NCBI GenBank assembly: GCA_001560915.1 | Contig: CP014214.1 | Location: 1,612,001-1,676,000, forward strand | From: a methanogenic archaeon ISO4-H5 | GTDB lineage: Archaea; Thermoplasmatota; Thermoplasmata; Methanomassiliicoccales; Methanomethylophilaceae | Length of the DNA: 64,000 nt | Direction of reading: 5' to 3' | Shown here: positions 1-64,000 of the stretch, in pieces | Numbering within the stretch: position 1 is the first letter of the stretch | How the letters are laid out: every line of letters starts with the position of its first letter | The notes under the pieces: model-generated | What the model saw: only the letters and a program-made list of their open reading frames with translations | Database searches by the model: none | What the model was told of the DNA's origin: nothing | Translations under genes and position numbers: made by a program

Positions 1-165
1 ATGAGGACACCGCATCCCGAATGGAGCGGGATCGATGTCAATAGGATCAACGCCGATGGACGCAGGGAATGGCTGAAGAAAAGCACAACCGTCCAAAGAT
101 GCAGGGAGAGACTGCATCCACCAGGATACAAGGCACCGGCCCTGACCCACAGGTTGGGCGAGTGA
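1..165 (+). CDS. VapE-like replication protein, C-terminal end only (copy A)
   Basis: This is the last 54 codons of a gene that starts left of the window; it ends in TGA. The frame is open from the first base and the residues match the C-terminus of the complete VapE-like protein at 36181-37794 with only a few changes (both read RTPHPEWSGIDV near the start and end ALTHRLGE). No catalytic motif lies in this part, so the function rests on the full-length paralogue. Iterons follow directly after the stop, exactly as in copy B, so the left edge of the window cuts a second, related element. Confidence 0.85.
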   Translation: MRTPHPEWSGIDVNRINADGRREWLKKSTTVQRCRERLHPPGYKAPALTHRLGE

Positions 166-261
166 TGTTACACTGTTACAGTGTTACACCGAATTCATAC
201 GCACGCGCATGTATGCATGCTCAAATCATATAATCACTGTAACAAGTGTAACAGTGTAACA
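166..261. repeat. Inverted iteron array, copy A (3 x TGTTACA / 3 x TGTAACA)
   Basis: TGTTACA occurs at 166-172, 174-180 and 182-188 (8-bp steps). Its reverse complement TGTAACA occurs at 238-244, 247-253 and 255-261. About 50 bp separate the two half-arrays. The array starts right after the stop of the VapE-like gene. The same arrangement with the same 9/8 spacing is present at 37795-37890. Such an array beside a primase/helicase-type gene suggests a replication origin or the binding site of the element's initiator; this is inference. Confidence 0.75.
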
Positions 262-551
262 AGTAAGAGAATGACTAAAAAATTCCGAAACCCACTCGAA
301 AAACCACTTCACCAGGACAGAGTATACACAAAAACGGAACCTCATCCGATGAATGAGTCGTCCGGGAGTGCAATTGATGTATACTCCGCCTCTGTGTACC
401 TCTTTTCGATTACCGATTCCGACGTGAAGATGGTAACCTCACATGCCGTTTCTGAGCGATGCTGTCACCGACAGACTCGAAAAACTGCTCGTATTTCGGG
501 GAGACAAGATAGATATATACGCGCGCGAGGGGTGTTTCGGTGGTGGAGGAT
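262..551. other. Conserved non-coding block between iterons and ATPase gene (copy A)
   Basis: No convincing gene. Pieces are shared with 37891-38280 of copy B, including an identical 20-base stretch starting TCCGATGAATGAG (about 346 here, about 37974 in B), a run ending in GTATAC just before it, and a match around AAGATAGATATATACGCGCG. Conservation without a shared reading frame suggests part of a replication or maintenance locus, or a shared 3' UTR of the convergent VapE and ATPase genes. Confidence 0.45.
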
Positions 552-1754
552 TTACTCTCCGCCGGTTTTGATACGTTTGTAACGATCGGGGTTGGTCTCG
601 GACTTATCTGCTGACCAAACGTACCCCAGCTGCTCGGATTTCCTCCTCAGGGTGGTCGCCGGTATGCCGAAGGCCCTGGATATCGATTCGTCCGTTAGTC
701 CCATAGACTTGATCTTCGCCGCCGCGGTCACCAGGATATCCTCCGAGCTCTTCGCCCCCTCCGATTCGATCTCCTTCATGTCGCGGTAGAATCCTCTGAT
801 GGCATCGACCATCTCGTAACTGGAGACGTTGCCCGTGGCAGAGATGAAGGCCTTGAAATCGAATCCGTCCCCGACGGAGAACTCCGCCGAGGCCTTGTGG
901 TCATAACAGAACTCCCCCTCCTTCAGTTTCTCCGGAGGAGCGGTCCAGGAAAGACGTGGTACCCACATGCCCACTGGGTCCTCCTTCGCGCTGTACTGCA
1001 TGAATATCGCATCGCGGGGATCCCTTTTCGAATGGAGTCTGTTGATTACCGCTTTGGCTTGTTTCTCATCCTTCATCCACATGATGTTGACGTTGCCGGC
1101 GACCTCCTCATCGTCTATGAAATACCTGAATGCAGGCCCCATGTTCTTGACAACAGGTGATAAGAGCCAGACTGCGATATTGAACTTCCTTATGATGCCC
1201 ATGAACGTCTTCATGGAGGTCACGGTGGCGGTACCGTTGTGCTCCCCGAGAAGAAAGTTCTGGGCCTCGTCGAGGATTAGGAGGAGATTCTCTCCTTTCT
1301 CCAGAACATCGGCGGCTATCGGGAAGAGTTCCTTCATCGATATTATGTGATGCACTCCTTTCGGATAGTCGGTAACGAATCTGTTCCCCTCCTTCCTCAG
1401 GAAGATCACATTGGTGGCGATCCTCCATCTGCCGAGTTCGGGATACTTCCCGCTGACCAGCATCTGTCCGAATGAGATCGCGGCATGGGTCTTTCCGCCT
1501 CCCCTGCGGCCGGAAGTCACCATGAGAGAGCCCGGTTTGAAAGCCATCTGATAGTACTCAAGAGCGGGATCCACTTTGGGTTTGGGCGCTTCGGTCTTCT
1601 TCGCTGCCTTTTCCCTCCACTCGGCCATCTCTGCACGGCCTTCGGGTGTGTTGCAGTGTGCCAGTATCGCTCTCGATATCGAGGATTTGGTGTAATCCCT
1701 CCCCTCCTGCCTGTGACGGCGTTTCGAACGATAATCATTCATCGAAAACCGCAT
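552..1754 (-). CDS. P-loop ATPase with C-terminal HTH, element copy A
   Basis: A 400-residue soluble ATPase. Walker A is SGRRGGGKT at residues 81-89 and Walker B is LLLILDEAQNF near 156-166. Residues about 340-385 form a helix-turn-helix-like tail (KSMGLTDESISRAFGIPATTLRR) that is conserved in the paralogue at 38281-39414, while the rest has diverged strongly. The general layout recalls plasmid or viral DNA-translocating or packaging ATPases (Zot/FtsK-like), but I cannot assign a family. The start may be at 1754 or, 12 bases in, at 1742; either overlaps the upstream gene, so the two are probably translationally coupled. It converges on the VapE-like gene across the iterons. Confidence 0.8.
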   Translation of the reverse strand: MRFSMNDYRSKRRHRQEGRDYTKSSISRAILAHCNTPEGRAEMAEWREKAAKKTEAPKPKVDPALEYYQMAFKPGSLMVTSGRRGGGKTHAAISFGQMLVSGKYPELGRWRIATNVIFLRKEGNRFVTDYPKGVHHIISMKELFPIAADVLEKGENLLLILDEAQNFLLGEHNGTATVTSMKTFMGIIRKFNIAVWLLSPVVKNMGPAFRYFIDDEEVAGNVNIMWMKDEKQAKAVINRLHSKRDPRDAIFMQYSAKEDPVGMWVPRLSWTAPPEKLKEGEFCYDHKASAEFSVGDGFDFKAFISATGNVSSYEMVDAIRGFYRDMKEIESEGAKSSEDILVTAAAKIKSMGLTDESISRAFGIPATTLRRKSEQLGYVWSADKSETNPDRYKRIKTGGE

Positions 1755-2145
1755 CCTCTATCTCTTCGCAGCAATCCAGATCCAGCATCTCCTCCAGCAG
1801 CCCGGTCGTGAGGAGGAGCGAGGTTATCTGTCCGATGCATCTCGCATAGGCCAATTGGCTTATGGGGGCCCTCTTGGGAATCGAGCCTTCCGGGATTACG
1901 TTCACCGTCCTTCCCAGACAGTACCCGATGTACGCCTGCAGATTGAGCAGATCGTCGGAATAACGTTCCCCGTATTCCATGCAGGACAGGCACTCCCGGT
2001 AGTGGTACTTCAGTTCCCTGATGTCCAACTCCCTTTCGGAGGGCGTCCTTTTCTTTGCGTCTCCCTTGGAAGTATACGCGATTTCATCTTCTGCGCGTAC
2101 CCCTATATCCGTCTTGTTCTTGCCAGAAATCTTTTTCTCGGACAT
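1735..2145 (-). CDS. Hypothetical 136-aa protein upstream of the element ATPase
   Basis: A small acidic, soluble protein with no recognised domain. The N-terminal 35 residues are charged and probably disordered; the middle has a Cys pair (ECLSC) and a helical stretch, and the tail is acidic with a CC pair. It overlaps the start of the ATPase gene and is its likely operon partner. Copy B has no counterpart between its ATPase and the transporter operon, so the gene is either specific to copy A or was lost from B. Confidence 0.65.
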   Translation of the reverse strand: MSEKKISGKNKTDIGVRAEDEIAYTSKGDAKKRTPSERELDIRELKYHYRECLSCMEYGERYSDDLLNLQAYIGYCLGRTVNVIPEGSIPKRAPISQLAYARCIGQITSLLLTTGLLEEMLDLDCCEEIEDAVFDE

Positions 2146-2186
2146 AACTGGATAGAACGCGTTATGCGTTGATAACCTGTTTCCCA

Positions 2187-2255
2187 GTATACGGGAAAGG
2201 TCGGGTTTTTGCCCGATTTCCGCCGTTTTGTGACAGAGGTATACCTGGAGTATAC
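2187..2255. promoter_or_regulatory. GTATAC palindromes upstream of the ATPase pair (copy A)
   Basis: GTATAC occurs at 2187-2192, 2239-2244 and 2250-2255. The last two are 11 bp apart, about one helical turn, in the context GGTATACCTGGAGTATACC. A similar pair stands at 39618 and 39628 in copy B. They lie between the divergent ATPase and transporter genes and are candidate operator half-sites, probably for the minus-strand genes. Confidence 0.4.
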
Positions 2256-2324
2256 CTATTCAGGAAATGGCCGAAATGCTCCGAAACGCTCGTTTTTTAC
2301 TGGCTAAAAAAATGTGGAATTTTT

Positions 2325-2392
2325 CATTGGATGGTTAGTCGATAATCTATCGCGAGTTTTATTATATTCTAATAAGACGAATATACCATCCA
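2325..2392 (+). promoter_or_regulatory. Promoter/operator of transporter operon A
   Basis: CATTGGATGGT (2325-2335) is followed by the palindrome CGATA-ATC-TATCG (2340-2352), then an AT-rich TATA-like box (about 2361-2368), then ACCATCCA (2385-2392), which is the exact inverse of TGGATGGT at 2328-2335. A GGAG ribosome site follows just before the ATG at 2409. The same arrangement stands before operon B (39703-39770) and, on the minus strand, before the surface-protein genes (29678-29757). It is probably one regulator's site; which regulator is unknown. Confidence 0.7.
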
Positions 2393-2408
2393 GTTGGAGC
2401 ATTGGTCC

Positions 2409-5045
2409 ATGAACAAGACTGTCCCGGTTGTGATCGTTGTCGCCGTAGCTTTGGTAGCGGCAGGTGTGGGAGCCTACGTGCTGATGAACAACGGTTCGTC
2501 GGACGATTACTACACGCCCATTGATGCAGAGAACACCCCGCCTTCGCAGTGGTCCTATTTCGGAGGGGATGTGGGGAGCTTTGGAGTGACCGATGCCAAG
2601 ACCCCTATAACAAAGGATGACATGAAATTGGCGTGGAAATTCGACAAGGCGAAACTCGACCAGGCGGGAGGTACATGGGAAGTACCGAGTTCGTCGATCT
2701 GCGTTGAGGACAGCGTGTTCTTCTACAGCGGGATGGAAAAGACCCTCTACCGCTGCTCCGTATCCACGGGGAAAGAGATCGCCACCGCGAAATGCGAATC
2801 CTCCTCCGTATACAACATGGCTCTGGCCTACGGTGACGGCAAGGTCTTCATCTGTGCTTATGACAAATCTAATTACGCCACCGTGCTCCACGCGTTCGAC
2901 GCGAACACGCTGGAACATCTCTTCCAGAGCGTCCCGGTATCCTCCGACGAGGTCCAGGGGACCATAACCTACAACGACGGCAAGGTCTACTTCGGAACGT
3001 ACAGCGGGGATTATGCCTGCTTCCTCACAACCGATACCGATAAGGACAGGTCCGACGAGACCGTCAAACCCCTCTGGCTGCTGAAATCGGACGGGTGGTA
3101 CAACGCCACGCCGGCCTTCTTCGACGACAGAATCGTCATTGTCCAGCGTGGATTCGACGACGGCGGTGCGACCGCATATCTCATCGATTCCGATACGGGC
3201 GTCGTTCTCGATACCATAAAATTCGACAGGGAGTACTCCTCGTCCGGTGCTACGGCATACGAGGGAAGGGTCTACATCCCTCTCAGCAGGGTCATCGACA
3301 GGACAATCGACCAGCCGAAGGCGGAGACCCCAAAACATCTGATAATCTACTCCTACGAGGTCAAGGATTCTGGATTCGACAAGACCTCGGTGAAGTCCTG
3401 GGAATCGAACTGCGCCGAGGGCAGCACCCAATCCATACCCGTCATCTGGAACGACACCATCTACATCGGAGGCGGAGGCCTCACAACCGGTTCCGATGAA
3501 CCGTTCTGGATCGTCGATATCGCAGATGACGGGACAATGTCCACGCGCGCCAGCTTCCCTGACATCAAGACCAAGGGAACGGCGGCCATAACCACTGCAT
3601 ACGCCACCAAAGAGAACGGATATGCCGTTTACATCTATCTGATGGAATACGGCCATGTCCAGCCCGGGGAGGACATACTTAGCACCAAGGGGTATGCTGA
3701 TATATTCGTGATAAAGGACTCCAAGACCGAAGGTGCCAGTGTTGCGTTCACCATAAGGCCGGAACCCGAACAGTTCTGCTTCCAGAGCTTCAGCATATCC
3801 AAGGACGGATATCTCCTCATCAAGAACGACTCCACGCTCTTCTGCTACCAACCCGGATCAGAATACACTGCATCCGATGTCAGTTCCGCGATCTCCAGGT
3901 TCGTATCGATGAACGAGGAAGGGAATGCGAATTACACGGATTATCTCAGAATCAAAGCGAGATACGATGCACTGGACCAGAGCGGGAAGGAAGCGGTCGG
4001 CAACTACGCCGATTTGGAAGGGGCGTGCGTCTCCCTCACTCTGAAGACGGCATCTGGGGACAAGGTCCTGACCGTACCCAAGGGTAGTCTGGTGGATATC
4101 CCTGCGGTATCCGTCCCCAACGGCAAAATCATTACCGGCTGGGAGTCCGGCGGCTCCCCCTGGTGTTCCTTCAGGGATTGTGTGACCGCAAATACCGTGC
4201 TCACACCCGTCTATGCCGATGCATGTACGGTCAGAGCGGACCCGGACAACGGCGACCCCGCCACGACGCTGCAGGTGGCCAAGGGCTCGAAGCTGCCGTA
4301 CATCGACGAACCCGTCCGTTCCGGATACAGATTCGACGGATGGATGACCGATTCGGAGGACATCTATCTCTCAGGCACCACGGTGGTGAACTCCGACCTC
4401 GACATGTTCGCCAAATGGGTCAAGATAATCACCCTCAAATTCGACACCGACGGCGGATCCGCCGTGAAGGGAACGTACAAGGTCGAACAGGGAAAGACCA
4501 TAGGTAAACTCCCGACTACGCTAAAAGCTGGTTACTCGTTCGGCGGATGGTTCTACAACAGCGTGGAATACACCAAGGATTCCACTTACACGTACAATTA
4601 TGCAGTGACGCTCAAAGCGCACTGGGTGGAGAACCCCGTCGTCACGAAGGACAACGGGAACGGGATCAGCATCACCGGACAGATGCCCAACGACGCCGTG
4701 CTGAGCGTCATGGATCCGCCCAGCACCACGGCCTCCTGCAAATCGGTCATCAACGAGTACAAGAAATCGCATCCGACTGACAACCCTGATAGCCTCAGGC
4801 TGTATCTCGTGGGCGACGGTGTGGATCCGTCCCTGACGTACACCGTGAGGATCGATGTTGGAACGGAACACAACGGAGAGACGTACGACGTCTGTTATTT
4901 CGATGAGACGAAGTCGGTCAAGGTCACAGGAACCGTTACCGACGGCAAACTGACTTTCGATGTCAAGGGCGATGACGAGAGCAGGGGCGAGATCTCGATC
5001 ACCTTCGCCACCGATCCCACATTGGGGATCAAGGACAGGTTGTGA
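2409..5045 (+). CDS. Membrane-anchored beta-propeller protein with InlB-type repeats (operon A, gene 1)
   Basis: This extracellular protein of 878 residues has an N-terminal membrane anchor (residues about 5-27), a PQQ/BamB-like beta-propeller (about 35-480) with repeated glycine-rich blades such as YIGGGG, a short helical linker, three Listeria-Bacteroides (InlB B) repeats (about 545-745, with the GYRFDGW and GYSFGGW signatures) and a C-terminal beta-domain. No C-terminal membrane segment is seen. ATG 2409 is chosen because GGAG precedes it and the copy B paralogue starts identically with MNKTVP; an upstream in-frame TTG is weaker. As first gene of the uptake operon it may bind ligand or attach to a surface. 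The next gene overlaps its stop by 4 bp. Confidence 0.85.
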   Translation: MNKTVPVVIVVAVALVAAGVGAYVLMNNGSSDDYYTPIDAENTPPSQWSYFGGDVGSFGVTDAKTPITKDDMKLAWKFDKAKLDQAGGTWEVPSSSICVEDSVFFYSGMEKTLYRCSVSTGKEIATAKCESSSVYNMALAYGDGKVFICAYDKSNYATVLHAFDANTLEHLFQSVPVSSDEVQGTITYNDGKVYFGTYSGDYACFLTTDTDKDRSDETVKPLWLLKSDGWYNATPAFFDDRIVIVQRGFDDGGATAYLIDSDTGVVLDTIKFDREYSSSGATAYEGRVYIPLSRVIDRTIDQPKAETPKHLIIYSYEVKDSGFDKTSVKSWESNCAEGSTQSIPVIWNDTIYIGGGGLTTGSDEPFWIVDIADDGTMSTRASFPDIKTKGTAAITTAYATKENGYAVYIYLMEYGHVQPGEDILSTKGYADIFVIKDSKTEGASVAFTIRPEPEQFCFQSFSISKDGYLLIKNDSTLFCYQPGSEYTASDVSSAISRFVSMNEEGNANYTDYLRIKARYDALDQSGKEAVGNYADLEGACVSLTLKTASGDKVLTVPKGSLVDIPAVSVPNGKIITGWESGGSPWCSFRDCVTANTVLTPVYADACTVRADPDNGDPATTLQVAKGSKLPYIDEPVRSGYRFDGWMTDSEDIYLSGTTVVNSDLDMFAKWVKIITLKFDTDGGSAVKGTYKVEQGKTIGKLPTTLKAGYSFGGWFYNSVEYTKDSTYTYNYAVTLKAHWVENPVVTKDNGNGISITGQMPNDAVLSVMDPPSTTASCKSVINEYKKSHPTDNPDSLRLYLVGDGVDPSLTYTVRIDVGTEHNGETYDVCYFDETKSVKVTGTVTDGKLTFDVKGDDESRGEISITFATDPTLGIKDRL

Positions 5046-6118
5046 TGGAAATGGAAGGGAAAACAAAGATCGCATTCATCGCCATAGTTGTCGTGGCCAT
5101 GGTCGCGGCCGGCGGAGTCGGCGTATCGGTCCTCGTGGGGAACGACAACGGCTCGGAGGAGAGACCGACCTACAATGCCGAAGTCAACGTGAAGATCGAT
5201 GATGAGTACAAATCCTTCAACGGCAGCGGAAAGACCGTGAAGGAGATCCTCGAGAGTGCCCTCGGAGAGGATGTGAAAGTGGGTGCCAACGGGAACGTTG
5301 CATCGTACAAGGAACAGAAGAACGACAGCAGCCACTCGTGGGTGGTGTTCAGGTTCCAGACACCCAACGGGTGGGTGAACGCAACAGACGACAATCTCGT
5401 GGAAGGCGCGACTCTGGCTCTTGAATTCTCGGAGAAGATCACCGAGAACGGGAAGGTGTCCTACAGCAAGCCGACCCTCGCCGTGACCAAGACAGTGTGG
5501 TTCTTCATCCAGATTCCCGCACTCGACGACATCAAGGACTGCGTGGATTCCGGATCCTTCAAAGTAAGAGAGGATTCGAACGGCAACCCCCTGAAGAGCG
5601 TAGAGGACTGCTACAACGAACTGAAAGACTGGACGGTCAGCGCCGGACTCAGCAGCAACGACCTCAGAACCGGGTTCTGGATCAAGGGCACGGGATCGTA
5701 CATGAACGAAGCCCTGGCCAACGGTCTGCACGAGACATTCTTCAAGGACGATGCCATGACCGTCGAGGACGACGGGGTCACCATCGACTACTGCATCAAC
5801 GGAGAGGTCATGCACTCCTCCCTGAAGAAGAGCGATCTCTACGGCTGGTTCGTTGACTTCCTCGGATGGGGCGACACCCAGCTCAACAACGGCGACTGGA
5901 CCTACTGGTCGCAATACACTTACAATCCCAACGCGAAGACCCTCGACGACGGACGCCAGTGGGAATACGACCAGTGGGCGCTGGGATTCTACGACATGGA
6001 CCTGTACAAGTACGTCGCGCTCGTCCTCCAGACAACCGCCCAGAAGGACGGAGGGGAAATTGATGTGGACATCACCATCCCCACGCCATCGACGATACCC
6101 GAGGAGCTCAAAGCATGA
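5042..6118 (+). CDS. DUF4430 (transcobalamin-like) secreted protein (operon A, gene 2)
   Basis: This 358-residue protein has an N-terminal signal/anchor helix (about 9-28) and two DUF4430-like units. The first (about 40-140) has a GKTVKEILESAL helix and WVNATDD; the second (about 150-335) has the aromatic signature WTYWSQY ... WALGFYD. DUF4430 is related to the C-terminal ligand-binding domain of transcobalamin, so a corrinoid- or cofactor-binding role outside the cell is likely but not shown. The GTG at 5042 overlaps the previous stop (GTGA); ATG 5051 is an alternative and is conserved in copy B, while the ATG at 5045 is not. The downstream gene starts inside its stop codon (ATGA). Confidence 0.85.
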   Translation: MMEMEGKTKIAFIAIVVVAMVAAGGVGVSVLVGNDNGSEERPTYNAEVNVKIDDEYKSFNGSGKTVKEILESALGEDVKVGANGNVASYKEQKNDSSHSWVVFRFQTPNGWVNATDDNLVEGATLALEFSEKITENGKVSYSKPTLAVTKTVWFFIQIPALDDIKDCVDSGSFKVREDSNGNPLKSVEDCYNELKDWTVSAGLSSNDLRTGFWIKGTGSYMNEALANGLHETFFKDDAMTVEDDGVTIDYCINGEVMHSSLKKSDLYGWFVDFLGWGDTQLNNGDWTYWSQYTYNPNAKTLDDGRQWEYDQWALGFYDMDLYKYVALVLQTTAQKDGGEIDVDITIPTPSTIPEELKA

Positions 6119-7500
6119 AGGTGACCCGCACCAAGATCCTCCTGACCGTCACTGTGCTGCTAGCGGTAGCGGTGCTCACTCCAGCGATGGGACTGACCAA
6201 TGCGGAGCGCGACGGAAGGAGCGGCGTGGTGCTGGACTTCGGATATTGGAATACCGAATGGGTCACGATGGACTTCGGCGACGGAATGAACGGATACCAG
6301 GCGCTGGAGAAGGCCTGCGAGCTGAAAGGGTTCACGGTCACGTACACCGACGATGCACACACACAGGTGTACTCGGTGAACGACCAATCCAACCTCCAGG
6401 GCAAAAAATGGGGCATGTACACGCTGAGCGGAGGGAACTGGGTCCCATGCGACGATCCCTCGGATATCTCCCTGGGAAAGAAGGACATAATAACTTGGGC
6501 GAGAGCGAGCGATGCAGGAGATATAGTTCCCGGCACGGACCAATCCGGATTCTCATACTACGGCTACGCGGACAACGGTTACTCGCTCAGGACGGGCGAG
6601 AAGCTGAAGGTCGTCTCCCTGGCCCCGTCGGTCACCGAGACCATATGCGCAGTGGGCGGGCTGGACTACATAGTCGGCACCGATCTTTACAGCAACTATC
6701 CCGAAGGTGTCACACAGGCGAAGAACGACGGGAAGATCAAGAACGTCGGCGGATACTCGGATCCGAACTACGAATGGATCGTGAAATTAGGACCGGATGT
6801 GGTGTTCTGCGAGGGCGGTACGGGAGAACATGTTGCCATGGCCGACAAGCTCCGCAAATCGGGCATAGACTGCGTCGTCACATACGACGTCACCAACGTG
6901 GAGAAACTGTACGACAACATCTGGATCGTCGCATCGGCGATGGGACTCAGCGGGAACGCCAACTCCGTGATATCGGCCTTCAGAGGGACGATCGATGCGG
7001 TCGCGGGAGTCATCGGATACCAGGCATCGGTCAGGACGTTCGTGGCCCTGTCGGCGGATCCTTCCCCGTGGACATCCGGTTCCGATACCTTCGCATCCGA
7101 CATAATATCCAAGGTATCCGGCACCAACGTATTCGATTCCCAGTCATCATCATGGTTCATGGTATCGAAAGAGCAGATCCATTCCAAACAGCCTCAGGTG
7201 ATCATCATAGTCCATTCCGGCGAGATTACCACGCAGGAGCAGTACGACCAGGTGATGGGGTGGATCGACCCCGTATGGCAGGAGACCCCCGCATACAGGA
7301 ACGGAAACGTGTATCTATTCACTGGGAAGGCCGCGGACCTGCTGTCCAGACCCGGTCCGAGACTGTGCGAGGCGGCAGAACTCCTGGGAAAGGCCCTGCA
7401 CCCGGACTCGTTCCTGCAGAGAGATCCTTTAGATTCCATCCCCAAGTACCTGGGGAACGACTACGACATCTATCTGACGTATCAGAGGGCGATAGCATGA
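6115..7500 (+). CDS. DUF4430-BtuF fusion: substrate-binding protein of a B12/Fe-type ABC importer (operon A, gene 3)
   Basis: This 461-residue secreted protein has a signal peptide (1-28), a DUF4430-like domain (about 35-145, with GYQALEKACELKGF and KWGMYTL) and a class III periplasmic-binding domain (Peripla_BP_2, about 160-435). The second domain begins VVSLAPSVTETICAVGG, as in BtuF/FhuD-type proteins, and contains VGGYSDPNYEWIVKLGPDVVF-type core strands. It would deliver ligand to the permease two genes on. Joining DUF4430 to a BtuF domain ties the DUF4430 proteins directly to import. It overlaps both neighbours by 4 bp. Cobalamin/corrinoid is the favoured substrate; iron chelates or haem cannot be excluded. 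Confidence 0.88.
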   Translation: MKVTRTKILLTVTVLLAVAVLTPAMGLTNAERDGRSGVVLDFGYWNTEWVTMDFGDGMNGYQALEKACELKGFTVTYTDDAHTQVYSVNDQSNLQGKKWGMYTLSGGNWVPCDDPSDISLGKKDIITWARASDAGDIVPGTDQSGFSYYGYADNGYSLRTGEKLKVVSLAPSVTETICAVGGLDYIVGTDLYSNYPEGVTQAKNDGKIKNVGGYSDPNYEWIVKLGPDVVFCEGGTGEHVAMADKLRKSGIDCVVTYDVTNVEKLYDNIWIVASAMGLSGNANSVISAFRGTIDAVAGVIGYQASVRTFVALSADPSPWTSGSDTFASDIISKVSGTNVFDSQSSSWFMVSKEQIHSKQPQVIIIVHSGEITTQEQYDQVMGWIDPVWQETPAYRNGNVYLFTGKAADLLSRPGPRLCEAAELLGKALHPDSFLQRDPLDSIPKYLGNDYDIYLTYQRAIA

Positions 7501-9344
7501 AGAAGACCGCCATCATCATCCTGGTTCTCATGACCGCACTGGTGGTCGTCCCCGTCTCGTCGGCGGATTCGTCCGAGGATACCGTTCTGGTGGATTTCGG
7601 CAACGGTTCGTACAAATGGTATAGCAACAACGGCGGAGGCACCTTCAATGCCGTGCTGGATTCCTCCGTCGATGCAGGTACCGCGGATACGATCAGGAAC
7701 GTCAGCACGTCGGATTGCAAATGGAGACTATTCGTATGGAACGGCAGCTGGGAGGATAAAGGCACCTCCCTCTCCGCTTCCTGCTCCGGCACGGTAGCGT
7801 ACGGATACTATCCCGAAGGGTTCGCTCCCGTCTCCACCCCCGAATATAGGGATTCATGGACAACACTGGGCGGATCCTCGACGGCCTCCAACATATCGGT
7901 CTCGCACGGACAGAGGAATCCCAAGGTCCCCGTGGAATGGTACAACACCTACACCACGGGATACGTCGATTCAGGACTGGTCGTTGCCGGCAATATGCTG
8001 TACCACACAACAGGCGGAGTCTACGAGGGAGCGGGGGAAGATGCAGATGCCTGGGTCTATGCTCTCGACAGGTTCTCCGGTTCCGTCGTGTGGAAATACC
8101 ACGGCGTCAAAGGGGCAGGATACGAGGTCACTACACCGCTGATCGTCGGCGACTACCTCATCGTCACGTTCACCTGCGGCGATGTGGTCTGTTTCGACCG
8201 CTTCACAGGAACCATAAAGGACAAGATGACTGTGGACAACACCCCGCCGTTGGACAGCGACGGCAACGTCGTCTGGAACGGAAGAACGTTCTACACCGGC
8301 GGAACAACGCCTGTGTATGATTCAGGAAGGATCTATTTCGGAACATCCGCAGGCACCGTCTTGTGCCTGCAACTTTCTGCATCGGGGACTTTCTCCACCG
8401 CATGGGAATACGTCCCGCCGTCAACTGTCGAGGACAACCATTACACGGGCACCCGCGGATGCTTCTACTTCCACGCACCCACCGTCTACACCGTGGACGG
8501 ACAGAGGATGCTGTTCATCGGCAATTACGACGGCTATGTCCACGCGGTGAACGCGGATACTGGTGTAATGATATGGGTGAGGAGGGTCATCGACATGTCC
8601 GCCGATAACCGCGCCGCTCCCGGTACCCCTGGTTCCGCAGCATCAGTATCCATGTCACCCGACGGTTCGCATCTGCTGGTGGGATGCACCGACGGGGCAT
8701 TGTTCTCCCTGGAAGGATACCTGTTGGCACTCGATCCGCTCACCGGGAATGAAATGACGCGGTCCGACAGCACCGCCTGGAAACTAGACGGGCTGTTCAC
8801 ATCGCCGGTCATCACCGTTGATGGATTCTACTCCTACGTTTCCCCGCTCTCGGCGGGTTCGGACATCTTCCCGAAAGCCGACGGAAGCAGCGACGCGGTC
8901 ACGAATTCCGTCTACTTCTTCAACTGGGACGGGAAGGTAGTATGGAAGACAGGGGAGTATCAAATGATCAAGGGTGCCCTGACAATGGATGCCGACGGCA
9001 TCCTGTACGGCACCGACTATTCCGCCGGGAGCTTCTGGCCCACCGGCGGCGCTCTGACCGCCTGGGACTCCAGCAACGGTTCGGAAATCTGGAGGGTCCT
9101 GCTCTCACCCTACACCCAGGACTCGTATTCCATGGTACAGCCCACCGTCATCGACGGCAAGATCTACACCGGCAACGACTACGGTGCGGTATACTGTCTC
9201 AGCGACATCAAGGGCGAAGGTACCGAAGAGGAGAGGGTCCAGGCACTGCAGTCGGTGGGATTCGCGCATTGGTCGTGGTATCTCACAGTCGCGGTTGCCG
9301 CCATTACCATCGCGGGATTCACCATATTGTACAGGAGGGGCTGA
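7497..9344 (+). CDS. Membrane-anchored PQQ-like beta-propeller protein (operon A, gene 4)
   Basis: This 615-residue protein has a signal peptide (1-24, ending SSA), an N-terminal beta-domain resembling DUF4430 (about 30-120), a PQQ/BamB-like propeller (about 130-575, blades ending VWKYHG, GYVHAVNADTG, AVYCLSD) and a C-terminal transmembrane helix followed by YRRG (about 587-615), so the propeller faces outward. ATG 7497 overlaps the previous stop (ATGA) and matches the start of the copy B gene; the much longer open frame upstream only shadows genes 2 and 3. It directly precedes the permease and may dock the binding protein or hold a cofactor. Confidence 0.86.
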   Translation: MKKTAIIILVLMTALVVVPVSSADSSEDTVLVDFGNGSYKWYSNNGGGTFNAVLDSSVDAGTADTIRNVSTSDCKWRLFVWNGSWEDKGTSLSASCSGTVAYGYYPEGFAPVSTPEYRDSWTTLGGSSTASNISVSHGQRNPKVPVEWYNTYTTGYVDSGLVVAGNMLYHTTGGVYEGAGEDADAWVYALDRFSGSVVWKYHGVKGAGYEVTTPLIVGDYLIVTFTCGDVVCFDRFTGTIKDKMTVDNTPPLDSDGNVVWNGRTFYTGGTTPVYDSGRIYFGTSAGTVLCLQLSASGTFSTAWEYVPPSTVEDNHYTGTRGCFYFHAPTVYTVDGQRMLFIGNYDGYVHAVNADTGVMIWVRRVIDMSADNRAAPGTPGSAASVSMSPDGSHLLVGCTDGALFSLEGYLLALDPLTGNEMTRSDSTAWKLDGLFTSPVITVDGFYSYVSPLSAGSDIFPKADGSSDAVTNSVYFFNWDGKVVWKTGEYQMIKGALTMDADGILYGTDYSAGSFWPTGGALTAWDSSNGSEIWRVLLSPYTQDSYSMVQPTVIDGKIYTGNDYGAVYCLSDIKGEGTEEERVQALQSVGFAHWSWYLTVAVAAITIAGFTILYRRG

Positions 9345-10481
9345 ATGGCTGAAAAAGGAAGACTGTTCACTTCGCTGAAGAAGGGATACAAAGGACTGAA
9401 GGAGGATATCGGAGCGCAGGACGAATCCGAGATCGCCAGGAAGAAGAAGAGATTCGTCCTGATCGTGATCTTCGGACTGATCATGTCCGTGATAGCGTTC
9501 CTGATATCGATATCCATCTCATCCGGAGGGGTGATTCCGGTATCCGAAGCGGTATCGGCACTGTTCTCATCGATAGGGAAGGCCTTCAACGGGGACAAGA
9601 ACCTCGATATGATCGAACTGTACATCTACAACGCCAGACTGCCCAGGACCATCGCCGCCATCGCTGTCGGTGCTGGACTGGCGGTCGCGGGATGCATGTA
9701 CCAGGCCATCATCCGCAACCCTCTGGTGGATCCCTACATCACCGGAGTGTCCTCTGGTGCCGGATGTCTCGCCATGGCTGCCACCGCACTCGGATTCAGC
9801 ATACCCTTCCTTGCTGACAACACCCTGTACATCATACCCGTCGTGGCCATCATCGGAGGTATCGCGGCATTCTTCATCACCATGACCGTGGCAGAAGGTT
9901 CCGGAGGATCCTCCATCAACTACATCCTGGCTGGAACCATCGTCGGTTTCGCGTTCTCATCCGTGCAGACAATCTTCATGAGCATGGGCAAGGACAACCT
10001 CACCGATGTCATGTGGTGGCTGTACGGCTCGTTCGCCAACATAACCTGGGAGAACGCTTGGATCATATTCATCCCCGCGATGGGCATCGCCATCGTGGCC
10101 ATGATTTGGGCAAGGGAGTTCAACCTCTATTCGATGGGGGAGGACCAGGCCGCACAGCTCGGACTGAACGTCAAGAGATTCAAGAGACTCACCATGATCA
10201 CCGCATCCATCCTCACCGCGCTCTGCGTTGCCTTTGTGGGGATTATCGGATTCGTGGGATTGGTTGTCCCGCACGCATGCCGTATGGCCCTGGGAAGCGA
10301 CCACAGGCTCATCATGCCCGCATCGGTAGTCATCGGTGCGATGCTGATGCTCTTCGCCGATCTTGTGGCCAGAACAGTCATGTCCCCTGCGGAACTGCCC
10401 GTCGGTGCCATCACCGCGATCATCGGTACGCCAGTATTCGCCTACATGCTCATGAAGAGGGGGCGCAACTATGACGGATGA
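9345..10481 (+). CDS. FecCD/BtuC-type ABC transporter permease (operon A, gene 5)
   Basis: This 378-residue integral membrane protein belongs to the FecCD family (vitamin B12, siderophore, haem). A basic cytoplasmic N-terminus (about 1-35) precedes roughly ten hydrophobic helices. Family signatures include RLPRTIAAIAVGAGLAVAG, NPLVDPYITGVSSGAG, and a late GLVVPHACR segment before the last helices. The ATG follows the previous stop without a gap, and the ATPase gene starts 11 bp before its end. The copy B protein differs at only about ten positions by eye. Confidence 0.93.
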   Translation: MAEKGRLFTSLKKGYKGLKEDIGAQDESEIARKKKRFVLIVIFGLIMSVIAFLISISISSGGVIPVSEAVSALFSSIGKAFNGDKNLDMIELYIYNARLPRTIAAIAVGAGLAVAGCMYQAIIRNPLVDPYITGVSSGAGCLAMAATALGFSIPFLADNTLYIIPVVAIIGGIAAFFITMTVAEGSGGSSINYILAGTIVGFAFSSVQTIFMSMGKDNLTDVMWWLYGSFANITWENAWIIFIPAMGIAIVAMIWAREFNLYSMGEDQAAQLGLNVKRFKRLTMITASILTALCVAFVGIIGFVGLVVPHACRMALGSDHRLIMPASVVIGAMLMLFADLVARTVMSPAELPVGAITAIIGTPVFAYMLMKRGRNYDG

Positions 10482-11271
10482 GATTCCTCTCCTTAAGATA
10501 CAGGGTCTGGTTAAGGACTTCGGGGATTTCAGAGCCCTCAAGGGCATCGACCTCGAATTCGGAAGAGGTCTTTTGGTAGGTCTAATCGGCCCTAACGGAT
10601 GCGGAAAATCGACGATGATGAAATGTATCAGCCGCTTGCACCCGCAGACCTCCGGTACCATCGAGGTCGACGGGAAGGATGTGACCTCGCTTAAACCTGC
10701 AGAAGTGGCCAAGATCGTTGCCACCGTTCCCGCCGAAGCGGGTCAGACCTTCGGTATAAGCGTCATGGATATGGTAATGCTCGGTCGTTATCCTTTCGTC
10801 GAGAAGATCTGGTGGGAGAATCCCGAGGACGAGAGGGTCACCATCGAAGCTATGCGCACATTCGGCATCGACCATCTCAGGAGAAAACAGGTCGCCCTGT
10901 GTTCATCGGGTGAAAGGCAGCGTGCCCTCATCGCAAAAGCGTACGTACAGCAGCCCAAGCTCATGCTGGTGGACGAACCCACATCCCATCTGGATATGAA
11001 ATACAAACTGCAGGTCATGGAATACCTGCAGAAGATGGCCAGAACCGACATGACAGTAATCGTTGCGGAGCACGACATCTCCCTGATGGCCAGATACTGC
11101 GACATCTGCGTCATCATGAAGAAAGGTGAGATCGTAGCGGTAGGCGACCCGAAAGTCATCATCACCGAGGACCTCATACGCGATGTGTACGACGTGGAGG
11201 CACGCGTAGGGCTGGATGTCGACGGGGAGATCTATGTCCTGCCGAAAAGATATGTCGAAGGAAGCTTATGA
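10471..11271 (+). CDS. BtuD/FepC-type ABC transporter ATPase (operon A, gene 6)
   Basis: This 266-residue nucleotide-binding subunit pairs with the FecCD permease. Walker A is GPNGCGKS (about 41-48), the signature motif is CSSGERQR in place of LSGGQ, Walker B is LMLVDEPTSHLD, and the switch histidine lies in VAEHD. It starts within the permease gene (11-bp overlap). The operon appears to end here: 370 bp without a gene follow. Confidence 0.94.
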   Translation: MTDEIPLLKIQGLVKDFGDFRALKGIDLEFGRGLLVGLIGPNGCGKSTMMKCISRLHPQTSGTIEVDGKDVTSLKPAEVAKIVATVPAEAGQTFGISVMDMVMLGRYPFVEKIWWENPEDERVTIEAMRTFGIDHLRRKQVALCSSGERQRALIAKAYVQQPKLMLVDEPTSHLDMKYKLQVMEYLQKMARTDMTVIVAEHDISLMARYCDICVIMKKGEIVAVGDPKVIITEDLIRDVYDVEARVGLDVDGEIYVLPKRYVEGSL

Positions 11272-11641
11272 ATTCAATTCGAATCATAATCAAATATAAC
11301 TCTTCAGTCGATTTCTGACCTTGTCAGATAGCAATACGGATGAAGAACACGGGTCGAAATTATATCCATAAAACGGAAATATGACAGAGTTAGGTCGCTT
11401 GGGAGCCACATCCCTCTGTCGAGCCCCCTGATTGGGACAATACTGCATCACCAATGCGTTACTTATTCTATTCCTTTGCTTGGAAAAAGCAATCAAATTG
11501 AGGTTATCTCATTAGGATTCAGAAATAAACTTGAGAACTGTTATACTCATGGAAATGATTACGTTCAAGCGACTTGCAATTTCTAAAAAATAATTTTTTT
11601 GAAATTTGAAGTTGCACATTGACAACCCATATAACATACGG
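11272..11641. promoter_or_regulatory. Gene-free stretch with the promoter of the zinc-ribbon gene (A)
   Basis: No supported gene in 11272-11580. From about 11585 an AT-rich box (AAAAATAATTTTTTTG then AAATTTGAAG) and the stretch ACAACCCATATAAC lead straight into GGATG at 11640-11644. The same box and the same last 20 bases precede the paralogue at 50042. No ribosome-binding site stands before the ATG, which suggests a leaderless or nearly leaderless mRNA. Confidence 0.5.
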
Positions 11642-12931
11642 ATGTATACTCCAATCAACTCGGGTGTTCAGATGGGTGAAGATGGATCCTGGAACGGAAA
11701 GAAGCTGTACTGCTACATGTGCGGCCACTTCTGGACCGTCCGCAACGACAAACCTCCGAAGACCTGCCCCAGATGCCGTTCCTCCCGCTACGACACCCCG
11801 ATAAAGAGAGAGCACAAATGCACCTACTGCGGACATGTGTGGATGCTGGAATCCATATCCGACAAGTGTCCCGAATGCGGTCACGTCTTCAGCATGATGT
11901 CCGACTCCAGGGTATGCCATTGCAACCAATGCGATCACGAATGGATCCCCCGCACGGAGAAGACACCCGAAAGATGCCCCAAATGCGATTCCCACGACTG
12001 GAACGACAAGAAACTCCACCAGTTCATGTGCAGGAGATGCGGATTCGTCTGGAGGAACAAGGTCGACAATCCGAAAAAATGCCCCAACTGCTTCTCCACG
12101 AAATGGAACGAGACTACGTTCAAACTCCAATGCAAGAGATGCGGGCATAAATGGATGTCCACGAATCCCGATGGATCCGAAGGAGTGAAGGTCTGCCCTG
12201 CGTGCAAATCCCCGAAATGGAACGAGACTCTCAAGACCGCCAGGTGTTCAAACTGCGGTACCATCTACATCTATCAGAAGAAGGGCGACCAGTGTCCCAA
12301 CTGTTACGAGAGACGCAGCGGTAAGGCCGTGAAGAGGTACCACTGCGAATTCTGCCATGCGGAGTGGACCTCACTGTCCCGGAACAGCCCCATATGCCCA
12401 ACATGCGGGATTCCTCTGAACATGTCGCCCACGTTCGCGTTGGAAGGCTCCGTCACGTTGTGGGTGGGGGAGTCGATGAAGCTCACCTATACCGATCTTT
12501 ACGATTACGGATGCATCTACCTTTGGCAGGGGGACTACCCCGTGGCTTCCATAGGTCTGGAATCGTTCCTGAAAGGAGCCAGACTCAACGTCACGGATTT
12601 CTCGCTGAGGATACTCTCGGTCCAGTACGAAACCTTCTGGAGGGACGTGGCCGATTATCTCTCCGAGCACCGCGATGAATACCGGGAGAATATCCCCTAT
12701 TTCAAACAGCGCCTGGGCCTCAGCGATCTGGATGCGGAGATCCTCGCACTCCATTTCATGGGATTCTGCCCCGAGGCCATCGCGATACGTCTCCAGAAAC
12801 CGCTCAAGGAAATCAGGGTTGTATTCGACCACATCATGAAGGCATATTCCGACAACAAGATCGTCGTCAATGATTCCATCTTCACCGAGGACCCAATAGC
12901 CCTGTATGATTCCGCAGACAAATATCTGTGA
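11642..12931 (+). CDS. Seven-zinc-ribbon protein with C-terminal HTH (A)
   Basis: This soluble 429-residue protein carries seven CxxC...CxxC zinc ribbons in tandem: C24-C27/C42-C45, C60-C63/C76-C79, C94-C97/C112-C115, C130-C133/C147-C150, C164-C167/C185-C188, C202-C205/C218-C221 and C235-C238/C252-C255. A mixed alpha/beta region follows (about 260-340), then an HTH-like segment (about 358-415, with LGLSDLDAEILALHFMG) recalling sigma region-4-type folds. Such ribbons bind nucleic acid or protein; the HTH suggests transcription control. The start MYTP is chosen over an upstream in-frame codon because ATGTATACTCC is kept in all four zinc-ribbon genes of the window. Confidence 0.8.
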   Translation: MYTPINSGVQMGEDGSWNGKKLYCYMCGHFWTVRNDKPPKTCPRCRSSRYDTPIKREHKCTYCGHVWMLESISDKCPECGHVFSMMSDSRVCHCNQCDHEWIPRTEKTPERCPKCDSHDWNDKKLHQFMCRRCGFVWRNKVDNPKKCPNCFSTKWNETTFKLQCKRCGHKWMSTNPDGSEGVKVCPACKSPKWNETLKTARCSNCGTIYIYQKKGDQCPNCYERRSGKAVKRYHCEFCHAEWTSLSRNSPICPTCGIPLNMSPTFALEGSVTLWVGESMKLTYTDLYDYGCIYLWQGDYPVASIGLESFLKGARLNVTDFSLRILSVQYETFWRDVADYLSEHRDEYRENIPYFKQRLGLSDLDAEILALHFMGFCPEAIAIRLQKPLKEIRVVFDHIMKAYSDNKIVVNDSIFTEDPIALYDSADKYL

Positions 12932-13049
12932 CTGGCACGCTCATCGACGATGTGCCTGGTTAATAAATCCAATTTATAACATACCTATACTCAAGATAAT
13001 ACACACTATGTAAGACTGGGATATTATCACATACTAATTATCAAGATAT

Positions 13050-13087
13050 TCCAAATAAGATAGTTAAACCCCTCGCGATATATATGG
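13050..13087 (+). promoter_or_regulatory. Promoter of the second zinc-ribbon gene (A)
   Basis: TTCCAAATAAGATAGTTAAA lies about 20-40 bp before the ATG at 13088 and is identical before the copy B gene at 51475. No purine-rich ribosome site precedes the ATG, so a leaderless transcript is likely. Confidence 0.5.
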
Positions 13088-13828
13088 ATGTATACTCCAA
13101 TTGGGGATGAGCATTTGGACGAGAGTACTTTTCAGGAGGGCATGGCGCGTCTGATCAGAATGACACATCAGAACGGGCACTCCGGTCCGTCCGCCAGGGA
13201 ATCCCCCGAGAAAGTGGGGGACTTCCACATATGCAAGATGTGCAACCATGTATGGAAAATTCGCAAATCCAATCCCAATCCCAAATCGTGCCCCAGCTGC
13301 CATTCCACCATATGGAACAGTCCCAACGCCCGGAAGATCAGGTGTGCCAGATGCGGGCATGAATGGGTGACCAACCTCAAACATCCGGCGGTCTGTCCCA
13401 ATTGCAGATCCAGAACCTATGATCTCCCAACACTGATGGTTCGCTGCAAGATCTGCGGAAGGCGCTGGGAAGATGCCATGAACCAATCCGATGCGACCTG
13501 CCCGAATTGCGGGAAGATACCGCGCGACAGTGTGAAGATCCTCCCCCGCATAGAGGACATGGTGGCCAACGACAAAGTGGAACCCAGGAAGAAGCCCCTG
13601 TCCATCAGTAGAGAGGATGTGGACAGCCTGTCGAAACAGCCAGATGATTATTCCAGATTCGTCTATCTCAACAAGATCGGGCTCGGACCGACGGAGGCGG
13701 ACATCCTGATCCGCTATATGAACGAGCAGAAACCAGTGGATATAGCACTTGAACTCGACATCCCGCTGGGGATAGTGTTCGAAACGATCGCCCCGTACAT
13801 CGATGCGGCAGGAACGGAAGTAAACTGA
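13088..13828 (+). CDS. Three-zinc-ribbon protein with C-terminal HTH (A)
   Basis: This soluble 246-residue protein has three zinc ribbons: C49-C52/C68-C71, C86-C89/C103-C106 and C120-C123/C138-C141. A variable linker (about 150-190) leads to a C-terminal HTH-like part (about 195-240, IGLGPTEADILIRYMNEQKPVDIALELDI region). It looks like a smaller relative of the seven-ribbon protein and shares its MYTP start. The DUF4443 gene follows 1 bp after the stop. Likely a nucleic-acid-binding regulator; the target is unknown. Confidence 0.8.
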   Translation: MYTPIGDEHLDESTFQEGMARLIRMTHQNGHSGPSARESPEKVGDFHICKMCNHVWKIRKSNPNPKSCPSCHSTIWNSPNARKIRCARCGHEWVTNLKHPAVCPNCRSRTYDLPTLMVRCKICGRRWEDAMNQSDATCPNCGKIPRDSVKILPRIEDMVANDKVEPRKKPLSISREDVDSLSKQPDDYSRFVYLNKIGLGPTEADILIRYMNEQKPVDIALELDIPLGIVFETIAPYIDAAGTEVN

Positions 13829-13829
13829 G

Positions 13830-14411
13830 ATGAAGTGGAGCACAGAGACCAATCGCGGACCGGCGGCAAGGCATTCCGATGCCCATCTGTTCGCCGCACT
13901 GAACATAATCGTGGAGAACGGATGCATCAGCCGCAAGGACCTGTCAGAAGAGCTGGGATTGGGGGAAGGGAGCACCCGCAATCTCCTCAAGACCATGAAA
14001 ACCTGGAAACAGATAGATGTCCACCAGCACGGGATCGAACTATCCAAGTTCGGCATGGAGACCCTGGAAAGCCTTCCCATCAAATTCGTCAGAATAACAA
14101 GCTCCACCTATGTGAAAGGAGAGTATCAACAGGGGATCCTCATCAAGGACAAAGCCGATGCTATCACCAACGGTATGAAACAGAGGGATATCGGGATCAA
14201 ATACGGGTCGGAGGGCGCTTCCGTGTTCGTCATGAGGAACGATCGCATAATATTCCCGCCAGATGTTAAAGTGGATGAACGCGATCCGGAATTCGCAAAG
14301 AAGATTCGTGCCGTCGGGATGTCCGAAGGGGACGTCCTGGTGATCGTCGGTTCGGAGGACCTTCCGAAATCGAGGATAGCCGCGGCGGGGATCGGGCTGG
14401 AAACGATATGA
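13830..14411 (+). CDS. DUF4443 protein with N-terminal winged helix (A)
   Basis: This 193-residue protein has an N-terminal winged helix (about 15-65: CISRKDLSEELGLGEGSTRNLLKTM, quoted in part as SRKDLSEELGLGEGSTR) and a C-terminal DUF4443 domain (about 70-193) ending SRIAAAGIGLETI. DUF4443 is an archaeal family of unknown function, and the layout suggests a ligand-responsive transcription regulator. It is translationally coupled to the LRR gene (ATGA overlap), which makes it a candidate controller of this block. Confidence 0.85.
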   Translation: MKWSTETNRGPAARHSDAHLFAALNIIVENGCISRKDLSEELGLGEGSTRNLLKTMKTWKQIDVHQHGIELSKFGMETLESLPIKFVRITSSTYVKGEYQQGILIKDKADAITNGMKQRDIGIKYGSEGASVFVMRNDRIIFPPDVKVDERDPEFAKKIRAVGMSEGDVLVIVGSEDLPKSRIAAAGIGLETI

Positions 14412-15901
14412 GATATGCCGCCGCAACCATAGTACTGCTGATCACCCTTTCAGTTCTGTTCATGTACATCCCGAACGAAGGATCGGATGCCGCTTCCTCC
14501 GAGACGGCACCCGACGGTTCGGTATATCAATACGACACATACGGTTCGGGGCATCCCAACTATTACTGCGAGATCACGGATGCGGACACTGCTGGAAATG
14601 TAGTGCACATTCCGACCGTTCTCGAGGGATATGATGTACGCAACATCCTTCCGGGTGCGTTCGACGGATGCGCCGCCAAATGCGTCATAATCCCCGTAAA
14701 CGTGAAGAGCATCTCTGCGGGAGCATTCACAGGCTGTACGCAGCTCACGGACGTATACTTCATGGGAGACGGGCCTGCGATGGACGGTGCATTCTCGACA
14801 GGGGTAAACATCCATCGCCTTCCGGGAACGACGGGCTGGGGAACGGAAACCGCCATCACGACCGAGACATCGGACGGCATAACCTATGCCCAGTTCCCAG
14901 ACGGATGGATGGCCATCGGGGGGACGCCCACGGACGGTGTCATCACCATCAAGTCGGATATCGGCGGAGGGAAGGTCACATCAATCGGCCCCTATGCGTT
15001 CTCCGGCACCATGCAGCCCAGCGGAGAGGTCGAAAGGCGTACCGATATCGTTTCGGTCCGCATAGAATCGGGGATAACAGATATTCGTGAGCGCGCGTTC
15101 TACTATTGCGACATACAGACCATCGTGATGCCTGGTTCTGTCTTCAATATCCATGACGAGGCCTTCCGTTCTGCATTGGAGCTTACGGATGCTTCGATTT
15201 CACCGTCTGCGGAATACATCGGATTCGAATGCTACCGCGACTGCCAAGCTTTGACATCGATAACCGTGCCGGACAGCGTGAGATTCATGGGTGACGGCTG
15301 TTTCTATATCTGTAACTCTGCCGAAACTCTGAAGATCGGTTCGGGCGTACAATCTATCCCTGTCAGGGGATTCGGCTACTGCACCTCCCTGACAGATGTT
15401 ACATTCAATTGCAGCCCGACCGAAATAAAAGCATCCGCATTCTACAACTGCCCATCTCTCAGATCGATCAGCATACCTGATTCCGTGAAGACGATCGGTC
15501 AGGAAGCGTTCTGGAACTGCACATCTCTTACGGAACTGAGTCTCGGAAAGGTGACCTCGATAGAGTACGGTGCGTTCAGGAACTGCACATCGCTGAGATC
15601 GTTCGACCTTCCGTCCACGATGGAATCATTAGGGAAATACTGCTTCGCGGACTGTACCAAACTGTCGGATATCGATGCATACGGGCCGTGTCCGGTATTG
15701 GATGACACGGTATTCCTCAACGACCCCGTGACGATCCACTGCTCCAAGGACGATTACGATTCCTGGAAGAACTCGCTGACCGATGCATCCGTTAAAGATG
15801 ATCTGAACAAGAAATCATTCAACATCCTGTATATCGTCATACTGGGGATTGCTCTGGCGGCCATAGGGTCATTCATATTCATCAGCCATAAGAGACAATG
15901 A
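14408..15901 (+). CDS. BspA-type leucine-rich-repeat surface protein (A)
   Basis: This 497-residue protein has a signal peptide (1-26), BspA/Treponema-type leucine-rich repeats (about 45-445; recurring A-F-x-x-C-x-x-L pattern, e.g. AFWNCTSLTEL and AFYNCPSLRSI) and a C-terminal transmembrane helix followed by SHKRQ (about 470-497). Such LRRs mediate binding to host or microbial surfaces in gut organisms. It overlaps the DUF4443 gene by 4 bp. The copy B protein has exactly the same length. Confidence 0.9.
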   Translation: MRYAAATIVLLITLSVLFMYIPNEGSDAASSETAPDGSVYQYDTYGSGHPNYYCEITDADTAGNVVHIPTVLEGYDVRNILPGAFDGCAAKCVIIPVNVKSISAGAFTGCTQLTDVYFMGDGPAMDGAFSTGVNIHRLPGTTGWGTETAITTETSDGITYAQFPDGWMAIGGTPTDGVITIKSDIGGGKVTSIGPYAFSGTMQPSGEVERRTDIVSVRIESGITDIRERAFYYCDIQTIVMPGSVFNIHDEAFRSALELTDASISPSAEYIGFECYRDCQALTSITVPDSVRFMGDGCFYICNSAETLKIGSGVQSIPVRGFGYCTSLTDVTFNCSPTEIKASAFYNCPSLRSISIPDSVKTIGQEAFWNCTSLTELSLGKVTSIEYGAFRNCTSLRSFDLPSTMESLGKYCFADCTKLSDIDAYGPCPVLDDTVFLNDPVTIHCSKDDYDSWKNSLTDASVKDDLNKKSFNILYIVILGIALAAIGSFIFISHKRQ

Positions 15902-15950
15902 TCTCTTCACTCTGCCATCAATCACGAAATATCAAATCGGTTCTATTCGT

Positions 15951-15980
15951 TAATCGATTATAATCGATTCTAATCGATTA
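15951..15980. repeat. Triple decamer TAATCGATTA (A)
   Basis: Three contiguous 10-bp units: TAATCGATTA, TAATCGATTC, TAATCGATTA. Each contains the palindrome AATCGATT, with one unit per helical turn. The same triple unit lies at 54337-54366, and both sit about 50 bp after the LRR stop, where the similarity of copies A and B ends. It may be a protein-binding site or a recombination junction. Confidence 0.65.
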
Positions 15981-16133
15981 TTGATATCACCTAAGAGCAA
16001 AACAAACTTCATATTCCGGAAGAAACACACCTTACAACTGACAAGTCTAACTACATTATGGTGGAATAAATAAAAAATCAATATCGGTCCGACAGGACAG
16101 GAGAGCCGCATATCGTGTACATCGGAAAACTGA

Positions 16134-16290
16134 TTCTCGTCCACTATGGTGTATTGGAAAATGATTGAGGACCATGGTCATCTCATTCTTTTCCGCATCA
16201 TAATGCTACTCTGCGACTTCGTCTTGTTGCCGTTCTCGTCGATGTAATAAGCCGTCGAAGCCTTTCCATTCACGCTGCATACTTGACGGA
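16134..16290 (-). pseudogene. Decayed fragment of a giant surface-protein gene
   Basis: On the minus strand this stretch matches part of the C-terminal coding region of the surface genes at about 17895-18050 and 56488-56645 (shared pieces include CCACTATGGTGTA, GAGGACCATGGTCATCTC and TTGCCGTTCTCGTCGA). Substitutions and frame breaks make it non-coding. It sits downstream of the LRR gene, in the place where copy B has its intact giant surface gene further on, so it is a remnant of a duplicated or replaced 3' end. Confidence 0.75.
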
Positions 16291-17705
16291 AATTTAAAAT
16301 TCTTAAAATTCTAAAATGGAATTTTAACAGAATTTTAATATCACCACAACTTACACGACATCATTACAATGACTGTTGAAACAGAATGCGTAGAATACAA
16401 GGAAAGCACCACCGAACTGGAAGATGCCGTTCTGGCATTATCTGCCATGCTCAATAAAAACGGTTACGGGAAGGTAATCTTCGGTGCAAAAAATGACGGT
16501 ACCCTTGTAGGACAAGATATCGGCAAAGATACGCTGAAGACAATCTCCCAACATATCCAAAATTTCGTTGAACCCAGAGTCATCCCCACCATCGAGGTTA
16601 CCGAACTTGAAAAGGGTAAGGGGGCAATCACTGTTGCAGTATCCGGGCTGAACAGACCCTACGCGTACAAGAACAACATTTACATCCGCTCCGGAGAAGA
16701 GAACAAGAAGGTTCCTATAACCGAACTCAGACAGATGTTCCAAAGTTATTCCGACCTTCTCAAAGATACCGTGGCATTCCGTCAGGATTTGACGTTCAAT
16801 GGTCTTGTCGGACGTCTCCGTGCCAAAGGGCTTCATGTGAATGACGATCGTAAGTTGTATGACAACTATGAGCTGATGCGTATCGATGGGAAATTCAACA
16901 TCCAGGCCGAACTGCTCTCGGATCAGAACAAGGTACCACTGACCGCAGTGGTCTTCGATGGAACCGACAGAACAGCGATATCCATCCGCAAGGATTTCTC
17001 CGGACGCAATCTGTTCGACGAACTGGAACAGGTCCAGATGTTCGCGGAATCGATGAATGAGAACAGGGTCGTGATGGAAGGACTCGTGAGGAAAGAGACG
17101 CAGCAATTCGAAATGGACGCATTCAGGGAAGCGTGGGTGAATGCATGTGCCCATAACACGTGGACCCTCGGAATCCCGCCCACGGTACAGTTCTTCTCGG
17201 ACAGAGTGGAGATAATATCCAACGGAAGCATACCATACATCCAGACCACGGAGGAATTCTTCAACGGCAGGAGTATGCCGATCAACGAATCACTCATGCG
17301 GATATTCATCGCTGCTGGTATCAGCGAACACACCGGACATGGAGTACCGGTTATCGTAAGAGAATACGGACGTGAGGCGTTCGAGATTACCGGGGGAACG
17401 GTAAAAGTCACACTCAGGTACAGATTCGAAAGAAACGGATCCATGGTTCAGCACTCATTGAAGGATAAAAACCCCGAAACGGCCAAGATACTCCAGTATC
17501 TCTCGATCAATCCCGAATGCACCCTGTCCGAACTGTCCGAAATCGTCGGTATCAAAAGAGGGACCCTTGGAAAGATAATTATCAAACTACAGCAAGAAGG
17601 CGTTCTGGCAAGAGAAGGTTCCAAAAGATCGGGTTCATGGAAGGTTATGCAAAACAATAATGCCTCTGAACCGAAGAACGGGGATGCGTAAGAATTTAAA
17701 ATTCT
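16291..17705. repeat. 13-bp direct repeat flanking the AlbA_2 gene
   Basis: AATTTAAAATTCT is found at 16291-16303, just before the promoter of the AlbA_2 gene, and again at 17693-17705, just after its stop. The gene therefore looks like a cassette inserted beside the decayed surface-gene fragment. The sequence is AT-rich, so chance cannot be excluded. Confidence 0.45.
16369..17691 (+). CDS. AlbA_2 / HATPase_c_4 putative DNA-binding protein
   Basis: This 440-residue soluble protein begins with an AlbA_2 (Schlafen-type) domain (about 1-115, EYKESTTELEDAVLALSAML). The middle and C-terminal part (about 255-360) resembles HATPase_c_4 with EAWVNACAHNTW, NGSIP and TGHGVPVIVREYG. A winged-helix tail follows (about 375-425, CTLSELSEIVGIKRGTLGKII). 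Proteins of this layout are usually annotated as putative transcription regulators or RecG-like, and some occur in defence islands. It stands alone, convergent with the minus-strand surface genes, and has no counterpart in copy B. Confidence 0.85.
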   Translation: MTVETECVEYKESTTELEDAVLALSAMLNKNGYGKVIFGAKNDGTLVGQDIGKDTLKTISQHIQNFVEPRVIPTIEVTELEKGKGAITVAVSGLNRPYAYKNNIYIRSGEENKKVPITELRQMFQSYSDLLKDTVAFRQDLTFNGLVGRLRAKGLHVNDDRKLYDNYELMRIDGKFNIQAELLSDQNKVPLTAVVFDGTDRTAISIRKDFSGRNLFDELEQVQMFAESMNENRVVMEGLVRKETQQFEMDAFREAWVNACAHNTWTLGIPPTVQFFSDRVEIISNGSIPYIQTTEEFFNGRSMPINESLMRIFIAAGISEHTGHGVPVIVREYGREAFEITGGTVKVTLRYRFERNGSMVQHSLKDKNPETAKILQYLSINPECTLSELSEIVGIKRGTLGKIIIKLQQEGVLAREGSKRSGSWKVMQNNNASEPKNGDA

Positions 17706-17751
17706 CTCTCGGAATTTTGAAGAACTTTGAGAATTTTGAAGAATTGATATC

Positions 17752-17773
17752 AGCCCGCCCTTTCGGGCGGGCT
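17752..17773 (-). terminator. Hairpin after the surface-protein operon
   Basis: AGCCCGCCC-TTTC-GGGCGGGCT forms a 9-bp perfect stem 13 bp after the stop of the minus-strand surface gene. A near-identical hairpin follows the giant gene at 56342-56361. There is no long U run, so transcription end or mRNA 3'-end stability are both possible. Confidence 0.65.
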
Positions 17774-17785
17774 TGTTTAACATGT

Positions 17786-20506
17786 TTACTGTCCCTTCCT
17801 CGCGTACGGCACCATGATGCACAGACAGAGGATTACGATCAGCCCCAATGTGAAGAGGACCGCGTACGGGAGTGCGTCAGATGACAGATCCTCATCCACG
17901 ATGGTGTAGAGCGAGAAGTGGTCGAGGACCATGGTCATCTCCCCCTTTTCCGCGTCGTAACTCTGTTCCGCGACCTTCGTCCTATTGCCGTTCTCGTCGA
18001 CGTAGTATGCCACAGGGGTCTTTCCATCCGTAGCTGCATGCTTCACGGTGACGATGACTTTCCCGCCGAGATCTTTGCCGATGCTCTGTCCAGCAGATGT
18101 GGCGGTGAGATTCACGACGGTGGAACCCACCTCGATGACCTCGCGCTGTGCGGAGGTCATGGAGGATCTGTCGGCAATGGCGAAGGACAGTGTTACATCG
18201 TCCTTATCGGATAATGAGGACAGGGCATCCTTCCCGAAGGTCATAGTGCCCTGGGTGGAGACCATCCTGAGGCTGGCGTTCTCCTCGGCCATGTCACTGA
18301 GGGATTCCTTGCCGACGGATGCGGAGACGTCGGAGGTGTCCGAGGTGATTTCGATGACCCTGTCCTTCTCTGCTCCGACTGCATCGGCGACCGCAGCCTG
18401 CTGCTGCAGGGCGGCCTGGACGGATCCGTCGGAAACGACGTAGCTTCCGTCCTCTCCGTCCGCCTTCACGCTGGTTATAATCTCGGAGTCCGTCGACACG
18501 GCGGTGGTGTGCACCTTACCGTCGGCGGATATGGAGCCTGCGGAGACCTCGGTGACGGTCTTCCCGTCGGATGTGGTCTCCGTGGTCCTGACGACCGTGC
18601 TGGAACCGTCCGCCTGTTTGACGGCGGTCTCCGAGACGCTCACGGTCGTCGTGTTGCCGGATGAATCCGTAACCGTGGACTCGGTCTGGGTCTCGGTGGT
18701 CCTGACACCGTCGACGGTGGCGTCCGTCACGGTGGTGACTGTCTCCGTGGTCTGCACGGTGTTTCCGGAGGCGTCCTTGGACGTCTCGGTGCTGGTGGTA
18801 ACGGTGCCGTTCGCGGTCTGTTCGACGGTGGTGACTGTCTCCGTGGTCTGCACGGTGTTTCCGGAGGCGTCCTTGGACGTCTCGGTGCTGGTGGTAACGG
18901 TGCCGTTCGCGGTCTGTTCGACGGTGGATACGGTCTCCGACGAGGTGCCATCGGAGTTGGTGGAAGTGCTCTCTGTGGTCTTCGAACCATTGGCGTCCAC
19001 GGTGGTGACGGAACTGGTGGTCGACGAGGAACCGTCGGGGTTGGTCACCGTCGTGTTCTCGGTGATGGTAGTCGTTCCGTCCTCGTTCTCCTTGGTGGTA
19101 ATCTCCGATACGGTCTGGGTGCCGTCGATGACGGAGGTGGAATCCGCGATGACCGTGGTGGAACCGTCATCGTTCTCCTTCACCTCGATGGTGGTCTGCG
19201 AACCGGAATTGTCAAACTGTTCGGGGATCTCAGGTTCCTCCTCATCGGGGTGAAGGGCCTGTCCGCTCTCCTCTGTAATGCCGTAAAGCAAATGGAATTC
19301 TCCGCCATCGGTATAGAATCCGAGAGACCACTGATTATAGGCCTCATTCCCATCCACAATCTGGTACTGAATCCAATATTTCCATAGACCGCCCTCCATC
19401 TTGACATCGCCAAGACCGAAGATACCGTCGACCCAGTACTTTATGGACCCATCCTCTTTGGACCAGAACTGACATGGAATCTTTGCCTCGTTGAGGGCGG
19501 TCTCGAGGGCCTCTCCCGCGTTGGTCCCGACGGCGGTTAGGGTTATGCCCCTCCTGAGGTCGGAAGCGGTAAGGCCCGAGGTTCCGTAATCCGCTTTGTC
19601 GTAGTCATACTCCATACGGAGCGTGAAAGTATACTCGGAATCATGCGGCGGTATCTCGTTCACCGTTACGCTGAATTCCACTACAGAATCTCCGACGGAC
19701 GCTGTGACCTTCGTTTCTCCGACGGCTTTTCCGGTAATGGTCAGGTTTCCAGTTTCCGTGGAGAATTTGATAGTCGCTATCTCTGCATTCTCAGGATATA
19801 TCTGCAGATCAGCATAGGTGCATCCGATGACATTCAGATGGACAGTCTCGGATTCGCCCTGTATCATCGTTACAGTCGAATCGGAATCGGTGGTGACCCT
19901 GCGTACCTGTACGGTTGCATCCTTGTGAACAGAGGTCTCCCCGGCGAGGGCCACTGAGACCCTCAGATCAGAGGTGAGCGTTGTTCCGGGAGATACGGAC
20001 GCGGAGAACCTGCGGTCGTCGCCGCACTTGATGGGCGCTCCGTCGACCAGCACATTGTCGGACATGTCACGGATGGTGAGTTCCAGATCTTCGTCGGATG
20101 CCCATCCCGTGACGGTGACCTTACCGGAGTCGTAAGAATACTCGGCCGAATCCAGGAACAGATACCCGTCGACACGGAAATCGCCGACTATGTAATCGGT
20201 GGGGTCGTCGACGGACATAGCGATTATCCTGTAGACGCCTCTGGCGAGTTTGCCTACGGCAATCTCACCTGAGAATCCACCGTTGTTTAGCTGGAATACG
20301 GTCTCCCCGGAGTAGTATCCGTTCGCATGTACTGAGACTGAAACATCGCTGTCGAAGGTGCCTGCGAATGACACCTTGCCACTGGCGGGGTCGTAACTGG
20401 CACTTGTGAATGATGGTTCTCCTGTGGCGCTGCTGAGTGGAGCCGAAACCGTTAGCATGAATATCGCTAACAGGACTGACAATACTGCAATCGTCCTTCC
20501 TCTCAT
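17786..20506 (-). CDS. DUF4430 surface protein with Ser/Thr-rich stalk and membrane anchor
   Basis: This 906-residue protein has a signal peptide (1-28), two beta-domains (about 30-195) like those at the N-terminus of the upstream gene's product, a BIG2-like domain (about 200-285), a DUF4430 domain (about 290-420, with GEALETAL, LWKYWIQYQ and WSLGFYTDGG), a long Thr/Ser-rich stalk (about 430-650) with 32-residue repeats, a C-terminal beta region and a transmembrane helix ending YARKGQ. Stalk and C-terminus are nearly identical to those of the giant protein at 56376-63770. ATG 20506 overlaps the previous stop (ATGA). Last gene of a four-gene operon. It may bind the same ligand as the uptake-operon proteins. 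Confidence 0.85.
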   Translation of the reverse strand: MRGRTIAVLSVLLAIFMLTVSAPLSSATGEPSFTSASYDPASGKVSFAGTFDSDVSVSVHANGYYSGETVFQLNNGGFSGEIAVGKLARGVYRIIAMSVDDPTDYIVGDFRVDGYLFLDSAEYSYDSGKVTVTGWASDEDLELTIRDMSDNVLVDGAPIKCGDDRRFSASVSPGTTLTSDLRVSVALAGETSVHKDATVQVRRVTTDSDSTVTMIQGESETVHLNVIGCTYADLQIYPENAEIATIKFSTETGNLTITGKAVGETKVTASVGDSVVEFSVTVNEIPPHDSEYTFTLRMEYDYDKADYGTSGLTASDLRRGITLTAVGTNAGEALETALNEAKIPCQFWSKEDGSIKYWVDGIFGLGDVKMEGGLWKYWIQYQIVDGNEAYNQWSLGFYTDGGEFHLLYGITEESGQALHPDEEEPEIPEQFDNSGSQTTIEVKENDDGSTTVIADSTSVIDGTQTVSEITTKENEDGTTTITENTTVTNPDGSSSTTSSVTTVDANGSKTTESTSTNSDGTSSETVSTVEQTANGTVTTSTETSKDASGNTVQTTETVTTVEQTANGTVTTSTETSKDASGNTVQTTETVTTVTDATVDGVRTTETQTESTVTDSSGNTTTVSVSETAVKQADGSSTVVRTTETTSDGKTVTEVSAGSISADGKVHTTAVSTDSEIITSVKADGEDGSYVVSDGSVQAALQQQAAVADAVGAEKDRVIEITSDTSDVSASVGKESLSDMAEENASLRMVSTQGTMTFGKDALSSLSDKDDVTLSFAIADRSSMTSAQREVIEVGSTVVNLTATSAGQSIGKDLGGKVIVTVKHAATDGKTPVAYYVDENGNRTKVAEQSYDAEKGEMTMVLDHFSLYTIVDEDLSSDALPYAVLFTLGLIVILCLCIMVPYARKGQ
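18735..18926 (-). repeat. Two 96-bp tandem repeats in the Thr/Ser-rich stalk
   Basis: The unit starting GTGACTGTCTCC at 18735 is repeated at 18831 (offset 96 bp = 32 residues, EQTANGTVTTSTETSKDASG core). The copies look identical. A homologous pair lies at 57328-57519. In-frame gain or loss of units would change the stalk length. Confidence 0.8.
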
Positions 20507-23500
20507 GCTGTCGCCTCCCTTTCGATCATGACGTAGCCCAGGTTGCCCTCTACGTGTTCATCGACTATGCGTATGTACATCAGTCTGATGTTCGCAGCAT
20601 TCAGAGAACCGGATGCCAGACCGTTTGTTCCTGTGGTCTTAATATCGGTCAGTACCCTGCCGTCAGAGGTCATTGCGGTCACCTTGATGCTCAGTCCGTC
20701 TGTAGTACCGATTCCGGTTCTGATGTCCACGTCTGCGGACCATGTGGTGACGCCGTCGGAGACATCCATGGTTCCTGAGATGACGTATCCTGCCGGGAGT
20801 TCCTGCCAGCTGAGATAGAATGTCGCATCGGAAGATATTGTCTGTCCGTATATGTCCGCGACCTCCTCGCCGGAAGCGTTCTTCCAGATCGGAACGTATC
20901 CAACCTTGACCACTTCAGGGAAGTGCACCTTAGCTTCGGAACCCCTCTTCACGATGGACGCGGTCCCGGGGATCTCGGTATTGTCCTCTACGAATCTGAT
21001 GTACACGACATCGGTACCTCTGCTGAGCTGTTTGCCGATGATGCTCCTGTCGCCGATGTTGTCGGCGAAGGTGTAGGTCTTGGTCTCTCCGTTGTCGATG
21101 TGTGTGAACACATCACCTGGTGAGACGGAGCTTCCGTTTCCGCAGATGATGCGGAAGTAGTGGTTCAGTGAATAGGATGTGTCGCCCAGGTTGGTTATGT
21201 TGACCCATGAATACTGGTCGAGATTATTGAACTGACCATTGTTGTCCGTGGTTCCGTAAGTGGCCTTCAGCATCTGCAGGGTTATTTCATCGGTGACGGA
21301 GTGACCGTTGACCGTTTGTATGATCTTGGCAGCGTTGAGCGTGGCCACGTTATCGCCTAAGGACGCGAGCGCATCGGCAGCATTGGCACCGTATACCCTG
21401 TACCAGATTGCGGAATCGCCGTCCTCGATGAAGAAGTAATAGACGTTCTTGTCTGATGTCGTGTACGAGTACAACCAACCGGAGTCGTTATACCACAGCA
21501 TCCTTCCGTCGATGTCGGAACGGATGGCCTGGGAATTCCATTCCCTCTCGGTCGAATAGAGTGGCATCGACGAAGCCGTTCCGGCACGATCTACGGCAAT
21601 CCAAAGAGTTTCGTTATAGTGGGTGTCGTATGGTATGCCGTATGCATAAATTGGCGACCCTTCCTCCTCTATGTGACTGACATCCAGAACAAAATTGCCA
21701 TGACCTCCGACCAAAGTGGTGGACCTGTGCACCAAATTGTCAAGATTGAGGTTGGTCATATCGTTTGGTAACTCAAAGACAAGAAGAGAGCCTCCGAGAG
21801 TAACGAAAGCCCTCCCGTCATAAACGGCCATTCTGCCTGAGAATGTGCGCGGGGTGGACTCATAATATCTCTCCTCACCGAAAGTCATCCCTTCCACCGG
21901 GAGGTAGACGATTCTATCGCCGTTTGTGGATGCGACCGCTCCGAACAAACCTTCAGAATAAGCCGTTAGGAACAGATATCCGTTGTAATAAGACATCCAG
22001 CCGTCATCGAGATACATAGAAGTGATGCTGCTCAGATTCTTGTAACTCGATTCGCCAGTCATCAAATTCATTGCTGCTACGCCCCTGTTGTTTCCTTCAG
22101 CCGTGATGCAGTACAGAATATTGCCGACGAATTCGTGGGAGAACGTTCCGTATGAACCGTATATGTTGTCAATCGCCCCTACATATTCGAGACTCTTGGT
22201 CTCCCCAACAATGGAGAGATCTTCATCCACGGGGTCGAAGGAATATACCTTCTCTCCAAGGACATAGAATGATCCGTTGTAGTAATACGCGGAGGATATG
22301 CTTCTGTCCAGAATATATAGTTGATTCAGATCCAGATCATAGACCTTTGATGAATTGTAATCTATTATTACACCGTTACCATAGCCTAAGTGGTGATAGA
22401 AAACGGTACTGGATTGAGAATCCACACGCTTAACCACATACCCTGTATCAGACTCGACCTTGTACAAACTCTCAGCGATACGAATATAAGTGAAATTATC
22501 AACAACCAGCGGTACTGATACCGTACCTTTCCATGTTGACATAGAAGTGTCCACATACCCGCCCAACACATAGGATCTTACCAACTCCGAGATATCATCC
22601 ATAGTGGGCAATCCTGTGTTGTTGATGGAATTGATATCTGAACTCAAGGAATAGTAACGGTATGTCAATGTAATCTCGGTGTCAGAACTGAGATTACTTA
22701 ACACCAACGGTTCCGATGCCGAACCGCGACTGGCTCCGTTAACAACCCAGCTGACCAGTTCATATCCTGGCCTGGGTTCGGCTACTAACTCCAGCTGACC
22801 GCCGGAATAGAGAATGGTACTGCTGGACACTTCACCCCCGAGATATATCATGGCGGATGATTGATCCAGTTTGATGATCGGCGCACGCTGTTTCCATACC
22901 TGCTTCAGGACCATGTCCCTGTCTACGACTGATCCTATTGTGTAATTGTCTCCGTTCTCATCAACCCACCCGTCTGCCATGTGCAGCGGGTTATAGAAAA
23001 CAGGCACACATAACTGATCGATGGCAGAACCTTCACTAACACTCAACGTCACAATGCCGTCACCTTCATGAGTAGTGCCGCCACAACCATCGAATTGTAC
23101 CGTGAATGTCCTATCAGACTCTTTCAGGGCACTCATCATTTTCAATATTACGATTGACTGAGCCCCGGAATAGTTGGTGATTGTCACCCTATTACCATCG
23201 GTACTTACACAGGCACCCATGGCGATGTAATCAACCTCATCAGAAACCAATCCAGAGGATGTAATGTCGGCAGAGAAACTGTTGTCGGTTGTGACAATGT
23301 TGTCCAGGTGGATTGCAGATCCGTGGTATGTGACTGGCACATAGATTACTCTGTTTCCCGAAGTGTAACCAACATAAACATCACCTGCACCCATAAGGTA
23401 CAACAAATCTTCCTGCGACAATGTATTGGGTACATAGAACGAGATTCCTTCCGGTACTGAGGAGAAAACCTGCGGGATGCTCCAAGAAGTTGGATTTGTT

Positions 23501-25728
23501 GTTATGAATACACTTCTTAGATTATTCGACCCTTCTATCAGCGAATTCTCGATGCGAATGTTGGGATTGTCAATGTACAGTGTCTTAAGCGAATCGGATA
23601 GCGAATCGGCGGCGATTATTGTCCCAGATGTCAGTTCTGAACCGAATCTTATTGAGGTCTTACTTGTAATGTAAAGGATTTTGTTCTGAACGCCGTCATT
23701 TATTGTCAGAACGCCGTCGATATAACGGAAGTACGGGTTGGATGAACTGCATGTTATCGTTATGCTGTCAGACAAACAAGTCACATTACCAAAATTATCT
23801 CTTGGTAAAGCGATTGCGACCGTGTCTGCCCCTATATCCAGTCTGTTATTGCTGATCTTTGCCACAGGTGCCCCATCGATCACAGTGAATCCTGTATATT
23901 TCACAAAGAACAGACCGACAGGTGATTTGACTGGGGACCGATCGGCATACAACTGATTGAGTTCGTGACAATTTGACAGATCCACCAAACGATATAGATC
24001 CGATGGACTGACCTCTTTCAGTATTTGTAACCTAGAGTTACTTTCGAAGGATATTATATTAGATAAACCTGAAAAAGCATACTCCCCTACAGATTCTACA
24101 CTTGCTGGAACTGTCAATTCGATATCACTCATCCCTTTGACATTACCAGGTTGACCATTGCACTTGAATGCCCCGTCCTCAATTGTTTTTATGGAGGAGG
24201 GCAGAATCAGATTGTTGTTACCGACATTCAAACACCCGTTAAATGAACCCGCCCCAATCGATTCGAGAATGTGACACTCGCTGAGATCTATCTTGTTGAA
24301 TGCTTTGCCTTCAAAGCATTTTGGTTCAACCCTGGTTAAGGTATTGTTGGATTGGAATACCAACTCATACTCGGATATCGACTCCGTAAGGAAATTGGTT
24401 CCTTTTGTATACCCGATCAGACCCGCGAATGTATTCTTTCCAGGCTCCTGTGTCGTTGTTGCTGGTTGAACATATGCGAAAGCTGAATGCCCGATATAAC
24501 CGACGGTTCCGGGGATGTGGGTGATTTTTCCGTTCTCGTCACCGATCAACATTGAAAAAATACTGCAATTGGCAAAACAACCGTCACCTATGGAATACAG
24601 ATTGAATTGATTGTCAAAGCGAACTGTACCCAAACTACTGGAATAGAAACATCCTTTTTCCAAAGAACACGAATAACCGTCTGCCGAAGAACCGAATTGA
24701 ACGTCCCTCAAACTTGGGTTGTTGCTGAATGCGAACTGCCCAATAGTCTGAATCTTGGAATTTGACTGGAATTCGACATGACTGAGATTGGGGCAGTTAT
24801 AGAATGCCTTTACCCCAATGGTCCTGACAGATGACGGAATCACCAATCTTTCGATGTCAGTACACGCGAAAAGATAATCCGGAATCGTAGTTACTCCGTC
24901 TTGTATTTCCAATTCGGTTATACCTGCGATCTGCATCGGGAACATGTTGTCTTTGATTGTGATGTTCCATTCGAGATCCTTGGTCAGGACCAACTTATCA
25001 ATGTTCGAATTGTCGAAGGCACTATCCGCAATCTCCTCGACATGACTTGGGATCACATATTCAGACCCGTTCACGACTCTGCAAACGATGAGGATCTTTC
25101 CGTCCTCGCTATATGTCGATTGGTCCATCGGTTCCCCGTCGACTGAGAATGTGGTCGTACGTTCAGAACGCACTCCCATTACCTTCAAGGTGTAATCGCC
25201 GCCTTGCAGTTCCCCTAAATTAACGATTTCACTGAAACTGCCAGATTGAGGAATTGAGGCGATTATCACTGAACGGTAGTCATCGTTGTAAACTACAGCG
25301 TTTAGGAGACTGGCATTGGTCTCACCACTGTACCTCAGAAGACCATCCTCGAACGAAACAGATGTTATTGCAATGTACTCCTCGCCGACCAGGAACGTCC
25401 TGGATACGATCGTCTGGTTGTACGAGGCACGTAACTCGTAACGTCCTTCCTCAAGTACGCCGACGTTCACTGTTCCGGAATAAGAGCCGTTTTCGACTAT
25501 ACTTGCATCTATGACGGACGAATATCCCGTCCCATCTGCGGAATACAATCTGAGATTCACAATCCCTGTTGTCGACGTACCTGAATACGAAAGGTTTCCA
25601 CCATCGTACACTGGAACATCAAGTGTTATCACTGGTTGATCTCCATCCGCATCGGAATACCCAGGTATTGCCATCAACAAACAGCATGCCAATGTCAACG
25701 CCATTACGATGATTGTGCCGCGGTACAT
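20503..25728 (-). CDS. Giant secreted LRR / InlB / beta-propeller / DUF4430-like protein
   Basis: This 1741-residue extracellular protein has a signal peptide (1-27), two beta-domains (about 30-195), BspA-type leucine-rich repeats (about 215-620), further beta regions, an InlB-type repeat (about 885-965), a propeller-like part (about 1080-1430) and a DUF4430-like domain (about 1435-1570, SYSLNHYFRII), then one more beta-domain. No C-terminal anchor is seen, so it may be held by its partner at 17786-20506, whose start overlaps its stop. Together the two proteins match the domain order of the single giant at 56376-63770. It is somewhat more AT-rich than the transporter genes. Confidence 0.82.
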   Translation of the reverse strand: MYRGTIIVMALTLACCLLMAIPGYSDADGDQPVITLDVPVYDGGNLSYSGTSTTGIVNLRLYSADGTGYSSVIDASIVENGSYSGTVNVGVLEEGRYELRASYNQTIVSRTFLVGEEYIAITSVSFEDGLLRYSGETNASLLNAVVYNDDYRSVIIASIPQSGSFSEIVNLGELQGGDYTLKVMGVRSERTTTFSVDGEPMDQSTYSEDGKILIVCRVVNGSEYVIPSHVEEIADSAFDNSNIDKLVLTKDLEWNITIKDNMFPMQIAGITELEIQDGVTTIPDYLFACTDIERLVIPSSVRTIGVKAFYNCPNLSHVEFQSNSKIQTIGQFAFSNNPSLRDVQFGSSADGYSCSLEKGCFYSSSLGTVRFDNQFNLYSIGDGCFANCSIFSMLIGDENGKITHIPGTVGYIGHSAFAYVQPATTTQEPGKNTFAGLIGYTKGTNFLTESISEYELVFQSNNTLTRVEPKCFEGKAFNKIDLSECHILESIGAGSFNGCLNVGNNNLILPSSIKTIEDGAFKCNGQPGNVKGMSDIELTVPASVESVGEYAFSGLSNIISFESNSRLQILKEVSPSDLYRLVDLSNCHELNQLYADRSPVKSPVGLFFVKYTGFTVIDGAPVAKISNNRLDIGADTVAIALPRDNFGNVTCLSDSITITCSSSNPYFRYIDGVLTINDGVQNKILYITSKTSIRFGSELTSGTIIAADSLSDSLKTLYIDNPNIRIENSLIEGSNNLRSVFITTNPTSWSIPQVFSSVPEGISFYVPNTLSQEDLLYLMGAGDVYVGYTSGNRVIYVPVTYHGSAIHLDNIVTTDNSFSADITSSGLVSDEVDYIAMGACVSTDGNRVTITNYSGAQSIVILKMMSALKESDRTFTVQFDGCGGTTHEGDGIVTLSVSEGSAIDQLCVPVFYNPLHMADGWVDENGDNYTIGSVVDRDMVLKQVWKQRAPIIKLDQSSAMIYLGGEVSSSTILYSGGQLELVAEPRPGYELVSWVVNGASRGSASEPLVLSNLSSDTEITLTYRYYSLSSDINSINNTGLPTMDDISELVRSYVLGGYVDTSMSTWKGTVSVPLVVDNFTYIRIAESLYKVESDTGYVVKRVDSQSSTVFYHHLGYGNGVIIDYNSSKVYDLDLNQLYILDRSISSAYYYNGSFYVLGEKVYSFDPVDEDLSIVGETKSLEYVGAIDNIYGSYGTFSHEFVGNILYCITAEGNNRGVAAMNLMTGESSYKNLSSITSMYLDDGWMSYYNGYLFLTAYSEGLFGAVASTNGDRIVYLPVEGMTFGEERYYESTPRTFSGRMAVYDGRAFVTLGGSLLVFELPNDMTNLNLDNLVHRSTTLVGGHGNFVLDVSHIEEEGSPIYAYGIPYDTHYNETLWIAVDRAGTASSMPLYSTEREWNSQAIRSDIDGRMLWYNDSGWLYSYTTSDKNVYYFFIEDGDSAIWYRVYGANAADALASLGDNVATLNAAKIIQTVNGHSVTDEITLQMLKATYGTTDNNGQFNNLDQYSWVNITNLGDTSYSLNHYFRIICGNGSSVSPGDVFTHIDNGETKTYTFADNIGDRSIIGKQLSRGTDVVYIRFVEDNTEIPGTASIVKRGSEAKVHFPEVVKVGYVPIWKNASGEEVADIYGQTISSDATFYLSWQELPAGYVISGTMDVSDGVTTWSADVDIRTGIGTTDGLSIKVTAMTSDGRVLTDIKTTGTNGLASGSLNAANIRLMYIRIVDEHVEGNLGYVMIEREATA

Positions 25729-25737
25729 TTTAGGACC

Positions 25738-28332
25738 TCATACCATGTATGTACCAACCCCATAGAATGTTACATCCAGTGTTTGAATTCCATCGACGAC
25801 CTCTACAATCACACATGACAAGTCCTGTTTCGACAAAACAATCCTATCGGTACCAGTGTTACCATCCATCACAGGTTTACTGTAGAAGTTGAATACATAG
25901 TATTGTCCGGAATATTTCGCAATCACCAACAGACGCATATCCTCGAGATTAGCTGCATTCGCACTCTTCTGTATCCCTATGTCCAACACAGCATTCGCTG
26001 AATCCGACACAGTTCCGTTGTACTGTACAGACAAGACATAGTCCTGGTCATGAGATGCGGTCGGAGACACACCGTTCACAATATTCACGTTGAATCTGTA
26101 AGTTGCATTACCCACGACCACAGTTACCTCGTGTAGTCCGTTTGTTAACGTTCCATTGTCTGTGGTTATCGGAATCTGCACAAATCCATTATTTACAGTT
26201 TTACTGACTGTATCATCCTCTGGGATGTTAAAAACTATGCCTGCGCAGGTCATTTCAGTCGGCACTGTATTTATTCCACGGATTGTTATGTAATGTACAC
26301 CGGTAGAACAAATAGTCGCATCCAGTTCCAATGGATTGGTGGCTTCACCACTCAAATCGACAATCCCCTCGCTATATCCCGCAACGTACACCGTCAAAGA
26401 AGCTACTGAACCCATCGAAAACAAGTGACCAGTCTGATTATCAACTGAAATTGTAATCACAGAAGCAACGGGCAATTGTTCATTAACAATGAGGTAAACA
26501 GTTGCATATCCAATCGTTCCAGTAGCTCTGTATATCAACACATCAACATCAGAAGAGATCGTTCCATTGATTTTCACAGTTATCGAAGAGGCGTCAACCG
26601 TACCTCCAGTAGTGTTCACACCCATCGTATTTGACCATTTGACGGTATAAGAATTAACACTAATCGGAATCTCATAAGCAATAGCTGCGGAATTGCCTAT
26701 TACCTCATAATTAAACGAAACAGGAACAGCGACCCATACGGCAGTCAGAGTCACATCTGATGTGCCCATGGTGTATGCCACGCCCGCATTGTACGTATTC
26801 GTTCCGTCATTCCATCCGCCGAACATAAACCCATCCTTGGTCCCATCATAGGATGCGACTGTGAATGTTCCTCCCTCTGCGACATCTGCTTGAGTCGGTG
26901 CGATTCCTGAGCCCTCATTCAAAACATATGTCACATGATGCTTAACAACCTGTGGCTGCGAGCTGTCGGTTACATTCAAAGTTACGGTGTACGGAGTTTC
27001 TCCATCGTTTAATGTGAAACTGTACGCACCTGTCTCCACATTCTGCAAATCCAGTTTGACATAATACAACCCCGACCACTTTGTGTTAATAGTGCCCATC
27101 GCACTGACCCAATCCAAATTGGAATTGGGGGTGTAGTCCGTCCCCACACTCAGGCCCTTCACCCAAATATACTGTATATCGCCACCTCTAAGATCGATAT
27201 TGATCGGACTGGCGAGATCTGCGGCATCCACGATCTGCGATACCGATCCGGCTGTGACGAAATAGAAGCTTTTACTTCCGACCTTTGCCTGGTACCTCTC
27301 ATCTGCGCTGAGGCTTCCATTCACGGTGAAACTTATGGTGACTTTATTGTTACCCGCGTCCCTGGAAGTTATATCGGCAGTCATATTCGATACTGTTGCA
27401 CCACCGGAGGTAGAGAATGCGGGGGTGTATTTCTTAAAATTAGTTCCAGAAGGGGCGCTCACAGCAGAGGCATCATCATTAGCATTCAATGTGCACTCTA
27501 CGCTGAACTCTGTTGAATCCAAAGAAATCGGTGACAGGATATACATGTTGCCCGATGACAGATCGACGGAATAATCAGGCAATGCCTGTGGCTGCGAGCT
27601 GTCGGTTACATTCAAAGTTACGGTGTACGGAGTTTCTCCATCGTTTAATGTGAAACTGTACGCACCTGTCTCCACATTCTGCAAATCCAGTTTGACATAA
27701 TACAACCCCGACCACTTTGTGTTAATAGTGCCCATCGCACTGACCCAATCCAAATTGGAATTGGGGGTGTAGTCCGTCCCCACACTCAGGCCCTTCACCC
27801 AAATATACTGTATATCGCCACCTCTAAGATCGATATTGATCGGACTGGCGAGATCTGCGGCATCCACGATCTGCGATACCGATCCGGCTGTGACGAAATA
27901 GAAGCTTTTACTTCCGACCTTTGCCTGGTACCTCTCATCTGCGCTGAGGCTTCCATTCACGGTGAAACTTATGGTGACTTTATTGTTACCCGCGTCCCTG
28001 GAAGTTATATCGGCAGTCATATTCGATACTGTTGCACCACCGGAGGTAGAGAATGCGGGGGTGTATTTCTTAAAATTAGTTCCAGAAGGGGCGCTCACAG
28101 CAGAGGCATCATCATTAGCATTCAATGTGCACTCTACGCTGAACTCTGTTGAATCCAAAGAAATCGGTGACAGGATATACATGTTGCCCGATGACAGATC
28201 GACGGAATAATCCGCTGACTGCGTAGCTTCTGATTCTCCTGGGATGCACATCCCCAGTGAGACAGACAAAACAAGCGATACCGCAATTATGGCTAAAATT
28301 TTTTCCTTGATGATCCCGCCCCCACACAGCAT
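25738..28332 (-). CDS. Secreted repeat protein with a perfect internal duplication
   Basis: This 864-residue protein has a signal peptide (about 8-36), two copies of a 212-residue beta-rich unit (about 40-465, beginning DYSVDLSSGNMYILSP), one InlB-type repeat (about 467-535) and further beta-domains up to the C-terminus. No transmembrane anchor or recognised catalytic motif is seen. ATG 28332 has no clear ribosome site. It lies between the DUF4430 protein (74-bp gap) and the giant LRR gene (10-bp gap) and belongs to the same operon. Function unknown; adhesion or ligand binding is likely from context. Confidence 0.78.
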   Translation of the reverse strand: MLCGGGIIKEKILAIIAVSLVLSVSLGMCIPGESEATQSADYSVDLSSGNMYILSPISLDSTEFSVECTLNANDDASAVSAPSGTNFKKYTPAFSTSGGATVSNMTADITSRDAGNNKVTISFTVNGSLSADERYQAKVGSKSFYFVTAGSVSQIVDAADLASPINIDLRGGDIQYIWVKGLSVGTDYTPNSNLDWVSAMGTINTKWSGLYYVKLDLQNVETGAYSFTLNDGETPYTVTLNVTDSSQPQALPDYSVDLSSGNMYILSPISLDSTEFSVECTLNANDDASAVSAPSGTNFKKYTPAFSTSGGATVSNMTADITSRDAGNNKVTISFTVNGSLSADERYQAKVGSKSFYFVTAGSVSQIVDAADLASPINIDLRGGDIQYIWVKGLSVGTDYTPNSNLDWVSAMGTINTKWSGLYYVKLDLQNVETGAYSFTLNDGETPYTVTLNVTDSSQPQVVKHHVTYVLNEGSGIAPTQADVAEGGTFTVASYDGTKDGFMFGGWNDGTNTYNAGVAYTMGTSDVTLTAVWVAVPVSFNYEVIGNSAAIAYEIPISVNSYTVKWSNTMGVNTTGGTVDASSITVKINGTISSDVDVLIYRATGTIGYATVYLIVNEQLPVASVITISVDNQTGHLFSMGSVASLTVYVAGYSEGIVDLSGEATNPLELDATICSTGVHYITIRGINTVPTEMTCAGIVFNIPEDDTVSKTVNNGFVQIPITTDNGTLTNGLHEVTVVVGNATYRFNVNIVNGVSPTASHDQDYVLSVQYNGTVSDSANAVLDIGIQKSANAANLEDMRLLVIAKYSGQYYVFNFYSKPVMDGNTGTDRIVLSKQDLSCVIVEVVDGIQTLDVTFYGVGTYMV
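26949..28212 (-). repeat. 636-bp tandem duplication, about 628 bp apparently identical
   Basis: The sequence 26949-27576 is repeated at 27585-28212 with an offset of 636 bp (212 codons). I found no mismatch where I compared them; similarity stops at A/C at 27577/28213. Identity at silent sites points to a very recent duplication or ongoing gene conversion. Confidence 0.9.
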
Positions 28333-28405
28333 AAGCCAGCCATAGTGACAACCAGCGTAATACTAAATTGAGGAAGAAAGGGGGCATTCGCCCCCGTTTA
28401 ATTAC

Positions 28406-29440
28406 TCAGGGATAGGTCTCCGTAAAGTAGGTGTAGTTGAACATCCCTCCGACGTTGTTATACGCACCGGTCAATTGTGAGTAATAACCGAAGTTAAAGC
28501 TCAGATACGGATTGTTAGGTGCACTTGACATCCAATACCAATACGTGCTGCCATTATCGAAGTTAGAGTCGGTACCAATTCCAAACAAACTCACGACCCA
28601 AGAGTAATAGGTGTAGTAGGAGTACTGATACACCTGATTTTCATTAAACACCTGGTGTTCTACCCATGCATCGATCTTGTTGTTGTTCATATTGTCGCTG
28701 ACGAGGCTGGCACCAACAGCATCGATCAAAGCAAGATAGGCATCTGATCCATACCCGTATACATCAAAGCTGTTGTTACCCTGTATATCGGATGCTGAAA
28801 TGAATACCGTGGTCCAAACTCCGTTTACCATCGTTTTAACAGGCACATTTGTGAATGAAACGCCTCTATCTCCACCGACAGAATCGTGGAGGGTGAACTT
28901 GTAAAGGGTATTCGAATGACCATGCACATCTCCAAGAGCAATCATCCCTGTGATGTCATCAACATCTTCATCCCCGGTTACAATTGCAACATTGGCCGAA
29001 GCAGAAATATCCGCATTGGGGACATTCACAATCGCACCGTAATCTGCGAATGGCCTTATCCATCCAAGTGATGAGGTGGTGACATCTACCCACTGGGATA
29101 CACCGTCATATGCATAAATTGTGAATGAACTAGAACCATTGATCTGCGTAATCATTCCATAATCCTTGTCTGGATTATAACCAGAAACCCAACTACCATT
29201 TGATGTGGATACGGTATACCCTAGAGTAGATTTAGCACCATCTATCGCCTGATATAAATTGTATGCATTCTGCGGAGAACAAGTCCATTCGTCTTCCACA
29301 ATGGAATAAACATTCACAGTCGGAGTCAAGTTCGTTGCTTCCGAGTCATCACTGTTCGTAATCACGAAAACGCCGGCCACCATGACCATGGCCGCAATCG
29401 CGATTGCAAACACACCAATTGTGTATTTCTTTGTATTCAC
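28406..29440 (-). CDS. Secreted DUF4430-like protein, first gene of the surface operon
   Basis: This 344-residue protein has an N-terminal signal/anchor helix (about 6-27), then DUF4430-like units: about 40-130 (YNLYQAIDGAKSTLGY, YGMITQINGSSSFTIYAYDG) and about 200-344, ending with the aromatic pattern STYWYWMSSAPNN and FNFGYYSQ, as in the uptake-operon DUF4430 protein. The GTG start at 29440 is supported by AGGTGAT eight bases upstream. A promoter/operator like that of the transporter operon lies about 250-320 bp upstream. Likely a surface binder of the same ligand class. Confidence 0.8.
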   Translation of the reverse strand: MNTKKYTIGVFAIAIAAMVMVAGVFVITNSDDSEATNLTPTVNVYSIVEDEWTCSPQNAYNLYQAIDGAKSTLGYTVSTSNGSWVSGYNPDKDYGMITQINGSSSFTIYAYDGVSQWVDVTTSSLGWIRPFADYGAIVNVPNADISASANVAIVTGDEDVDDITGMIALGDVHGHSNTLYKFTLHDSVGGDRGVSFTNVPVKTMVNGVWTTVFISASDIQGNNSFDVYGYGSDAYLALIDAVGASLVSDNMNNNKIDAWVEHQVFNENQVYQYSYYTYYSWVVSLFGIGTDSNFDNGSTYWYWMSSAPNNPYLSFNFGYYSQLTGAYNNVGGMFNYTYFTETYP

Positions 29441-29677
29441 GTTATCACCTTTTTTTCGGTTAAGCCGTTTGTTTCGAATCGTTTACTGATCCAGACATGC
29501 GCTGACCAGATCCGTTTCCGTCGTTTCCTTCTTCTCGGATTTCGTGCACCTCCGAATCAGTTTTCCGGGAATCCTCCCTCGTATGACGGGGGGGGGGCCC
29601 TTCCCATCCCATGGGCCCATACTCCCCCTGCCCCATGGAATGTCATTGCATAGTCCCCTTCCTCTCCGGAAGGAGTC
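29441..29677. other. Long leader without a gene, with a 9-G tract
   Basis: About 240 bp between the surface-operon promoter and the GTG at 29440. An open frame crosses it on the minus strand, but its composition does not look like protein. It contains nine consecutive G at 29588-29596 (nine C in the transcript direction) next to CCC, which could be a slippage or structure site. Nothing else seen. Confidence 0.4.
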
Positions 29678-29757
29678 CATTGGGTGAGCGTATACAATAT
29701 GCGTTGCACTAATATTTATTAAAACTCGCGATAGGTTATCGACCAGCCCATCCAATG
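29678..29757 (-). promoter_or_regulatory. Promoter/operator of the surface-protein operon
   Basis: Read on the minus strand: CATTGGATGGG, then the palindrome CGATA-ACC-TATCG (29741-29729), then GCGAGTTTTAATAAATATTAG (TATA-like box), then a partial inverse of the first element (ACCCAATGG at about 29684-29676). This matches the operators of transporter operons A and B in order and spacing. A further CATTGGATGG lies upstream at 29813-29804. It implies shared regulation of the surface and uptake genes. Confidence 0.68.
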
Positions 29758-29891
29758 CCAAAAATGACGTTTTGCGGAAGATTGAGGGGGATGGAGGATT
29801 TATCCATCCAATGTCGAAATGACATGGGGACGTTGTCTTTACCGGAGGAAACGTCCCGGGTATCGAGCGGTCTAGGACTCCGAAGCAAAGC

Positions 29892-30410
29892 TCAAACGAA
29901 CAGGGAGATGCCGGCAACAAGAACCAGCAATACAACGCCCAGAACAGAATAACTAAGACCGCGGTTGTAGTACTCGAACTTCTTCTGACAGATTATCGAA
30001 CATGTATGGATCTGTGCGGTAAGACCGACCAGATAGGATTCCCGATCCCTTGCCAAAGCGGCTCCCCTGTACTGCGGAAGACCTAGCGCAGCTATCTTCC
30101 CATAAAATATAACCGAACTGTCGTCCTCGTACTCGGAAGGATCCAATCTTGCACGTATGGACATGATGACGTTGGCAATACCTGCAACGACCATGAAAAG
30201 CGATATGATCAACACAATACACGTCGATATTGATATCCAGGCATCAGAATTCATCAGGGCTCCGATGATTTCTTTTCCGCACAATCCCAGAATCAGCGAT
30301 ACAGCCGTTAAGGTTGAACCAAGCATTATCGAGGATTTGCTATCGCAGTTCCCGATGAATCCGATAATCCTCGCCAGGTCCTTCTCCAACGTATCTTCTA
30401 GAATCACCAT
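29892..30410 (-). CDS. pycTM: Pycsar effector: 2-TM membrane protein (PycTM type)
   Basis: This 172-residue protein has a cytoplasmic helix (1-25, with the family-like stretch GFIGNCDSKSSIMLGS), two transmembrane helices (about 27-45 and 53-82), a soluble helical part (about 90-148, IFYGKIAALG ... LTAQIHTCSIICQKKFEYYNRG) and a third hydrophobic C-terminal helix. This is the pattern of PycTM effectors, which damage the membrane on sensing a cyclic pyrimidine nucleotide. The start lies 1 bp after the cyclase stop, so the two form an operon. Assigned by pattern only. Confidence 0.72.
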   Translation of the reverse strand: MVILEDTLEKDLARIIGFIGNCDSKSSIMLGSTLTAVSLILGLCGKEIIGALMNSDAWISISTCIVLIISLFMVVAGIANVIMSIRARLDPSEYEDDSSVIFYGKIAALGLPQYRGAALARDRESYLVGLTAQIHTCSIICQKKFEYYNRGLSYSVLGVVLLVLVAGISLFV

Positions 30411-30411
30411 A

Positions 30412-31155
30412 TCACAATCCGCTGTTGTTTTTCACCCAATTGTTGAATTTGATATTCACGACATCGCCGTGATAGAACGAATCGTTGCCCTGATTCGCTT
30501 TGCTGAACCAGCTGGAATCGATTCCTTTGCCGAGATATGGTTCGATGGCATTCTTGTACACGGTCTCGGACATGACAATCGGTTTTATGCCGTTCTTGCT
30601 GCCATACTTGGAAAGGTTCGAAGCGGTCGGTACGGCTTTCCCCACCCAAATACGGTCATTTATACCGGAACCCTTAGAACCTGCTTTGACAACCAGATCG
30701 TCATTCACTGCCAACCCGATGCCGACTCTGAGCTGGGGATACTTCTTCTTGGCATAATGGCGGTTGAGCAGTTCCATAAGGGTATTGACATATACCGCTT
30801 TTTCGTACAGCTCGTAAATGCTGCCCTGACTGGGCGTGGAATAAATACCGTATACGCAGTCACCCCTTATCCCGATCTCTGAGTAAGGGTCGGATTGCAG
30901 TATCTGTATGACCTCTGATACGAAGGAACGGGCGATACGGGTGACCATATCGCGGTCCTTACTCGCGAACAGTTCCGTAGACCTGCGGATGTCGACGAAT
31001 ATGGCGCCTATCCACATTGAATATCCATTGGAATATGTCATCTGGCTTTCCGGGGGAATCTTCTTGCGGTCTTCCTCATCCATCTTCTGATTGAGGAAGT
31101 TGTTTATCCTCTGCGAACCTGCCTGGTAGTCGTAATGGGTCATAATGGGGGTCAC
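30412..31155 (-). CDS. pycC: Pycsar-type nucleotide cyclase (class III cyclase fold)
   Basis: This 247-residue soluble cyclase has metal-binding aspartates in FVDIRRST (D55) and RGDCVYGIY (D99). VGIGLAV and KAGSKGSGINDRIWVGKAV (about 157-175) are typical of PycC, which makes cCMP or cUMP on phage infection rather than cAMP; which base is used cannot be told from sequence. The start is GTG 31155 or ATG 31143; a TATA-like AAAGTTATTTTG lies about 25 bp upstream. The effector gene follows 1 bp after the stop. Pycsar is an established anti-phage system described mainly in bacteria. Confidence 0.8.
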   Translation of the reverse strand: MTPIMTHYDYQAGSQRINNFLNQKMDEEDRKKIPPESQMTYSNGYSMWIGAIFVDIRRSTELFASKDRDMVTRIARSFVSEVIQILQSDPYSEIGIRGDCVYGIYSTPSQGSIYELYEKAVYVNTLMELLNRHYAKKKYPQLRVGIGLAVNDDLVVKAGSKGSGINDRIWVGKAVPTASNLSKYGSKNGIKPIVMSETVYKNAIEPYLGKGIDSSWFSKANQGNDSFYHGDVVNIKFNNWVKNNSGL

Positions 31156-31302
31156 GTATGAGGCAGAATCAAAATAACTTTTTGGAAATGAAAACCGTGT
31201 TCGATAATTCCAATCGTTGATTTCATGTTACAGTTTTCTTTCTACAGCATACTGAATCTAAGAGGCCAAGAATAATATGACAATAAAGCATTCCCACGAT
31301 TG

Positions 31303-32883
31303 ATGCCCGAATCTAAAATACATACTACCAAACTGTTCGATTTTGACAAACCTCCGATATTGATGGTTGGTTCTGGCATCCCTAAAAGGTATCTTTCAGA
31401 CTTCAAGACCTGGGATGAATTACTTCAAGCCGTTGCAATGCGCATGGGCATCGATAAGAGAACATACATTGCACACAAGCACATCGCCGAGGATTCCCCT
31501 GGAAAATCTGGTACACTTCCGGAACTGGCATATAATCTCAGGCAGCTTTTATTCGAACAACTTGTTTCAGGGAAAGTCAAAGCTACCGATATCTTTACCA
31601 GTGAAGAAGAACTGAAAATGTACGACAGTGGGATTGATCCATTCAAGATCCTCATCTCATCGGAAGTTGTAACATATTCAGTACTTGATGATTCGACTAC
31701 GATGAAGGAGCTTGAATCCTTCAGAAATCTAATCAACATCATACCTGCAGTGATTACAACCAACTACGACTGTTTCCTCGAAAACGAGGTATTCAAAGAA
31801 TTCTCTGTGTATACTTCCGTATCGGACTACTATTACTTCCATTCTGAAGGGATTGGCGAGATTTACAAGATCCACGGTTCAGCAGATGACCCAGAGTCGT
31901 TGATAGTTACCAGTAAGGATTATGAAGGATATTCGGAAAAATCCAAAGTTGTTTCGGCCAAGGTGCTGTCGATGATGTGCGATTATCCTCTGCTGATAAT
32001 CGGCTATTCACTCTCGGACGATGACGTATCACGGATGATTTACGACCTCATGTCCAGTCTAAATGAAAAGGGTCTACAGACCATCAAAAAGAACATGATT
32101 TACATCGTCTACGAAAAAGATCTTCCGGAACCGATACCTGGTACTAAAACTTTCAAGAATGAACAGGGCGAATTCACTCTCCGCACGATTCGTACTTCCG
32201 ATTTTAATGCCATTTATGAAGAATTGGGAGCTTATACCCCAAGTGCTTCTCCACGGGAGATAAGAAAGATTCGCCAATTAGTGAAAAATATAGTTTTAAC
32301 TGCTCAGCCTACCGAAAAACAATACATGAAGATCGGAATAGACAGTTTGGATTCAGAAGACAGCGATAGAATCACACTGATCTTAACAGATAAAGAGGTC
32401 GGCAGATTACTGAAAGAATACACTCCGATTACACCGGATTTGTTGATTAACGACTACCTCGCGGAGGAGTCAGCGATGGACCCGGATTCTGTTGTACGTT
32501 ATTTCTCGGTATACTCCAATCTCCAACCCAATATGTACATCCCCCTGTATCCGTACATACGCTCATCAAAACTGACTCCCGACAGCTATTCTGCCAAATT
32601 GAAAGAATTCCTGACCAGAAAGGAAGAACAACTTCAAAACAAGATTCTTAATTCCAGAAAAATATTCGAAAGGACCGATATATCAATAACCGATCCATTC
32701 CATGGAATTAAAGACTACAATAAGCCCACACTTGTGATGTATCTATTGGATTCAGGAAAAATCACAATACCTCAAGCGAAAGAAATGCTGATTCAACTCA
32801 AGGAACTGTACGGTAAAGGCAATAACAATTTCGATACCAATTTCAAATGCACAGTTACACTACTGTCGAAACTGCAAGAATGA
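31303..32883 (+). CDS. SIR2-like defence protein (putative NADase)
   Basis: This 526-residue soluble protein has an N-terminal SIR2_2-type domain (about 15-250): MVGSGIPKRYL nucleotide loop, ITTNYD (N154, D156), YKIHGS (catalytic-type H191), and LLIIGYSLSDDD. The C-terminal half (about 300-526) is helical and unassigned. Such proteins deplete NAD+ in anti-phage defence. ATG 31303 is preferred over the TTG directly before it. It is transcribed divergently from the Pycsar pair, 147 bp away, so this is a small defence cluster. Sensor partner not obvious. Confidence 0.8.
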   Translation: MPESKIHTTKLFDFDKPPILMVGSGIPKRYLSDFKTWDELLQAVAMRMGIDKRTYIAHKHIAEDSPGKSGTLPELAYNLRQLLFEQLVSGKVKATDIFTSEEELKMYDSGIDPFKILISSEVVTYSVLDDSTTMKELESFRNLINIIPAVITTNYDCFLENEVFKEFSVYTSVSDYYYFHSEGIGEIYKIHGSADDPESLIVTSKDYEGYSEKSKVVSAKVLSMMCDYPLLIIGYSLSDDDVSRMIYDLMSSLNEKGLQTIKKNMIYIVYEKDLPEPIPGTKTFKNEQGEFTLRTIRTSDFNAIYEELGAYTPSASPREIRKIRQLVKNIVLTAQPTEKQYMKIGIDSLDSEDSDRITLILTDKEVGRLLKEYTPITPDLLINDYLAEESAMDPDSVVRYFSVYSNLQPNMYIPLYPYIRSSKLTPDSYSAKLKEFLTRKEEQLQNKILNSRKIFERTDISITDPFHGIKDYNKPTLVMYLLDSGKITIPQAKEMLIQLKELYGKGNNNFDTNFKCTVTLLSKLQE

Positions 32884-33050
32884 GCATAGAGGTCTGGAGT
32901 CGTCCCGTGTACACGCAACGGAGCTCCAGACTTATGCCTCTAATAATCGTAACTCTTTGATAGAACTTAAAACTTTCATCAAGAAGAATTACTGTTTTGC
33001 TACAGCCAAAAAGAAACAACTAGTAGTACTCCTATCCCCATTCCAGAACT

Positions 33051-33638
33051 ATGAATACCGTTGATTACTGGGATGTGGCCGCCGTAATTATTCCGTTAAT
33101 TGTAATAGCGGCCCAGCTGATTTTTAATTATCGTCACGACAAAGAAAGAGACCAAAAATTACACGAATGGGAGGATGAATTAGCAAGACTTCAGGGTAGA
33201 TTGGAACGTGGTTGCGAATATTACAGATCTGCTTTGATTTTACTAGACGATGTTACAGCTAAAATTTCATTTGCAACTGAAATGATCATTAGCCGTATCG
33301 ATTATGAAAAGCTTTGTAGTAGCTATGGCCAACCAGTTGATGAAAAAAAACTATCGGAATATGGGGAAAAATACAAACTATCACTTGATCATTTATTAGC
33401 CATAAGGGGAAAAATAGCTGCAACCACTTCCAATGAATTTCTAGCAGACTTCACACAATATACAACATACATAGCCTCTTGTATGCGTAATGAATGTGAG
33501 AAAGAACCTGGAGATCACATTGATACACACATTGTTAAAATCGAAGAAACAAAATTCCTCATAAAAATCAGGGAAGAAAAAATATCAATGCAAAAAGATT
33601 TGTTCGAAGGAAAGTCCTTTGACGCAATCAAGGACTGA
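33051..33638 (+). CDS. Small membrane-anchored coiled-coil protein
   Basis: This 195-residue protein has one N-terminal transmembrane helix (about 8-27), then a charged helical region likely to form coiled coil (about 30-60), and a helical cytoplasmic part. No family recognised. The gene is clearly more AT-rich than its neighbours, which suggests recent acquisition. Its place next to the SIR2-like and Pycsar genes suggests a defence-related role, but nothing in the sequence proves it. Confidence 0.6.
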   Translation: MNTVDYWDVAAVIIPLIVIAAQLIFNYRHDKERDQKLHEWEDELARLQGRLERGCEYYRSALILLDDVTAKISFATEMIISRIDYEKLCSSYGQPVDEKKLSEYGEKYKLSLDHLLAIRGKIAATTSNEFLADFTQYTTYIASCMRNECEKEPGDHIDTHIVKIEETKFLIKIREEKISMQKDLFEGKSFDAIKD

Positions 33639-33643
33639 CTTGA

Positions 33644-34204
33644 TTATTCATCAAGCCACAGCGAGGCGTAATTCTTCCTTGCGTTGATCACAGACTCCGT
33701 TTCCCTGGGGATGTATTCCAGCAGTTTTTTCCTCAAATCATCCCATTCTTCGCAGTTGGTCTGCATTTTCTTGATGTAGAAGTAGAACGACACCCTGAAC
33801 AGAATCTGGAGATTGTTCTGGCTCCACCCGAAGTTCTGGATTGCGTTCTGCAGATCGTACGGGATGGAGACATGTATCTGCCTTACGAACCCGGTTCCAA
33901 AGAATTCATCGGCCACCTGCCCCAATGCAACGATGGCATCATACATCTCCTGATAGAATGTATCCAATATCTCTTCCTTCGGAACCCTGTGCCTCTTTGC
34001 GTCCTTCTCCACATTATCGAATATCTTGCGGTAATTGGATACTGAACTGAAAAGGAAATCCCTGAATGCGGTCATCGCAAAATCGGACAGCCCGCGGAAC
34101 ATACCTGCCCTTGCCATCATCTCCTGAATCTTGTCGTAGCATAACTGGGTGACGCTCACGTTGAACCGGAGACTCTCCTTGCCCTCTTTCTTTTTATTTA
34201 CCAC
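33644..34204 (-). CDS. Ribbon-helix-helix-like regulator, divergent from the integrase operon
   Basis: This 186-residue soluble protein has an N-terminal RHH-like segment (about 10-50: SLRFNVSVTQLCYDKIQEMM, then FRGLSDFAMTAFRDFLF). The remaining helical part is unassigned. The start is a GTG at 34204, with the first TATCAAC operator copy only 5 bp upstream and no ribosome site, so a leaderless transcript with autoregulation is plausible. It stops 6 bp from the preceding convergent gene. Likely the control gene of element B. Confidence 0.62.
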   Translation of the reverse strand: MVNKKKEGKESLRFNVSVTQLCYDKIQEMMARAGMFRGLSDFAMTAFRDFLFSSVSNYRKIFDNVEKDAKRHRVPKEEILDTFYQEMYDAIVALGQVADEFFGTGFVRQIHVSIPYDLQNAIQNFGWSQNNLQILFRVSFYFYIKKMQTNCEEWDDLRKKLLEYIPRETESVINARKNYASLWLDE

Positions 34205-34208
34205 AGGA

Positions 34209-34283
34209 TATCAACATTTCATATATTATCAACTACACATTTTAAATATTCTATCAACTCTACATGTATATCAACAGTTGATA
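34209..34283. promoter_or_regulatory. Operator array of TATCAAC repeats
   Basis: TATCAAC occurs at 34209-34215, 34227-34233, 34252-34258 and 34269-34275, and its inverse GTTGATA at 34277-34283. The last two form the palindrome TATCAAC-A-GTTGATA. The array fills the whole divergent region between two RHH-type genes, as is usual for RHH repressor sites. Confidence 0.7.
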
Positions 34284-34301
34284 TGGAGGCGAAAACACAC
34301 G

Positions 34302-34484
34302 ATTTCGAATACAAGCGTAGTCACCTGCCGTTTTACGGCAAGTGAGATGGAGATCATCGATGGTTACATCGATCAGGGCTATTTCCGCAACCGCAGCGAA
34401 GCAATCCGCATGCTGGTGTGGAAGGCCCTGGAAACCTGGAGTCCGAGAAGGATAAAAAACCGATTACAGGATGTGAAGAAATGA
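34302..34484 (+). CDS. Ribbon-helix-helix protein, first gene of the integrase operon (start uncertain)
   Basis: The RHH domain reads SVVTCRFTASEMEIIDGYID, then FRNRSEAIRMLVWKALETW, typical of CopG/NikR-type N-terminal DNA-binding domains; about 60 residues in all. The start is unclear: the frame has an ATT at 34302 twelve bases after GGAGG, and the first ATG (34347) falls inside the domain. An ATG with the best position (34283) is in another frame and stops after 20 codons, which suggests a one-base frameshift or a non-ATG start. The next gene overlaps its stop (ATGA). Confidence 0.65.
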   Translation: MSNTSVVTCRFTASEMEIIDGYIDQGYFRNRSEAIRMLVWKALETWSPRRIKNRLQDVKK

Positions 34485-34678
34485 CTAAAGAAAACAATGT
34501 GCCAGGGAACCAGTTTTCCGGGCCGAGGAGAGCCGTCCTCTGCGGGAAGGTGTCCCAATCCCTCTCGGATTGGGTCCATGATCTCGTGAAGGACAGGAAG
34601 TACAGAACGATCAACGACTTCGTAGAGGAAGCAATCCTCGAGAAGGCGATGAAAGAAATCACTGAAGGGGGGTGCTGA
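34481..34678 (+). CDS. Second ribbon-helix-helix protein of the integrase operon
   Basis: This 65-residue protein has an RHH-like core (about 18-60: LCGKVSQSLSDWVHDLV, YRTINDFVEEAILEKAM). ATG 34481 overlaps the preceding stop by 4 bp and is preferred over an upstream in-frame start. The integrase gene begins within its last codons. Together the small DNA-binding proteins probably control integration and excision. Confidence 0.68.
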   Translation: MTKENNVPGNQFSGPRRAVLCGKVSQSLSDWVHDLVKDRKYRTINDFVEEAILEKAMKEITEGGC

Positions 34679-35778
34679 GTTTGGTCGCCAGACACCCCTC
34701 TAGGATTTCTCCCGACAGACAGGAAGATTTGACATCGTTTAAATCTTATCCAAATTACAATATATACGGCGGCAGTGCGCGCCATCCCAAGGCGGATGTC
34801 GGGTACGGCGGCAAGACCAACACCAGGAACGTCCACACCCCGGACGGCTGTATCTATGAGTTCCTGAACGCCAAGTTCAGGAACGCCAAGAAATACACCC
34901 GCGACAAATGCAGGTGGAGCCTCCGCCGCATGACGAGGATCCTCGAAGCGGGCGGTTTCGATGCCTCCCCGTTCAAGATCGATGAGGATGCGGTCAACTA
35001 CATCATGGACGAATACCGCGCCAGAGGAAAACTTGACAGCTACCTCGAGGGGGAGATCGCCTACCTCAACCGCTACCTGAAGTTCTTCAGGAACTACACG
35101 ATAGTGGACATGAACCCCCAATTCTCCCAGGACATGAGGGTGAACGTCCACTGGCTCGAGGAGGACCAGTACCAGACCCTCATGGATGTGAAGAAGACGC
35201 CCCTGCAGGATATAGTCATCCATCTGGAGCTGTGCCTTGGGTTCAGGAACGCGGAGTGCTGCCGCCTCACCCTCAGCGACATCAAAGACAGCGGCACCAA
35301 ACCCCACTTCAACGTCAGGGGGAAGGGACGCGGAAACGGGAAGTACAGGACCGTACGCTTCCATAGGGACACCAGGGCCGTCCTCAACAGGTGGCTGGAC
35401 GAACGCGAGAGGATTGTCCAGATCGCCCGGGAGAACATCCCCCACTGGCAGGACCCGGGATATGTCCTTCTGTGGTGCCACTACAAGAACCACCCTGACG
35501 TGGGCTACTACAGGGAGCACACGGGAAGCCTGGACGATGCCGTCCTGGACCCTCTCAGACCCAAGGTCGGATTCCATTTCTCCAACCACGACCTGAGGAG
35601 GACATTCGGACGCAGGCTCTACCATGCGGGCGTACCAATTGAGACCATCTCCAAGTTCCTCGGACACGAATCCCCTGCTGAGACGCTCAAGTACCTGGGG
35701 ATCAACCTAGATGATATGGACGAGGGCATGAAGAAGCTCGACGCGTACGACAACAAGATGGGGGTAAAGAAAAGATAA
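34672..35778 (+). CDS. int: Tyrosine recombinase (integrase) of element B
   Basis: This 368-residue site-specific recombinase has an N-terminal SAM-like DNA-binding part (about 60-145) and a catalytic domain (about 160-350). The catalytic residues are R192 (LGFRNAECCRL), a Lys in the beta-hairpin (K218 or K224), H306-x-x-R309 (NHDLRR), H332 (LGHES) and the nucleophile Y341 (TLKYLGI). The start is a GTG inside the previous gene; TTG 34681 is possible. No tRNA gene or clear att repeat was seen nearby. A hairpin follows 26 bp after the stop. Confidence 0.9.
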   Translation: MLSLVARHPSRISPDRQEDLTSFKSYPNYNIYGGSARHPKADVGYGGKTNTRNVHTPDGCIYEFLNAKFRNAKKYTRDKCRWSLRRMTRILEAGGFDASPFKIDEDAVNYIMDEYRARGKLDSYLEGEIAYLNRYLKFFRNYTIVDMNPQFSQDMRVNVHWLEEDQYQTLMDVKKTPLQDIVIHLELCLGFRNAECCRLTLSDIKDSGTKPHFNVRGKGRGNGKYRTVRFHRDTRAVLNRWLDERERIVQIARENIPHWQDPGYVLLWCHYKNHPDVGYYREHTGSLDDAVLDPLRPKVGFHFSNHDLRRTFGRRLYHAGVPIETISKFLGHESPAETLKYLGINLDDMDEGMKKLDAYDNKMGVKKR

Positions 35779-35803
35779 AACCTCCAGTCTGGCACATCAT
35801 CTT

Positions 35804-35827
35804 CTCCAACCAATAAAATGGTTGGAG
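35804..35827. terminator. Hairpin after the integrase gene
   Basis: CTCCAACCA-ATAAAA-TGGTTGGAG forms a perfect 9-bp stem (35804-35812 with 35819-35827), followed by GGCCTTTTAA. A likely end of the integrase transcript; an attachment-site arm is another possibility for a palindrome next to int. Confidence 0.6.
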
Positions 35828-35875
35828 TGGCCTTTTAACGGGTCCGTCGGAGTGCCCGGCGGCCCCCACTTAGTG

Positions 35876-36184
35876 ATGACAGGATCAGTGAACACCATGA
35901 ACGGAATGAGCAGGAAAAATGAACAGTGGACTACCTTTTCAGGGGTTCCGAATCACATCGTTTTAGGGGTAGCCAGACATAGTGGTACGCATCGTATCAG
36001 GGAGTGGGGACCATATCTACCCAGCATTCTCGGAAAATCCAAAGTAAGGATTCGTTCGGAAAATTTGCACGGTACCACCTGCGGATTCCCTCCTAAACAC
36101 ATACCTCTGCTTCGCTTGGAAACCATTGACCCCGGGATTACCACGATTGTTGTAGATTCGGCCTTCGGAGGCGCTCAGGCATGA
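35876..36184 (+). CDS. Hypothetical short gene ahead of the VapE-like gene
   Basis: A 102-codon open frame with no recognised domain. The one sign that it is real is that its stop overlaps the start of the VapE-like gene (ATGA at 36181-36184), as at many real gene pairs in this window. The start is unclear (ATG 35876, 35897 or 35906) and no ribosome site is obvious. If not coding, this is a 400-bp gap that would hold the VapE promoter or the attachment site. Confidence 0.35.
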   Translation: MTGSVNTMNGMSRKNEQWTTFSGVPNHIVLGVARHSGTHRIREWGPYLPSILGKSKVRIRSENLHGTTCGFPPKHIPLLRLETIDPGITTIVVDSAFGGAQA

Positions 36185-37794
36185 CTCCCTCCGCTATAAT
36201 CATGAATCTGATGGAGATTGGGTATCGCATCGAATACGGATACATCTTCTTCGGCAGATACCGCTACGGGAGGATTTCCGAAGATGCTTTCCTTCCCGAG
36301 GGGGATCCCGCGATCCCGATCGCATGGACGGAGATTGCGAGCTTCGAGGATACTGATTGCGGTGCCTTCGGACACAACCTCAGTATCATCAGACCCGACG
36401 GTACCAGAATGGAACTGAAACGTTCCGAACTGCCTGCTGCCGAGAGATACTCAGGCCTGAAACCGAACCCCAACGGACAGGGATTCCTGATGCCATACAG
36501 CATATCCGACCTCATGAACGCCTGGAGATACGTCTTCCCCGACTTCAGGGAAAAATGTTGGAAGGAGATCACGACGAACTACGTCATGGTGGATCTCTCA
36601 CTCATCGGAGAGGAAGGACTGAAGAGCCTCGACGATCCGATGATCACGCGCATCACCGCGTACGTGCAGGATCGGCTGACGAAACTCGGATGCTGCGGAA
36701 GACACCCGGGAAAGGACATCATCAGGGACGTCTTCATAGCGGAAGCGGAACTCAACTCCAGGAACGCATTCCTTGACATGATGCGCACCCATTTCTGGGA
36801 TAAGCAACCGCGCCTGGACAGACTGTTCATCGACGTCTTCGGTGCGAGGATGCGCAGACTTTCCCAGGAGGATTCCGAGACCGTACTGAAGGACGTGTGC
36901 AAATGCTGGTTCCTCGGAGCCGTGGCACGTCAGCACAGAGCGATCCAACTGGATATCATACCCATCATGATCGGTGCCACTGGGACCAGGAAATCCTCGG
37001 CCGTTAGATGGATGGCTACCTGCGATGAGTTCTACAGGGATCCGCTCGATATCAGCGAGAAGAGGTTTGTAGAGGATACGAAGGGCGGACTTATAATCGA
37101 ACTGGCGGAAATGAAGGCCACCAAGGGCATGGACAACGACTACCTGAAGGGATTCATCTCCAGGGCATCCGACCACATCAGGCTTCCGTACGACAGATGT
37201 GCCAGCGAGAACATCCGCAGATTCGTCATCATCGGTACCACCAACGAAGCCGAGTTCCTGTCGGACCCAACCGGGAACAGGAGATACTTCCCGTTCGAGG
37301 TTGACCCGGAAAGTTCCGTAATAGGCTTCGGAGAGAAAGGGTTCAGGTCCTCCGAGGCGAAGGAATACATTCTCCAGGTCTGGGCGGAAGCGTATCACAG
37401 ATACATGTCCAAAGAAAGCTGGGATCTGGATCCGAGAACGGTACAGCTGGCCAAGGAATCCCAAGAAGCTTCCACCATCAACAATCCTAACGTCGACATC
37501 CTGTCCGAACTTCTGGATGAACTGTATCCTCTTCCCGGCGAAAGGGTCTGCAGAAAGGATCTGGAACATATTCTGGTTTCTAACTCGATGGCATACGGGG
37601 AAGAGGCTGCCGAAGCTGCAGACATTTGGATGAGGACACCGCATCCCGAGTGGAGCGGAATCGATGTCATGAGGATCAATGCCGATGACCGCAGGGAGTG
37701 GCTGAAGAAGGGGACCACAGTCCAAAGGTGCAGGGAGAGACTGCAGCCGCCCGGATACGAGGCACCAGCCCTGACCCACAGGCTGGGGGAATGA
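36181..37794 (+). CDS. VapE-like replication protein / D5-type ATPase (copy B)
   Basis: This 537-residue protein has an N-terminal part (about 1-195) that may carry a primase-type function but shows no motif I recognise, and a VapE-type P-loop ATPase domain (about 205-400): Walker A GATGTRKS (265-272), Walker B LIIELAEM (304-311), VIIGTTNEAEFL (sensor-like) and GNRRYFPFEVD. The C-terminal part is helical. VapE/D5 proteins act in replication of phages, plasmids and satellite elements. Iterons follow directly after the stop. The last 54 residues match the fragment at the left edge of the window. Confidence 0.85.
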   Translation: MTPSAIIMNLMEIGYRIEYGYIFFGRYRYGRISEDAFLPEGDPAIPIAWTEIASFEDTDCGAFGHNLSIIRPDGTRMELKRSELPAAERYSGLKPNPNGQGFLMPYSISDLMNAWRYVFPDFREKCWKEITTNYVMVDLSLIGEEGLKSLDDPMITRITAYVQDRLTKLGCCGRHPGKDIIRDVFIAEAELNSRNAFLDMMRTHFWDKQPRLDRLFIDVFGARMRRLSQEDSETVLKDVCKCWFLGAVARQHRAIQLDIIPIMIGATGTRKSSAVRWMATCDEFYRDPLDISEKRFVEDTKGGLIIELAEMKATKGMDNDYLKGFISRASDHIRLPYDRCASENIRRFVIIGTTNEAEFLSDPTGNRRYFPFEVDPESSVIGFGEKGFRSSEAKEYILQVWAEAYHRYMSKESWDLDPRTVQLAKESQEASTINNPNVDILSELLDELYPLPGERVCRKDLEHILVSNSMAYGEEAAEAADIWMRTPHPEWSGIDVMRINADDRREWLKKGTTVQRCRERLQPPGYEAPALTHRLGE

Positions 37795-37890
37795 TGTTAC
37801 ACTGTTACAGCGTTACATAAAGATCGTACATACGCGGATGCATACTCAACCAGATTATGACACCCCTGAAACATCTGTAACAGTGTAACA
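37795..37890. repeat. Inverted iteron array, copy B
   Basis: Left half: TGTTACA at 37795-37801 and 37803-37809, CGTTACA at 37811-37817. Right half: TGAAACA at 37867-37873, TGTAACA at 37876-37882 and 37884-37890. Spacing equals copy A, but two outer units have drifted by one base. Same place right after the VapE-like stop. Confidence 0.72.
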
Positions 37891-38280
37891 ATGAAGAAAG
37901 CAGGTAGAAAAATCCAAAACCCATTCAAAAAACCACTTCGCCAGAGCAAAGTATACGTAAAATCGTAGCCGCGTCCGATGAATGAGTCGTCCGAAAGAAA
38001 CCTTTGAGTATACTCTGTCTCTGGCCCTGCAATCCTTACCTCTATCGTCTGATTGAGGATTAGACTCTCGCAATCAAGATAGAGTGCAAATCATGGGTCG
38101 GGAAACATGATTGTCCATACGAGGAAACTCTCGCGGGATAAGAGACAATGCTCCCTCTCGAAACCCTTCGAAAAACAGGAGGGTAAGATATATCTATATC
38201 CGTTCGCGCGGCCCTCGATGTCTGTCTGTACATGGAGAAGTGGTGGTGGACAAAACCGCCGTCAAATGGTATCGCATTCA
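37891..38280. other. Conserved non-coding block between iterons and ATPase gene (copy B)
   Basis: No supported gene. It shares several short blocks with 262-551, in the same order, among them the 20-base match starting TCCGATGAATGAG at about 37974 and the AT-rich stretch near 38190 followed by GCGCG. Probably part of the element's replication or maintenance locus. Confidence 0.42.
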
Positions 38281-39414
38281 TCATTCCGATTGGCCAGAAC
38301 CCTGTTTCTCACCACATACCTTCTTGAATCTGAAGGGGTGGTCCATCGACCATTTCCTCCACTCGTATCCTTGTTTCTCCGTCCACCTTCTCAATGTCGT
38401 CTTCGGGATCTTCAAAGCGTACTCTATGGCCTCGTCAGTCAGGCCCATGGATTTCAGAACGGCAGCGATCTCGGCATACTTTTCTACCATCTGGGTCTTT
38501 TCGGATTTAGGTGTTGCAGGATGGGATTCGCAATACCTCTGCACATAATCCGTGACCTCTAGGCTGGATATGTTCCCGAATCCCTTCCAGAACGTGTCGA
38601 AATCAAAGGCCTTGTCATATCTGAGTATGGAGGAGCATGTTCCTCTGTCGAAGAACCATCCGCTCTCCTTGTCCCCTTCGGTCCAGTCGGTTACAGACAG
38701 GAACACATTGATCCAATCCCCGTCCGGAAGACAGAGCTCGTTGGCATCGAGACGTTTCCATTTAGGATCGAAATTGTGGTCCTTCCTGGAATTCTCCCAG
38801 ATCTTCTCGTTGTCGTACCTGCTCCAGTCGGAGTCGCACCGGTAATCGCTGTTCCTGCGGTCGCTCTCGAATTCAAGAAAGCCGTTCCGACAGGTCGTGA
38901 TGAGTAGGATACCCAGTTTGTCCCTGTTGACTATCAGCTTACGTATCTGTTCCGTGACGATGTCTTTCCCGCTCTCGGAATAGAAGTTGTCGATATCATC
39001 GAGAATTAGGGCCACATTCCTTCCGCGGCCGTACAATTCGATGATTTTCACGAATAACTCGTCTATACTGTCCACATGGTGCACGTGTTCTGGAGTGGAG
39101 ACCTTGATTCCTGTCCCCTCCTTACGATACATGAAGATGTTGGTGATGATCTCCCAATCTCCGCATCCCTGAAATCCGATAGCGAGCAGGTACATCAGGT
39201 TCACACACAGATGCGTCTTCCCTGATTTCCTGTCCCCGCTGATCGAATGGAACAATCTCGGCTGAAGCATCTCCCCGAAGAGACTTTCGTCATCATCATA
39301 GTCGGTCAATATACCACAGAAGCTATGGTCGGGAACCGTCAGGGGATCGGCCTCTCCGCTTCCGGAACCCTGCTGGCGAGATTCGGCTTCCAGGGCTTTT
39401 TGGATTTCACTCAT
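38281..39414 (-). CDS. P-loop ATPase with C-terminal HTH, element copy B
   Basis: This 377-residue relative of the ATPase at 552-1754 has Walker A GDRKSGKT (60-67) and Walker B VALILDDIDNF. The tail SMGLTDEAIEYALKIPKTTLRR (about 325-346) is HTH-like and is the best conserved part between the copies; the middle has diverged, and the N-terminus is shorter. Probably an element-maintenance or DNA-translocation ATPase; not closer assigned. Unlike copy A there is no small partner gene upstream. Confidence 0.78.
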   Translation of the reverse strand: MSEIQKALEAESRQQGSGSGEADPLTVPDHSFCGILTDYDDDESLFGEMLQPRLFHSISGDRKSGKTHLCVNLMYLLAIGFQGCGDWEIITNIFMYRKEGTGIKVSTPEHVHHVDSIDELFVKIIELYGRGRNVALILDDIDNFYSESGKDIVTEQIRKLIVNRDKLGILLITTCRNGFLEFESDRRNSDYRCDSDWSRYDNEKIWENSRKDHNFDPKWKRLDANELCLPDGDWINVFLSVTDWTEGDKESGWFFDRGTCSSILRYDKAFDFDTFWKGFGNISSLEVTDYVQRYCESHPATPKSEKTQMVEKYAEIAAVLKSMGLTDEAIEYALKIPKTTLRRWTEKQGYEWRKWSMDHPFRFKKVCGEKQGSGQSE

Positions 39415-39450
39415 TCAGAGGCCTCCTCTTCAGTATGCGTTCTTTCGGAA

Positions 39451-39633
39451 GTATACACGATTCTGGAAATCGTACGTACCCCCTCACTTACCTTTCCTGT
39501 TGAATTGTTGCCTATCGCAGACATAATCAGATACGACAAAGTACGGATTGATAATCGATTGCCCCGTATACGGATTTCAGAATGGCTCTACCAAGAAATG
39601 CAGGTTTGACGGCTTCAGTATACCCGAGTATAC
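39451..39633. promoter_or_regulatory. GTATAC palindromes upstream of ATPase B
   Basis: GTATAC at 39451-39456, 39566-39571, 39618-39623 and 39628-39633. The last two are 10 bp apart in the context AGTATACCCGAGTATACCC, close to the pair at 2239/2250 in copy A. Candidate operator for the minus-strand element gene. Confidence 0.4.
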
Positions 39634-39702
39634 CCGTTTGAAAAACTTGCGGAATCTCTGAAAATAACATATTTTCGACCCTTTGAAAAACCATGATTTT
39701 CA

Positions 39703-39770
39703 CATTGGATGGTAGGTCGCTGATTTGTCGCGATTTTTATTATATTCTTATAAAACGCATATACCTTCCA
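39703..39770 (+). promoter_or_regulatory. Promoter/operator of transporter operon B
   Basis: CATTGGATGGT (39703-39713), then GGTCGCTGATTTGTCGCGA (inner palindrome weaker than in copy A), a TATA-like TTATTATATTC, and ACCTTCCA (39763-39770), a one-mismatch inverse of TGGATGGT. GGAGG stands 8 bp before ATG 39787. The changed inner palindrome may mean different regulator affinity from copy A. Confidence 0.66.
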
Positions 39771-39786
39771 GTTGGAGGATTCTTCC

Positions 39787-42423
39787 ATGAACAAGACCGT
39801 CCCGATAGCCATCATAGTCGTCGCATCGTTGGCCGCAGCAGGAGTGGGCGTATTCATACTGATGAACAACAGCTCATCGAATGATTACTACACGCCGATA
39901 GATCCCGAGAACACGACTCCGTCCCAATGGTCCTATTTCGGCGGGGACGTTGGCAGCTTCGGAGTGACGGATGCGAAGACGCCGATAACCCAGGCCGATA
40001 TGAAACTGGCCTGGAAATACGACAAAGCGAAGCTCGATCAGGCCGGCGGCACATGGGAGGTCCCGAGTTCCGCCATTTGCGTGGAGGACAGCGTGTTCTT
40101 CTACAGCGGAATGGAAAAGTCCCTCTGCCGCTGTTCAGTGGTCACCGGAAAGGAGATCGCTAGCGTGAAATGCGAATCCTCTTCCGTATACAACATGGCC
40201 CTGGCCTACGGTGACGGGAAGATATTCATCTGCGCCTACGACAAGGCGAATTACGCGACGGTGCTGCATGCTTTCGACGCCAATACGCTGGATCATCTCT
40301 TCCAGAGCGTCCCTGTGGCCTCCGACGAGGTCCAGGGTACGATCACATACAACGACGGCAAGGTGTTCTTCGGAACATACAGCGGCGATTACGCCTGCTT
40401 CCGTACCGCCGACACGGACAAGGAGAGATCGGATGAGACCGTGAAACCCCTCTGGCTGCTGAAATCCGATGGCTGGTACAACGCCACGCCCGCATTCCTA
40501 GACGACAAGATCGTCATCGTCCAGAGGGGATTCGATGACGGCGGTGCCACCGCATATATGATAGATTCTGAGACTGGGGTGATCATCGACACCATCAAAT
40601 TCGACAAGGAATACTCGTCATCGGGCGCCACGGCCTACGAGGGCAGGGTGTACATCCCCCTCAGCAGGGTTATCGACAGAACGGTGGAACAGCCCAAGGC
40701 GGAGACACCGAAACACCTGATCATCTATTCCTACGAGGTCAGCGATTCCGGATTCGACAAACCGTCCATCAAATCATGGGAATCGAACTGCGCGGAAGGC
40801 AGTACCCAATCCATCCCCGTGATATGGAACGACACCATCTACATCGGAGGCGGAGGGCTGACGACCGGTTCCGACGAACCGTTCTGGATCATCGATATAG
40901 CACAGGACGGGTCGATGTCCACACGTGCCAGCTTCCCTGATCTGAAGACCAAGGGTACCGCTGCCATTACCACCGCCTACGCCACCAAGGAGAACGGTTA
41001 CGCCGTCTATATCTACCTCATGGAATACGGCCACGTAGCTCCCGGTGAGGATATCCTCAGCACCAAGGGATACGCGGACATCTACGTCATCAAAGACTCC
41101 AAGACCACGGGCACGGAGATCGTCTTCACCATTAGGCCCGAACCGGAACAGTTCTGCTTCCAGAGCTTCAGCATATCCAAGGACGGACATCTGCTCATCA
41201 AGAACGATTCAACCCTCTTCTGCTACGAATCCGCTTCCGCATATTCCGCATCGGACGTCAGCTCGGCGATATCCAGATTCGTGGCCATGAACGAGGATGG
41301 CAATGCGAATTACACCGACTATCTCAGGATAAAGGCAAGATACGACGCACTGGACCAGAGCGGGAAGGATGCCGTCGGCAACTATGCCGACCTGGAGAAA
41401 GCATGTGTGTCGCTCACCCTCAAGACAGCATCAGGTGACAAGGTGCTGACCGTTCCGAAGGGATGCCTGATGGACATCCCGTCCGTTTCGACCCCCAGCG
41501 GGAAGATCGTCACCGGCTGGGAATCCGGCGGATCTCCGTGGTGCTCCTTCAGCGATGCAGTGATATCCGATACCGTACTGACACCAGTCTACGCGAATGC
41601 CTTCACGGTCAAGGCGGACCCGGACAACGGGGAGTCCGCCGTCACCATGCAGGTCGCAGCAGGTTCCAAACTGCCTTACATCGATGAGCCCGTCCGTGCC
41701 GGATACAGGTTCGACGGGTGGATGACCGACTCCGAGGATATCTACCTCTCCGGTACAACGGCCGTGAACTCGGACCTCGACCTGTTCGCCAAATGGGTAA
41801 AGATAATCACCCTGAAGTTCGACACCGACGGCGGATCCGCCGTGAAAGGTACATACAAGGTCGAACAGGGCAAGGCGATCGGGAAGCTCCCGGTCACACT
41901 GAAGGCAGGATACTCGTTCGACGGATGGTACTTCAACGAGACTGAATACACCAAGGATACCGTATATCCGAACAGTTACGCTGTGACACTGAAGGCGAAA
42001 TGGATTAAGAACGACGAGATTACCAAGGATAACGGGAACGGCGTCAGCATCACCGGGCGGATGCCTGACGATGCCGCACTGACTGTCAACGTACCTCCGA
42101 GCACCACCGCCTCTTGCAAATCGGTCGTCGGCGAGTACAAGAAAGTTCACCCCGACGCCAATCCGGACAGCCTCAGGATTTATCTGAAGGGCGACGGCGT
42201 CCATCCCGACCTCACCTACACAGTGAAGATCGAGGTCGGATCCAGCCACAACGGCGAGACGTACGATGTATGCTATTTCGATGAGACCAAATCCGTCAGG
42301 GTCACAAGCACGGTCACCGACGGCAAACTGACATTCGAACTGAAAGGCGATGATGAAAGCAGAGGCGAGATTTCGATCACCTTCGCGACCGATTCCGCAT
42401 TAGGGATCAAGGACAGAGTGTGA
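39787..42423 (+). CDS. Membrane-anchored beta-propeller protein with InlB-type repeats (operon B, gene 1)
   Basis: Paralogue of 2409-5045 with the same length (878 residues) and domains: N-terminal membrane helix, PQQ/BamB-like propeller (about 35-480), three InlB-type repeats (about 545-745) and a C-terminal beta-domain. Most differences from copy A lie in the InlB and C-terminal parts; the propeller is nearly unchanged. The start MNKTVP follows GGAGG. The stop overlaps the next gene by 4 bp (GTGA). Confidence 0.85.
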   Translation: MNKTVPIAIIVVASLAAAGVGVFILMNNSSSNDYYTPIDPENTTPSQWSYFGGDVGSFGVTDAKTPITQADMKLAWKYDKAKLDQAGGTWEVPSSAICVEDSVFFYSGMEKSLCRCSVVTGKEIASVKCESSSVYNMALAYGDGKIFICAYDKANYATVLHAFDANTLDHLFQSVPVASDEVQGTITYNDGKVFFGTYSGDYACFRTADTDKERSDETVKPLWLLKSDGWYNATPAFLDDKIVIVQRGFDDGGATAYMIDSETGVIIDTIKFDKEYSSSGATAYEGRVYIPLSRVIDRTVEQPKAETPKHLIIYSYEVSDSGFDKPSIKSWESNCAEGSTQSIPVIWNDTIYIGGGGLTTGSDEPFWIIDIAQDGSMSTRASFPDLKTKGTAAITTAYATKENGYAVYIYLMEYGHVAPGEDILSTKGYADIYVIKDSKTTGTEIVFTIRPEPEQFCFQSFSISKDGHLLIKNDSTLFCYESASAYSASDVSSAISRFVAMNEDGNANYTDYLRIKARYDALDQSGKDAVGNYADLEKACVSLTLKTASGDKVLTVPKGCLMDIPSVSTPSGKIVTGWESGGSPWCSFSDAVISDTVLTPVYANAFTVKADPDNGESAVTMQVAAGSKLPYIDEPVRAGYRFDGWMTDSEDIYLSGTTAVNSDLDLFAKWVKIITLKFDTDGGSAVKGTYKVEQGKAIGKLPVTLKAGYSFDGWYFNETEYTKDTVYPNSYAVTLKAKWIKNDEITKDNGNGVSITGRMPDDAALTVNVPPSTTASCKSVVGEYKKVHPDANPDSLRIYLKGDGVHPDLTYTVKIEVGSSHNGETYDVCYFDETKSVRVTSTVTDGKLTFELKGDDESRGEISITFATDSALGIKDRV

Positions 42424-43496
42424 TTGAAATGGAAGGGAAGATGAAGATCACATTCATCGCCATAGCCATCGTGGCCACGGTCGCGGTCGCCGGCGTGGGT
42501 GTGTCCGTATTCATGAACAACGACGGCGGCTCTGCGGAGAGACCCACATACAATGCCGACGTCAACGTGAAGATAGATGACGAATACAAATCGTTCAGCG
42601 GAACGGGGAAGACCGTCAAGGAGATCCTCGAATCCGCTCTGGGAGACGATGTGAAAGTAGGTGCCAACGGCAACGTGTCATCCTACAAGGAACAGAAGAA
42701 CGACTCTGACCACTCCTGGGTAGTGTTCAGGTACCAGACGCCCAAGGGATGGGTGAACGCCACGGATGACAACCTGGCGGAAGGTGCCACGCTGGCACTG
42801 GAATTCTCGGAGAAGATCGTGGAGGGCGGGAAGACCACTTACAAGGTGCCGACCCTCGAAGTCAAGAAGACCGTGTGGTTCTTCATCCAGATCCCCGCAT
42901 TGGACGACATAAAGGAATGCGTGGAATCCGGTTCCTTCAAGGTCAGGGAGGACTCCAACGGAAATCCGCTGAAGAGCGTCGAGGACTGCTATAACGAACT
43001 GAAGGCCTGGACCGTCAATGCCGGACTGAACAACAACGACCTCAGGAACGGATTTTGGATCAAAGGTACCGGATCGTACATGAACGAGGCCCTGGCCAAC
43101 GGCCTATACGACACGTTCTTCTCCGGCGAGACCATGACGGTCGAGGATGACGGTGTGACCATCGACTACTGCATCAACGGCGATGTCATGCATTCCTCGC
43201 TGAAGAAGAGCGACCTCTACGGATGGTTCGTGGATTTCCTCGGATGGGGTGACACCCAGCTGAACAACGGTGATTGGACCTACTGGTCGCAGTATACGTA
43301 CAACCCCAACGCGAAGACCCTGGACGACGCACGCCAGTGGGAATACGACCAGTGGGCGCTCGGATTCTATGACATGGACCTGTACAAGTATGTCGCGCTG
43401 GTCCTGCAGACCACCCCGCAAAAGGACGGAGGGGACTTCGATGTCGATGTCCCCATCCCGACGCCTTCGGCGATCCCCGAGGAGCTCAAGGCATGA
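42420..43496 (+). CDS. DUF4430 (transcobalamin-like) secreted protein (operon B, gene 2)
   Basis: 358 residues, paralogue of 5042-6118. Signal/anchor helix (about 9-27), a first DUF4430 unit (about 40-140) and a second unit with WTYWSQY ... WALGFYD (about 285-330). The start is GTG 42420, overlapping the previous stop; ATG 42429 is the alternative shared with copy A. Likely binds a corrinoid-type ligand outside the membrane. Confidence 0.84.
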   Translation: MIEMEGKMKITFIAIAIVATVAVAGVGVSVFMNNDGGSAERPTYNADVNVKIDDEYKSFSGTGKTVKEILESALGDDVKVGANGNVSSYKEQKNDSDHSWVVFRYQTPKGWVNATDDNLAEGATLALEFSEKIVEGGKTTYKVPTLEVKKTVWFFIQIPALDDIKECVESGSFKVREDSNGNPLKSVEDCYNELKAWTVNAGLNNNDLRNGFWIKGTGSYMNEALANGLYDTFFSGETMTVEDDGVTIDYCINGDVMHSSLKKSDLYGWFVDFLGWGDTQLNNGDWTYWSQYTYNPNAKTLDDARQWEYDQWALGFYDMDLYKYVALVLQTTPQKDGGDFDVDVPIPTPSAIPEELKA

Positions 43497-44878
43497 AGAT
43501 CACCCGCACCAAGATCGCCCTGAGCGTCGTCGTGATGCTTGCCGTAGTGATACTCACCCCTGCCATGGGGCTGACCAACGCGGAGCGCGACGGAAGGAGC
43601 GGCGTGGTGCTGGACTTCGGTTACTGGAACACCGAATGGGTGACGATGGACTTCGGCGACGGGATGAACGGCTACCAGGCACTGGAGAAGGCCTGCGAGC
43701 TCAAGGGTTTCACGGTCACATACACGGACGATGCCCATACCCAGGTCTATTCGATCAACGACCAATCGAACCTCCAGGGAAAGAAATGGGGGATGTATAC
43801 CCTTCACGGAGGCGACTGGATCCCCTGTGACGATCCCTCCGGCATATCCCTGGGCAAGAACGAGATAATAACCTGGGCGAGAGCGAATGACTCGGAAGAT
43901 ATAGTTCCGGGCACCGACCAATCCGGGTTCTCGTACTACAGTTACGCGGACAACGGTTATTCCCTCAGGACCGGCGAGAAGCTCCGGGTGGTATCCCTGG
44001 CCCCGTCGGTGACCGAGACCATCTGCGCCATCGGCGGACTGGACTACATAGTCGGTACCGACCTGTACAGCAACTATCCCGAGGGAGTAACTCAGGCGAA
44101 GAATGACGGGAAGATCAAGAATGTCGGCGGATACTCGGACCCGAACTACGAATGGATAGTGAAGCTGGGTCCGGACGTGGTGTTCTGCGAAGGCGGCACC
44201 GGTGAGCACGTGGCCATGGCCGACAAACTCAGAAAATCCGGCATCGACTGCGTCGTGACATATGATGTCACGGACGTGGAGAAGCTGTACGACAACATCT
44301 GGATGGTTGCATCGGCGATGGGGCTCAGCGGGAACGCGAATTCGGTGATATCGGCATTCAGGGGCACGATGGATGCGGTCGCGGGAGTGATCGGATACCA
44401 GGCATCCGTCAGAACGTTCGTAGCCCTCTCTGCGGACCCTTCCCCTTGGACATCCGGATCCAATACCTTCGCATCCGACATAATCTCCAAGGTATCTGGA
44501 ACCAACGTGTTCGATTCGCAGTCGTCGTCTTGGTTCATGGTATCCAAGGAGCAGATCCACTCCAAACAGCCGCAGGTCATAATCATAGTACATGGCGGCG
44601 AGATAACGACACAGGAACAGTACGACCAGGTCATGGGCTGGATAGACCCCGTGTGGCAAGAGACTCCAGCGTACCGCAACGGCAACGTGTACCTGTTCAC
44701 CGGGAAGGCCGCTGATCTCCTGTCCAGGCCAGGGCCCAGATTGTGCGAGGCCGCGGAATTGCTCGGGAAGGCCCTGCACCCCGATGCCTTCCTGCAGAGG
44801 GACCCGCTGGATTCCATCCCGAAGTATCTGGGCAACGACTATGACATCTATCTGAAGTATCAGAGGGAGATAGCATGA
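43493..44878 (+). CDS. DUF4430-BtuF fusion substrate-binding protein (operon B, gene 3)
   Basis: 461 residues, same length and domains as 6115-7500: signal peptide, DUF4430-like domain (about 35-145) and Peripla_BP_2 domain (about 160-435) starting VVSLAPSVTETICAIGG. Only scattered conservative changes from copy A are seen in the binding domain, so both copies probably bind the same ligand. ATGA overlaps on both sides. Confidence 0.87.
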   Translation: MKITRTKIALSVVVMLAVVILTPAMGLTNAERDGRSGVVLDFGYWNTEWVTMDFGDGMNGYQALEKACELKGFTVTYTDDAHTQVYSINDQSNLQGKKWGMYTLHGGDWIPCDDPSGISLGKNEIITWARANDSEDIVPGTDQSGFSYYSYADNGYSLRTGEKLRVVSLAPSVTETICAIGGLDYIVGTDLYSNYPEGVTQAKNDGKIKNVGGYSDPNYEWIVKLGPDVVFCEGGTGEHVAMADKLRKSGIDCVVTYDVTDVEKLYDNIWMVASAMGLSGNANSVISAFRGTMDAVAGVIGYQASVRTFVALSADPSPWTSGSNTFASDIISKVSGTNVFDSQSSSWFMVSKEQIHSKQPQVIIIVHGGEITTQEQYDQVMGWIDPVWQETPAYRNGNVYLFTGKAADLLSRPGPRLCEAAELLGKALHPDAFLQRDPLDSIPKYLGNDYDIYLKYQREIA

Positions 44879-46722
44879 GGAGGGCCGCCATCATACTGAT
44901 CGCATTGCTGACGGCTCTGGCCGTGGTTCCCGTATCCTCTGCGGATTCTGCCGAGGACAGCGTGCTGGTGGATTTCGGGAACGGCTCATACCGCTGGTAT
45001 CCGAACAGCGGTGGATCCACTTTCGATGCAGTCCTGGATTCGTCAGTGGATTCCGGCACAGCGGATACGATCAGAAACGTGCACACCTCGGACTGCCATT
45101 GGAGACTGTTCGTCTGGAACGGCAGCTGGGAGGATAAGGGCACAGACCTTTCCGCAACATGCTCCGGGACCGTCGCGTTCGGATACTACCCGGAAGGGTT
45201 CGCACCCGTCTCCACCCCGGAGTACAGGGATTCCTGGACCACACTCGGCGGTTCGTCGACCGCGTCCAACATCTCCGTGTCCCACGGTCAGAAGAACCCG
45301 AAGGTCCCGGTGGAGTGGTACAACACATACACCACAGGATATGTCGACTCCGGATTGGTCGTGGCAGGGGATATGCTGTACCACACCACGGGAGGCGTCT
45401 ACGAGGGAGCAGGGGAGGATGCGGATGCCTGGGTCTACGGCCTGGACAGGTTCTCGGGTTCGGCAGTATGGAAGTACCACGGGACCAAGGGCGCAGGATA
45501 CGAGGTCACGACTCCGCTCATCGTCGGGGATTATCTCATCGTCACATTCACCTGCGGCGACGTCATCTGCTTCGACCGCCACACCGGGGCAGTGAAGGAT
45601 AAGATCACCGTGGACAACACCCCACCGCTGGACGGGGACGGGAACGTCGTATGGAACGGCAGGACCTTCTACACCGGAGGCACCACACCGGTATATGACT
45701 CCGGACGCATCTACTTCGGAACATCATCTGGAACCGTCAGATGCCTGGCACTTTCTTCCTCAGGGACATTCTCCGATGACTGGGAGTACGTGCCGCCATC
45801 GACAGTCGACGGCAGCCAATACACGGGCACCCGCGGATGCTTCTACTTCCATGCCCCGACAATCTATACCATAAGCGGACAGAGGATGCTGTTCATCGGG
45901 AACTACGACGGCTACGTACATGCCGTGAACGCGGATACGGGTAATCCCGTATGGGTGAAGAGGGTCATCGACATGACCGCCAACAACCGTGCCGCCCCTG
46001 GGACCCCTGGTTCCGCCGCATCGGTCTCGATGTCACCCGACGGATCGCACCTGCTGGTAGGGTGCACCGACGGTGCTCTTTTCTCGCTGGAAGGATACCT
46101 TCTGGCGCTCGATCCGCTCACAGGTAACGGACTCACCCGTTCGGACAGTTCCGAATGGAAACTGGACGGACTGTTCACATCCCCGGTGATTACCGCAGGC
46201 GGTTTCTACTCCTATGTGTCCCCGCTATCCGCAGGTTCGGACACCTTCCCGAAGGCCGGCGGCGGAGACGATACCGTCACCAATTCCGTCTATTTCTTCG
46301 ACTGGGACGGGAAGGTCGTCTGGAAGACGGGAGAGTATCAGATGATCAAAGGTGCGCTGACGATGGATGCCGACGGCATCCTGTACGGCACCGATTACTC
46401 CGCCGGGAGCTTCTGGCCCACCGGCGGCGCTCTGACCGCATGGGATTCCAGCGACGGTTCGGAGTTATGGAGGGTCCTGCTCTCACCCTATACCCAGGAC
46501 TCGTATTCCATGGTGCAGCCGACCGTCATCGACGGCAAGATCTACACCGGCAACGACTTCGGTGCAGTATACTGCCTGAGCGACGTGAAGGGCGAAGGCA
46601 CCGAAGAGGAGAGGGTGCAGGCGCTGCAGTCGGTGGGATTCGCCCACTGGTCGTGGTATCTCACCGTGGCTGTGGCCGCCGTAACGATAGCGGGATTCGC
46701 CATATTGTACAGGAGGGGCTGA
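44875..46722 (+). CDS. Membrane-anchored PQQ-like beta-propeller protein (operon B, gene 4)
   Basis: 615 residues, paralogue of 7497-9344: signal peptide, N-terminal beta-domain, propeller (about 130-575) and a C-terminal transmembrane helix with the YRRG tail. ATG 44875 overlaps the previous stop. No gap to the permease gene. Confidence 0.86.
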   Translation: MRRAAIILIALLTALAVVPVSSADSAEDSVLVDFGNGSYRWYPNSGGSTFDAVLDSSVDSGTADTIRNVHTSDCHWRLFVWNGSWEDKGTDLSATCSGTVAFGYYPEGFAPVSTPEYRDSWTTLGGSSTASNISVSHGQKNPKVPVEWYNTYTTGYVDSGLVVAGDMLYHTTGGVYEGAGEDADAWVYGLDRFSGSAVWKYHGTKGAGYEVTTPLIVGDYLIVTFTCGDVICFDRHTGAVKDKITVDNTPPLDGDGNVVWNGRTFYTGGTTPVYDSGRIYFGTSSGTVRCLALSSSGTFSDDWEYVPPSTVDGSQYTGTRGCFYFHAPTIYTISGQRMLFIGNYDGYVHAVNADTGNPVWVKRVIDMTANNRAAPGTPGSAASVSMSPDGSHLLVGCTDGALFSLEGYLLALDPLTGNGLTRSDSSEWKLDGLFTSPVITAGGFYSYVSPLSAGSDTFPKAGGGDDTVTNSVYFFDWDGKVVWKTGEYQMIKGALTMDADGILYGTDYSAGSFWPTGGALTAWDSSDGSELWRVLLSPYTQDSYSMVQPTVIDGKIYTGNDFGAVYCLSDVKGEGTEEERVQALQSVGFAHWSWYLTVAVAAVTIAGFAILYRRG

Positions 46723-47859
46723 ATGGCTGAAAAAGGAAAACTGTTCACTTCGCTGAAGAAGGGATACAAGGGACTGAAGGAGGACCTGGGTTCGCAGGAC
46801 GACTCCGAGATTGCAAGGAAGAAGAAGAGGTTCACTCTGATAGTGATATTCGGACTGGTCATGTCGGTGATCGCGTTCCTGATATCCATCTCGATATCAT
46901 CCGGAGGTGTTATCCCAGTATCCGAGGCGGTCTCGGCGCTGTTCTCCTCCATAGGCAAGGCCTTCAGCGGCGACAGGAACCTGGATATGATCGAGCTGTA
47001 CATCTACAACGCCAGACTCCCCAGGACCATCGCCGCCATCGCGGTGGGTGCCGGACTGGCCGTTGCGGGATGTATGTATCAGGCGATCATCCGCAACCCC
47101 CTTGTCGACCCATATATCACGGGAGTGTCCTCGGGTGCAGGGTGTCTCGCCATGGCCGCCACCGCACTTGGGTTCAGCATACCCTTCCTTGCTGACAACA
47201 CCCTGTACATCATCCCCGTGGTAGCGATCATCGGAGGTATCGTGGCATTCTTCATCACCATGACCGTCGCGGAGGGATCCGGCGGATCCTCCATCAACTA
47301 CATCCTTGCAGGAACCATCGTCGGTTTCGCGTTCTCCTCCGTGCAGACCATCTTCATGAGCATGGGGAAGGACAATCTGACGGACGTGATGTGGTGGCTG
47401 TACGGAAGCTTCGCCAACATCACCTGGGAGAACGCATGGATCATATTCATCCCCGCGATGGGCATTGCCATCGTGGCCATGATCTGGGCGAGGGAGTTCA
47501 ACCTGTACTCCATGGGTGAGGATCAGGCCGCCCAGCTCGGTCTCAACGTGAAGAGATTCAAGAGACTGACCATGATTACCGCATCCATCCTCACCGCACT
47601 CTGCGTTGCGTTTGTCGGTATCATCGGATTCGTCGGACTCGTTGTACCGCACGCGTGCCGTATGGCCCTCGGTAGCGACCACAGGCTAATTATGCCTGCA
47701 TCCGTGGTCATCGGTGCGATGCTTATGCTGTTCGCAGATCTGGTGGCGAGGACCGTGATGTCCCCTGCAGAACTGCCCGTGGGTGCCATCACGGCGATCA
47801 TCGGTACCCCGGTATTCGCTTACATGCTCATGAAGAGGGGGCGCAACTATGACGGATGA
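46723..47859 (+). CDS. FecCD/BtuC-type ABC transporter permease (operon B, gene 5)
   Basis: 378 residues and about ten membrane helices, with NPLVDPYITGVSSGAG and GLVVPHACR as in copy A. By eye about ten residues differ from copy A, most in the first 50 residues, while the DNA shows many silent changes. The ATPase gene starts 11 bp before its end. Confidence 0.93.
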   Translation: MAEKGKLFTSLKKGYKGLKEDLGSQDDSEIARKKKRFTLIVIFGLVMSVIAFLISISISSGGVIPVSEAVSALFSSIGKAFSGDRNLDMIELYIYNARLPRTIAAIAVGAGLAVAGCMYQAIIRNPLVDPYITGVSSGAGCLAMAATALGFSIPFLADNTLYIIPVVAIIGGIVAFFITMTVAEGSGGSSINYILAGTIVGFAFSSVQTIFMSMGKDNLTDVMWWLYGSFANITWENAWIIFIPAMGIAIVAMIWAREFNLYSMGEDQAAQLGLNVKRFKRLTMITASILTALCVAFVGIIGFVGLVVPHACRMALGSDHRLIMPASVVIGAMLMLFADLVARTVMSPAELPVGAITAIIGTPVFAYMLMKRGRNYDG

Positions 47860-48649
47860 AACTCCTCTCCTGAAGATTCAGGGACTTATCAAGGACTTCG
47901 GGGATTTCAGAGCCCTAAAGGGTATCGACCTGGAGTTCGGAAAGGGCCTCCTAGTAGGGCTCATCGGCCCCAACGGATGCGGCAAATCCACCATGATGAA
48001 GTGCATCAGCCGCCTGCATCCTCAGACATCAGGTACAATCGAAGTGGACGGGAAGAACGTCTCCGAGATGAAGCCTGCGGAGGTCGCCAAGATGGTGGCC
48101 ACCGTTCCCGCTGAAGCGGGACAGACCTTCGGCATAAGCGTCATGGACATGGTGATGCTCGGAAGGTATCCTTTCGTCGAGAAGATATGGTGGGAGAACC
48201 CCGAAGACGAGAGGGTCACCATCGAGGCAATGAAGACGTTCGGCATAGATCACCTCAGACGGAAACAGGTGGCGCTCTGCTCCTCCGGAGAAAGGCAGCG
48301 TGCACTGATCGCTAAAGCATACGTCCAGCAGCCCAAGCTCATGTTGGTCGACGAGCCCACGTCGCACCTCGATATGAAATACAAACTCCAGGTCATGGAA
48401 TACCTGCAGAAGATGGCCAGATCGGACATGACCGTCATAGTGGCCGAACACGACATCTCACTGATGGCAAGGTACTGCGACGTCTGTGTCATCATGAAGA
48501 AGGGCGAGATCGTGGCCGTGGGCGACCCCAAGGAGATCATCACCGAGGACCTGATACGCGACGTATACGACGTGGAGGCACGCGTCGGATTGGATGTGGA
48601 TGGGGAGATATACGTACTGCCCAAGAGGTACGTCGAGGGCAGCCTTTGA
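47849..48649 (+). CDS. BtuD/FepC-type ABC transporter ATPase (operon B, gene 6)
   Basis: 266 residues with Walker A GPNGCGKS, signature CSSGERQR, Walker B LMLVDEPTSHLD and the switch His in VAEHD. About a dozen residues differ from copy A. It ends the operon; the minus-strand Fic gene begins to converge on it 17 bp after its stop. Confidence 0.94.
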   Translation: MTDETPLLKIQGLIKDFGDFRALKGIDLEFGKGLLVGLIGPNGCGKSTMMKCISRLHPQTSGTIEVDGKNVSEMKPAEVAKMVATVPAEAGQTFGISVMDMVMLGRYPFVEKIWWENPEDERVTIEAMKTFGIDHLRRKQVALCSSGERQRALIAKAYVQQPKLMLVDEPTSHLDMKYKLQVMEYLQKMARSDMTVIVAEHDISLMARYCDVCVIMKKGEIVAVGDPKEIITEDLIRDVYDVEARVGLDVDGEIYVLPKRYVEGSL

Positions 48650-48666
48650 CTGCTCCTCGACAGCCC

Positions 48667-49947
48667 TCATTTCTTCCCCTTCACCGCATAGGTGTACATA
48701 TGCTTGTGTCCTTCTTTGGAGGATTCTTTCACATACCCCTTACCGATCAACAAGTTTACGTCATTGCGTATCGTCTGAGGAGAGACCCCTGACTTCGAGG
48801 CCAACTCGTAAACACTCTGTGGACCATCCGAATTCATCAAAGATACCAATATATCCGTCTGTCTCTGGGTTATATCTCCCGCATCAGTCAAATCCCTTAC
48901 ATGCCTACGCTCATCGATCTTCTCTCTGAGATAATTCGTGAATATCTCGATGGACAGCATTACCATCCTGATGTTATAGTCAATGAAGTAGGTCACGTCA
49001 TTACCGTCGGTCTCGCACAGCTGGTATGCTTCCTCGTAACCCCCTTTGTGCTCCTTTATCGCCTTAGATATCGAAAGGTATTCCATCACCGAATATCCCT
49101 CTCTCATCGTATACCAATAGAAAAGCGATCTGGAGACACGTCCGTTACCGTCCATGAATGGATGGATGTAAGCAACGATGAAATGAAGCAGTATCCCCTT
49201 GATTATCGGATGGATGTAATCACTCTCATCGTTGACAAATCTACAGAGGCCGTCTATCATCGGGTCGATGAGTTCGTACGAAACAGGTTCGTGATATGTC
49301 TCCCCTGTGAGTATGTCGCGAACCGCGATAGAATTATCCTTGCGGAAATTCCCCTCATATCCGGGGTCTTCCAGCGTATCATGCGTGACTATGCCGTGCA
49401 GCTCCCTGATGAATTCTGGAGAAAGAGCCCTGTCCAGATTGGATCTTATGAACTCCATGGCACGATAGTTGTCCAGGATCATCCTTTCCGATCTATTCTT
49501 AGGATCTATCTTATCACGTAGCATCCTCTTAGCAACTTTTGTTGTTGTAGCGGCACCCTCCATCTGACTGGATGCTATGGACTCTTCCATCATGGAACTG
49601 ATGGACAGCATCATCTTCCTCTTGTCATCGAAACCGTTAATCGGCAACAGGCCTGTGGACAATGCCATATCTATCTGGTGCAGAGGCTTCTGGAATCTGT
49701 CCAATAGGTTATATGATATAGAGAGATCCCCAATGTTTACCCTCTTGCAAGTATTCAATCTCATGATCTTCATGAGATACCAGAGACTTTCACGACCATA
49801 ATGACCGCAATCATAATATTGGAGTTTATCCCAGTGAATATACTTTTCATTGTAGTTCCTTGCCAGATCCATGGAATTGGGATCGAACAGTATCTCTGGA
49901 CTTGGCTTGATCTGCGACAGATCTGGAGCATTTTTTGGTCTCTTCAT
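48667..49947 (-). CDS. Fic family protein (AMP-transferase type) with winged-helix tail
   Basis: This 426-residue protein has a Fic core motif HPFMDGNGR (262-270) with the catalytic His and the nucleotide-binding GNGR, and an N-terminal inhibitory helix SSQMEG (126-131) fitting the (S/T)xxxE(G/N) rule of self-inhibited class II Fic proteins. A winged-helix domain closes the protein (about 360-415, SVYELASKSGVSPQTIRNDV). Such proteins AMPylate targets or act as regulated toxins. The gene exists only in copy B, between the ATPase and zinc-ribbon genes, and points against the flanking genes, so it is an insertion. Confidence 0.9.
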   Translation of the reverse strand: MKRPKNAPDLSQIKPSPEILFDPNSMDLARNYNEKYIHWDKLQYYDCGHYGRESLWYLMKIMRLNTCKRVNIGDLSISYNLLDRFQKPLHQIDMALSTGLLPINGFDDKRKMMLSISSMMEESIASSQMEGAATTTKVAKRMLRDKIDPKNRSERMILDNYRAMEFIRSNLDRALSPEFIRELHGIVTHDTLEDPGYEGNFRKDNSIAVRDILTGETYHEPVSYELIDPMIDGLCRFVNDESDYIHPIIKGILLHFIVAYIHPFMDGNGRVSRSLFYWYTMREGYSVMEYLSISKAIKEHKGGYEEAYQLCETDGNDVTYFIDYNIRMVMLSIEIFTNYLREKIDERRHVRDLTDAGDITQRQTDILVSLMNSDGPQSVYELASKSGVSPQTIRNDVNLLIGKGYVKESSKEGHKHMYTYAVKGKK

Positions 49948-49973
49948 GTTTCTTCAAATAACGTCTAAATATT

Positions 49974-50041
49974 AAAAAATTATTTTTTTGAAATTTGAAG
50001 TTGTTTGAAGTTTCGTCTCTAACAACCCATATAACATATGG
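49974..50041 (+). promoter_or_regulatory. Promoter of the zinc-ribbon gene (B)
   Basis: AAAAAATTATTTTTTTG then AAATTTGAAGTT, a 20-bp insert relative to copy A, then AACAACCCATATAACAT into GGATG. The AT-rich box and last 20 bases match copy A. It also lies just upstream of the divergent Fic gene. Confidence 0.5.
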
Positions 50042-51331
50042 ATGTATACTCCAAAATATTCGGGTGCTCAAATGAATGAGAACGAATCCTGGAACGGAAG
50101 GAAACTGTACTGCTACATGTGCGGACACTTCTGGACCGTACGCAACGACAAGCCTCCGAGGACCTGTCCCAGATGCCGTTCCTCACGCTATAATACGCCG
50201 ATAAAGAGGGAGCACAAATGTACCTATTGCGGGAACGTCTGGACACTCGGATCGATCACAGACAAGTGCCCCGAATGCGGGCATACCTTCAGCATGTTCT
50301 CCGATTCCAAGGTATGCCACTGCAACCAATGCGATCATGAATGGCTTCCGCGTACCGACAAGGTTCCCGAGAGATGCCCCAAATGCGATTCCCACAACTG
50401 GAACGACAAGAAACTGAACCAGTTCATGTGCAGGAGATGCGGATTCGTCTGGAGGAACAAGGTCGATAACCCCAAGAAATGCCCCAGATGCTTCTCCACC
50501 AAATGGAACGAGATGACCTTCAAGCTCCAATGCAAGAGATGCGGGCACAAATGGATGTCCACCAACCCGGAGGGATCCAAGGGGGTGAAGGTGTGTCCCG
50601 TCTGCAAATCACCGAATTGGAACGAACCTCCTAAGACCCTCAGATGCTCCAACTGCGGGACCGTCTATATCCATCAGAAGAAAGGGAGCCAATGCCCAAA
50701 CTGTTCCGAGAAGCACAAGGGTCTGGCCGTGAAGAACTACCACTGCGAATTCTGCCATGCGGAATGGACCTCGCTCTCCACTAACACCCCGATATGTCCC
50801 AATTGCGGCATACCTCTGAATCTCTTGCCGACCTTCGCCCTGGAGGGTTCGGCAACGCTCTGGATGAATGGTTCCGTCAAGCTGACCTATACCGATCTGT
50901 ACGATTACGGGTGCATATACCTATGGCATGATGATTACCCCGTAGCGGCGATCGGATTGGAGACCTTCCTCAAAGGGACCAGGCTCACCGTCTCAGACAT
51001 CACGATCAGAGCTCTGTCCATCGAATACGATGAGTTCTGGGGAGAGGTTGCGGACTACATATACAAACACCGCGACGAATACCGTGAGAACATACCCTAT
51101 TTCATGAAACGCCTGGGGCTCTGCGAAGAGGACGCAGAGGTACTGGCACTCCACTTCATGGGATTCTGCCCCGAGGTCATAGCCATCCGTCTCCAGAGAC
51201 CTATAAAGGACATAAGGGAGGTATTCGACAGGATAATGAAGGCGTATTCCGACAACGGGATAGTGGTCAACGATTCCATCTTCACAGAGGACCCCATCGC
51301 ACTATACGAATCCGCGGACGGATGCCTCTGA
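50042..51331 (+). CDS. Seven-zinc-ribbon protein with C-terminal HTH (B)
   Basis: 429 residues, paralogue of 11642-12931. All seven CxxC...CxxC zinc ribbons and their spacing are kept, and the HTH-like part near the C-terminus reads LGLCEEDAEVLALHFMG. It starts MYTP, as in the other three zinc-ribbon genes. It is more diverged from its copy A partner than the transporter proteins are, so the two may have different targets. Confidence 0.8.
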   Translation: MYTPKYSGAQMNENESWNGRKLYCYMCGHFWTVRNDKPPRTCPRCRSSRYNTPIKREHKCTYCGNVWTLGSITDKCPECGHTFSMFSDSKVCHCNQCDHEWLPRTDKVPERCPKCDSHNWNDKKLNQFMCRRCGFVWRNKVDNPKKCPRCFSTKWNEMTFKLQCKRCGHKWMSTNPEGSKGVKVCPVCKSPNWNEPPKTLRCSNCGTVYIHQKKGSQCPNCSEKHKGLAVKNYHCEFCHAEWTSLSTNTPICPNCGIPLNLLPTFALEGSATLWMNGSVKLTYTDLYDYGCIYLWHDDYPVAAIGLETFLKGTRLTVSDITIRALSIEYDEFWGEVADYIYKHRDEYRENIPYFMKRLGLCEEDAEVLALHFMGFCPEVIAIRLQRPIKDIREVFDRIMKAYSDNGIVVNDSIFTEDPIALYESADGCL

Positions 51332-51429
51332 CGGTTCCGGTGTAATGAGAGCATTATCCTTTTGTCACCTACTGATTGTCAATATCTTACATAATATGGC
51401 GATTTACAGGGCCATTACCTACCGATTAT

Positions 51430-51474
51430 CAAGAAATTCCAAATAAGATAGTTAAACCCGTCGGGCCTATATGG
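51430..51474 (+). promoter_or_regulatory. Promoter of the second zinc-ribbon gene (B)
   Basis: TTCCAAATAAGATAGTTAAA at about 51437-51456 is identical to the box before 13088, followed by ATATGG and the ATG. No ribosome site; leaderless start likely. Confidence 0.5.
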
Positions 51475-52215
51475 ATGTATACTCCAATTAGAGGTGGGCA
51501 CTTGGACGAGAGCACTTTCCAGGAAGGCATGGCACGCCTGATACGGATCACCAACAAGAATCGACAGACCGACGGCGCCGATGCCGTCTCTCCGGAAGCT
51601 GTCGGTGGGTATCACATATGCAAAATGTGCAATCATGTTTGGAAAATTCGCAGATCTAACCCCAATCCCAAATCGTGTCCGAGTTGCCATTCCACCATAT
51701 GGAACAGTGCTCTGGCAAGGAAACTGAGATGCTACAGATGCGGTCACGAATGGGTCACCAACATAAAACATCCGACGATGTGCCCACATTGCAAATCCAG
51801 AACCTACGACTCCGAGACACTGACTGTATCCTGCAAAAGATGCGGCAGCCGTTGGGAGGATGACATGAACAGGACCGAGGTTAACTGTCCGAAATGCGGA
51901 ACGATCTCCCGCGATGATATCAAGATCGTACCCCGGGCCGATAACCCTGAACCCGATAATGATCGGAAACCGACAGGCAACCCTCCGCCCATAGGCTGCA
52001 CGGACGTGGAGAGACTGTCCGAACAGCCCGATGATTACTCCAGACTGGTCTACCTGAACAAGATCGGATTCGGACCGACGGAAGCGGATATCCTCGTCCG
52101 CTACATGAACGAACAGAAACCTGTGGATATAGCGTTGGAACTCGGCATCCCCCTGGGTGTCGTGTTCGAGACCATAGTGCCGTACATAGATGCGGCTGGA
52201 ACGGAAGCACATTGA
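51475..52215 (+). CDS. Three-zinc-ribbon protein with C-terminal HTH (B)
   Basis: 246 residues, same length as 13088-13828. Three zinc ribbons with the cysteines at the same places (CKMCNHVW, CYRCGHEW, CKRCGSRW as first halves), a variable linker and the same C-terminal HTH-like region (FGPTEADILVRYMNEQKPVD). ATG 51475 is chosen for the conserved MYTP start rather than a 33-codon upstream extension. The DUF4443 gene follows after 1 bp. Confidence 0.8.
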   Translation: MYTPIRGGHLDESTFQEGMARLIRITNKNRQTDGADAVSPEAVGGYHICKMCNHVWKIRRSNPNPKSCPSCHSTIWNSALARKLRCYRCGHEWVTNIKHPTMCPHCKSRTYDSETLTVSCKRCGSRWEDDMNRTEVNCPKCGTISRDDIKIVPRADNPEPDNDRKPTGNPPPIGCTDVERLSEQPDDYSRLVYLNKIGFGPTEADILVRYMNEQKPVDIALELGIPLGVVFETIVPYIDAAGTEAH

Positions 52216-52216
52216 C

Positions 52217-52798
52217 ATGAAGTGGACCACGGAGAACAAGAACGGCCCGGCGGCAAGGCACTCGGATGCACACCTCTTCGCCGCCTTAAGCATCATATCC
52301 GAAAAGGAATGCATCAGCCGCAGCGATCTGTCGGAGGAACTGGGACTCGGCGAAGGAAGCACACGTAACCTCATCAAGACCATGCGTACCTGGAAACAGA
52401 TAGATGTCCGCCAGACAGGAATCAGATTATCGTCACTCGGCAGGGAAACGCTCGAGACTCTCCCAATCAGATTCGTCAGCATCTCCAATCACGAATACGT
52501 AAGGGGCGAATACCAGCAGGGAATCATCATCAAGGGCAGATCCGAGGATATCCAGAACGGAATGAAACAAAGGGATATAGGCATCAAGTACGGATCCGAC
52601 GGAGCTTCGGTATTCATTATGAGGAACGGCTCCATTATATTCCCGAAAGACGTAAACGTGGATGAAAGCGATCCGGAGTTCGCGAAGGAGATCCGCTCCA
52701 CCGGGATGTCCGAGGGGGATGTACTGATAATCGTCGGTTCGGACAGTCTCCCGACGTCCAGGATCGCCGCGGCAGGGATCGGGCTGGAAACCATATGA
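52217..52798 (+). CDS. DUF4443 protein with N-terminal winged helix (B)
   Basis: 193 residues, paralogue of 13830-14411: winged helix (about 15-65, SRSDLSEELGLGEGSTRN) and DUF4443 (about 70-193, ending SRIAAAGIGLETI). The MKWTTE start matches copy A; an upstream in-frame start would run into the previous gene. ATGA overlap with the LRR gene. Confidence 0.85.
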   Translation: MKWTTENKNGPAARHSDAHLFAALSIISEKECISRSDLSEELGLGEGSTRNLIKTMRTWKQIDVRQTGIRLSSLGRETLETLPIRFVSISNHEYVRGEYQQGIIIKGRSEDIQNGMKQRDIGIKYGSDGASVFIMRNGSIIFPKDVNVDESDPEFAKEIRSTGMSEGDVLIIVGSDSLPTSRIAAAGIGLETI

Positions 52799-54288
52799 GA
52801 CCCCTCACCTTGGCCGTCGTAATGCTTGTTGCATTGTCATATGCATTCATATGCATCCAGGAGGATGTATCGGATGCGACATCGTCCGAGACCGTTCCGG
52901 ACGGCTCCGTATATTCATACGACACCTACGGCTCCGGGCATCCGAACTACTACTGCGAGATAACGTCTGCGGATGTGAAGAGCGAAACGGTCCACATACC
53001 GACCGTTCTCGAAGGATACGATGTGCGCAACATCCTCTCTGGAGCGTTCGACGGATGCTCGGCGACAAGCGTCATAATCCCCGTAAACGTGAAAAGCATC
53101 TCAGCAGGTGCATTCACCGGCTGTACGCATCTCACGGACGTATACTTCTTGGGAGACAGGCCTGCAATGGACGACGCGTTCCCGACGGGGGTGAACATCC
53201 ACCGCTTTGAAGGAACTGAGGGATGGGGCTCGGAAACTACCATAACAACAGTGGTCTCCGAAGGCATAACCTACGCTCAGTTCCCCGATGGATGGATGGC
53301 CATCGGAGGAACACCGACGGACGGCACCATCACGATCAGATCAGAAATCAGCGGAGGAAAGGTCACATCGATCGGCCCGTATGCGTTCTCCGGCACCATG
53401 CAGTCCAGCGGCGAGGTGGAGAGACGTACCGATATCGTTTCAGTCCATATAGAGTCGGGGATAACGGACATCCGCGAACGTGCATTCTACTACTGCGACG
53501 TCCGGGACATAGTGATGCCAGATTCGGTATCTGGCATACACGATGAGGCATTCCGTTCGGCACAGAAGCTTTCGGATGCGTCGATCACACAATCCGTGAA
53601 ATACATCGGATTCGAATGCTATCGCGACTGCCATGCATTGACCTCGATAACCGTGCCGGACAGCGTTAAATTCCTGGGAGACGGCTGTTTCTACATCTGC
53701 AGTTCCGCCGAAACACTCAGAATCGGTTCCGGCGTACAATCGATCCCCGTCAGAGGGTTCGGGTACTGCACATCTCTGACCGAAATTACGTTCGATTGCA
53801 GCCCGTCCGAGATCATGGCTTCCGCATTCTACAACTGCCCCTCCCTCAAATCGGTCAGCATACCGGATTCCGTGAGGACAATAGGTCCAGAAGCATTCTG
53901 GAACTGCACATCGCTCACAAATCTGGATCTGGGAAAGGTGGTCTCGATAGACCATGGCGCGTTCAGGAACTGCACCTCCGTGAAATCGTTCGATCTCCCG
54001 TCCACGGTGGAATCTTTGGGAAAATACTGTTTCGCGGACTGCACCAAACTGTCGGACATCGACGCATACGGTCCCTGTCCAGCTCTGGATGATACTGTGT
54101 TCCTCAATGATCCGGTGACAATCCACTGTTCCAAGGATAATTACGATTCCTGGAAGAACTCGCAGACTGATGCATCCGTTAAAGATGATCTGAACAAGAA
54201 TTCATTCAACATCCTTTATATCATCGTACCTGGAATTATCTTGATAACTCTAGGGTTAGTCGTTTTCGTCCGTCATAAGAGAGAATGA
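52795..54288 (+). CDS. BspA-type leucine-rich-repeat surface protein (B)
   Basis: 497 residues, same length as 14408-15901: signal peptide (1-24), BspA-type LRRs (about 45-445) and a C-terminal transmembrane helix followed by RHKRE. The repeat faces are largely conserved with copy A, so the same binding partner is possible. Confidence 0.9.
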   Translation: MRPLTLAVVMLVALSYAFICIQEDVSDATSSETVPDGSVYSYDTYGSGHPNYYCEITSADVKSETVHIPTVLEGYDVRNILSGAFDGCSATSVIIPVNVKSISAGAFTGCTHLTDVYFLGDRPAMDDAFPTGVNIHRFEGTEGWGSETTITTVVSEGITYAQFPDGWMAIGGTPTDGTITIRSEISGGKVTSIGPYAFSGTMQSSGEVERRTDIVSVHIESGITDIRERAFYYCDVRDIVMPDSVSGIHDEAFRSAQKLSDASITQSVKYIGFECYRDCHALTSITVPDSVKFLGDGCFYICSSAETLRIGSGVQSIPVRGFGYCTSLTEITFDCSPSEIMASAFYNCPSLKSVSIPDSVRTIGPEAFWNCTSLTNLDLGKVVSIDHGAFRNCTSVKSFDLPSTVESLGKYCFADCTKLSDIDAYGPCPALDDTVFLNDPVTIHCSKDNYDSWKNSQTDASVKDDLNKNSFNILYIIVPGIILITLGLVVFVRHKRE

Positions 54289-54336
54289 TTTCTTAACTCC
54301 GCCATCATCACAAAACTTCGAATCGTTTCTATTCGT

Positions 54337-54366
54337 TAATCGATTACAATCGATTCTAATCGATTA
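54337..54366. repeat. Triple decamer AATCGATT (B)
   Basis: TAATCGATTA, CAATCGATTC, TAATCGATTA in direct contact, as at 15951-15980. Preceded in both copies by AATCG(G/T)TTCTATTCGT. Similarity to copy A ends right after it. Confidence 0.65.
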
Positions 54367-54471
54367 GGAGACGGCCAACAGCGTGTCAAACATCCTGGAG
54401 ATGAATCTGCTCCGAAAACCTATATGTTCAAGACTGTCCGGGACCTACCATATCTGATTTAATAATCAGCC

Positions 54472-55824
54472 TCAGTTCACAAGTTCCCCTCTGTCGAACA
54501 GCAGCACATCATCGCCGCATTTTCCGGCCATGTCGTCATTGTATCCCGATACGGAGAACAGACAATAAGTAATGTCAAAATCGTCTAACTCCTTCACCAT
54601 CGATACTTTGCTCTTGAGTGAATTAAGTACCGTCAAGCCCATGGGTTTTGAGGTGAACTTGCATTCGGCCACATAGGCCCTGCCGTTCTTCCTTTCCAGG
54701 GCGATGAGGTCTATCTCTCCCTTACCCCAGTATTTCCCGTATTCAGCACATATACCTTGGGAAAGCAGGTATCTGCGCAGTTCCTCCCTGCATACGTCCT
54801 CGAATACGAACGCGACATGCGCATCCACGAAGTGCTCCTTCAGGTCCTGTACTGCCACCTCACTCTCCCTTCTGGATATGGATTTGGCATACGGATACAC
54901 GAACCGGAACCATAATGCGAGGAAATGGTCAGATATCAGATACTGGCTGTTCCTGCTCTTCTCAGGCTTATCCTCCGTCACGGGTACAATCTTCGTCACC
55001 ATGCCTGTATCCATGAGCCTCTTTATGTACGGAAGTATCTCGTTCGACGGGGCCTGCACGGCGCCGGTGATCTTCTCCATGGTCCTGTTCCCGTTCGCCA
55101 TTGCCTTAAGGTAAGTGTTGTAACTGGACAGATTGCTGAATTCCGAACCCAGAAGGTATTCCCCTTCGTTGAGCAAAGGTGCGCCAGGTTTCATGGTCAT
55201 GGCTATCGCCCCTTCAATCGGTTCCTTGCTGCCCAACAGCATCATATAATGGGGGACCCCACCCGTTATCGCGAACCTCTCCACCGCTGTCCTGTAATCA
55301 CCATCCGTGAACGTCTGACGGAAAGTGAACGGCAGGAGCATCAGGTCGCATGTGTTCCTTCCATACAAGGGACTTTTGGAATTCTCCGTGAGCCCGTTCA
55401 TGGACACGAGTGATGAACCACAAAGGATGAGCATGACGTCCATGCGCGAAAGGTACCTGTCCCAGAGCGCCTGGAATTCTTTGAGGAGGTTCTTGTCCGC
55501 AGATACGGCATAGGGGAACTCGTCTATGGCGATCACGGCCTTCCCCTTTGCGTGGGAAGCGTAATACCTCAGTGCATCGGACCAGCTGCTGAATCTCAGA
55601 GATATATCAGACGGCCCGGATATCTCGGCGGAAAGGGATGTCAGGATGGAAGCGGAAGTCTCGCGGTCGACCTCGAAATAAAGGTGCTCCTTGTTCTTCA
55701 GGAACTCCTCCAGCAGTCTGCTCTTGCCGACCCTGCGCCTTCCTTTGAGGATGACAAAGGAATGATCCAGAGCATACTGTTCCTCCAGAATCTTCAGTTC
55801 TTCCTCTCTGCCTATGAATTCCAT
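54472..55824 (-). CDS. Archaeal P-loop ATPase with DUF234 nuclease-like tail
   Basis: This 450-residue protein has an N-terminal ATPase domain (PF01637 type): FIGREEEL, Walker A GRRRVGKS (28-35), IAIDEFPYA Walker B and LILCGSS sensor. A winged helix follows (about 220-285), then DUF234 (about 300-440), whose GEIDLIAL ... YVAECKF fits a PD-(D/E)xK-type nuclease core. Members are common in archaea, role unclear, perhaps mobile. ATG 55824 is preferred over an upstream TTG. Confidence 0.88.
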   Translation of the reverse strand: MEFIGREEELKILEEQYALDHSFVILKGRRRVGKSRLLEEFLKNKEHLYFEVDRETSASILTSLSAEISGPSDISLRFSSWSDALRYYASHAKGKAVIAIDEFPYAVSADKNLLKEFQALWDRYLSRMDVMLILCGSSLVSMNGLTENSKSPLYGRNTCDLMLLPFTFRQTFTDGDYRTAVERFAITGGVPHYMMLLGSKEPIEGAIAMTMKPGAPLLNEGEYLLGSEFSNLSSYNTYLKAMANGNRTMEKITGAVQAPSNEILPYIKRLMDTGMVTKIVPVTEDKPEKSRNSQYLISDHFLALWFRFVYPYAKSISRRESEVAVQDLKEHFVDAHVAFVFEDVCREELRRYLLSQGICAEYGKYWGKGEIDLIALERKNGRAYVAECKFTSKPMGLTVLNSLKSKVSMVKELDDFDITYCLFSVSGYNDDMAGKCGDDVLLFDRGELVN

Positions 55825-55932
55825 AATACGCAATGAACGTAAGGGTATTTGAATGTTCTTTAATAGAAAATTCTTTAAGTTAAATTATTTTATAACAGGT
55901 CTTTGACAAGATTCGCAGTCCGAAGATCCTCT

Positions 55933-56280
55933 TTAACAGAGGCCCTCAACGACTCCACAGACTCGTGCGAAACCATAAACGACCTTCCCTGTCCTCATTA
56001 TCTCCGATATTATCGATGATTCGTCATCCCTTTCGGCCTCTATCTCTTCTGGCGTGAAGACCAACAGATCCATGGCCATGCCGATGGACCCGATACAGAC
56101 GCGGACCTTCACATTGCGTTCATGCTCAGAAAGATCGGAATCCATGATGATTGCGATATCAAGATCGCTGTCTTCGGTAGAATCGCCCCTAGCGACTGAA
56201 CCGAATACTATGATTGCCTTTGGATCGTAGTGCTCTGTGACCCTGTCGACAATCATCCTGATCTTGTCCTCGAACATCAT
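55933..56280 (-). CDS. MNT-type nucleotidyltransferase (orphan)
   Basis: This 115-residue protein has the minimal nucleotidyltransferase motif GSVARGDSTEDSDLDIAI (G27-S28, D39-x-D41) and a later Asp in MAMDLLVF. Such proteins are usually the antitoxin half of MntA-HepT pairs and AMPylate a HEPN toxin. No HEPN gene lies beside it, so it is an orphan or acts on a distant partner. The last 12 residues (CGVVEGLC end) look atypical and may be a frayed C-terminus. Confidence 0.82.
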   Translation of the reverse strand: MMFEDKIRMIVDRVTEHYDPKAIIVFGSVARGDSTEDSDLDIAIIMDSDLSEHERNVKVRVCIGSIGMAMDLLVFTPEEIEAERDDESSIISEIMRTGKVVYGFARVCGVVEGLC

Positions 56281-56341
56281 AATTCCTTATGCGCCCTTGC
56301 CGATTATAATGCTTGTTGCATACTGAAGTCTGTCGGATATT

Positions 56342-56361
56342 GCCCGCCCTCCCGGGCGGGC
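56342..56361 (-). terminator. Hairpin after the giant surface gene
   Basis: GCCCGCCC-TCCC-GGGCGGGC forms an 8-bp perfect stem 15 bp after the stop of the minus-strand giant gene. The same structure and distance as at 17752-17773. Confidence 0.62.
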
Positions 56362-56375
56362 TTTGATTAACACGT

Positions 56376-59300
56376 TTACTGCTTCCTTCCGACCACCTGC
56401 GGCAGCAGGATACCAAGACAGATCAGAACGATGACCGCGGTCATGACGAGCACGGCCACGGGGATCTCCTCCCCTGCGGGCGATTCGTCCACTATGGTGT
56501 AGATGGAGAAGTGGTCGAGGACCATGGTCATCTCCTCCTTCTCCGCATCGTAGTGCTGCTCTGCGACCCTCGTCCTGTTGCCGTCCCCGTCTACATAATA
56601 TGCCATGGGCGTCTTCCCGTCAACGGCGGCATGCTTCACGGTGACGATGACCTTTCCGCCGAGATCGCTTCCGATGCTCTGGCCGGCAGATGTGGCAGTG
56701 AGACTCACGACTGTGGATCCCGCTTCGATGACCTCGCGCTGGGCGGAGGTCATGGAGGACCTGTCGGCGATGGCGAACGAAAGCGTCACATCATCCTTGC
56801 CGGACATCGAGGACAGGACATCCTTCCCGAAGGTCATAGTGCCCTGGGTGGAGACCATCCTGAGGCTGGCGTTATCCTCGGCCATGCTACCGAAGGATTC
56901 CTTCGCGACGGATGCGGAGACGTCGGAGGTGTCCGAGGTGATCTCGATGACCCTGTCCTTCTCCGCTCCGACTGCATCGGCGACCGCAGCCTGCTGCTGC
57001 AGGGCGGCCTGGACGGATCCGTCGGAAACGACGTAGCTTCCGTCCTCTCCGTCCGCCTTCACGCTGGTTATGATCTCGGAGTCCGTCGATACGGCGGTGG
57101 TGTGCACCTTACCGTCGGCGGATATGGAGCCTGCGGAGACCTCGGTGACGGTCTTCCCGTCCTTCGTTGTCTCGGTGGTCCTGACGACGGTGCTGGAACC
57201 GTCGGCCTGTTTGACGGCGGTCTCCGAGACGCTCACGGTCGTCGTGTTGCCGGATGAATCCGTAACCGTGGACTCGGTCTGGGTCTCGGTGGTCCTGACG
57301 CCGTCGACGGTGGCGTCCGTCACAGTGGTGACGGTCTCTGTGGTCTGCAAGGTGTTGCCAGAGGCGTCCTTGGACGTCTCGGTGCTGGTGGTAACGGTGC
57401 CGTTCGCGGTCTGTTCGACTGTGGATACGATCTCCGTGGTCTGCAAGGTGTTGCCAGAGGCGTCCTTGGACGTCTCGGTGCTGGTGGTAACGGTGCCGTT
57501 CGCGGTCTGTTCGACTGTGAATACGGTCTCCGACGATGTGCCGTCGGAGTTGGTGGAAGTGCTCTCGGTCGTCTTCGAACCGTCAGCGTCCACTGTGGTG
57601 ACGGAACTGGTGGTCGACGAGGAACCGTCGGGGTTGGTCACCGTTGTGTTCTCGGTGATGGTGGTCGTTCCGTCCTCGTTCTCCTTGGTGGTTATCTCCG
57701 ATACGGTCTGGGTACCGTCGATGACGGATGTGGAGTCCGCGATGACCGTAGTGGAGCCGTCATCGTTCTCCTTCACCTCGATGGTGGTCTGGGAGCCGGA
57801 GTTGTCGAACTGCTCCGGGATTTCAGGCTGTTCGGGCGTGTCTGGCTCTTCGTCACCTGGATGTACGGCCTGCCCGCTCTCCTCGGTTATGCCGTAAAGG
57901 AGATAGAACTCGCCACCGCCGGTGTAGAATCCGAGGGACCACTGGTTGTATGATTCCTGTCCATCGACAATCTGGTACTGAATCCAGTATTTCCACAGAC
58001 CGCCGTCCATCTTCACGTCGCCGAGGCCGAAGATGTCATCCACCCAGTATCTTATGGTGTTATCTTCCTTGGTCCAGAAATTACAGGGAACCTTGGCATG
58101 GGTGAGCGCGGTTTCGAGGGCTTCGCCCGCGCTGCTTCCGATAGCTGTGAAGGTAATCCCGTTCCTGAGATCCGATGCGGTGTAACCGGATTCTCCGTAA
58201 TCCGCCTTATCCGCATCCTCCGCCATACGCAACGTGAAAACGTACTGTTTCGAACTAAGATCCTCGGTGACGGATACGGTAAACTGCATCTGTCCGAAGT
58301 ACATATCACCGGAAAGGTACACATTGATTGTTGTGGAACCGGTACCGAGTGCGGTGACGGTGGCTATACGTGAATCGTCGGAAACCGTGATGGATACGAT
58401 GTCGTCATCGACCGCTTCCCAGGTGAATATTACCCCTTCTGGGATGTCCCCGGTAACGGTGACCGTTCCGACATTCTCGTTTGTGTTGATGACGAGATCG
58501 AGGACATCAGGATTGACATCGAATGCCACCTCCTCCTTGACCGGTGCATCCGACCTCACATAGATCCTGTAGATGTGGTGCATGTCATTGGATTTGGACG
58601 CCATCGAAATGACGGAATTCCATTTGCCGTCGAAATAGGAATCGATGATCCAGTTGCCTTCGGTACCAGCGATCTCGATGATGTTCCCGGATGACGATAC
58701 AGTGTTCTGTATACGGGATTTGTTCAGTGCATCGCGGAATGCATCCAATGCGGTCTTTCCGTTGCCGGCAATCTTATACGATTCGTCACCGACAGTTATC
58801 TGGAAACTGTAAGGATTGGCTTCGGGCGTTCCATAGCAATAGACCGTTCCCGAATCCAGATACCACACGAGGTTTCCTTTCAGCGTCACCCTGACTGCCT
58901 GAGAACTGTACTGGCTTCCGGTCTTTGAGGTTACGAAATACCCGGTTGGTTCGGTCTTACCCTCATAATCCTCGAAGATGTATACTGCGTTAGGGGGATT
59001 ATAGGGCAGGATGTACACATAGATCTTGCCCGTAGTGCCGTAGTATCCGGAAGAGACGACGATAGAACCGTGAGTCGATACGGACAGATCCTTGTAGAAC
59101 AGGTACTCTGATTCAAGAGTGATCGCATTCACTGACGTCACACCTGAACTGCAGTTCAATACCATGGTCTCGAGTTTGTTCATATCCAGAACATGAAGAT
59201 GTGTACCGTTCACGTATCCTCTTCCGTTGAATATCACCAATTTGGAAAGAGAGGATGAATTGAACTCGATATCCACGATAGGACATTGGTCGCTCAATGT

Positions 59301-62300
59301 TCCGTCGGAATTCACAACGACCGCAGTGATCGTGGCATTCCGGAATGTTCCGTTATCGAACAGCCCCTGAGAATATGCTGTCATGAACAGTATGGCCCTT
59401 CCGTCTTTCGTATCACAGGAGAGCCAGCCGTCGTCGAGGAGCCTGCCGCTCTGCGAGGTCAGTTCTATGGTCGTCTTGGAACCTGTTGTCAGATCCACCG
59501 ATGCAAGGCCCCTATAATCCGAATTGGTCAGGGCTTCGATGAAGAACATGTGGCCGTCAGCGAATACGGGTGCCGATGTGGTACCATACATTCCGAACCA
59601 GGTACAACCCACACCGTTCGCCCACTGTCCGTTGGATACGAGGGAACCGGTGGATGCCTCCATCTTGTAGATCTTTCCTCCTGAAAGACCGTAGAAATAA
59701 CCGGAATCGTAGAATACGGCAGTGAACTCCTTTGGGGAATCATACTGTTTGACGAGATCCGCATCGTATACGGTGTGCGTGGCATAATCGTAGACCATGC
59801 CTCCGCCCACACCTAAGTAGAGATAATAGCTGACCAGCACCCTGGATTCTGCAGTGGCCAACAACTCTCCTGTATCCGCATCGTATTTGTAGAGAGTTGT
59901 TCCTGCACGCACATACACTGCATTATCCATGATTGCAGGGGTACTCGGGAATCCGGACCAGACACTCATCGACGCGTCTATCTTGTATTGCTTGCTCCAT
60001 TGAAGAACGACATCCTGCCCGTATTCGGGAGTCTTCACATCGACGACATCCGTGAGGACATTGGAAGGAGAGGTATAGCGGAGAAGCGGTTCGATGTAAT
60101 AGTCCCTGTCCAGCGTCAACTGGACACCAATACTCCCGCTGTCGACACCGTTGATTCTCCATCCGATGCATTCCCAGGATAAGCTGTCACAGTAACTGAC
60201 ATTTACAATCGAACCGCCATCAATAAGCTCACCGAAAGCTACAGGCTGGTTATCTTTTATGAGTTGAACAGCTTCGGGATGGGAAAGGACATTGACCAGA
60301 TACTTTCCATCGTTATACGCCCACTTTGCATAAAGCTGAGTATCGGAAAGGATCTTGTTGGTAAGGTCGAAACTCTGCGTGAAAGATGAATCCGAATACC
60401 AACCGTCGAAAGTGTAACCGGATTTGGTCGGAATACTCAACTGAAGAGCTTTCAACGTTCCGCCGTGCTGGACCTTCACGGTTCCGATTCCTTCTCCTCC
60501 CATGAGATCGAATGATACATCATGTAATATGTCCGAAGACAGCAACTGGATAGAGATGTGGATTTTTCTTACACCATCAGCAAGATGATGTTCGAACGAC
60601 CCCTCTGCACCCACATCTATCAGGTTGCCATCGACATATACTGCGACATCTCCGACCACAGACTCTACGTTATTCAATCTGAATGATAATGTGCCTGAAG
60701 TGATACCGATATCGGAAACGGCAACCGAATCCAGTGAGTTATCGACAAAGATGGAGGTATCCTGAACATAACCGAATGGTGTTGAGATGCTGTATGTTGT
60801 ACCATCATACTCGAACACACCGCCGTATTTGTCATTGTCACACTCCATCGTTTCGCTGGGGAGATAGAGGGTGGAGTACCTGGTAAGGGAATTGAATTTT
60901 TGGAGATACGTACTGTATGCGACTCCGTCTCCGGGGCAAATGCATAATTCATCCGAGGTTATGGATGTGCTTTCCACGGTAGCATCCGTCGAATTGAGAT
61001 ACACCAGATCTGCACCTCTGATCGAACGGGTTCCAAGGGTAATCTTTCCATCCGCAATGAGAAGTACCTGACCCGAATCGTTTATCGCAAACATCCCCAG
61101 CGTAATGTCTCCGCTTGAAACGAACACGACCTTTTCTGCAACTAAGTTCGAGTTCTGATCAAGTTCAATTGAAGGTGCCTCCCAATAGAACAACTCGATC
61201 TCCTTGGAGTTGGAAAATATGGAACCGTTCAATTGTGTTATCGTGTCGGGAATCCTGACTTCTTTGATTGCTAAGGGTATTGCAACAATCTCGTTGCGTT
61301 CTTTATTGAACAGGATGCCGCTGTAACCTGTATAACTCACGTTACCCTCACACAGGATTTCCGTCAAATCGACAGCTATATCGAATGCATCGTTTTCGAT
61401 AGAACTTACCGTTGATGGGAGGGAATATGACCTGACGGTGGGAAGGACGAATACCAATCTGTCCCCCCTGTAGACTGCATCCCCGTCGAACCGATATGGA
61501 GAACCCTGTCCGAATATGATTTTGCTCAAATTGGGACAGGATCCGAAAGATGTGGAGTTTATTTCCTGCACGCTGCCCGGGACCTCGATGGCTCTCAACC
61601 CGGTTTCGTAGAATGCCCTGCTGCCGATACTCTCCAGGGAATTGCCGTTGAACGATACCTCAACAAGACTTAAACAACCCTCAAAACAACTGTCCCCGAT
61701 GCTCCTTAAATCGGCAGGCAGAACAATTGACATCAACGAAGTTTCTGAAAAAGCGCCGCTTCCCAACGACTGAAGTGAACTGCTGTCCCTTATGCTGACA
61801 TCCGATAGATTGCTGCATCCTTTGAATGCATCGTTTCCGATGACTCCAACTGAGTCGGGGATGTTGATTGCAACAAGTGATGTACATCCTTCGAACGCGT
61901 CGTCTGGTATCGTTGTCAGTGTGGAATTAACAGGGAATGTGACCTGTATAAGATTTGTTTTGCCTTTGAACGCATCTGCATACAGACCTGAAATCGGGAC
62001 CGTGAACACAGCATTCTTCAGTTTGGGCGGAACGATGTATACCTTACCGTCCTTCAGAATCGCTCCACCGTCAGAAGAGTAATCCCCATCATTGCCCAGA
62101 ATAACAAACAATTCGAGATTGTCTGAATTGACAAATGCCTTCTGATTGATATTCAAAATACCGGACATCGTTACAGTCCTGAGGACACTCATCGATCCAA
62201 TCGACCCCTCTCCTAATGTAAAGGGTCCGTTTATGGACAACTCGGTCACTTCTGAACCACTAAATACCTTTGAATTCAGTGTAATCGAGGAATTGACACT

Positions 62301-63770
62301 GCAACTGATTGATGTAACGGGGGACCCGGCAAATGCCTCTTGATAAATCACGGCTGTACTGTCGATAAAGGTAACTTCCCTCAGATCTGGATTGTTTCTA
62401 AACGCATACTTCGATACTTCTTTAACTCCGGTTAATACAATCGATTCCAAATCATTGTCCTTGAATGCATTTTGACCTATTATCCCGACAGGTCCATTGA
62501 TGATGATTGATGTCAAACCTGTACCGCTAAAAGCATCACCATCAATGTTCAATGTTCCTTCATTTTGTATGGTTACAGTACGCAAAGCCTTACAGGCCAT
62601 AAATGCCCTCGGCGAGATCTCTGTCACATTGCTAGGCACAGTATAGGCGTCCGAAGATGCAACTGCAATGACCAGTGTATTCTCGCAATAAACCTGGTTA
62701 TCTATGACCCTGAAAGTTCCATTACCATTGACGGATGTTATCTGCTCCAGTTCTTCGCTATTGTAAAATGGATTTCCCGATAGTTCAGTCAGTGTAGCGA
62801 ATGGCAACGCGACACTCCTGAGATTGGTGCAACCCATAAACGCAAACCCGTCTATGGACCGCAAACAATACCCTTCTGAATCAATGCCTCTGACTTCGGC
62901 TGTCGTTATGAACCGGAGAGATGCACAACCACTGAACGCGTATGTCCCGATTGACTGCAGGGTGGTTGGTAAAGAAATCGATTCCAGACCACTCCTGCTG
63001 AATGAATAAACACCGATTGTCTTGAGACCTTCGCTCAGTGCTATTTCTTTCAGATTGGAAACTCCGTCAAATGCCCTGTCTGCAATGGCGTCCACCGTAT
63101 TTATCGTTCCATTGACCATTACCAGATTAGGCACGAATAGGTGGGCTTCCCCGGAAACAGTTGCCCCTGCCAAGTCCATATGGTTGTTTGTAGCGGTGAA
63201 TCTTAGAGAATATCTGTACAGCAGCACATCATTCTCATATACGGAATACGGAACAGTCACCGAGGATCCGCTCTTTGTAGACATCCCCTGGATTGCTGTT
63301 TTATCTCCGAAAAAGGTAGCTATCCCTTCGAAGGCCTGTCCTTCTTCTTCATATAGCACATCATCCGGCGATTGTTCAGTACCGTTTTTGAATTCCACAT
63401 GGAAGTTCACTGTAGGATGATCATCGTCTCCCGATAATTTGAAATGCAGTAATACCAAAGGTTCTCCGCTGACGATGTCCGTATAGTCCAAGAATGCGAT
63501 GACACCGCAATTGTCCGCCGGAATAACTCTGTACAACGCCGCAGAATCGACGAGTTTCGGGTTCCACTCTGCAGATTCCAATTCCAGATCGGTCTGAGAA
63601 TAGTTTATCTCGAAATAGGCGGACTTTACGTTTTCACAATCTCTTACAGTAATGGAATAATCCAGATAATTGTCGCCCGAAGCATCCGCTTCATTCGTAA
63701 AAATAGCGAGAAGAGACAATGACGCTATTACGACAATCAACAATGCAAAAATCGTTAATGCTCTCTTCAT
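56376..63770 (-). CDS. Giant surface protein: cohesin-like, LRR, InlB, propeller, DUF4430, Thr/Ser stalk, anchor
   Basis: This 2464-residue cell-surface protein has, in order: a signal peptide (1-30); a cohesin-like domain (about 33-155; YFEINYSQTDLELESAEW, then GVIAFLDYTD and LVLLHFKLSG); BspA-type LRRs (about 185-900); an InlB-type repeat (about 1080-1150, GYTFDGWY); a propeller-like part (about 1230-1640); a DUF4430-like domain (about 1645-1740); a BIG2-like domain (about 1750-1840); a second DUF4430 (about 1845-1980, LWKYWIQYQ and WSLGFYTGGG); a Thr/Ser-rich stalk with 32-residue repeats; a C-terminal beta region; and a transmembrane helix ending VVGRKQ. ATG 63770 follows GAGGGG and starts the signal peptide; an upstream TTG lies in a hairpin. 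A dockerin gene ends just upstream. Confidence 0.85.
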   Translation of the reverse strand: MKRALTIFALLIVVIASLSLLAIFTNEADASGDNYLDYSITVRDCENVKSAYFEINYSQTDLELESAEWNPKLVDSAALYRVIPADNCGVIAFLDYTDIVSGEPLVLLHFKLSGDDDHPTVNFHVEFKNGTEQSPDDVLYEEEGQAFEGIATFFGDKTAIQGMSTKSGSSVTVPYSVYENDVLLYRYSLRFTATNNHMDLAGATVSGEAHLFVPNLVMVNGTINTVDAIADRAFDGVSNLKEIALSEGLKTIGVYSFSRSGLESISLPTTLQSIGTYAFSGCASLRFITTAEVRGIDSEGYCLRSIDGFAFMGCTNLRSVALPFATLTELSGNPFYNSEELEQITSVNGNGTFRVIDNQVYCENTLVIAVASSDAYTVPSNVTEISPRAFMACKALRTVTIQNEGTLNIDGDAFSGTGLTSIIINGPVGIIGQNAFKDNDLESIVLTGVKEVSKYAFRNNPDLREVTFIDSTAVIYQEAFAGSPVTSISCSVNSSITLNSKVFSGSEVTELSINGPFTLGEGSIGSMSVLRTVTMSGILNINQKAFVNSDNLELFVILGNDGDYSSDGGAILKDGKVYIVPPKLKNAVFTVPISGLYADAFKGKTNLIQVTFPVNSTLTTIPDDAFEGCTSLVAINIPDSVGVIGNDAFKGCSNLSDVSIRDSSSLQSLGSGAFSETSLMSIVLPADLRSIGDSCFEGCLSLVEVSFNGNSLESIGSRAFYETGLRAIEVPGSVQEINSTSFGSCPNLSKIIFGQGSPYRFDGDAVYRGDRLVFVLPTVRSYSLPSTVSSIENDAFDIAVDLTEILCEGNVSYTGYSGILFNKERNEIVAIPLAIKEVRIPDTITQLNGSIFSNSKEIELFYWEAPSIELDQNSNLVAEKVVFVSSGDITLGMFAINDSGQVLLIADGKITLGTRSIRGADLVYLNSTDATVESTSITSDELCICPGDGVAYSTYLQKFNSLTRYSTLYLPSETMECDNDKYGGVFEYDGTTYSISTPFGYVQDTSIFVDNSLDSVAVSDIGITSGTLSFRLNNVESVVGDVAVYVDGNLIDVGAEGSFEHHLADGVRKIHISIQLLSSDILHDVSFDLMGGEGIGTVKVQHGGTLKALQLSIPTKSGYTFDGWYSDSSFTQSFDLTNKILSDTQLYAKWAYNDGKYLVNVLSHPEAVQLIKDNQPVAFGELIDGGSIVNVSYCDSLSWECIGWRINGVDSGSIGVQLTLDRDYYIEPLLRYTSPSNVLTDVVDVKTPEYGQDVVLQWSKQYKIDASMSVWSGFPSTPAIMDNAVYVRAGTTLYKYDADTGELLATAESRVLVSYYLYLGVGGGMVYDYATHTVYDADLVKQYDSPKEFTAVFYDSGYFYGLSGGKIYKMEASTGSLVSNGQWANGVGCTWFGMYGTTSAPVFADGHMFFIEALTNSDYRGLASVDLTTGSKTTIELTSQSGRLLDDGWLSCDTKDGRAILFMTAYSQGLFDNGTFRNATITAVVVNSDGTLSDQCPIVDIEFNSSSLSKLVIFNGRGYVNGTHLHVLDMNKLETMVLNCSSGVTSVNAITLESEYLFYKDLSVSTHGSIVVSSGYYGTTGKIYVYILPYNPPNAVYIFEDYEGKTEPTGYFVTSKTGSQYSSQAVRVTLKGNLVWYLDSGTVYCYGTPEANPYSFQITVGDESYKIAGNGKTALDAFRDALNKSRIQNTVSSSGNIIEIAGTEGNWIIDSYFDGKWNSVISMASKSNDMHHIYRIYVRSDAPVKEEVAFDVNPDVLDLVINTNENVGTVTVTGDIPEGVIFTWEAVDDDIVSITVSDDSRIATVTALGTGSTTINVYLSGDMYFGQMQFTVSVTEDLSSKQYVFTLRMAEDADKADYGESGYTASDLRNGITFTAIGSSAGEALETALTHAKVPCNFWTKEDNTIRYWVDDIFGLGDVKMDGGLWKYWIQYQIVDGQESYNQWSLGFYTGGGEFYLLYGITEESGQAVHPGDEEPDTPEQPEIPEQFDNSGSQTTIEVKENDDGSTTVIADSTSVIDGTQTVSEITTKENEDGTTTITENTTVTNPDGSSSTTSSVTTVDADGSKTTESTSTNSDGTSSETVFTVEQTANGTVTTSTETSKDASGNTLQTTEIVSTVEQTANGTVTTSTETSKDASGNTLQTTETVTTVTDATVDGVRTTETQTESTVTDSSGNTTTVSVSETAVKQADGSSTVVRTTETTKDGKTVTEVSAGSISADGKVHTTAVSTDSEIITSVKADGEDGSYVVSDGSVQAALQQQAAVADAVGAEKDRVIEITSDTSDVSASVAKESFGSMAEDNASLRMVSTQGTMTFGKDVLSSMSGKDDVTLSFAIADRSSMTSAQREVIEAGSTVVSLTATSAGQSIGSDLGGKVIVTVKHAAVDGKTPMAYYVDGDGNRTRVAEQHYDAEKEEMTMVLDHFSIYTIVDESPAGEEIPVAVLVMTAVIVLICLGILLPQVVGRKQ
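57328..57519 (-). repeat. Two 96-bp tandem repeats in the stalk of the giant protein
   Basis: Unit 1 starts at 57328 and unit 2 at 57424, with a few differences (GTGACGGTC versus GATACGATC). They match the repeats at 18735-18926, and the whole 3' part of the two genes is close to identical in places. Confidence 0.78.
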
Positions 63771-63796
63771 CGTCCCCTCTCTGATAATTAAAGAGA

Positions 63797-63817
63797 CCCC
63801 CAATCAAAGATTGGGGG
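63797..63817 (-). terminator. Hairpin between the dockerin gene and the giant gene
   Basis: CCCCCAATC-AAA-GATTGGGGG forms a perfect 9-bp stem; in the minus direction it is followed by TCTCTTTAATT. It stands 9 bp after the dockerin stop and probably ends that transcript, though partial read-through into the giant gene is possible. Confidence 0.65.
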
Positions 63818-63825
63818 ATATGGTT

Positions 63826-64000
63826 TCAGGCACCTCCGAGAGGGTATTGTGTGGGGTTGACAACATAATTCTTCAGATAGATCGCATCATCGGAATTGAC
63901 CACTCCATCATTGTTGTAGTCCACATTCTGTCCCTCGGGGATCGGGTGGGTCGATGCACGGAATGTATAAAGCAGCAAGTATACCGCATCATTCTCATCC
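63826..64000 (-). CDS. Dockerin-domain protein, C-terminal end only
   Basis: The minus strand is open from the window edge to TGA at 63826 and encodes 57 residues. They form a type I dockerin-like pair of calcium-loop repeats: DENDAVYLLLYTF (end of repeat 1) and DYNNDGVVNSDDAIYLKNY (repeat 2, with the D-x-N-x-D-G-x-V-N-x-x-D loop). The chain ends YPLGGA. The N-terminal, functional part of the protein lies outside the window. The giant gene directly downstream begins with a cohesin-like domain, the usual partner of dockerins. Confidence 0.82.
   Translation of the reverse strand, partial: DENDAVYLLLYTFRASTHPIPEGQNVDYNNDGVVNSDDAIYLKNYVVNPTQYPLGGA

Follow-up and report, generated by a model that had tools for sequence, protein, structure and literature searches.

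Domains of the DUF4430 type were grouped with transcobalamin in the SLBB superfamily by Burroughs et al. in 2007 (PMC1796856). That account proposes B12 scavenging as their role in bacteria, leaves the archaeal ligand open and, since many archaea make B12, suggests a different metabolite in their case. In the transcobalamin-type domain a conserved aromatic residue, located in the insert before strand 3, touches the ligand (PMC1949818), and the isolated human beta domain of this type has been crystallised with cyanocobalamin and also with cobinamide (PMC5599065). The binding pocket of E. coli BtuF contains the aromatic residues Y50, W66, F168 and W196 (PMC5269720). In Bacteroides, BtuG is described as a cell-surface beta-propeller that belongs to a B12 import gene set and has femtomolar affinity for B12 (PMC6143338). 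No account linking DUF4430 to BtuF was found in print.

In the methanogenic archaeon ISO4-H5 (GTDB lineage Archaea; Thermoplasmatota; Thermoplasmata; Methanomassiliicoccales; Methanomethylophilaceae) a DUF4430-related domain and a BtuF-like domain are joined in one protein. The stretch analysed, referred to as the window, comprises 64,000 nt of the forward strand (GCA_001560915.1, CP014214.1, positions 1,612,001-1,676,000) and contains, as originally predicted, two copies of the fusion gene (Table 1). The encoded proteins share 94% sequence identity (85.2% at the DNA level) and start with a helix (aa 2-26) that may act as a signal or anchor. The copy A fusion gene overlaps the 356-aa gene and the propeller gene by 4 bases each. 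Next to these two copies no corrinoid-salvage genes were recognised, and an Rfam scan of the window returned no RNA family, so that a cobalamin riboswitch provides no supporting evidence. The plasmid collection contained no record covering 80% of the query.

Table 1. Genes and domains of the two operon copies (positions in the window).
Feature	Position	Strand	Description
879-aa protein 5' of copy A	2406..5045	+	Flg_new (Listeria-Bacteroides) repeats, weak propeller match
356-aa protein, copy A	5048..6118	+	N-terminal half homologous to N-domain (HHalign)
Fusion protein, copy A	6115..7500	+	461 aa, ATG; helix, transcobalamin-beta-like (DUF4430-related) N-domain, BtuF-like PF01497 domain
N-domain, transcobalamin-beta-like	6211..6534	+	aa 33-140 (~108 aa); HHalign, AF2 model, PDB matches
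BtuF-like class III substrate-binding domain	6595..7497	+	aa ~161-461; PF01497 aa 166-402; PDB matches, pocket residues
PQQ-type beta-propeller protein, copy A	7497..9344	+	615 aa; own N-terminal transcobalamin-beta-like domain aa ~27-126
BtuC-like permease, copy A	9345..10481	+	FecCD, PF01032
BtuD-like ATPase, copy A	10471..11271	+	best NCBIfam model corrinoid ABC transporter ATPase NF007082, below its cut-off
883-aa protein, copy B	39772..42423	+	counterpart of 879-aa protein
356/358-aa protein, copy B	42420..43496	+	
Fusion protein, copy B	43493..44878	+	461 aa
Propeller protein, copy B	44875..46722	+	
BtuC, copy B	46723..47859	+	
BtuD, copy B	47849..48649	+	

The DUF4430 label of the original prediction holds at the level of kinship, but not in the Pfam test: PF14478 (DUF4430) gives no match to the fusion protein at E≤1, nor to the whole ISO4-H5 genome at E≤0.001. 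Falling below the Pfam gathering score, the N-domain is therefore named DUF4430-related and not a PF14478 member. The miss reflects the detection limit of one model; an ANME-1 chain (P0003) does pass PF14478 (30.9 versus a cut-off of 23.8). Since PF14478 is silent on the N-domain, a shuffle-controlled profile comparison was used instead. HHalign aligns a profile of 23 N-domain homologues to 34 genuine DUF4430 stretches with a probability of 96.9 and a score of 56.7, as against 15.8 for the best of 60 column shuffles, 10.7 for the reversed profile and at most 10.7 for seven slices of the BtuF part. By profile comparison, then, the N-domain is homologous to DUF4430.

A fold search with the full-length protein was filled by matches to the substrate-binding part alone, and the N-domain was therefore folded separately. 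The AlphaFold2 model of the isolated domain (pLDDT 93.1) predicts a beta-grasp fold like that of the transcobalamin beta domain. Among its 18 best PDB chains, 16 are from transcobalamin, haptocorrin or intrinsic factor and two are bacterial (3u7z). The vertebrate carrier beta domains match with Z 10.5–11.5 over 94–96 residues (VIA), compared to Z 7.2 for the next fold. A sequence-profile search of the PDB with the N-domain yielded nothing, the best match being Talin-2 at E 1.7. In most rows of the alignment (A3) an aromatic residue follows the helix and may correspond to the ligand-contacting aromatic of transcobalamin. The stretch after the helix is variable in the alignment. Within the N-domain the codons of copies A and B differ by 33 synonymous and 10 nonsynonymous changes, and full-length fusions are present in 30 of the 61 genomes examined; for these two reasons the fusion is not a chance joining.

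The BtuF-type identity of the second part is borne out by PF01497, which scores 113 bits (cut-off 27.5), and by superposition on E. coli BtuF (PDB entry 1n2z; Z 24.7, rmsd 2.4, 244 aligned). The pocket was compared at six positions of the E. coli protein (Y50, W66, W85, F162, F168 and W196). Y50, W66, F168 and W196 align with Y192, Y214, W319 and W347 of the fusion, which are aromatic in 40/41, 41/41, 40/40 and 40/40 family members, respectively. Thus, the expected features of a corrinoid binder are retained in part: four of the six positions are aromatic, but nothing corresponds to W85 and Leu takes the place of F162. The positions aligned with Glu72 and Glu202 of E. coli BtuF, the residues that dock on BtuC, are conserved as E220 and E353. 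The protein is called 'BtuF-like' because the NCBIfam BtuF equivalog NF002894 is not reached (78.6 versus a cut-off of 234), but it may work like BtuF while lying outside that equivalog. None of the tested BtuF, BtuC and BtuD proteins reaches the curated NCBIfam B12 cut-offs, and these were accordingly dropped as proof of the ligand.

In fold, the second part is matched equally well by heme-binding proteins and by BtuF (Z about 24–26 by VIA), and Foldseek places several heme-binding proteins above BtuF. In heme-binding proteins of the HmuT/PhuT type, heme is ligated axially by a tyrosine. Together with the unreached B12 cut-offs, the tie in fold would suit a system that carries heme, a siderophore or another tetrapyrrole, with its B12 names inherited by homology. 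The permease in the window, whose top score comes by a narrow margin from a putative F420-0 model (219 versus 217.1 for the BtuC model), and the distinct archaeal metabolite put forward in the passages cited above (PMC1796856) point the same way. We nevertheless regard such a ligand as improbable: among NCBIfam models, the corrinoid/B12 one comes out best for each of the eight permeases and ATPases examined in other archaea, and the corrinoid model is likewise best for the ATPase of the window. The genomic surroundings of the fusion, described below, also argue against it.

The operon encodes three consecutive proteins that each start with a transcobalamin-beta-like domain, namely the 356-aa protein, the fusion and the propeller protein (PQQ_2 by Pfam). 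The HHalign probability of the N-terminal domain of the propeller protein is 97.8 against the N-domain (score 73.7; best of 40 shuffles 16.4) and 82.0 against DUF4430; for the N-terminal half of the 356-aa protein these probabilities are 96.3 and 46.7. Further units of this type, in the C-terminal half of the 356-aa protein (HHalign at most 6.2) and in the 883-aa protein (E 0.97), are unsupported. The same domain on three neighbouring proteins is what would be expected if corrinoid import were real but the domain were a protein–protein module without ligand contact, tethering the three at the surface, and the variable stretch behind the helix would fit such a scaffold as well. That the nearest fold is a ligand-binding B12 domain and not a generic beta-grasp adaptor speaks against this reading, which we hold to be rather unlikely.

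The gene order is widely conserved. In the 45 loci with the fusion, out of 80 loci examined, the genes 3' of the fusion encode a propeller in 42/43 cases, BtuC in 33/34 and BtuD in 29/29. ISO4-H5 has a fourth fusion copy, which adjoins a CobD-CbiB-CbiS(CbiZ)-CobS-CobY-like corrinoid-salvage operon, with CbiZ at a distance of 2.4 kb. Here CbiB (TIGR00380, 221.4 versus 165.9) and CbiS (NF038002, 312.9 versus 250) score over their cut-offs and CobS lies above its Pfam cut-off, while CobD (best model) and CobY (second model) remain below. These salvage genes speak against a non-corrinoid ligand. The genome further contains nine PF02310 corrinoid-binding matches over the cut-off; no toroid (PF13243) was detected in it. 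In genomes having both genes, CbiZ lies within 8 kb of the fusion in 10 of 28, and in the other 18 the distance exceeds 8 kb or the two lie on different contigs (based on 70 of 94 fusion place rows, excluding 24 weak or partial ones, and 62 of 66 CbiZ rows, excluding four fragments). Substrate-binding proteins without an N-domain are found near CbiZ even more often (17/19). The N-domain is thus not needed for corrinoid import, a finding that a tethering module would also accommodate.

A search for the combined architecture, as originally proposed, found single chains of BtuF+PQQ+DUF4430 in other archaea; further one-chain fusions are toroid+BtuF, DUF4430+toroid and propeller+BtuC. Methanosarcina acetivorans has matches to DUF4430, the toroid and CbiZ. 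On the Halobacteriota side a BtuF homologue is present in 42 of 60 DUF4430 regions (sampled in 58 of the 86 genomes where DUF4430 was matched, and taken largely best first and not at random), compared to 0 of 20 controls (round-number positions in eight long-contig genomes of the same set). CbiZ occurs in 12 of 52 of these regions, where 0.39 would be expected (left out were G149, which is not among the regions sampled, three further genomes, G178, G188 and G193, and two rows representing fragments). The CbiZ genes inside these clusters weigh against heme or a siderophore as ligand, and so does the presence of toroid and beta domains of the transcobalamin type on the BtuF chain or next to it. 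In other archaea up to four successive DUF4430 repeats accompany a propeller, which would suit a linker; its recurrence with other B12-type modules, the toroid and BtuF, favours ligand contact over scaffolding. BtuF is not a constant companion of DUF4430, as it is lacking in 18 of the 60 Halobacteriota-side regions and in 20 of 20 regions from other Thermoplasmata, and a fasciclin-DUF4430 protein is located between mechanosensitive-channel genes. Hence it does not follow that DUF4430 always means corrinoid.

Taken together, the fusion is probably an extracytoplasmic corrinoid-binding subunit of a BtuFCD system that has acquired a transcobalamin-beta-related domain, acting within a surface corrinoid-capture system. 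That the system imports corrinoids is very likely; that the beta-like domain itself contacts the corrinoid is also favoured, with less confidence. The original proposal that this domain handles the same ligand as BtuF is strengthened by the fold, the BtuC, BtuD and propeller neighbours, the salvage operon at the fourth copy and the DUF4430-BtuF-CbiZ linkage elsewhere. As a functional clue it is new only in part, since the 2007 account (PMC1796856) had already grouped the domain with transcobalamin and proposed B12 scavenging for bacteria. Computation shows the fold, the gene linkage, the operon and the salvage genes at the fourth copy; the ligand, its hand-over, the surface location and the remodelling are the parts that we infer. 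On the outer side of the membrane, surface proteins would capture corrinoids in short supply (cobamides or cobinamide), and the beta-like domain of the fusion would contact the corrinoid or receive it from the propeller protein, and pass it to the BtuF cleft or help to enclose it there. BtuF would then dock on BtuCD for ATP-driven import, after which CbiS/CbiZ, CbiB, CobS and CobY could strip and rebuild the nucleotide loop inside the cell.

The setting of the N-domain among B12 transport and salvage genes suggests an archaeal role for this type of domain, connects a domain whose function is unknown with a step in transport, and makes the archaeal-ligand question of 2007 directly testable. A corrinoid-capture apparatus is thereby indicated for methylotrophic methanogens of the rumen and gut as well as for the methane-oxidising ANME-1 archaea, which depend on corrinoid proteins. 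The chances seem evenly balanced that archaea run a transcobalamin-type system of their own, in which toroid, beta domain and propellers, fused onto BtuF and even BtuC, form a corrinoid relay that leads from the surface across the envelope to BtuCD; CbiZ/CbiS would do the remodelling in the cell, and DUF4430 would in these lineages be a corrinoid-contacting module. If so, the question left open in 2007 would be answered for these lineages.

The N-domain shares with the beta domain of transcobalamin, intrinsic factor and haptocorrin its fold, profile homology and secreted context, and in other archaea an alpha/alpha toroid occurs alongside as well; in ISO4-H5, in contrast, the domain is joined to a BtuF-like protein and not to a toroid, and it is too diverged for PF14478. 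As an evolutionary parallel, each half of the B12 carrier of animals has, independently of the other, been attached to one and the same import protein of bacterial type. With E. coli BtuF of BtuCD-F the fusion has in common the PF01497 fold, aromatic residues at four of the six pocket positions, the two conserved glutamates and the BtuC and BtuD neighbours, but it differs by the extra N-domain and N-terminal helix and by the two pocket residues that are not kept. The SLBB operons, in the passages describing them (PMC1796856), likewise combine a DUF4430-type domain with toroid, beta-propeller, Ig and fasciclin domains; their transporter partners are of the CbiO/CbiQ type, and a BtuF fusion, BtuFCD and CbiZ/CbiS neighbours do not appear in those passages. 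By description BtuG, a seven-bladed beta-propeller at the cell surface that is encoded with B12 import genes, resembles the archaeal propellers, but it is a Bacteroidetes lipoprotein partnered with BtuB (PMC6143338), whereas the archaeal propellers are of the PQQ type, have a transcobalamin-beta-like domain of their own and are in some cases fused to BtuC.

Both ORFs of the original prediction, copies A and B of a 461-aa fusion protein, were recovered with the same coordinates. The sole Pfam domain detected in the fusion is the BtuF-type substrate-binding domain PF01497 (residues 166–402, 113 bits), and a Pfam model search gave no match to the DUF4430 model PF14478 in the fusion, nor anywhere in the 1.94-Mb genome. 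A profile of the N-terminal domain (N-domain; residues 33–139, built from 23 homologues) aligns with a DUF4430 profile made from 34 stretches of other genomes of the class with an HHalign probability of 96.9 and a score of 56.7, versus 15.8 for the best of 60 column shuffles, 10.7 for the reversed profile and ≤10.7 for seven slices of the BtuF half. AlphaFold2 models were obtained of the whole fusion (41 sequences; pLDDT 91.5, pTM 0.87) and of the N-domain alone (40 sequences; pLDDT 93.1). Of the best 18 PDB chains for the N-domain model, two of which have E ≤ 0.001, transcobalamin, haptocorrin or intrinsic factor account for 16 and the bacterial protein 3u7z for the other two. In the VIA comparison, 14 vertebrate-carrier entries reach Z scores of 10.5–11.5 over 94–96 residues; 3u7z follows with 9.4 and the next fold with 7.2. 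Together, the HHalign and fold matches make the N-domain a diverged DUF4430 relative whose predicted fold is like that of the transcobalamin β domain. The claim of an N-terminal DUF4430 on a BtuF-type protein thereby stands as to kinship and fold, but not as a match to PF14478 itself. Structures of the isolated human β domain are available with cyanocobalamin and with cobinamide (PMC5599065).

The fusion gene overlaps its preceding and following genes by four bases each, BtuC starts one base past the propeller gene, and BtuC and BtuD overlap by 11 bases. Where the contig reaches, a propeller homologue lies downstream of the fusion in 42/43 loci, BtuC in 33/34 and BtuD in 29/29. The N-terminal half of the preceding 356-aa protein is a further N-domain copy (HHalign 96.3) and the following propeller has its own (HHalign 97.8; score 73.7 versus 16.4 in 40 shuffles), so three consecutive extracytoplasmic proteins open with a transcobalamin-β-like domain. 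The operon and its sequel form a duplicated block, with copies ∼37.4 kb apart and 78–87% identical in DNA. Behind both operons lie genes for multi-zinc-ribbon proteins and a winged-helix regulator with DUF4443, as judged by domains in copy A and by ORFs in copy B. Between copies A and B, synonymous and nonsynonymous differences number 33 and 10 in the N-domain codons, 116 and 11 in the BtuF part, and 7 and 7 in the signal part. The N-domain is evidently under selection, because its differences are mostly synonymous, and both block copies look maintained, since the same holds for the coding differences of the fusion.

Among 61 related genomes, the fusion, counted where the match begins at residue ≤12, has 44 occurrences in 30 genomes, of which 27 belong to the 37 Methanomethylophilaceae and 3 to the 24 from the order's other families, where the homologous substrate-binding protein mostly lacks the N-domain. 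The ISO4-H5 genome contains four copies. Of the 80 loci retained from the named collection, 45 have the fusion. All of these belong to Methanomassiliicoccales-type records (Methanomethylophilaceae, Methanoplasma, 'Thermoplasmata archaeon' and 'archaeon' MAGs), and rumen or gut is the source of many.

By fold, the BtuF part is a class III substrate-binding protein for which heme-binding proteins and BtuF tie; its residues lean towards BtuF. Six residues of the E. coli BtuF aromatic pocket have been named (PMC5269720), numbered here from the W66Y chain in the PDB alignment with an offset of three. Y50, W66, F168 and W196 align with Y192, Y214, W319 and W347, which are aromatic in 40/41, 41/41, 40/40 and 40/40 family members; W85 is unpaired and F162 is replaced by Leu, so that four of the six positions keep an aromatic residue. 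W66Y BtuF still binds cobalamin with nanomolar affinity (5.7 nM), and cobinamide about threefold more weakly than wild type (PMC5269720). None of the importer proteins tested reached an NCBIfam B12 cut-off. Glutamates aligned with BtuF E72 and E202, the residues of BtuC docking, are conserved in 40/41 and 38/40 members.

The strongest evidence on the ligand is the salvage neighbourhood of the fourth copy, where CbiZ lies 2.4 kb from the fusion and CobD-like, CbiB, CbiS, CobS and CobY-like genes run divergently from it. No recognised corrinoid-salvage genes lie near copies A and B. Fusion and CbiZ are ≤8 kb apart in 10 of 28 genomes having both, versus 17 of 19 for substrate-binding proteins without the N-domain; this difference makes corrinoid import look like the family's ground state, with the N-domain as an addition. 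In the ISO4-H5 genome PF02310 gives ten corrinoid-binding matches, of which nine exceed the cut-off, and several BtuC clades plus BtuFCD have been reported for Methanomassiliicoccales (PMC10804542). At the fourth locus and in another genome, propeller and BtuC form one chain; in both chains the propeller carries an N-terminal transcobalamin-β-like domain.

In the proposed mechanism, the propeller and β-like domains would hold a corrinoid encountered at the surface and hand it to the two-lobed BtuF cleft, with its docking glutamates kept; BtuF would deliver it to BtuCD for import, and foreign cobamides could be cut by CbiS/CbiZ and rebuilt. Of the original suggestion that both fused parts handle B12, the corrinoid import step is strongly supported by gene context. 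The uncertain step is the role of the β-like domain, which may be ligand contact, hand-over or a lid; the main rival explanation regards this domain as a pure scaffold.

DUF4430 plus PF01497 architectures, for which a search was originally advised, do occur as single chains beyond the order: a 927-aa ANME-1 chain with PKD, PF01497, a PQQ propeller and PF14478 over cut-off, and BtuF–PQQ–DUF4430 chains in two other genomes of the same phylum (regions L217 and L227). Sixty regions around DUF4430 places were taken from 58 of the 86 matching genomes of this phylum. BtuF homologues, called by their own profile at E<1e-15, are present in 42 (≤6 kb from the DUF4430 gene in 40) and PQQ propellers in 46 (sharing an ORF with DUF4430 in 33). 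Twenty control regions contain no BtuF, PQQ or DUF4430 and four BtuD-type ATPases (Fisher 9.5e-9), and of 52 CbiZ-bearing genomes 12 have this gene within the region, versus 0.39 expected by length; both figures overstate significance because related genomes are not independent. Pfam examples join DUF4430 and the α/α toroid, transcobalamin's own two domains, in one chain, as well as toroid with PF01497, and a propeller with four DUF4430. In two clusters a xylose-isomerase-like TIM barrel (PF01261) gene lies immediately past BtuD.

The remaining 18/60 regions of ANME-1's phylum are without BtuF; one pattern checked among them is DUF4430 on a 1034-aa protein that also has five fasciclin domains and is flanked by two mechanosensitive-channel genes. 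Twenty regions of other Thermoplasmata have BtuF in none and a propeller in seven. In Thermoplasmata the gene after DUF4430 encodes a DUF6580 (PF20221) protein in 4/4 tested cases; it may be a membrane partner of DUF4430 where BtuF is absent.

Locations of the features discussed; L-numbers are regions outside the window, with their own coordinates
Feature	Location	Details
Fusion gene, copies A and B	6115-7500; 43493-44878	
Duplicated segment pair	2319-11265; 39696-48643	
Duplicated segment pair	11622-15980; 50022-54366	
Duplicated segment pair	17892-19628; 56485-58239	
Zinc-ribbon and regulator genes	11606-14411; 50042-52798	
CobD-like aminotransferase	near fourth fusion	TIGR01140 best NCBIfam model, below cut-off
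CbiB	near fourth fusion	TIGR00380 over cut-off
CbiS, bifunctional CbiZ-type hydrolase	near fourth fusion	NF038002, 312.9 vs 250
CobS	near fourth fusion	PF02654 over cut-off; TIGR00317 107 vs 110
CobY-like transferase	near fourth fusion	weak match
Propeller–BtuC chain, fourth locus	L279:2904-6485	1193 aa
Propeller–BtuC chain, another genome	L281:6613-9600	995 aa
ANME-1 single chain	L139:5324-8107	
Fasciclin–DUF4430 protein and flanks	L233:6600-12730	
TIM barrel genes	L177:1581-2306; L179:14417-15142	
DUF6580 after DUF4430	L261:8351-9019; L272:3129-3767; L273:3793-4419; L278:7811-8437	

Fusions of the transcobalamin-like domain to BtuF, or its linkage to BtuFCD/CbiZ, were not found in full-text searches of an open-access library. 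For another family, the CbiZ route of archaea has been described together with BtuCDF neighbourhoods (PMC3541065). Burroughs et al. (2007; PMC1796856) defined the transcobalamin-like clade along with its associations with toroid, propeller, Ig and fasciclin domains and its CbiO/CbiQ operons; they proposed B12 scavenging for bacteria and suggested that a different metabolite may be what the archaeal domain scavenges. Set against this record, the modules are known and their arrangement appears to be new, and it is the arrangement that points to a ligand. The CbiO/CbiQ arrangement of the bacterial operons is matched by one DUF4430 region of other Thermoplasmata, which reads DUF4430–CbiQ–CbiO–ECF S.

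What the first reader, a model, noticed from the sequence alone, without database searches (positions are those of the whole stretch)
17786..29440. One aromatic module recurs in the uptake proteins and the giant surface proteins
The pattern W-x-Y-W ... W-x-x-GFY occurs in the operon DUF4430 proteins (WTYWSQY ... WALGFYD), in 17786-20506 and 56376-63770 (LWKYWIQYQ ... WSLGFYT) and, in weaker form, in 28406-29440 (YWYWM ... FNFGYYSQ). Combined with the shared operator, this suggests a multi-layer capture system in which long stalks present the same ligand-binding module far from the membrane.
Basis: partly seen in the sequence, partly recalled or inferred. Interest (0 to 1): 0.7.

Follow-up and report, generated by a model that had tools for sequence, protein, structure and literature searches.

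The report
Vitamin-B12-carrier-like domain on archaeal surface proteins
In a rumen methane-producing archaeon, one small domain with the fold of the B12-binding half of human intrinsic factor occurs in the vitamin-B12-type uptake operon and in giant stalked surface proteins that share its DNA switch, so the cell may catch B12-like molecules far from its membrane; the binding itself is not yet shown.

Summary
The W-x-Y-W...W-x-x-G-F-Y pattern marks one homologous domain in five window proteins: two operon proteins (5042, 42420), two stalked surface proteins (17786-20506, 56376-63803) and 28406-29440. An iterated profile converges on 66 members, all in Methanomassiliicoccales, the order of the source genome (closed, 1.94 Mb, size of isolate ISO4-H5). 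AlphaFold2 (pLDDT 91) gives a beta-grasp with a hairpin insert. The nearest solved folds are the cobalamin-binding beta domains of intrinsic factor, haptocorrin and transcobalamin (Z 9.6-11.3), then 3U7Z (9.3), then unrelated folds (4.9). Pfam DUF4430 does not reach it.

The genome holds eight copies. All lie beside or inside a BtuFCD-type transporter locus, or in the two surface-protein clusters that share the btu operons' operator. That operator occurs four times genome-wide, each time upstream of a module-encoding unit. Elsewhere one protein fuses the module to a BtuC-type permease.

Unproven are ligand binding and whether the aromatic residues line a pocket; several look like family scaffold. 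I judge it a new variant of the known transcobalamin-like SLBB/B12-uptake theme.

The parts
2329..2352 (+). Operator GGATGG-N3-GTCG...ATCG before btu operon 1
   Evidence: Pattern found only four times in the genome
2394..5045 (+). P0006, secreted protein with propeller-like part and List_Bact repeats; first gene of btu operon 1
   Evidence: Pfam Flg_new
5042..6118 (+). P0007, secreted tandem SLBB protein; first domain 5168-5449, motif module about 5564-6049
   Evidence: AF2 pLDDT 86, two beta domains like haptocorrin and intrinsic factor; profile hits
6115..7500 (+). BtuF-like binding protein with N-terminal DUF4430-like domain (6220-6510)
   Evidence: Pfam Peripla_BP_2; hhalign to DUF4430 94%
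7497..9344 (+). PQQ-type beta-propeller protein
   Evidence: Pfam PQQ_2
9345..10481 (+). BtuC-type permease
   Evidence: Pfam FecCD
10471..11271 (+). BtuD-type ATPase
   Evidence: Pfam ABC_tran; best NCBIfam model corrinoid ATPase, below cut-off
17786..20506 (-). P0001, anchored surface protein: module 19259-19675, Thr/Ser stalk 18347-19219, C-terminal membrane segment 17798-17881
   Evidence: AF2 pLDDT 91 and fold search; composition and hydropathy
20503..25728 (-). P0002, LRR_5 and propeller-like surface protein without C-terminal anchor, frame overlaps P0001
   Evidence: Pfam LRR_5; corresponds to the N-terminal part of P0005
25738..28332 (-). P0003, secreted repeat protein of the same cluster
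   Evidence: Pfam Flg_new
28406..29440 (-). P0004, tandem SLBB protein: first domain 29060-29326, divergent module 28415-28777
   Evidence: Profile hits
29729..29753 (-). Operator before the P0004-P0003-P0002-P0001 cluster
   Evidence: 23/24 core identity with the btu operon 1 site
39707..39730 (+). Operator before btu operon 2
39772..48649 (+). btu operon 2, duplicate of 2394-11271; module protein P0008 at 42420-43496 (module about 42942-43427)
   Evidence: 83% DNA identity over 2319-11265 / 39696-48643
56376..63803 (-). P0005, giant anchored protein: LRR, List_Bact repeat, propeller-like part, module 57867-58286, stalk 56934-57806, membrane segment 56385-56477; fused equivalent of P0002 and P0001
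   Evidence: its operator lies outside the window at genome 1680935

Best explanation
The module is a divergent transcobalamin-like SLBB (beta-grasp) domain that works as an extracytoplasmic corrinoid-capturing unit of a BtuFCD-type uptake system. The uptake operon encodes it as a tandem-SLBB secreted protein (P0007/P0008) next to a BtuF that carries a DUF4430-like domain of its own. A co-regulated surface-protein cluster puts the same module on a Thr/Ser-rich, membrane-anchored stalk (P0001, P0005). Inferred mechanism: the surface copies bind B12-type corrinoids outside the cell envelope, the ligand passes to SLBB proteins near the membrane and to BtuF, and BtuCD imports it. Shown here: the homology, the predicted fold and its closeness to B12-carrier beta domains, the operon and fusion linkage, and the shared operator. 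Inferred: corrinoid as ligand, hand-over, and the stalk as reach.
For: Fold: AF2 pLDDT 91, pTM 0.83; the best 15 PDB entries are B12-carrier beta domains plus 3U7Z, Z 9.3-11.3 against 4.9 for the next. P0007 is two such domains. BtuF N-domain is DUF4430-like by profile comparison. All eight module loci of the genome are in or beside BtuFCD-type loci or in the two operator-bearing surface clusters. Operator: four genome-wide matches, control zero. One 1193-aa frame joins SLBB, propeller, module and BtuC permease. The linkage recurs in other genera and in a second family. Hairpin Trp358 (98%) falls at the position of Tyr362 of transcobalamin and haptocorrin, a residue reported to contact corrinoids.
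Against: No binding data. BtuF, BtuC and BtuD fall below the curated B12-specific cut-offs, and other substrate models score about as well. CbiD is present, so the cell may make corrin itself. The alpha domain that completes the B12 site in animal carriers has no counterpart found here. The motif's Y-W Trp is invariant in DUF4430 domains in general, so it may be scaffold. No cobalamin riboswitch was found. Module-to-DUF4430 profile similarity is weak.
Confidence: 0.58

Rival explanations
1. The module is a docking domain. SLBB domains of P0001/P0005, P0007, BtuF and the propeller proteins hold one another in a surface complex around the transporter, and the ligand is bound only by BtuF or the propellers.
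For: Beta-grasp domains often mediate protein contacts (general knowledge); many different proteins of the system carry SLBB domains; the Y-W core is conserved across proteins of very different context; P0005 is a fusion of P0002-like and P0001-like proteins, so complexes are likely.
Against: The nearest folds are all B12 carriers or a DUF4430 protein, not docking domains; the hairpin position that meets the ligand in those carriers is an almost invariant Trp.
Confidence: 0.22
2. The system captures a ligand other than a corrinoid, such as haem, an F420 precursor or a siderophore-like compound, with the same layout.
For: Permease and ATPase score about equally with F420-0, B12 and iron models; CbiD suggests own corrin synthesis; Burroughs et al. 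raise the same caution for archaea (PMC1796856).
Against: The fold is that of B12-carrier beta domains; published work assigns BtuFCD of this order to B12 (PMC10804542); these methanogens depend on corrinoid methyltransferases (PMC5011839).
Confidence: 0.15
3. Adhesins that merely picked up a copy of a neighbouring domain through local duplication; capture plays no part.
For: The window is a segmental duplication (2319-11265 matches 39696-48643; 11622-15980 matches 50022-54366); LRRs suggest adhesion.
Against: Surface modules are only about 27-31% identical to the operon ones, so they are old. The arrangement recurs in other genera and another family; in L048-L050 a long module protein lies directly after BtuD. 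Btu and surface promoters share the operator core but not the flanks.
Confidence: 0.05

Closest known systems
Transcobalamin-like clade of the SLBB superfamily (Burroughs et al. 2007, PMC1796856)
   Same: Beta-grasp with hairpin insert; secreted or surface proteins; fusions with beta-propellers; operons with transporters; paralogous SLBB proteins in one operon
   Different: Those operons have CbiO/CbiQ-type transporters; this subfamily is below Pfam detection, was found only in Methanomassiliicoccales, is tied to BtuFCD, and sits on LRR/propeller proteins with Thr/Ser stalks under a shared operator
Intrinsic factor, haptocorrin, transcobalamin (beta domain; 2PMV, 4KKI, 2BB5)
   Same: Closest solved folds (Z up to 11.3); Y/F-W core and G..Y pattern; aromatic hairpin position
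   Different: No alpha/alpha-barrel domain found; about 10% identity; binding untested
BtuFCD next to adhesin-like proteins in isolate LGM-RCC1 (PMC10804542)
   Same: B12 transport genes adjacent to adhesin-like protein genes in the same order; capture role suggested there
   Different: That paper's passages read here name no shared domain, operator or permease fusion
Bacteroides BtuG surface B12-binding lipoprotein (from memory)
   Same: Surface proteins that hand B12 to a dedicated importer; BtuG is a beta-propeller, and propeller proteins occur in this operon too
   Different: Bacterial outer-membrane system with TonB-dependent BtuB; no SLBB stalk proteins known to me

Membership tests
Transcobalamin-like clade of SLBB superfamily | Beta-grasp fold with beta-hairpin inserted after the helix | tested here: met
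   AF2 model strands and helices in that order, pLDDT 91; predicted, not solved
Transcobalamin-like clade of SLBB superfamily | Closest solved folds are transcobalamin-type beta domains | tested here: met
   Z 9.3-11.3 for all 15 top entries, next 4.9
Transcobalamin-like clade of SLBB superfamily | Two conserved glycines (after strand 2; before strand 3) | tested here: inconclusive
   G327 98% after strand 2 and G364 94% before the long strand fit, but were not mapped residue by residue on a structure
Transcobalamin-like clade of SLBB superfamily | Binding of cobalamin or another soluble ligand | not testable with these tools
   Needs protein
Pfam DUF4430 (PF14478) | Score over the curated cut-off | tested here: not met
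   No hit in the scanned window proteins; one unrelated sub-threshold match in the genome. The BtuF N-domain is related by profile comparison
Transcobalamin / intrinsic factor / haptocorrin family | Alpha/alpha-barrel domain joined to the beta domain | tested here: not met
   No such Pfam domain in the module proteins scanned
BtuFCD corrinoid ABC importer | Binding protein, FecCD permease and ATPase in one operon | tested here: met
   Peripla_BP_2, FecCD, ABC_tran at 6115-11271 and 43493-48649
BtuFCD corrinoid ABC importer | Curated equivalog score for BtuF/BtuC/BtuD | tested here: not met
   All below cut-off; B12, F420-0 and iron models score alike

The most novel reading that the evidence does not exclude
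A surface-tethered corrinoid relay in archaea: intrinsic-factor-like domains on long anchored stalks catch corrinoids outside the cell and pass them through tandem SLBB proteins and SLBB-BtuF to BtuCD, all under one dedicated regulator.
Probability: 0.4. Interest if true: 0.8.

Novelty: new variant of a known kind. Interest (0 to 1): 0.62.

Why it matters
Giant adhesin-like proteins are abundant in gut methanogens, and their ligands are mostly guesses. Here a shared domain, a shared operator and a permease fusion give one class of them a concrete, testable job: capturing B12-type cofactors needed for methylotrophic methanogenesis. B12 exchange has been proposed to shape these methanogens' niches and methane yield in ruminants (PMC10804542). 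It would also extend the fold family of human intrinsic factor to an archaeal cell-surface uptake system.

Tried and rejected
Pfam and NCBIfam for DUF4430: no hit. HMM of the window modules against PDB sequences: only a chance hit. Direct module-to-DUF4430 profile comparison: weak, 3-9%; the link is by structure and, more weakly, via the BtuF and P0007 N-domains. Cobalamin riboswitch: none by Rfam in the window or L052. Operator conserved in relatives: only suggestive. G081 btu and surface-cluster promoters share 19/24 against a shuffle maximum of 17; in G077 and G016 btu versus surface cluster did not exceed shuffles. Residue-level pocket analysis was not possible because the models' coordinates are not returned. 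That local DNA duplication alone explains the recurrence was rejected on divergence and on recurrence in other genera.

Full report
Setting. The window is G000:C1:1612001-1676000 of a one-contig 1,937,883-base genome. The published size of the rumen methanogen ISO4-H5 is 1,937,882 bp (PMC5011839), so this is very probably that organism, order Methanomassiliicoccales.

Observation. Alignment of the five copies extends the motif over a whole domain with 15 invariant columns. A profile of these five finds 28 of 147 genomes of the order. A richer profile of 28 members finds 42 of 147, in 8 of 30 genera. Among 389 genomes sampled across the phylum, all 18 with a match lie in the same order. Iterated searching converges at 66 distinct members. 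The weak copy 28406-29440 is a true member and has the same two-domain layout as the operon protein.

Fold. The surface copy of P0001 was modelled from an alignment of 28 natural sequences: pLDDT 91, pTM 0.83, beta-grasp with a hairpin insert. Foldseek and VIA-align place it with the cobalamin-binding beta domains: intrinsic factor Z 11.3, haptocorrin 10.5, transcobalamin 9.6-10.0, then 3U7Z at 9.3, then a drop to 4.9. The operon protein P0007 models as two such domains (pLDDT 86): residues 12-104 of the model match haptocorrin (Z 8.7) and residues 120-303 match intrinsic factor (Z 8.1). The BtuF of the operon has an N-terminal domain that is DUF4430-like by sequence (hhalign 94%, E 8e-8) and related to the first domain of P0007 (96%, E 8e-9).

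Aromatic residues. Human carriers have F-W-Q-L, Y-W-Q-F and Y-W-E-L where ordinary archaeal DUF4430 domains have Y-W-Q-Y-Y-V-N-G, and the module has Y-W-x-Q-[YFW]. Their G-x-x-[x]-Y seems to correspond to L-G-[FY]-Y of the module. A different residue is a stronger ligand candidate: Trp358 in the hairpin, 98% conserved. Its pattern W-h-x-s-h-x-G lines up with F-I-x-S-I-N-G of DUF4430 and Y-L-T-S-V-M-G of transcobalamin; by my count from the C terminus that Tyr is Tyr362. Tyr362 is listed among the bulky beta-domain residues that contact corrinoids in haptocorrin, and is the one kept in transcobalamin (PMC4350170); the hairpin is described as stacking on the base of cobalamin (PMC1796856). This is a pattern alignment made by eye; no coordinates were available to check a pocket.

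Genomic context. The genome has eight module loci. Two are in the duplicated btu operons. One (1827.6 kb) lies beside a third BtuF-PQQ-BtuC-BtuD locus (L052). One is part of a 1193-aa frame with SLBB, propeller, SLBB, SLBB and BtuC permease next to a BtuF. Four are in the two surface-protein clusters: P0004 and P0001; and a P0004-like protein plus P0005. The genome has 18 BtuC homologues; the four closest to the window copy, itself included, are the ones with modules. In other genomes the same genes recur: P0006-like, P0007-like, BtuF, PQQ, BtuC, BtuD in L039, L040, L043 and L057; the P0004/P0003/P0002/P0001 cluster near them in L038/39; P0004-, P0002- and P0001-like genes in L040/41; and long module proteins directly after BtuD in L048, L049 and L050. 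Module regions without BtuFCD in the stretch read also exist (L047, L053, L055, L056).

Operator. Upstream regions share CATTGGATGG-N3/4-GTCG...TATCGCGA followed by a TATA-like A/T stretch. A relaxed pattern with 16 fixed bases occurs four times in the genome (control 0): before btu operon 1, before btu operon 2, before the P0004 cluster, and at 1680935, upstream of the cluster that ends in P0005. Three of these built the pattern, so the fourth is the independent hit. The two btu sites are duplicates of each other and so are the two surface-cluster sites; the independent fact is that btu and surface promoters share a 23/24 core while their flanks differ. At the fourth site a DDE transposase gene lies between operator and cluster, so its present function is unsure.

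Surface presentation. P0001 and P0005 share the module, a stalk of about 290 residues with 40% Thr+Ser and under 1% aromatic residues, and a C-terminal hydrophobic anchor. P0002 lacks an anchor and overlaps the P0001 frame; P0005 corresponds to P0002 and P0001 fused (23.6% identity over 1468 columns, E 4e-55; 82% over the last 669 residues). P0001-P0002 is therefore probably one surface complex.

Mechanism and confidence. Capture of a corrinoid by the surface module, passage to P0007 and SLBB-BtuF, then import, is the reading that joins most facts (0.58). A docking role without direct ligand contact (0.22) and a non-corrinoid ligand (0.15) remain open. CbiD is present, so the cell may not depend wholly on uptake.

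Prior knowledge. SLBB domains in surface proteins and in transport operons were described in 2007 (PMC1796856). BtuFCD next to adhesin-like proteins was noted in 2024 with a suggestion of B12 capture (PMC10804542). New here, as far as the papers searched show, are the shared domain that ties them together, its restriction to this order in the searches made, the four-site operator and the permease fusion. I place it as a new variant of a known kind.

Noticed in passing
window 2319-15980 vs 39696-54366 (also 1-364 vs 37630-37993, 17892-19628 vs 56485-58239): Segmental duplication of the btu operon and its downstream genes at 78-83% DNA identity. The module-stalk part of P0001/P0005 is more alike (87%) than the operons, suggesting gene conversion.
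   Followed up: partly
window 26949-27576 and 27585-28212: Two 100% identical 628-base copies in tandem inside P0003: a very recent duplication or an assembly effect.
   Followed up: no
L126 829-2409 (genome 1675829-1677409), directly upstream of P0005: A secreted 527-aa protein with both a cohesin and a dockerin type I domain by Pfam, next to the giant surface protein; cohesin-dockerin assembly of the surface complex is possible.
   Followed up: no
L126 4105-5709 (genome 1679105-1680709): A DDE transposase gene lies between the fourth operator and the P0004-like/P0005 cluster, perhaps cutting that cluster off from its promoter.
   Followed up: no
L127 6906-10484 (genome 1380906-1384484): One 1193-aa frame joins SLBB domains, a propeller and a full BtuC-type permease.
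   Followed up: partly
window 11606-12931, 13088-13828, 13830-14411 and copy at 50042-51331: Multi-zinc-ribbon proteins, a DUF4443 winged-helix protein and an LRR_5 protein follow the btu operon here and in several other genomes; the DUF4443 protein is a candidate for the regulator that reads the operator.
   Followed up: no

Follow-up and report, generated by a model that had tools for sequence, protein, structure and literature searches.

A probable non-cellulosomal cohesin–dockerin surface unit in a gut methanogen

Two neighbouring genes of the methanogenic archaeon ISO4-H5, read on the same strand, encode a protein with a cohesin and a dockerin and a giant surface protein that begins with a divergent cohesin; only the giant carries a membrane anchor. 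The window that we analysed, a 64,000-nucleotide stretch of this genome, contains the whole gene of the giant and the 3' end of its neighbour's. Because a predicted secreted protein and an anchored giant bear matching dockerin and cohesin modules, the giant probably fastens the secreted protein to the cell surface, the two forming a non-cellulosomal surface unit held together through the cohesin of the giant.

An adaptor-like protein beside a giant surface protein

At its right edge the window cuts a gene (63826–64000, minus strand; whole gene G000:C1:1675826-1677313) that encodes a protein of 495 amino acids. Within the window lie 57 of its residues, with the second half of the dockerin, comprising the whole of loop 2 and the last four residues of loop 1. 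The signal peptide, the N-terminal domain, a cohesin (aa 302–397) and dockerin loop 1 lie to the right. The dockerin that a sequence-only reading had proposed for the end of this gene was confirmed in the full-length protein, in which residues 429–484 match PF00404 (E 1.5e-6; 28.7 bits against a curated cut-off of 22.9) and contain two canonical DxNxD...D calcium loops, D431–D442 and D465–D476, as in a genuine type I dockerin. That reading could not see that the protein also carries a cohesin of its own, which scored 27.5 bits with PF00963 (curated cut-off, 24.1) and, at 31.5 bits in a genome-wide search, was the sole PF00963 match of the genome. About four residues link cohesin to dockerin. 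Hydropathy predicts a signal peptide and no membrane anchor, and Pfam searches assigned the N-terminal domain to no known family and found no enzyme domain in the protein. By its predicted domains, this is a Coh-Doc 'adaptor' and not an enzyme: as in adaptor scaffoldins, cohesin and dockerin share one unanchored chain, whose secretion is judged from hydropathy alone.

The adjoining giant (56376–63770, minus strand, with an ATG start at 63770) is 2,464 amino acids long. A hydrophobic segment or signal peptide (aa 1–30; 63681–63770; by hydropathy) is followed by the divergent cohesin (aa ~31–150; 63321–63680), a BspA-type LRR_5 region of approximate extent (aa ~225–860; 61191–63098; Pfam E 1e-82), an InlB or Listeria–Bacteroides repeat (Flg_new, PF09479; aa 1084–1149; 60324–60521; E 1e-13) and a C-terminal membrane helix (aa 2438–2456; 56403–56459; hydropathy 3.18). 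The leucine-rich, InlB and anchor assignments of the earlier reading were thus upheld. A PQQ/BamB-type propeller-like region that it had overlooked (aa ~1274–1461; 59388–59951) matched PF13360 at E 1.4e-5, just under the curated cut-off, when searched as an isolated piece. A perfect 9-bp hairpin (63797–63817), terminator-like on either strand, lies in the 55 bp that separate the two genes and makes their co-transcription uncertain.

The window also holds a B12/siderophore-type ABC cluster, 8–24 kb from the pair, that shares one module with the giant (aa 1861–1988; 57807–58190). This module had been named DUF4430, a family for which Pfam gave no match in the giant even at E 10, nor in the upstream 343-aa protein; what stands is its homology to a 351-aa protein encoded in the ABC cluster of the window (29% identity, E 1.6e-9). 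The earlier picture of a secreted binder or enzyme docked beside a cofactor-capture protein survives in part: an anchored, cohesin-bearing adhesin does adjoin an unanchored dockerin protein, but the latter is the enzyme-free adaptor, and none of the results connects docking with cofactor uptake.

Several comparisons indicate that the giant begins with a divergent cohesin homologous to that of its neighbour. When the whole genome was searched in six frames with the adaptor cohesin, the N-terminus of the giant was the only other significant match (E 6.4e-4, 34% identity), and with a cohesin profile it scored 14.0 bits against 9.5 for the best shuffle (n=5,000, of which 4,402 gave a score). The domain is far more diverged than the adaptor cohesin and may have lost its ability to bind. 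Genome-wide and protein Pfam searches gave no PF00963 match for it and thus none over the curated cut-off; NCBIfam and a PDB sequence search gave no match either, and an order-wide search with the giant returned matches to its leucine-rich part only. Aligned by hhalign with an archaeal cohesin profile, A1, which itself matches the solved cohesins of Archaeoglobus fulgidus (2xdh, E 7.5e-10) and of cellulosomes, it gave only a P value of 0.004 and a probability of 9%. An AF2 model built on an alignment of cohesin relatives, which biases the model, reached a pLDDT of 69, and all 50 of its top 50 PDB matches were cohesins, 2xdh first; from the single sequence, the pLDDT was 40 and the model uninformative. 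The fold evidence is weak for these reasons, and it pointed to no fold other than a cohesin. The cohesin-like start proposed earlier is therefore retained, on a score above shuffles and the match to the neighbour, as a domain below the Pfam threshold.

Recurrence in relatives and comparison with known systems

The arrangement recurs. The order of a coh-doc gene followed by a coh-LRR_5 gene is also found at G041:C235, G041:C306 and G083:C103, so that a Coh-Doc protein precedes a cohesin-bearing surface protein at four loci of this and related methanogens; it does so in gut Clostridia as well. Another cohesin gene directly follows in 8 of 24 coh-doc genes examined, 4/11 archaeal (after removal of one duplicate) and 4/13 bacterial. 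Relatives also carry dedicated anchors of the form coh-Big2n-TM. A PF00963 cohesin was detected in only 15 of 147 relatives' genomes, and the docking unit is therefore sporadic. Strong dockerins (E<=1e-10) occur in 11 genomes, all of them among these 15 (hypergeometric 1e-13, uncorrected for kinship), whereas dockerin matches of any strength occur in 82 of the 147, so that most dockerin-positive genomes lack a detected cohesin. The literature that we searched contained no description of cohesin–dockerin in the order Methanomassiliicoccales.

A cellulosome was considered and rejected: the genome has no multi-cohesin scaffoldin (its one PF00963 match is the adaptor's) and no dockerin-bearing polysaccharide-degrading enzyme, none of its six dockerin proteins having a glycoside hydrolase match in Pfam. 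The suggestion that the anchored partner is a giant adhesin and not a cellulase scaffold agrees with the anchored, cohesin-bearing adhesin beside a dockerin protein seen here and in relatives.

The closest precedents of the docking pair are in A. fulgidus, ANME archaea and cellulosomal adaptor scaffoldins. A. fulgidus, a non-cellulolytic archaeon, has two cohesins and one dedicated dockerin in AF2375/AF2376, with one protein bearing both modules. The present neighbouring genes likewise provide two cohesins and one dedicated dockerin, if five pairs on substrate-binding-type proteins are set apart, and profile A1 and the model of the giant both match the A. fulgidus cohesin; here, however, the host is a gut methanogen, the second cohesin sits on a 2,464-aa LRR/InlB/propeller membrane adhesin, and binding is predicted. 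Cellulosomal adaptor scaffoldins (for example, of the R. flavefaciens ScaC/ScaH type) also combine cohesin and dockerin in one unanchored chain, bridging to another scaffoldin (PMC4959524), whereas our adaptor has one cohesin only, its anchor is an adhesin and no dockerin-bearing glycoside hydrolase was found. ANME archaea resemble our genome in that their Coh-Doc proteins are non-cellulosomal and ABC substrate-binding proteins bear dockerins (PMC9012536), but their proteins have up to five cohesins, compared with one Coh-Doc protein and one anchored cohesin here. Gut Clostridia clusters (L139, L152, L127 and L161) share the gene order but are bacterial and have other anchors; L139 (coh-TM, coh-coh-doc, coh...TM and transglutaminase-LRR-doc) includes both an anchor and a dockerin-bearing leucine-rich cargo. 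A few other archaea are known to use the cellulosome connector for purposes other than cellulose, and such use is common in gut Clostridia too.

Possible partners of the dockerin

In the docking model that we favour, the 495-aa protein would be exported without an anchor of its own, and its C-terminal dockerin would plug into the cohesin that the giant carries at its outer end, displaying the N-terminal domain of the adaptor on the cell surface. The pair would work as a one-cohesin adaptor and an anchoring scaffoldin whose anchor is a BspA-LRR adhesin, with no plant-polymer enzyme. The dockerin might also enter the cohesin of another adaptor copy in trans; binding in trans rather than in cis is suggested by the short linker.

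Since the dockerin protein is an adaptor without an enzyme domain, self-chaining is no less possible than simple docking. Taken alone, self-chaining would give head-to-tail assemblies and leave the domain of the giant as a relic or mere N-terminal spacer, an explanation to which we give a modest chance. The linker is awkwardly short for binding in cis, relatives and Clostridia often have coh-doc proteins with no further cohesin gene adjoining, and the cohesin of the giant is much the more diverged. That domain is nevertheless still recognisable as a cohesin, coh-doc and cohesin gene pairs recur, and an unanchored chain would be lost from the cell.

The partners could instead be modules on neighbouring gut Clostridia. 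The adaptor coh-doc scores higher against rumen Clostridia, at 74.9 bits and 35% over 185 aa, than against other archaea, at 63 bits; its dockerin is 43–52% identical to the clostridial ones, and in the tree it groups with Clostridia, apart from the archaeal clade (100/99), with 0% of bootstrap trees uniting the archaea. A single archaeal clade was compatible with the data in an AU test (p 0.22), and a separate bacterial origin of the module is accordingly favoured by the tree and not established. Even so, ancestry does not reveal partner choice, and cohesin–dockerin pairs are usually species-selective. We regard as improbable that these modules link the methanogen to Clostridia rather than to each other, and equally so that a Clostridia-type module was acquired and still fits rumen partners as an inter-domain tether.

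Slightly less credible still is that the giant serves as a receptor platform for substrate-binding proteins of metal/corrinoid ABC transporters. Five proteins of the genome combine an N-terminal membrane segment with a PF00404-like EF pair, four of the five with a mostly weak Peripla_BP_2 match; such matches are more numerous in cohesin-bearing genomes of one genus (uncorrected for kinship and genome size), and the ANME dockerins on ABC binding proteins offer a parallel (PMC9012536). These five proteins are already membrane-anchored, however, in chains of up to three binding modules each module has an EF pair of its own (L244), as a structural companion domain would, and dockerin matches far outnumber cohesins across genomes. 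That the EF-hand pair and beta-sandwich are merely calcium-stabilised modules ending a surface protein, with no docking, is very unlikely: many dockerin-like pairs in this order occur without a cohesin, but strong C-terminal or cohesin-linked dockerins track cohesins, and archaeal cohesin–dockerin bonds are stated as verified (PMC9012536).

Implications for rumen methanogens

Methanomassiliicoccales are important rumen methane producers, and we know of no means by which they hold on to partners or surfaces. On the cell surface of this gut methanogen, the docking pair may serve in adhesion or in binding. It is compact, two genes with one dockerin and two cohesins, and can be examined directly in binding assays; confirmed binding would place archaeal cohesin–dockerin modules on a concrete, anchored host protein. 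Gut Clostridia have a similar layout, which raises the testable question of whether bacteria and methanogens have exchanged modules or even bind one another; a tether, if real, would mean an archaeon physically plugged onto bacteria that produce hydrogen or methyl compounds.

A Coh-Doc protein beside a giant surface protein

As the sequence-only reading had proposed, the gene cut by the window's right edge ends in a dockerin. Completed from the genome sequence (a single chromosome of 1,937,883 bp, in which bases 1612001-1676000 make up the window), it encodes a 495-aa protein, the adaptor, with a hydrophobic N terminus and no further membrane segment. A cohesin at residues 302-397 and a type I dockerin at 429-484 both scored above the curated Pfam cut-offs, which makes the adaptor a Coh-Doc protein. 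Of the two calcium loops that had been described, loop 2 lies within the window, together with just the final four residues of loop 1. It had been suggested that the docked protein might be a binder or enzyme, but no enzyme is attached; the completed gene carries its own cohesin, and its N-terminal ~290 residues matched no family.

The neighbouring gene runs from an ATG at 63770 to 56376 on the minus strand and encodes the 2464-aa giant. Pfam identified BspA-type LRR_5 and an InlB/Flg_new repeat, and a hydrophobic N-terminal segment and a strong C-terminal membrane helix frame the protein, in line with the LRR and InlB modules and membrane anchor expected of it; a propeller-like stretch weakly matched PQQ_2. 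The 55-bp gap between the two genes contains a perfect 9-bp hairpin, CCCCCAATC-TTT-GATTGGGGG (63797-63817), which is terminator-like on both strands.

The N-terminal domain of the giant

The claim that the giant starts with a cohesin-like domain found no support in Pfam searches, PF00963 included, or in PDB sequence searches. By contrast, a profile of 27 relatives' cohesins scored 14.0 bits against this region, compared with 9.5 bits for the best of 5000 shuffles (4402 scored); nothing else in the long frames of the window scored higher. The cleanest evidence, because it is independent of alignment choice, came from searching the whole genome in six frames with the adaptor cohesin, which returned itself, then the giant N terminus (E 6.4e-4, 34% identity) and nothing significant beyond these. 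An AF2 model built with 21 aligned cohesin relatives, an alignment that favours a cohesin answer, reached pLDDT 69 and pTM 0.65, and its 50 best PDB matches were all cohesins, with Archaeoglobus fulgidus 2xdh on top; without an alignment, pLDDT was 40 and the model unusable. Taken together, these data make it very probable that the giant begins with a divergent cohesin.

Cohesins and dockerins in relatives and gut Clostridia

Across 147 genomes of Methanomassiliicoccales, PF00963 was found in 15 and PF00404 in 82. We kept two kinds of dockerin apart. The 11 genomes with strong dockerins (E<=1e-10) all carry a cohesin as well, and the strong dockerins examined lay next to a cohesin or at the C terminus. 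The second kind, weaker pairs behind a membrane segment in ABC-type substrate-binding proteins, sometimes with Big_2 domains, occurred mostly in genomes without a detected cohesin and was therefore not treated as cargo. Dockerins on ABC binding proteins have already been noted in ANME archaea (PMC9012536). Loci L244 (1627-5598), L239 and L242 encode single chains combining two or three dockerin-like pairs with substrate-binding modules, some on Big_2 stalks; the L244 chain has three such modules with one EF pair each. The genome of ISO4-H5 itself encodes five binding-protein-like proteins (L003-L007) with an N-terminal membrane segment and a dockerin-like EF pair, the weakest matches falling below the Pfam protein cut-off.

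Another cohesin gene directly followed the coh-doc gene in 8 of the 24 archaeal and bacterial cases examined. On two contigs of relatives (G041:C235 and G083:C103) it was a cohesin-LRR_5 gene on the same strand, and on G041:C306 it was truncated by the contig edge. Separate anchors with a cohesin, Big_2 repeats and a C-terminal membrane helix were found in G079, G083, G090, G091 and G092. G015, a more distant relative, encodes two proteins with C-terminal dockerins next to a cohesin protein that has a membrane helix.

Gut Clostridia share this layout. A goat-cecum Oscillospiraceae locus (L139:1942-11435) encodes in a row a cohesin-TM protein, a cohesin-cohesin-dockerin protein, a second TM-bearing cohesin protein and a transglutaminase-LRR-dockerin protein, and is a bacterial non-cellulosomal counterpart; at L152 and L127, coh-doc is followed by a cohesin-bearing protein. 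In rumen Ruminococcus sp. (L161:2645-5558), the source of the closest bacterial relative of the adaptor in an initial BLAST search, a CHAP-cohesin-dockerin protein precedes a second Coh-Doc protein.

The adaptor module resembles Clostridia (74.9 bits, 35% over 185 aa) more than other archaea (63 bits), and several clostridial dockerins share 43-52% identity with its own. In a didomain tree, the 11 other archaeal Coh-Doc sequences formed a clade (100/99) that excluded the adaptor. Separate acquisition of the adaptor module is likely, though forcing all archaea together was not rejected (AU p 0.22) and the adaptor branch is long. Two DDE transposase genes (PF01609; L008:10803-14709) upstream of the surface locus are consistent with gene mobility.

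A possible docking unit at the cell surface

Judging from the terminal hydrophobic segments, both proteins would be exported, the adaptor anchorless and the giant anchored, holding its cohesin outside the cell at the end remote from the membrane. On the simplest reading, the adaptor dockerin would plug into this cohesin and display the adaptor's N-terminal domain. Closure of the adaptor's cohesin and dockerin in cis is unlikely because only about four residues separate them, so chaining with further copies is possible.

Non-cellulosomal cohesin-dockerin systems are already known in archaea, and binding is established for A. fulgidus (PMC9012536), whose pair has been employed for surface display (PMC9705933). 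Our literature search found no description of such a unit for Methanomassiliicoccales. Three features are new: the use of an LRR/InlB/propeller adhesin as anchor, the recurrence of the paired genes among gut Methanomassiliicoccales, and the closely similar arrangement seen in gut Clostridia.

The giant has one module in common with a 351-aa protein, without a Pfam family, of a B12/siderophore-type ABC uptake cluster (39787-48649), which also encodes a PQQ/InlB protein, a Peripla_BP_2 binding protein, a PQQ propeller with a membrane helix, a FecCD permease and an ATPase. Adhesin-like genes adjoining BtuCDF have been reported in Methanomassiliicoccales (PMC10804542). The locus may play a part in capture.
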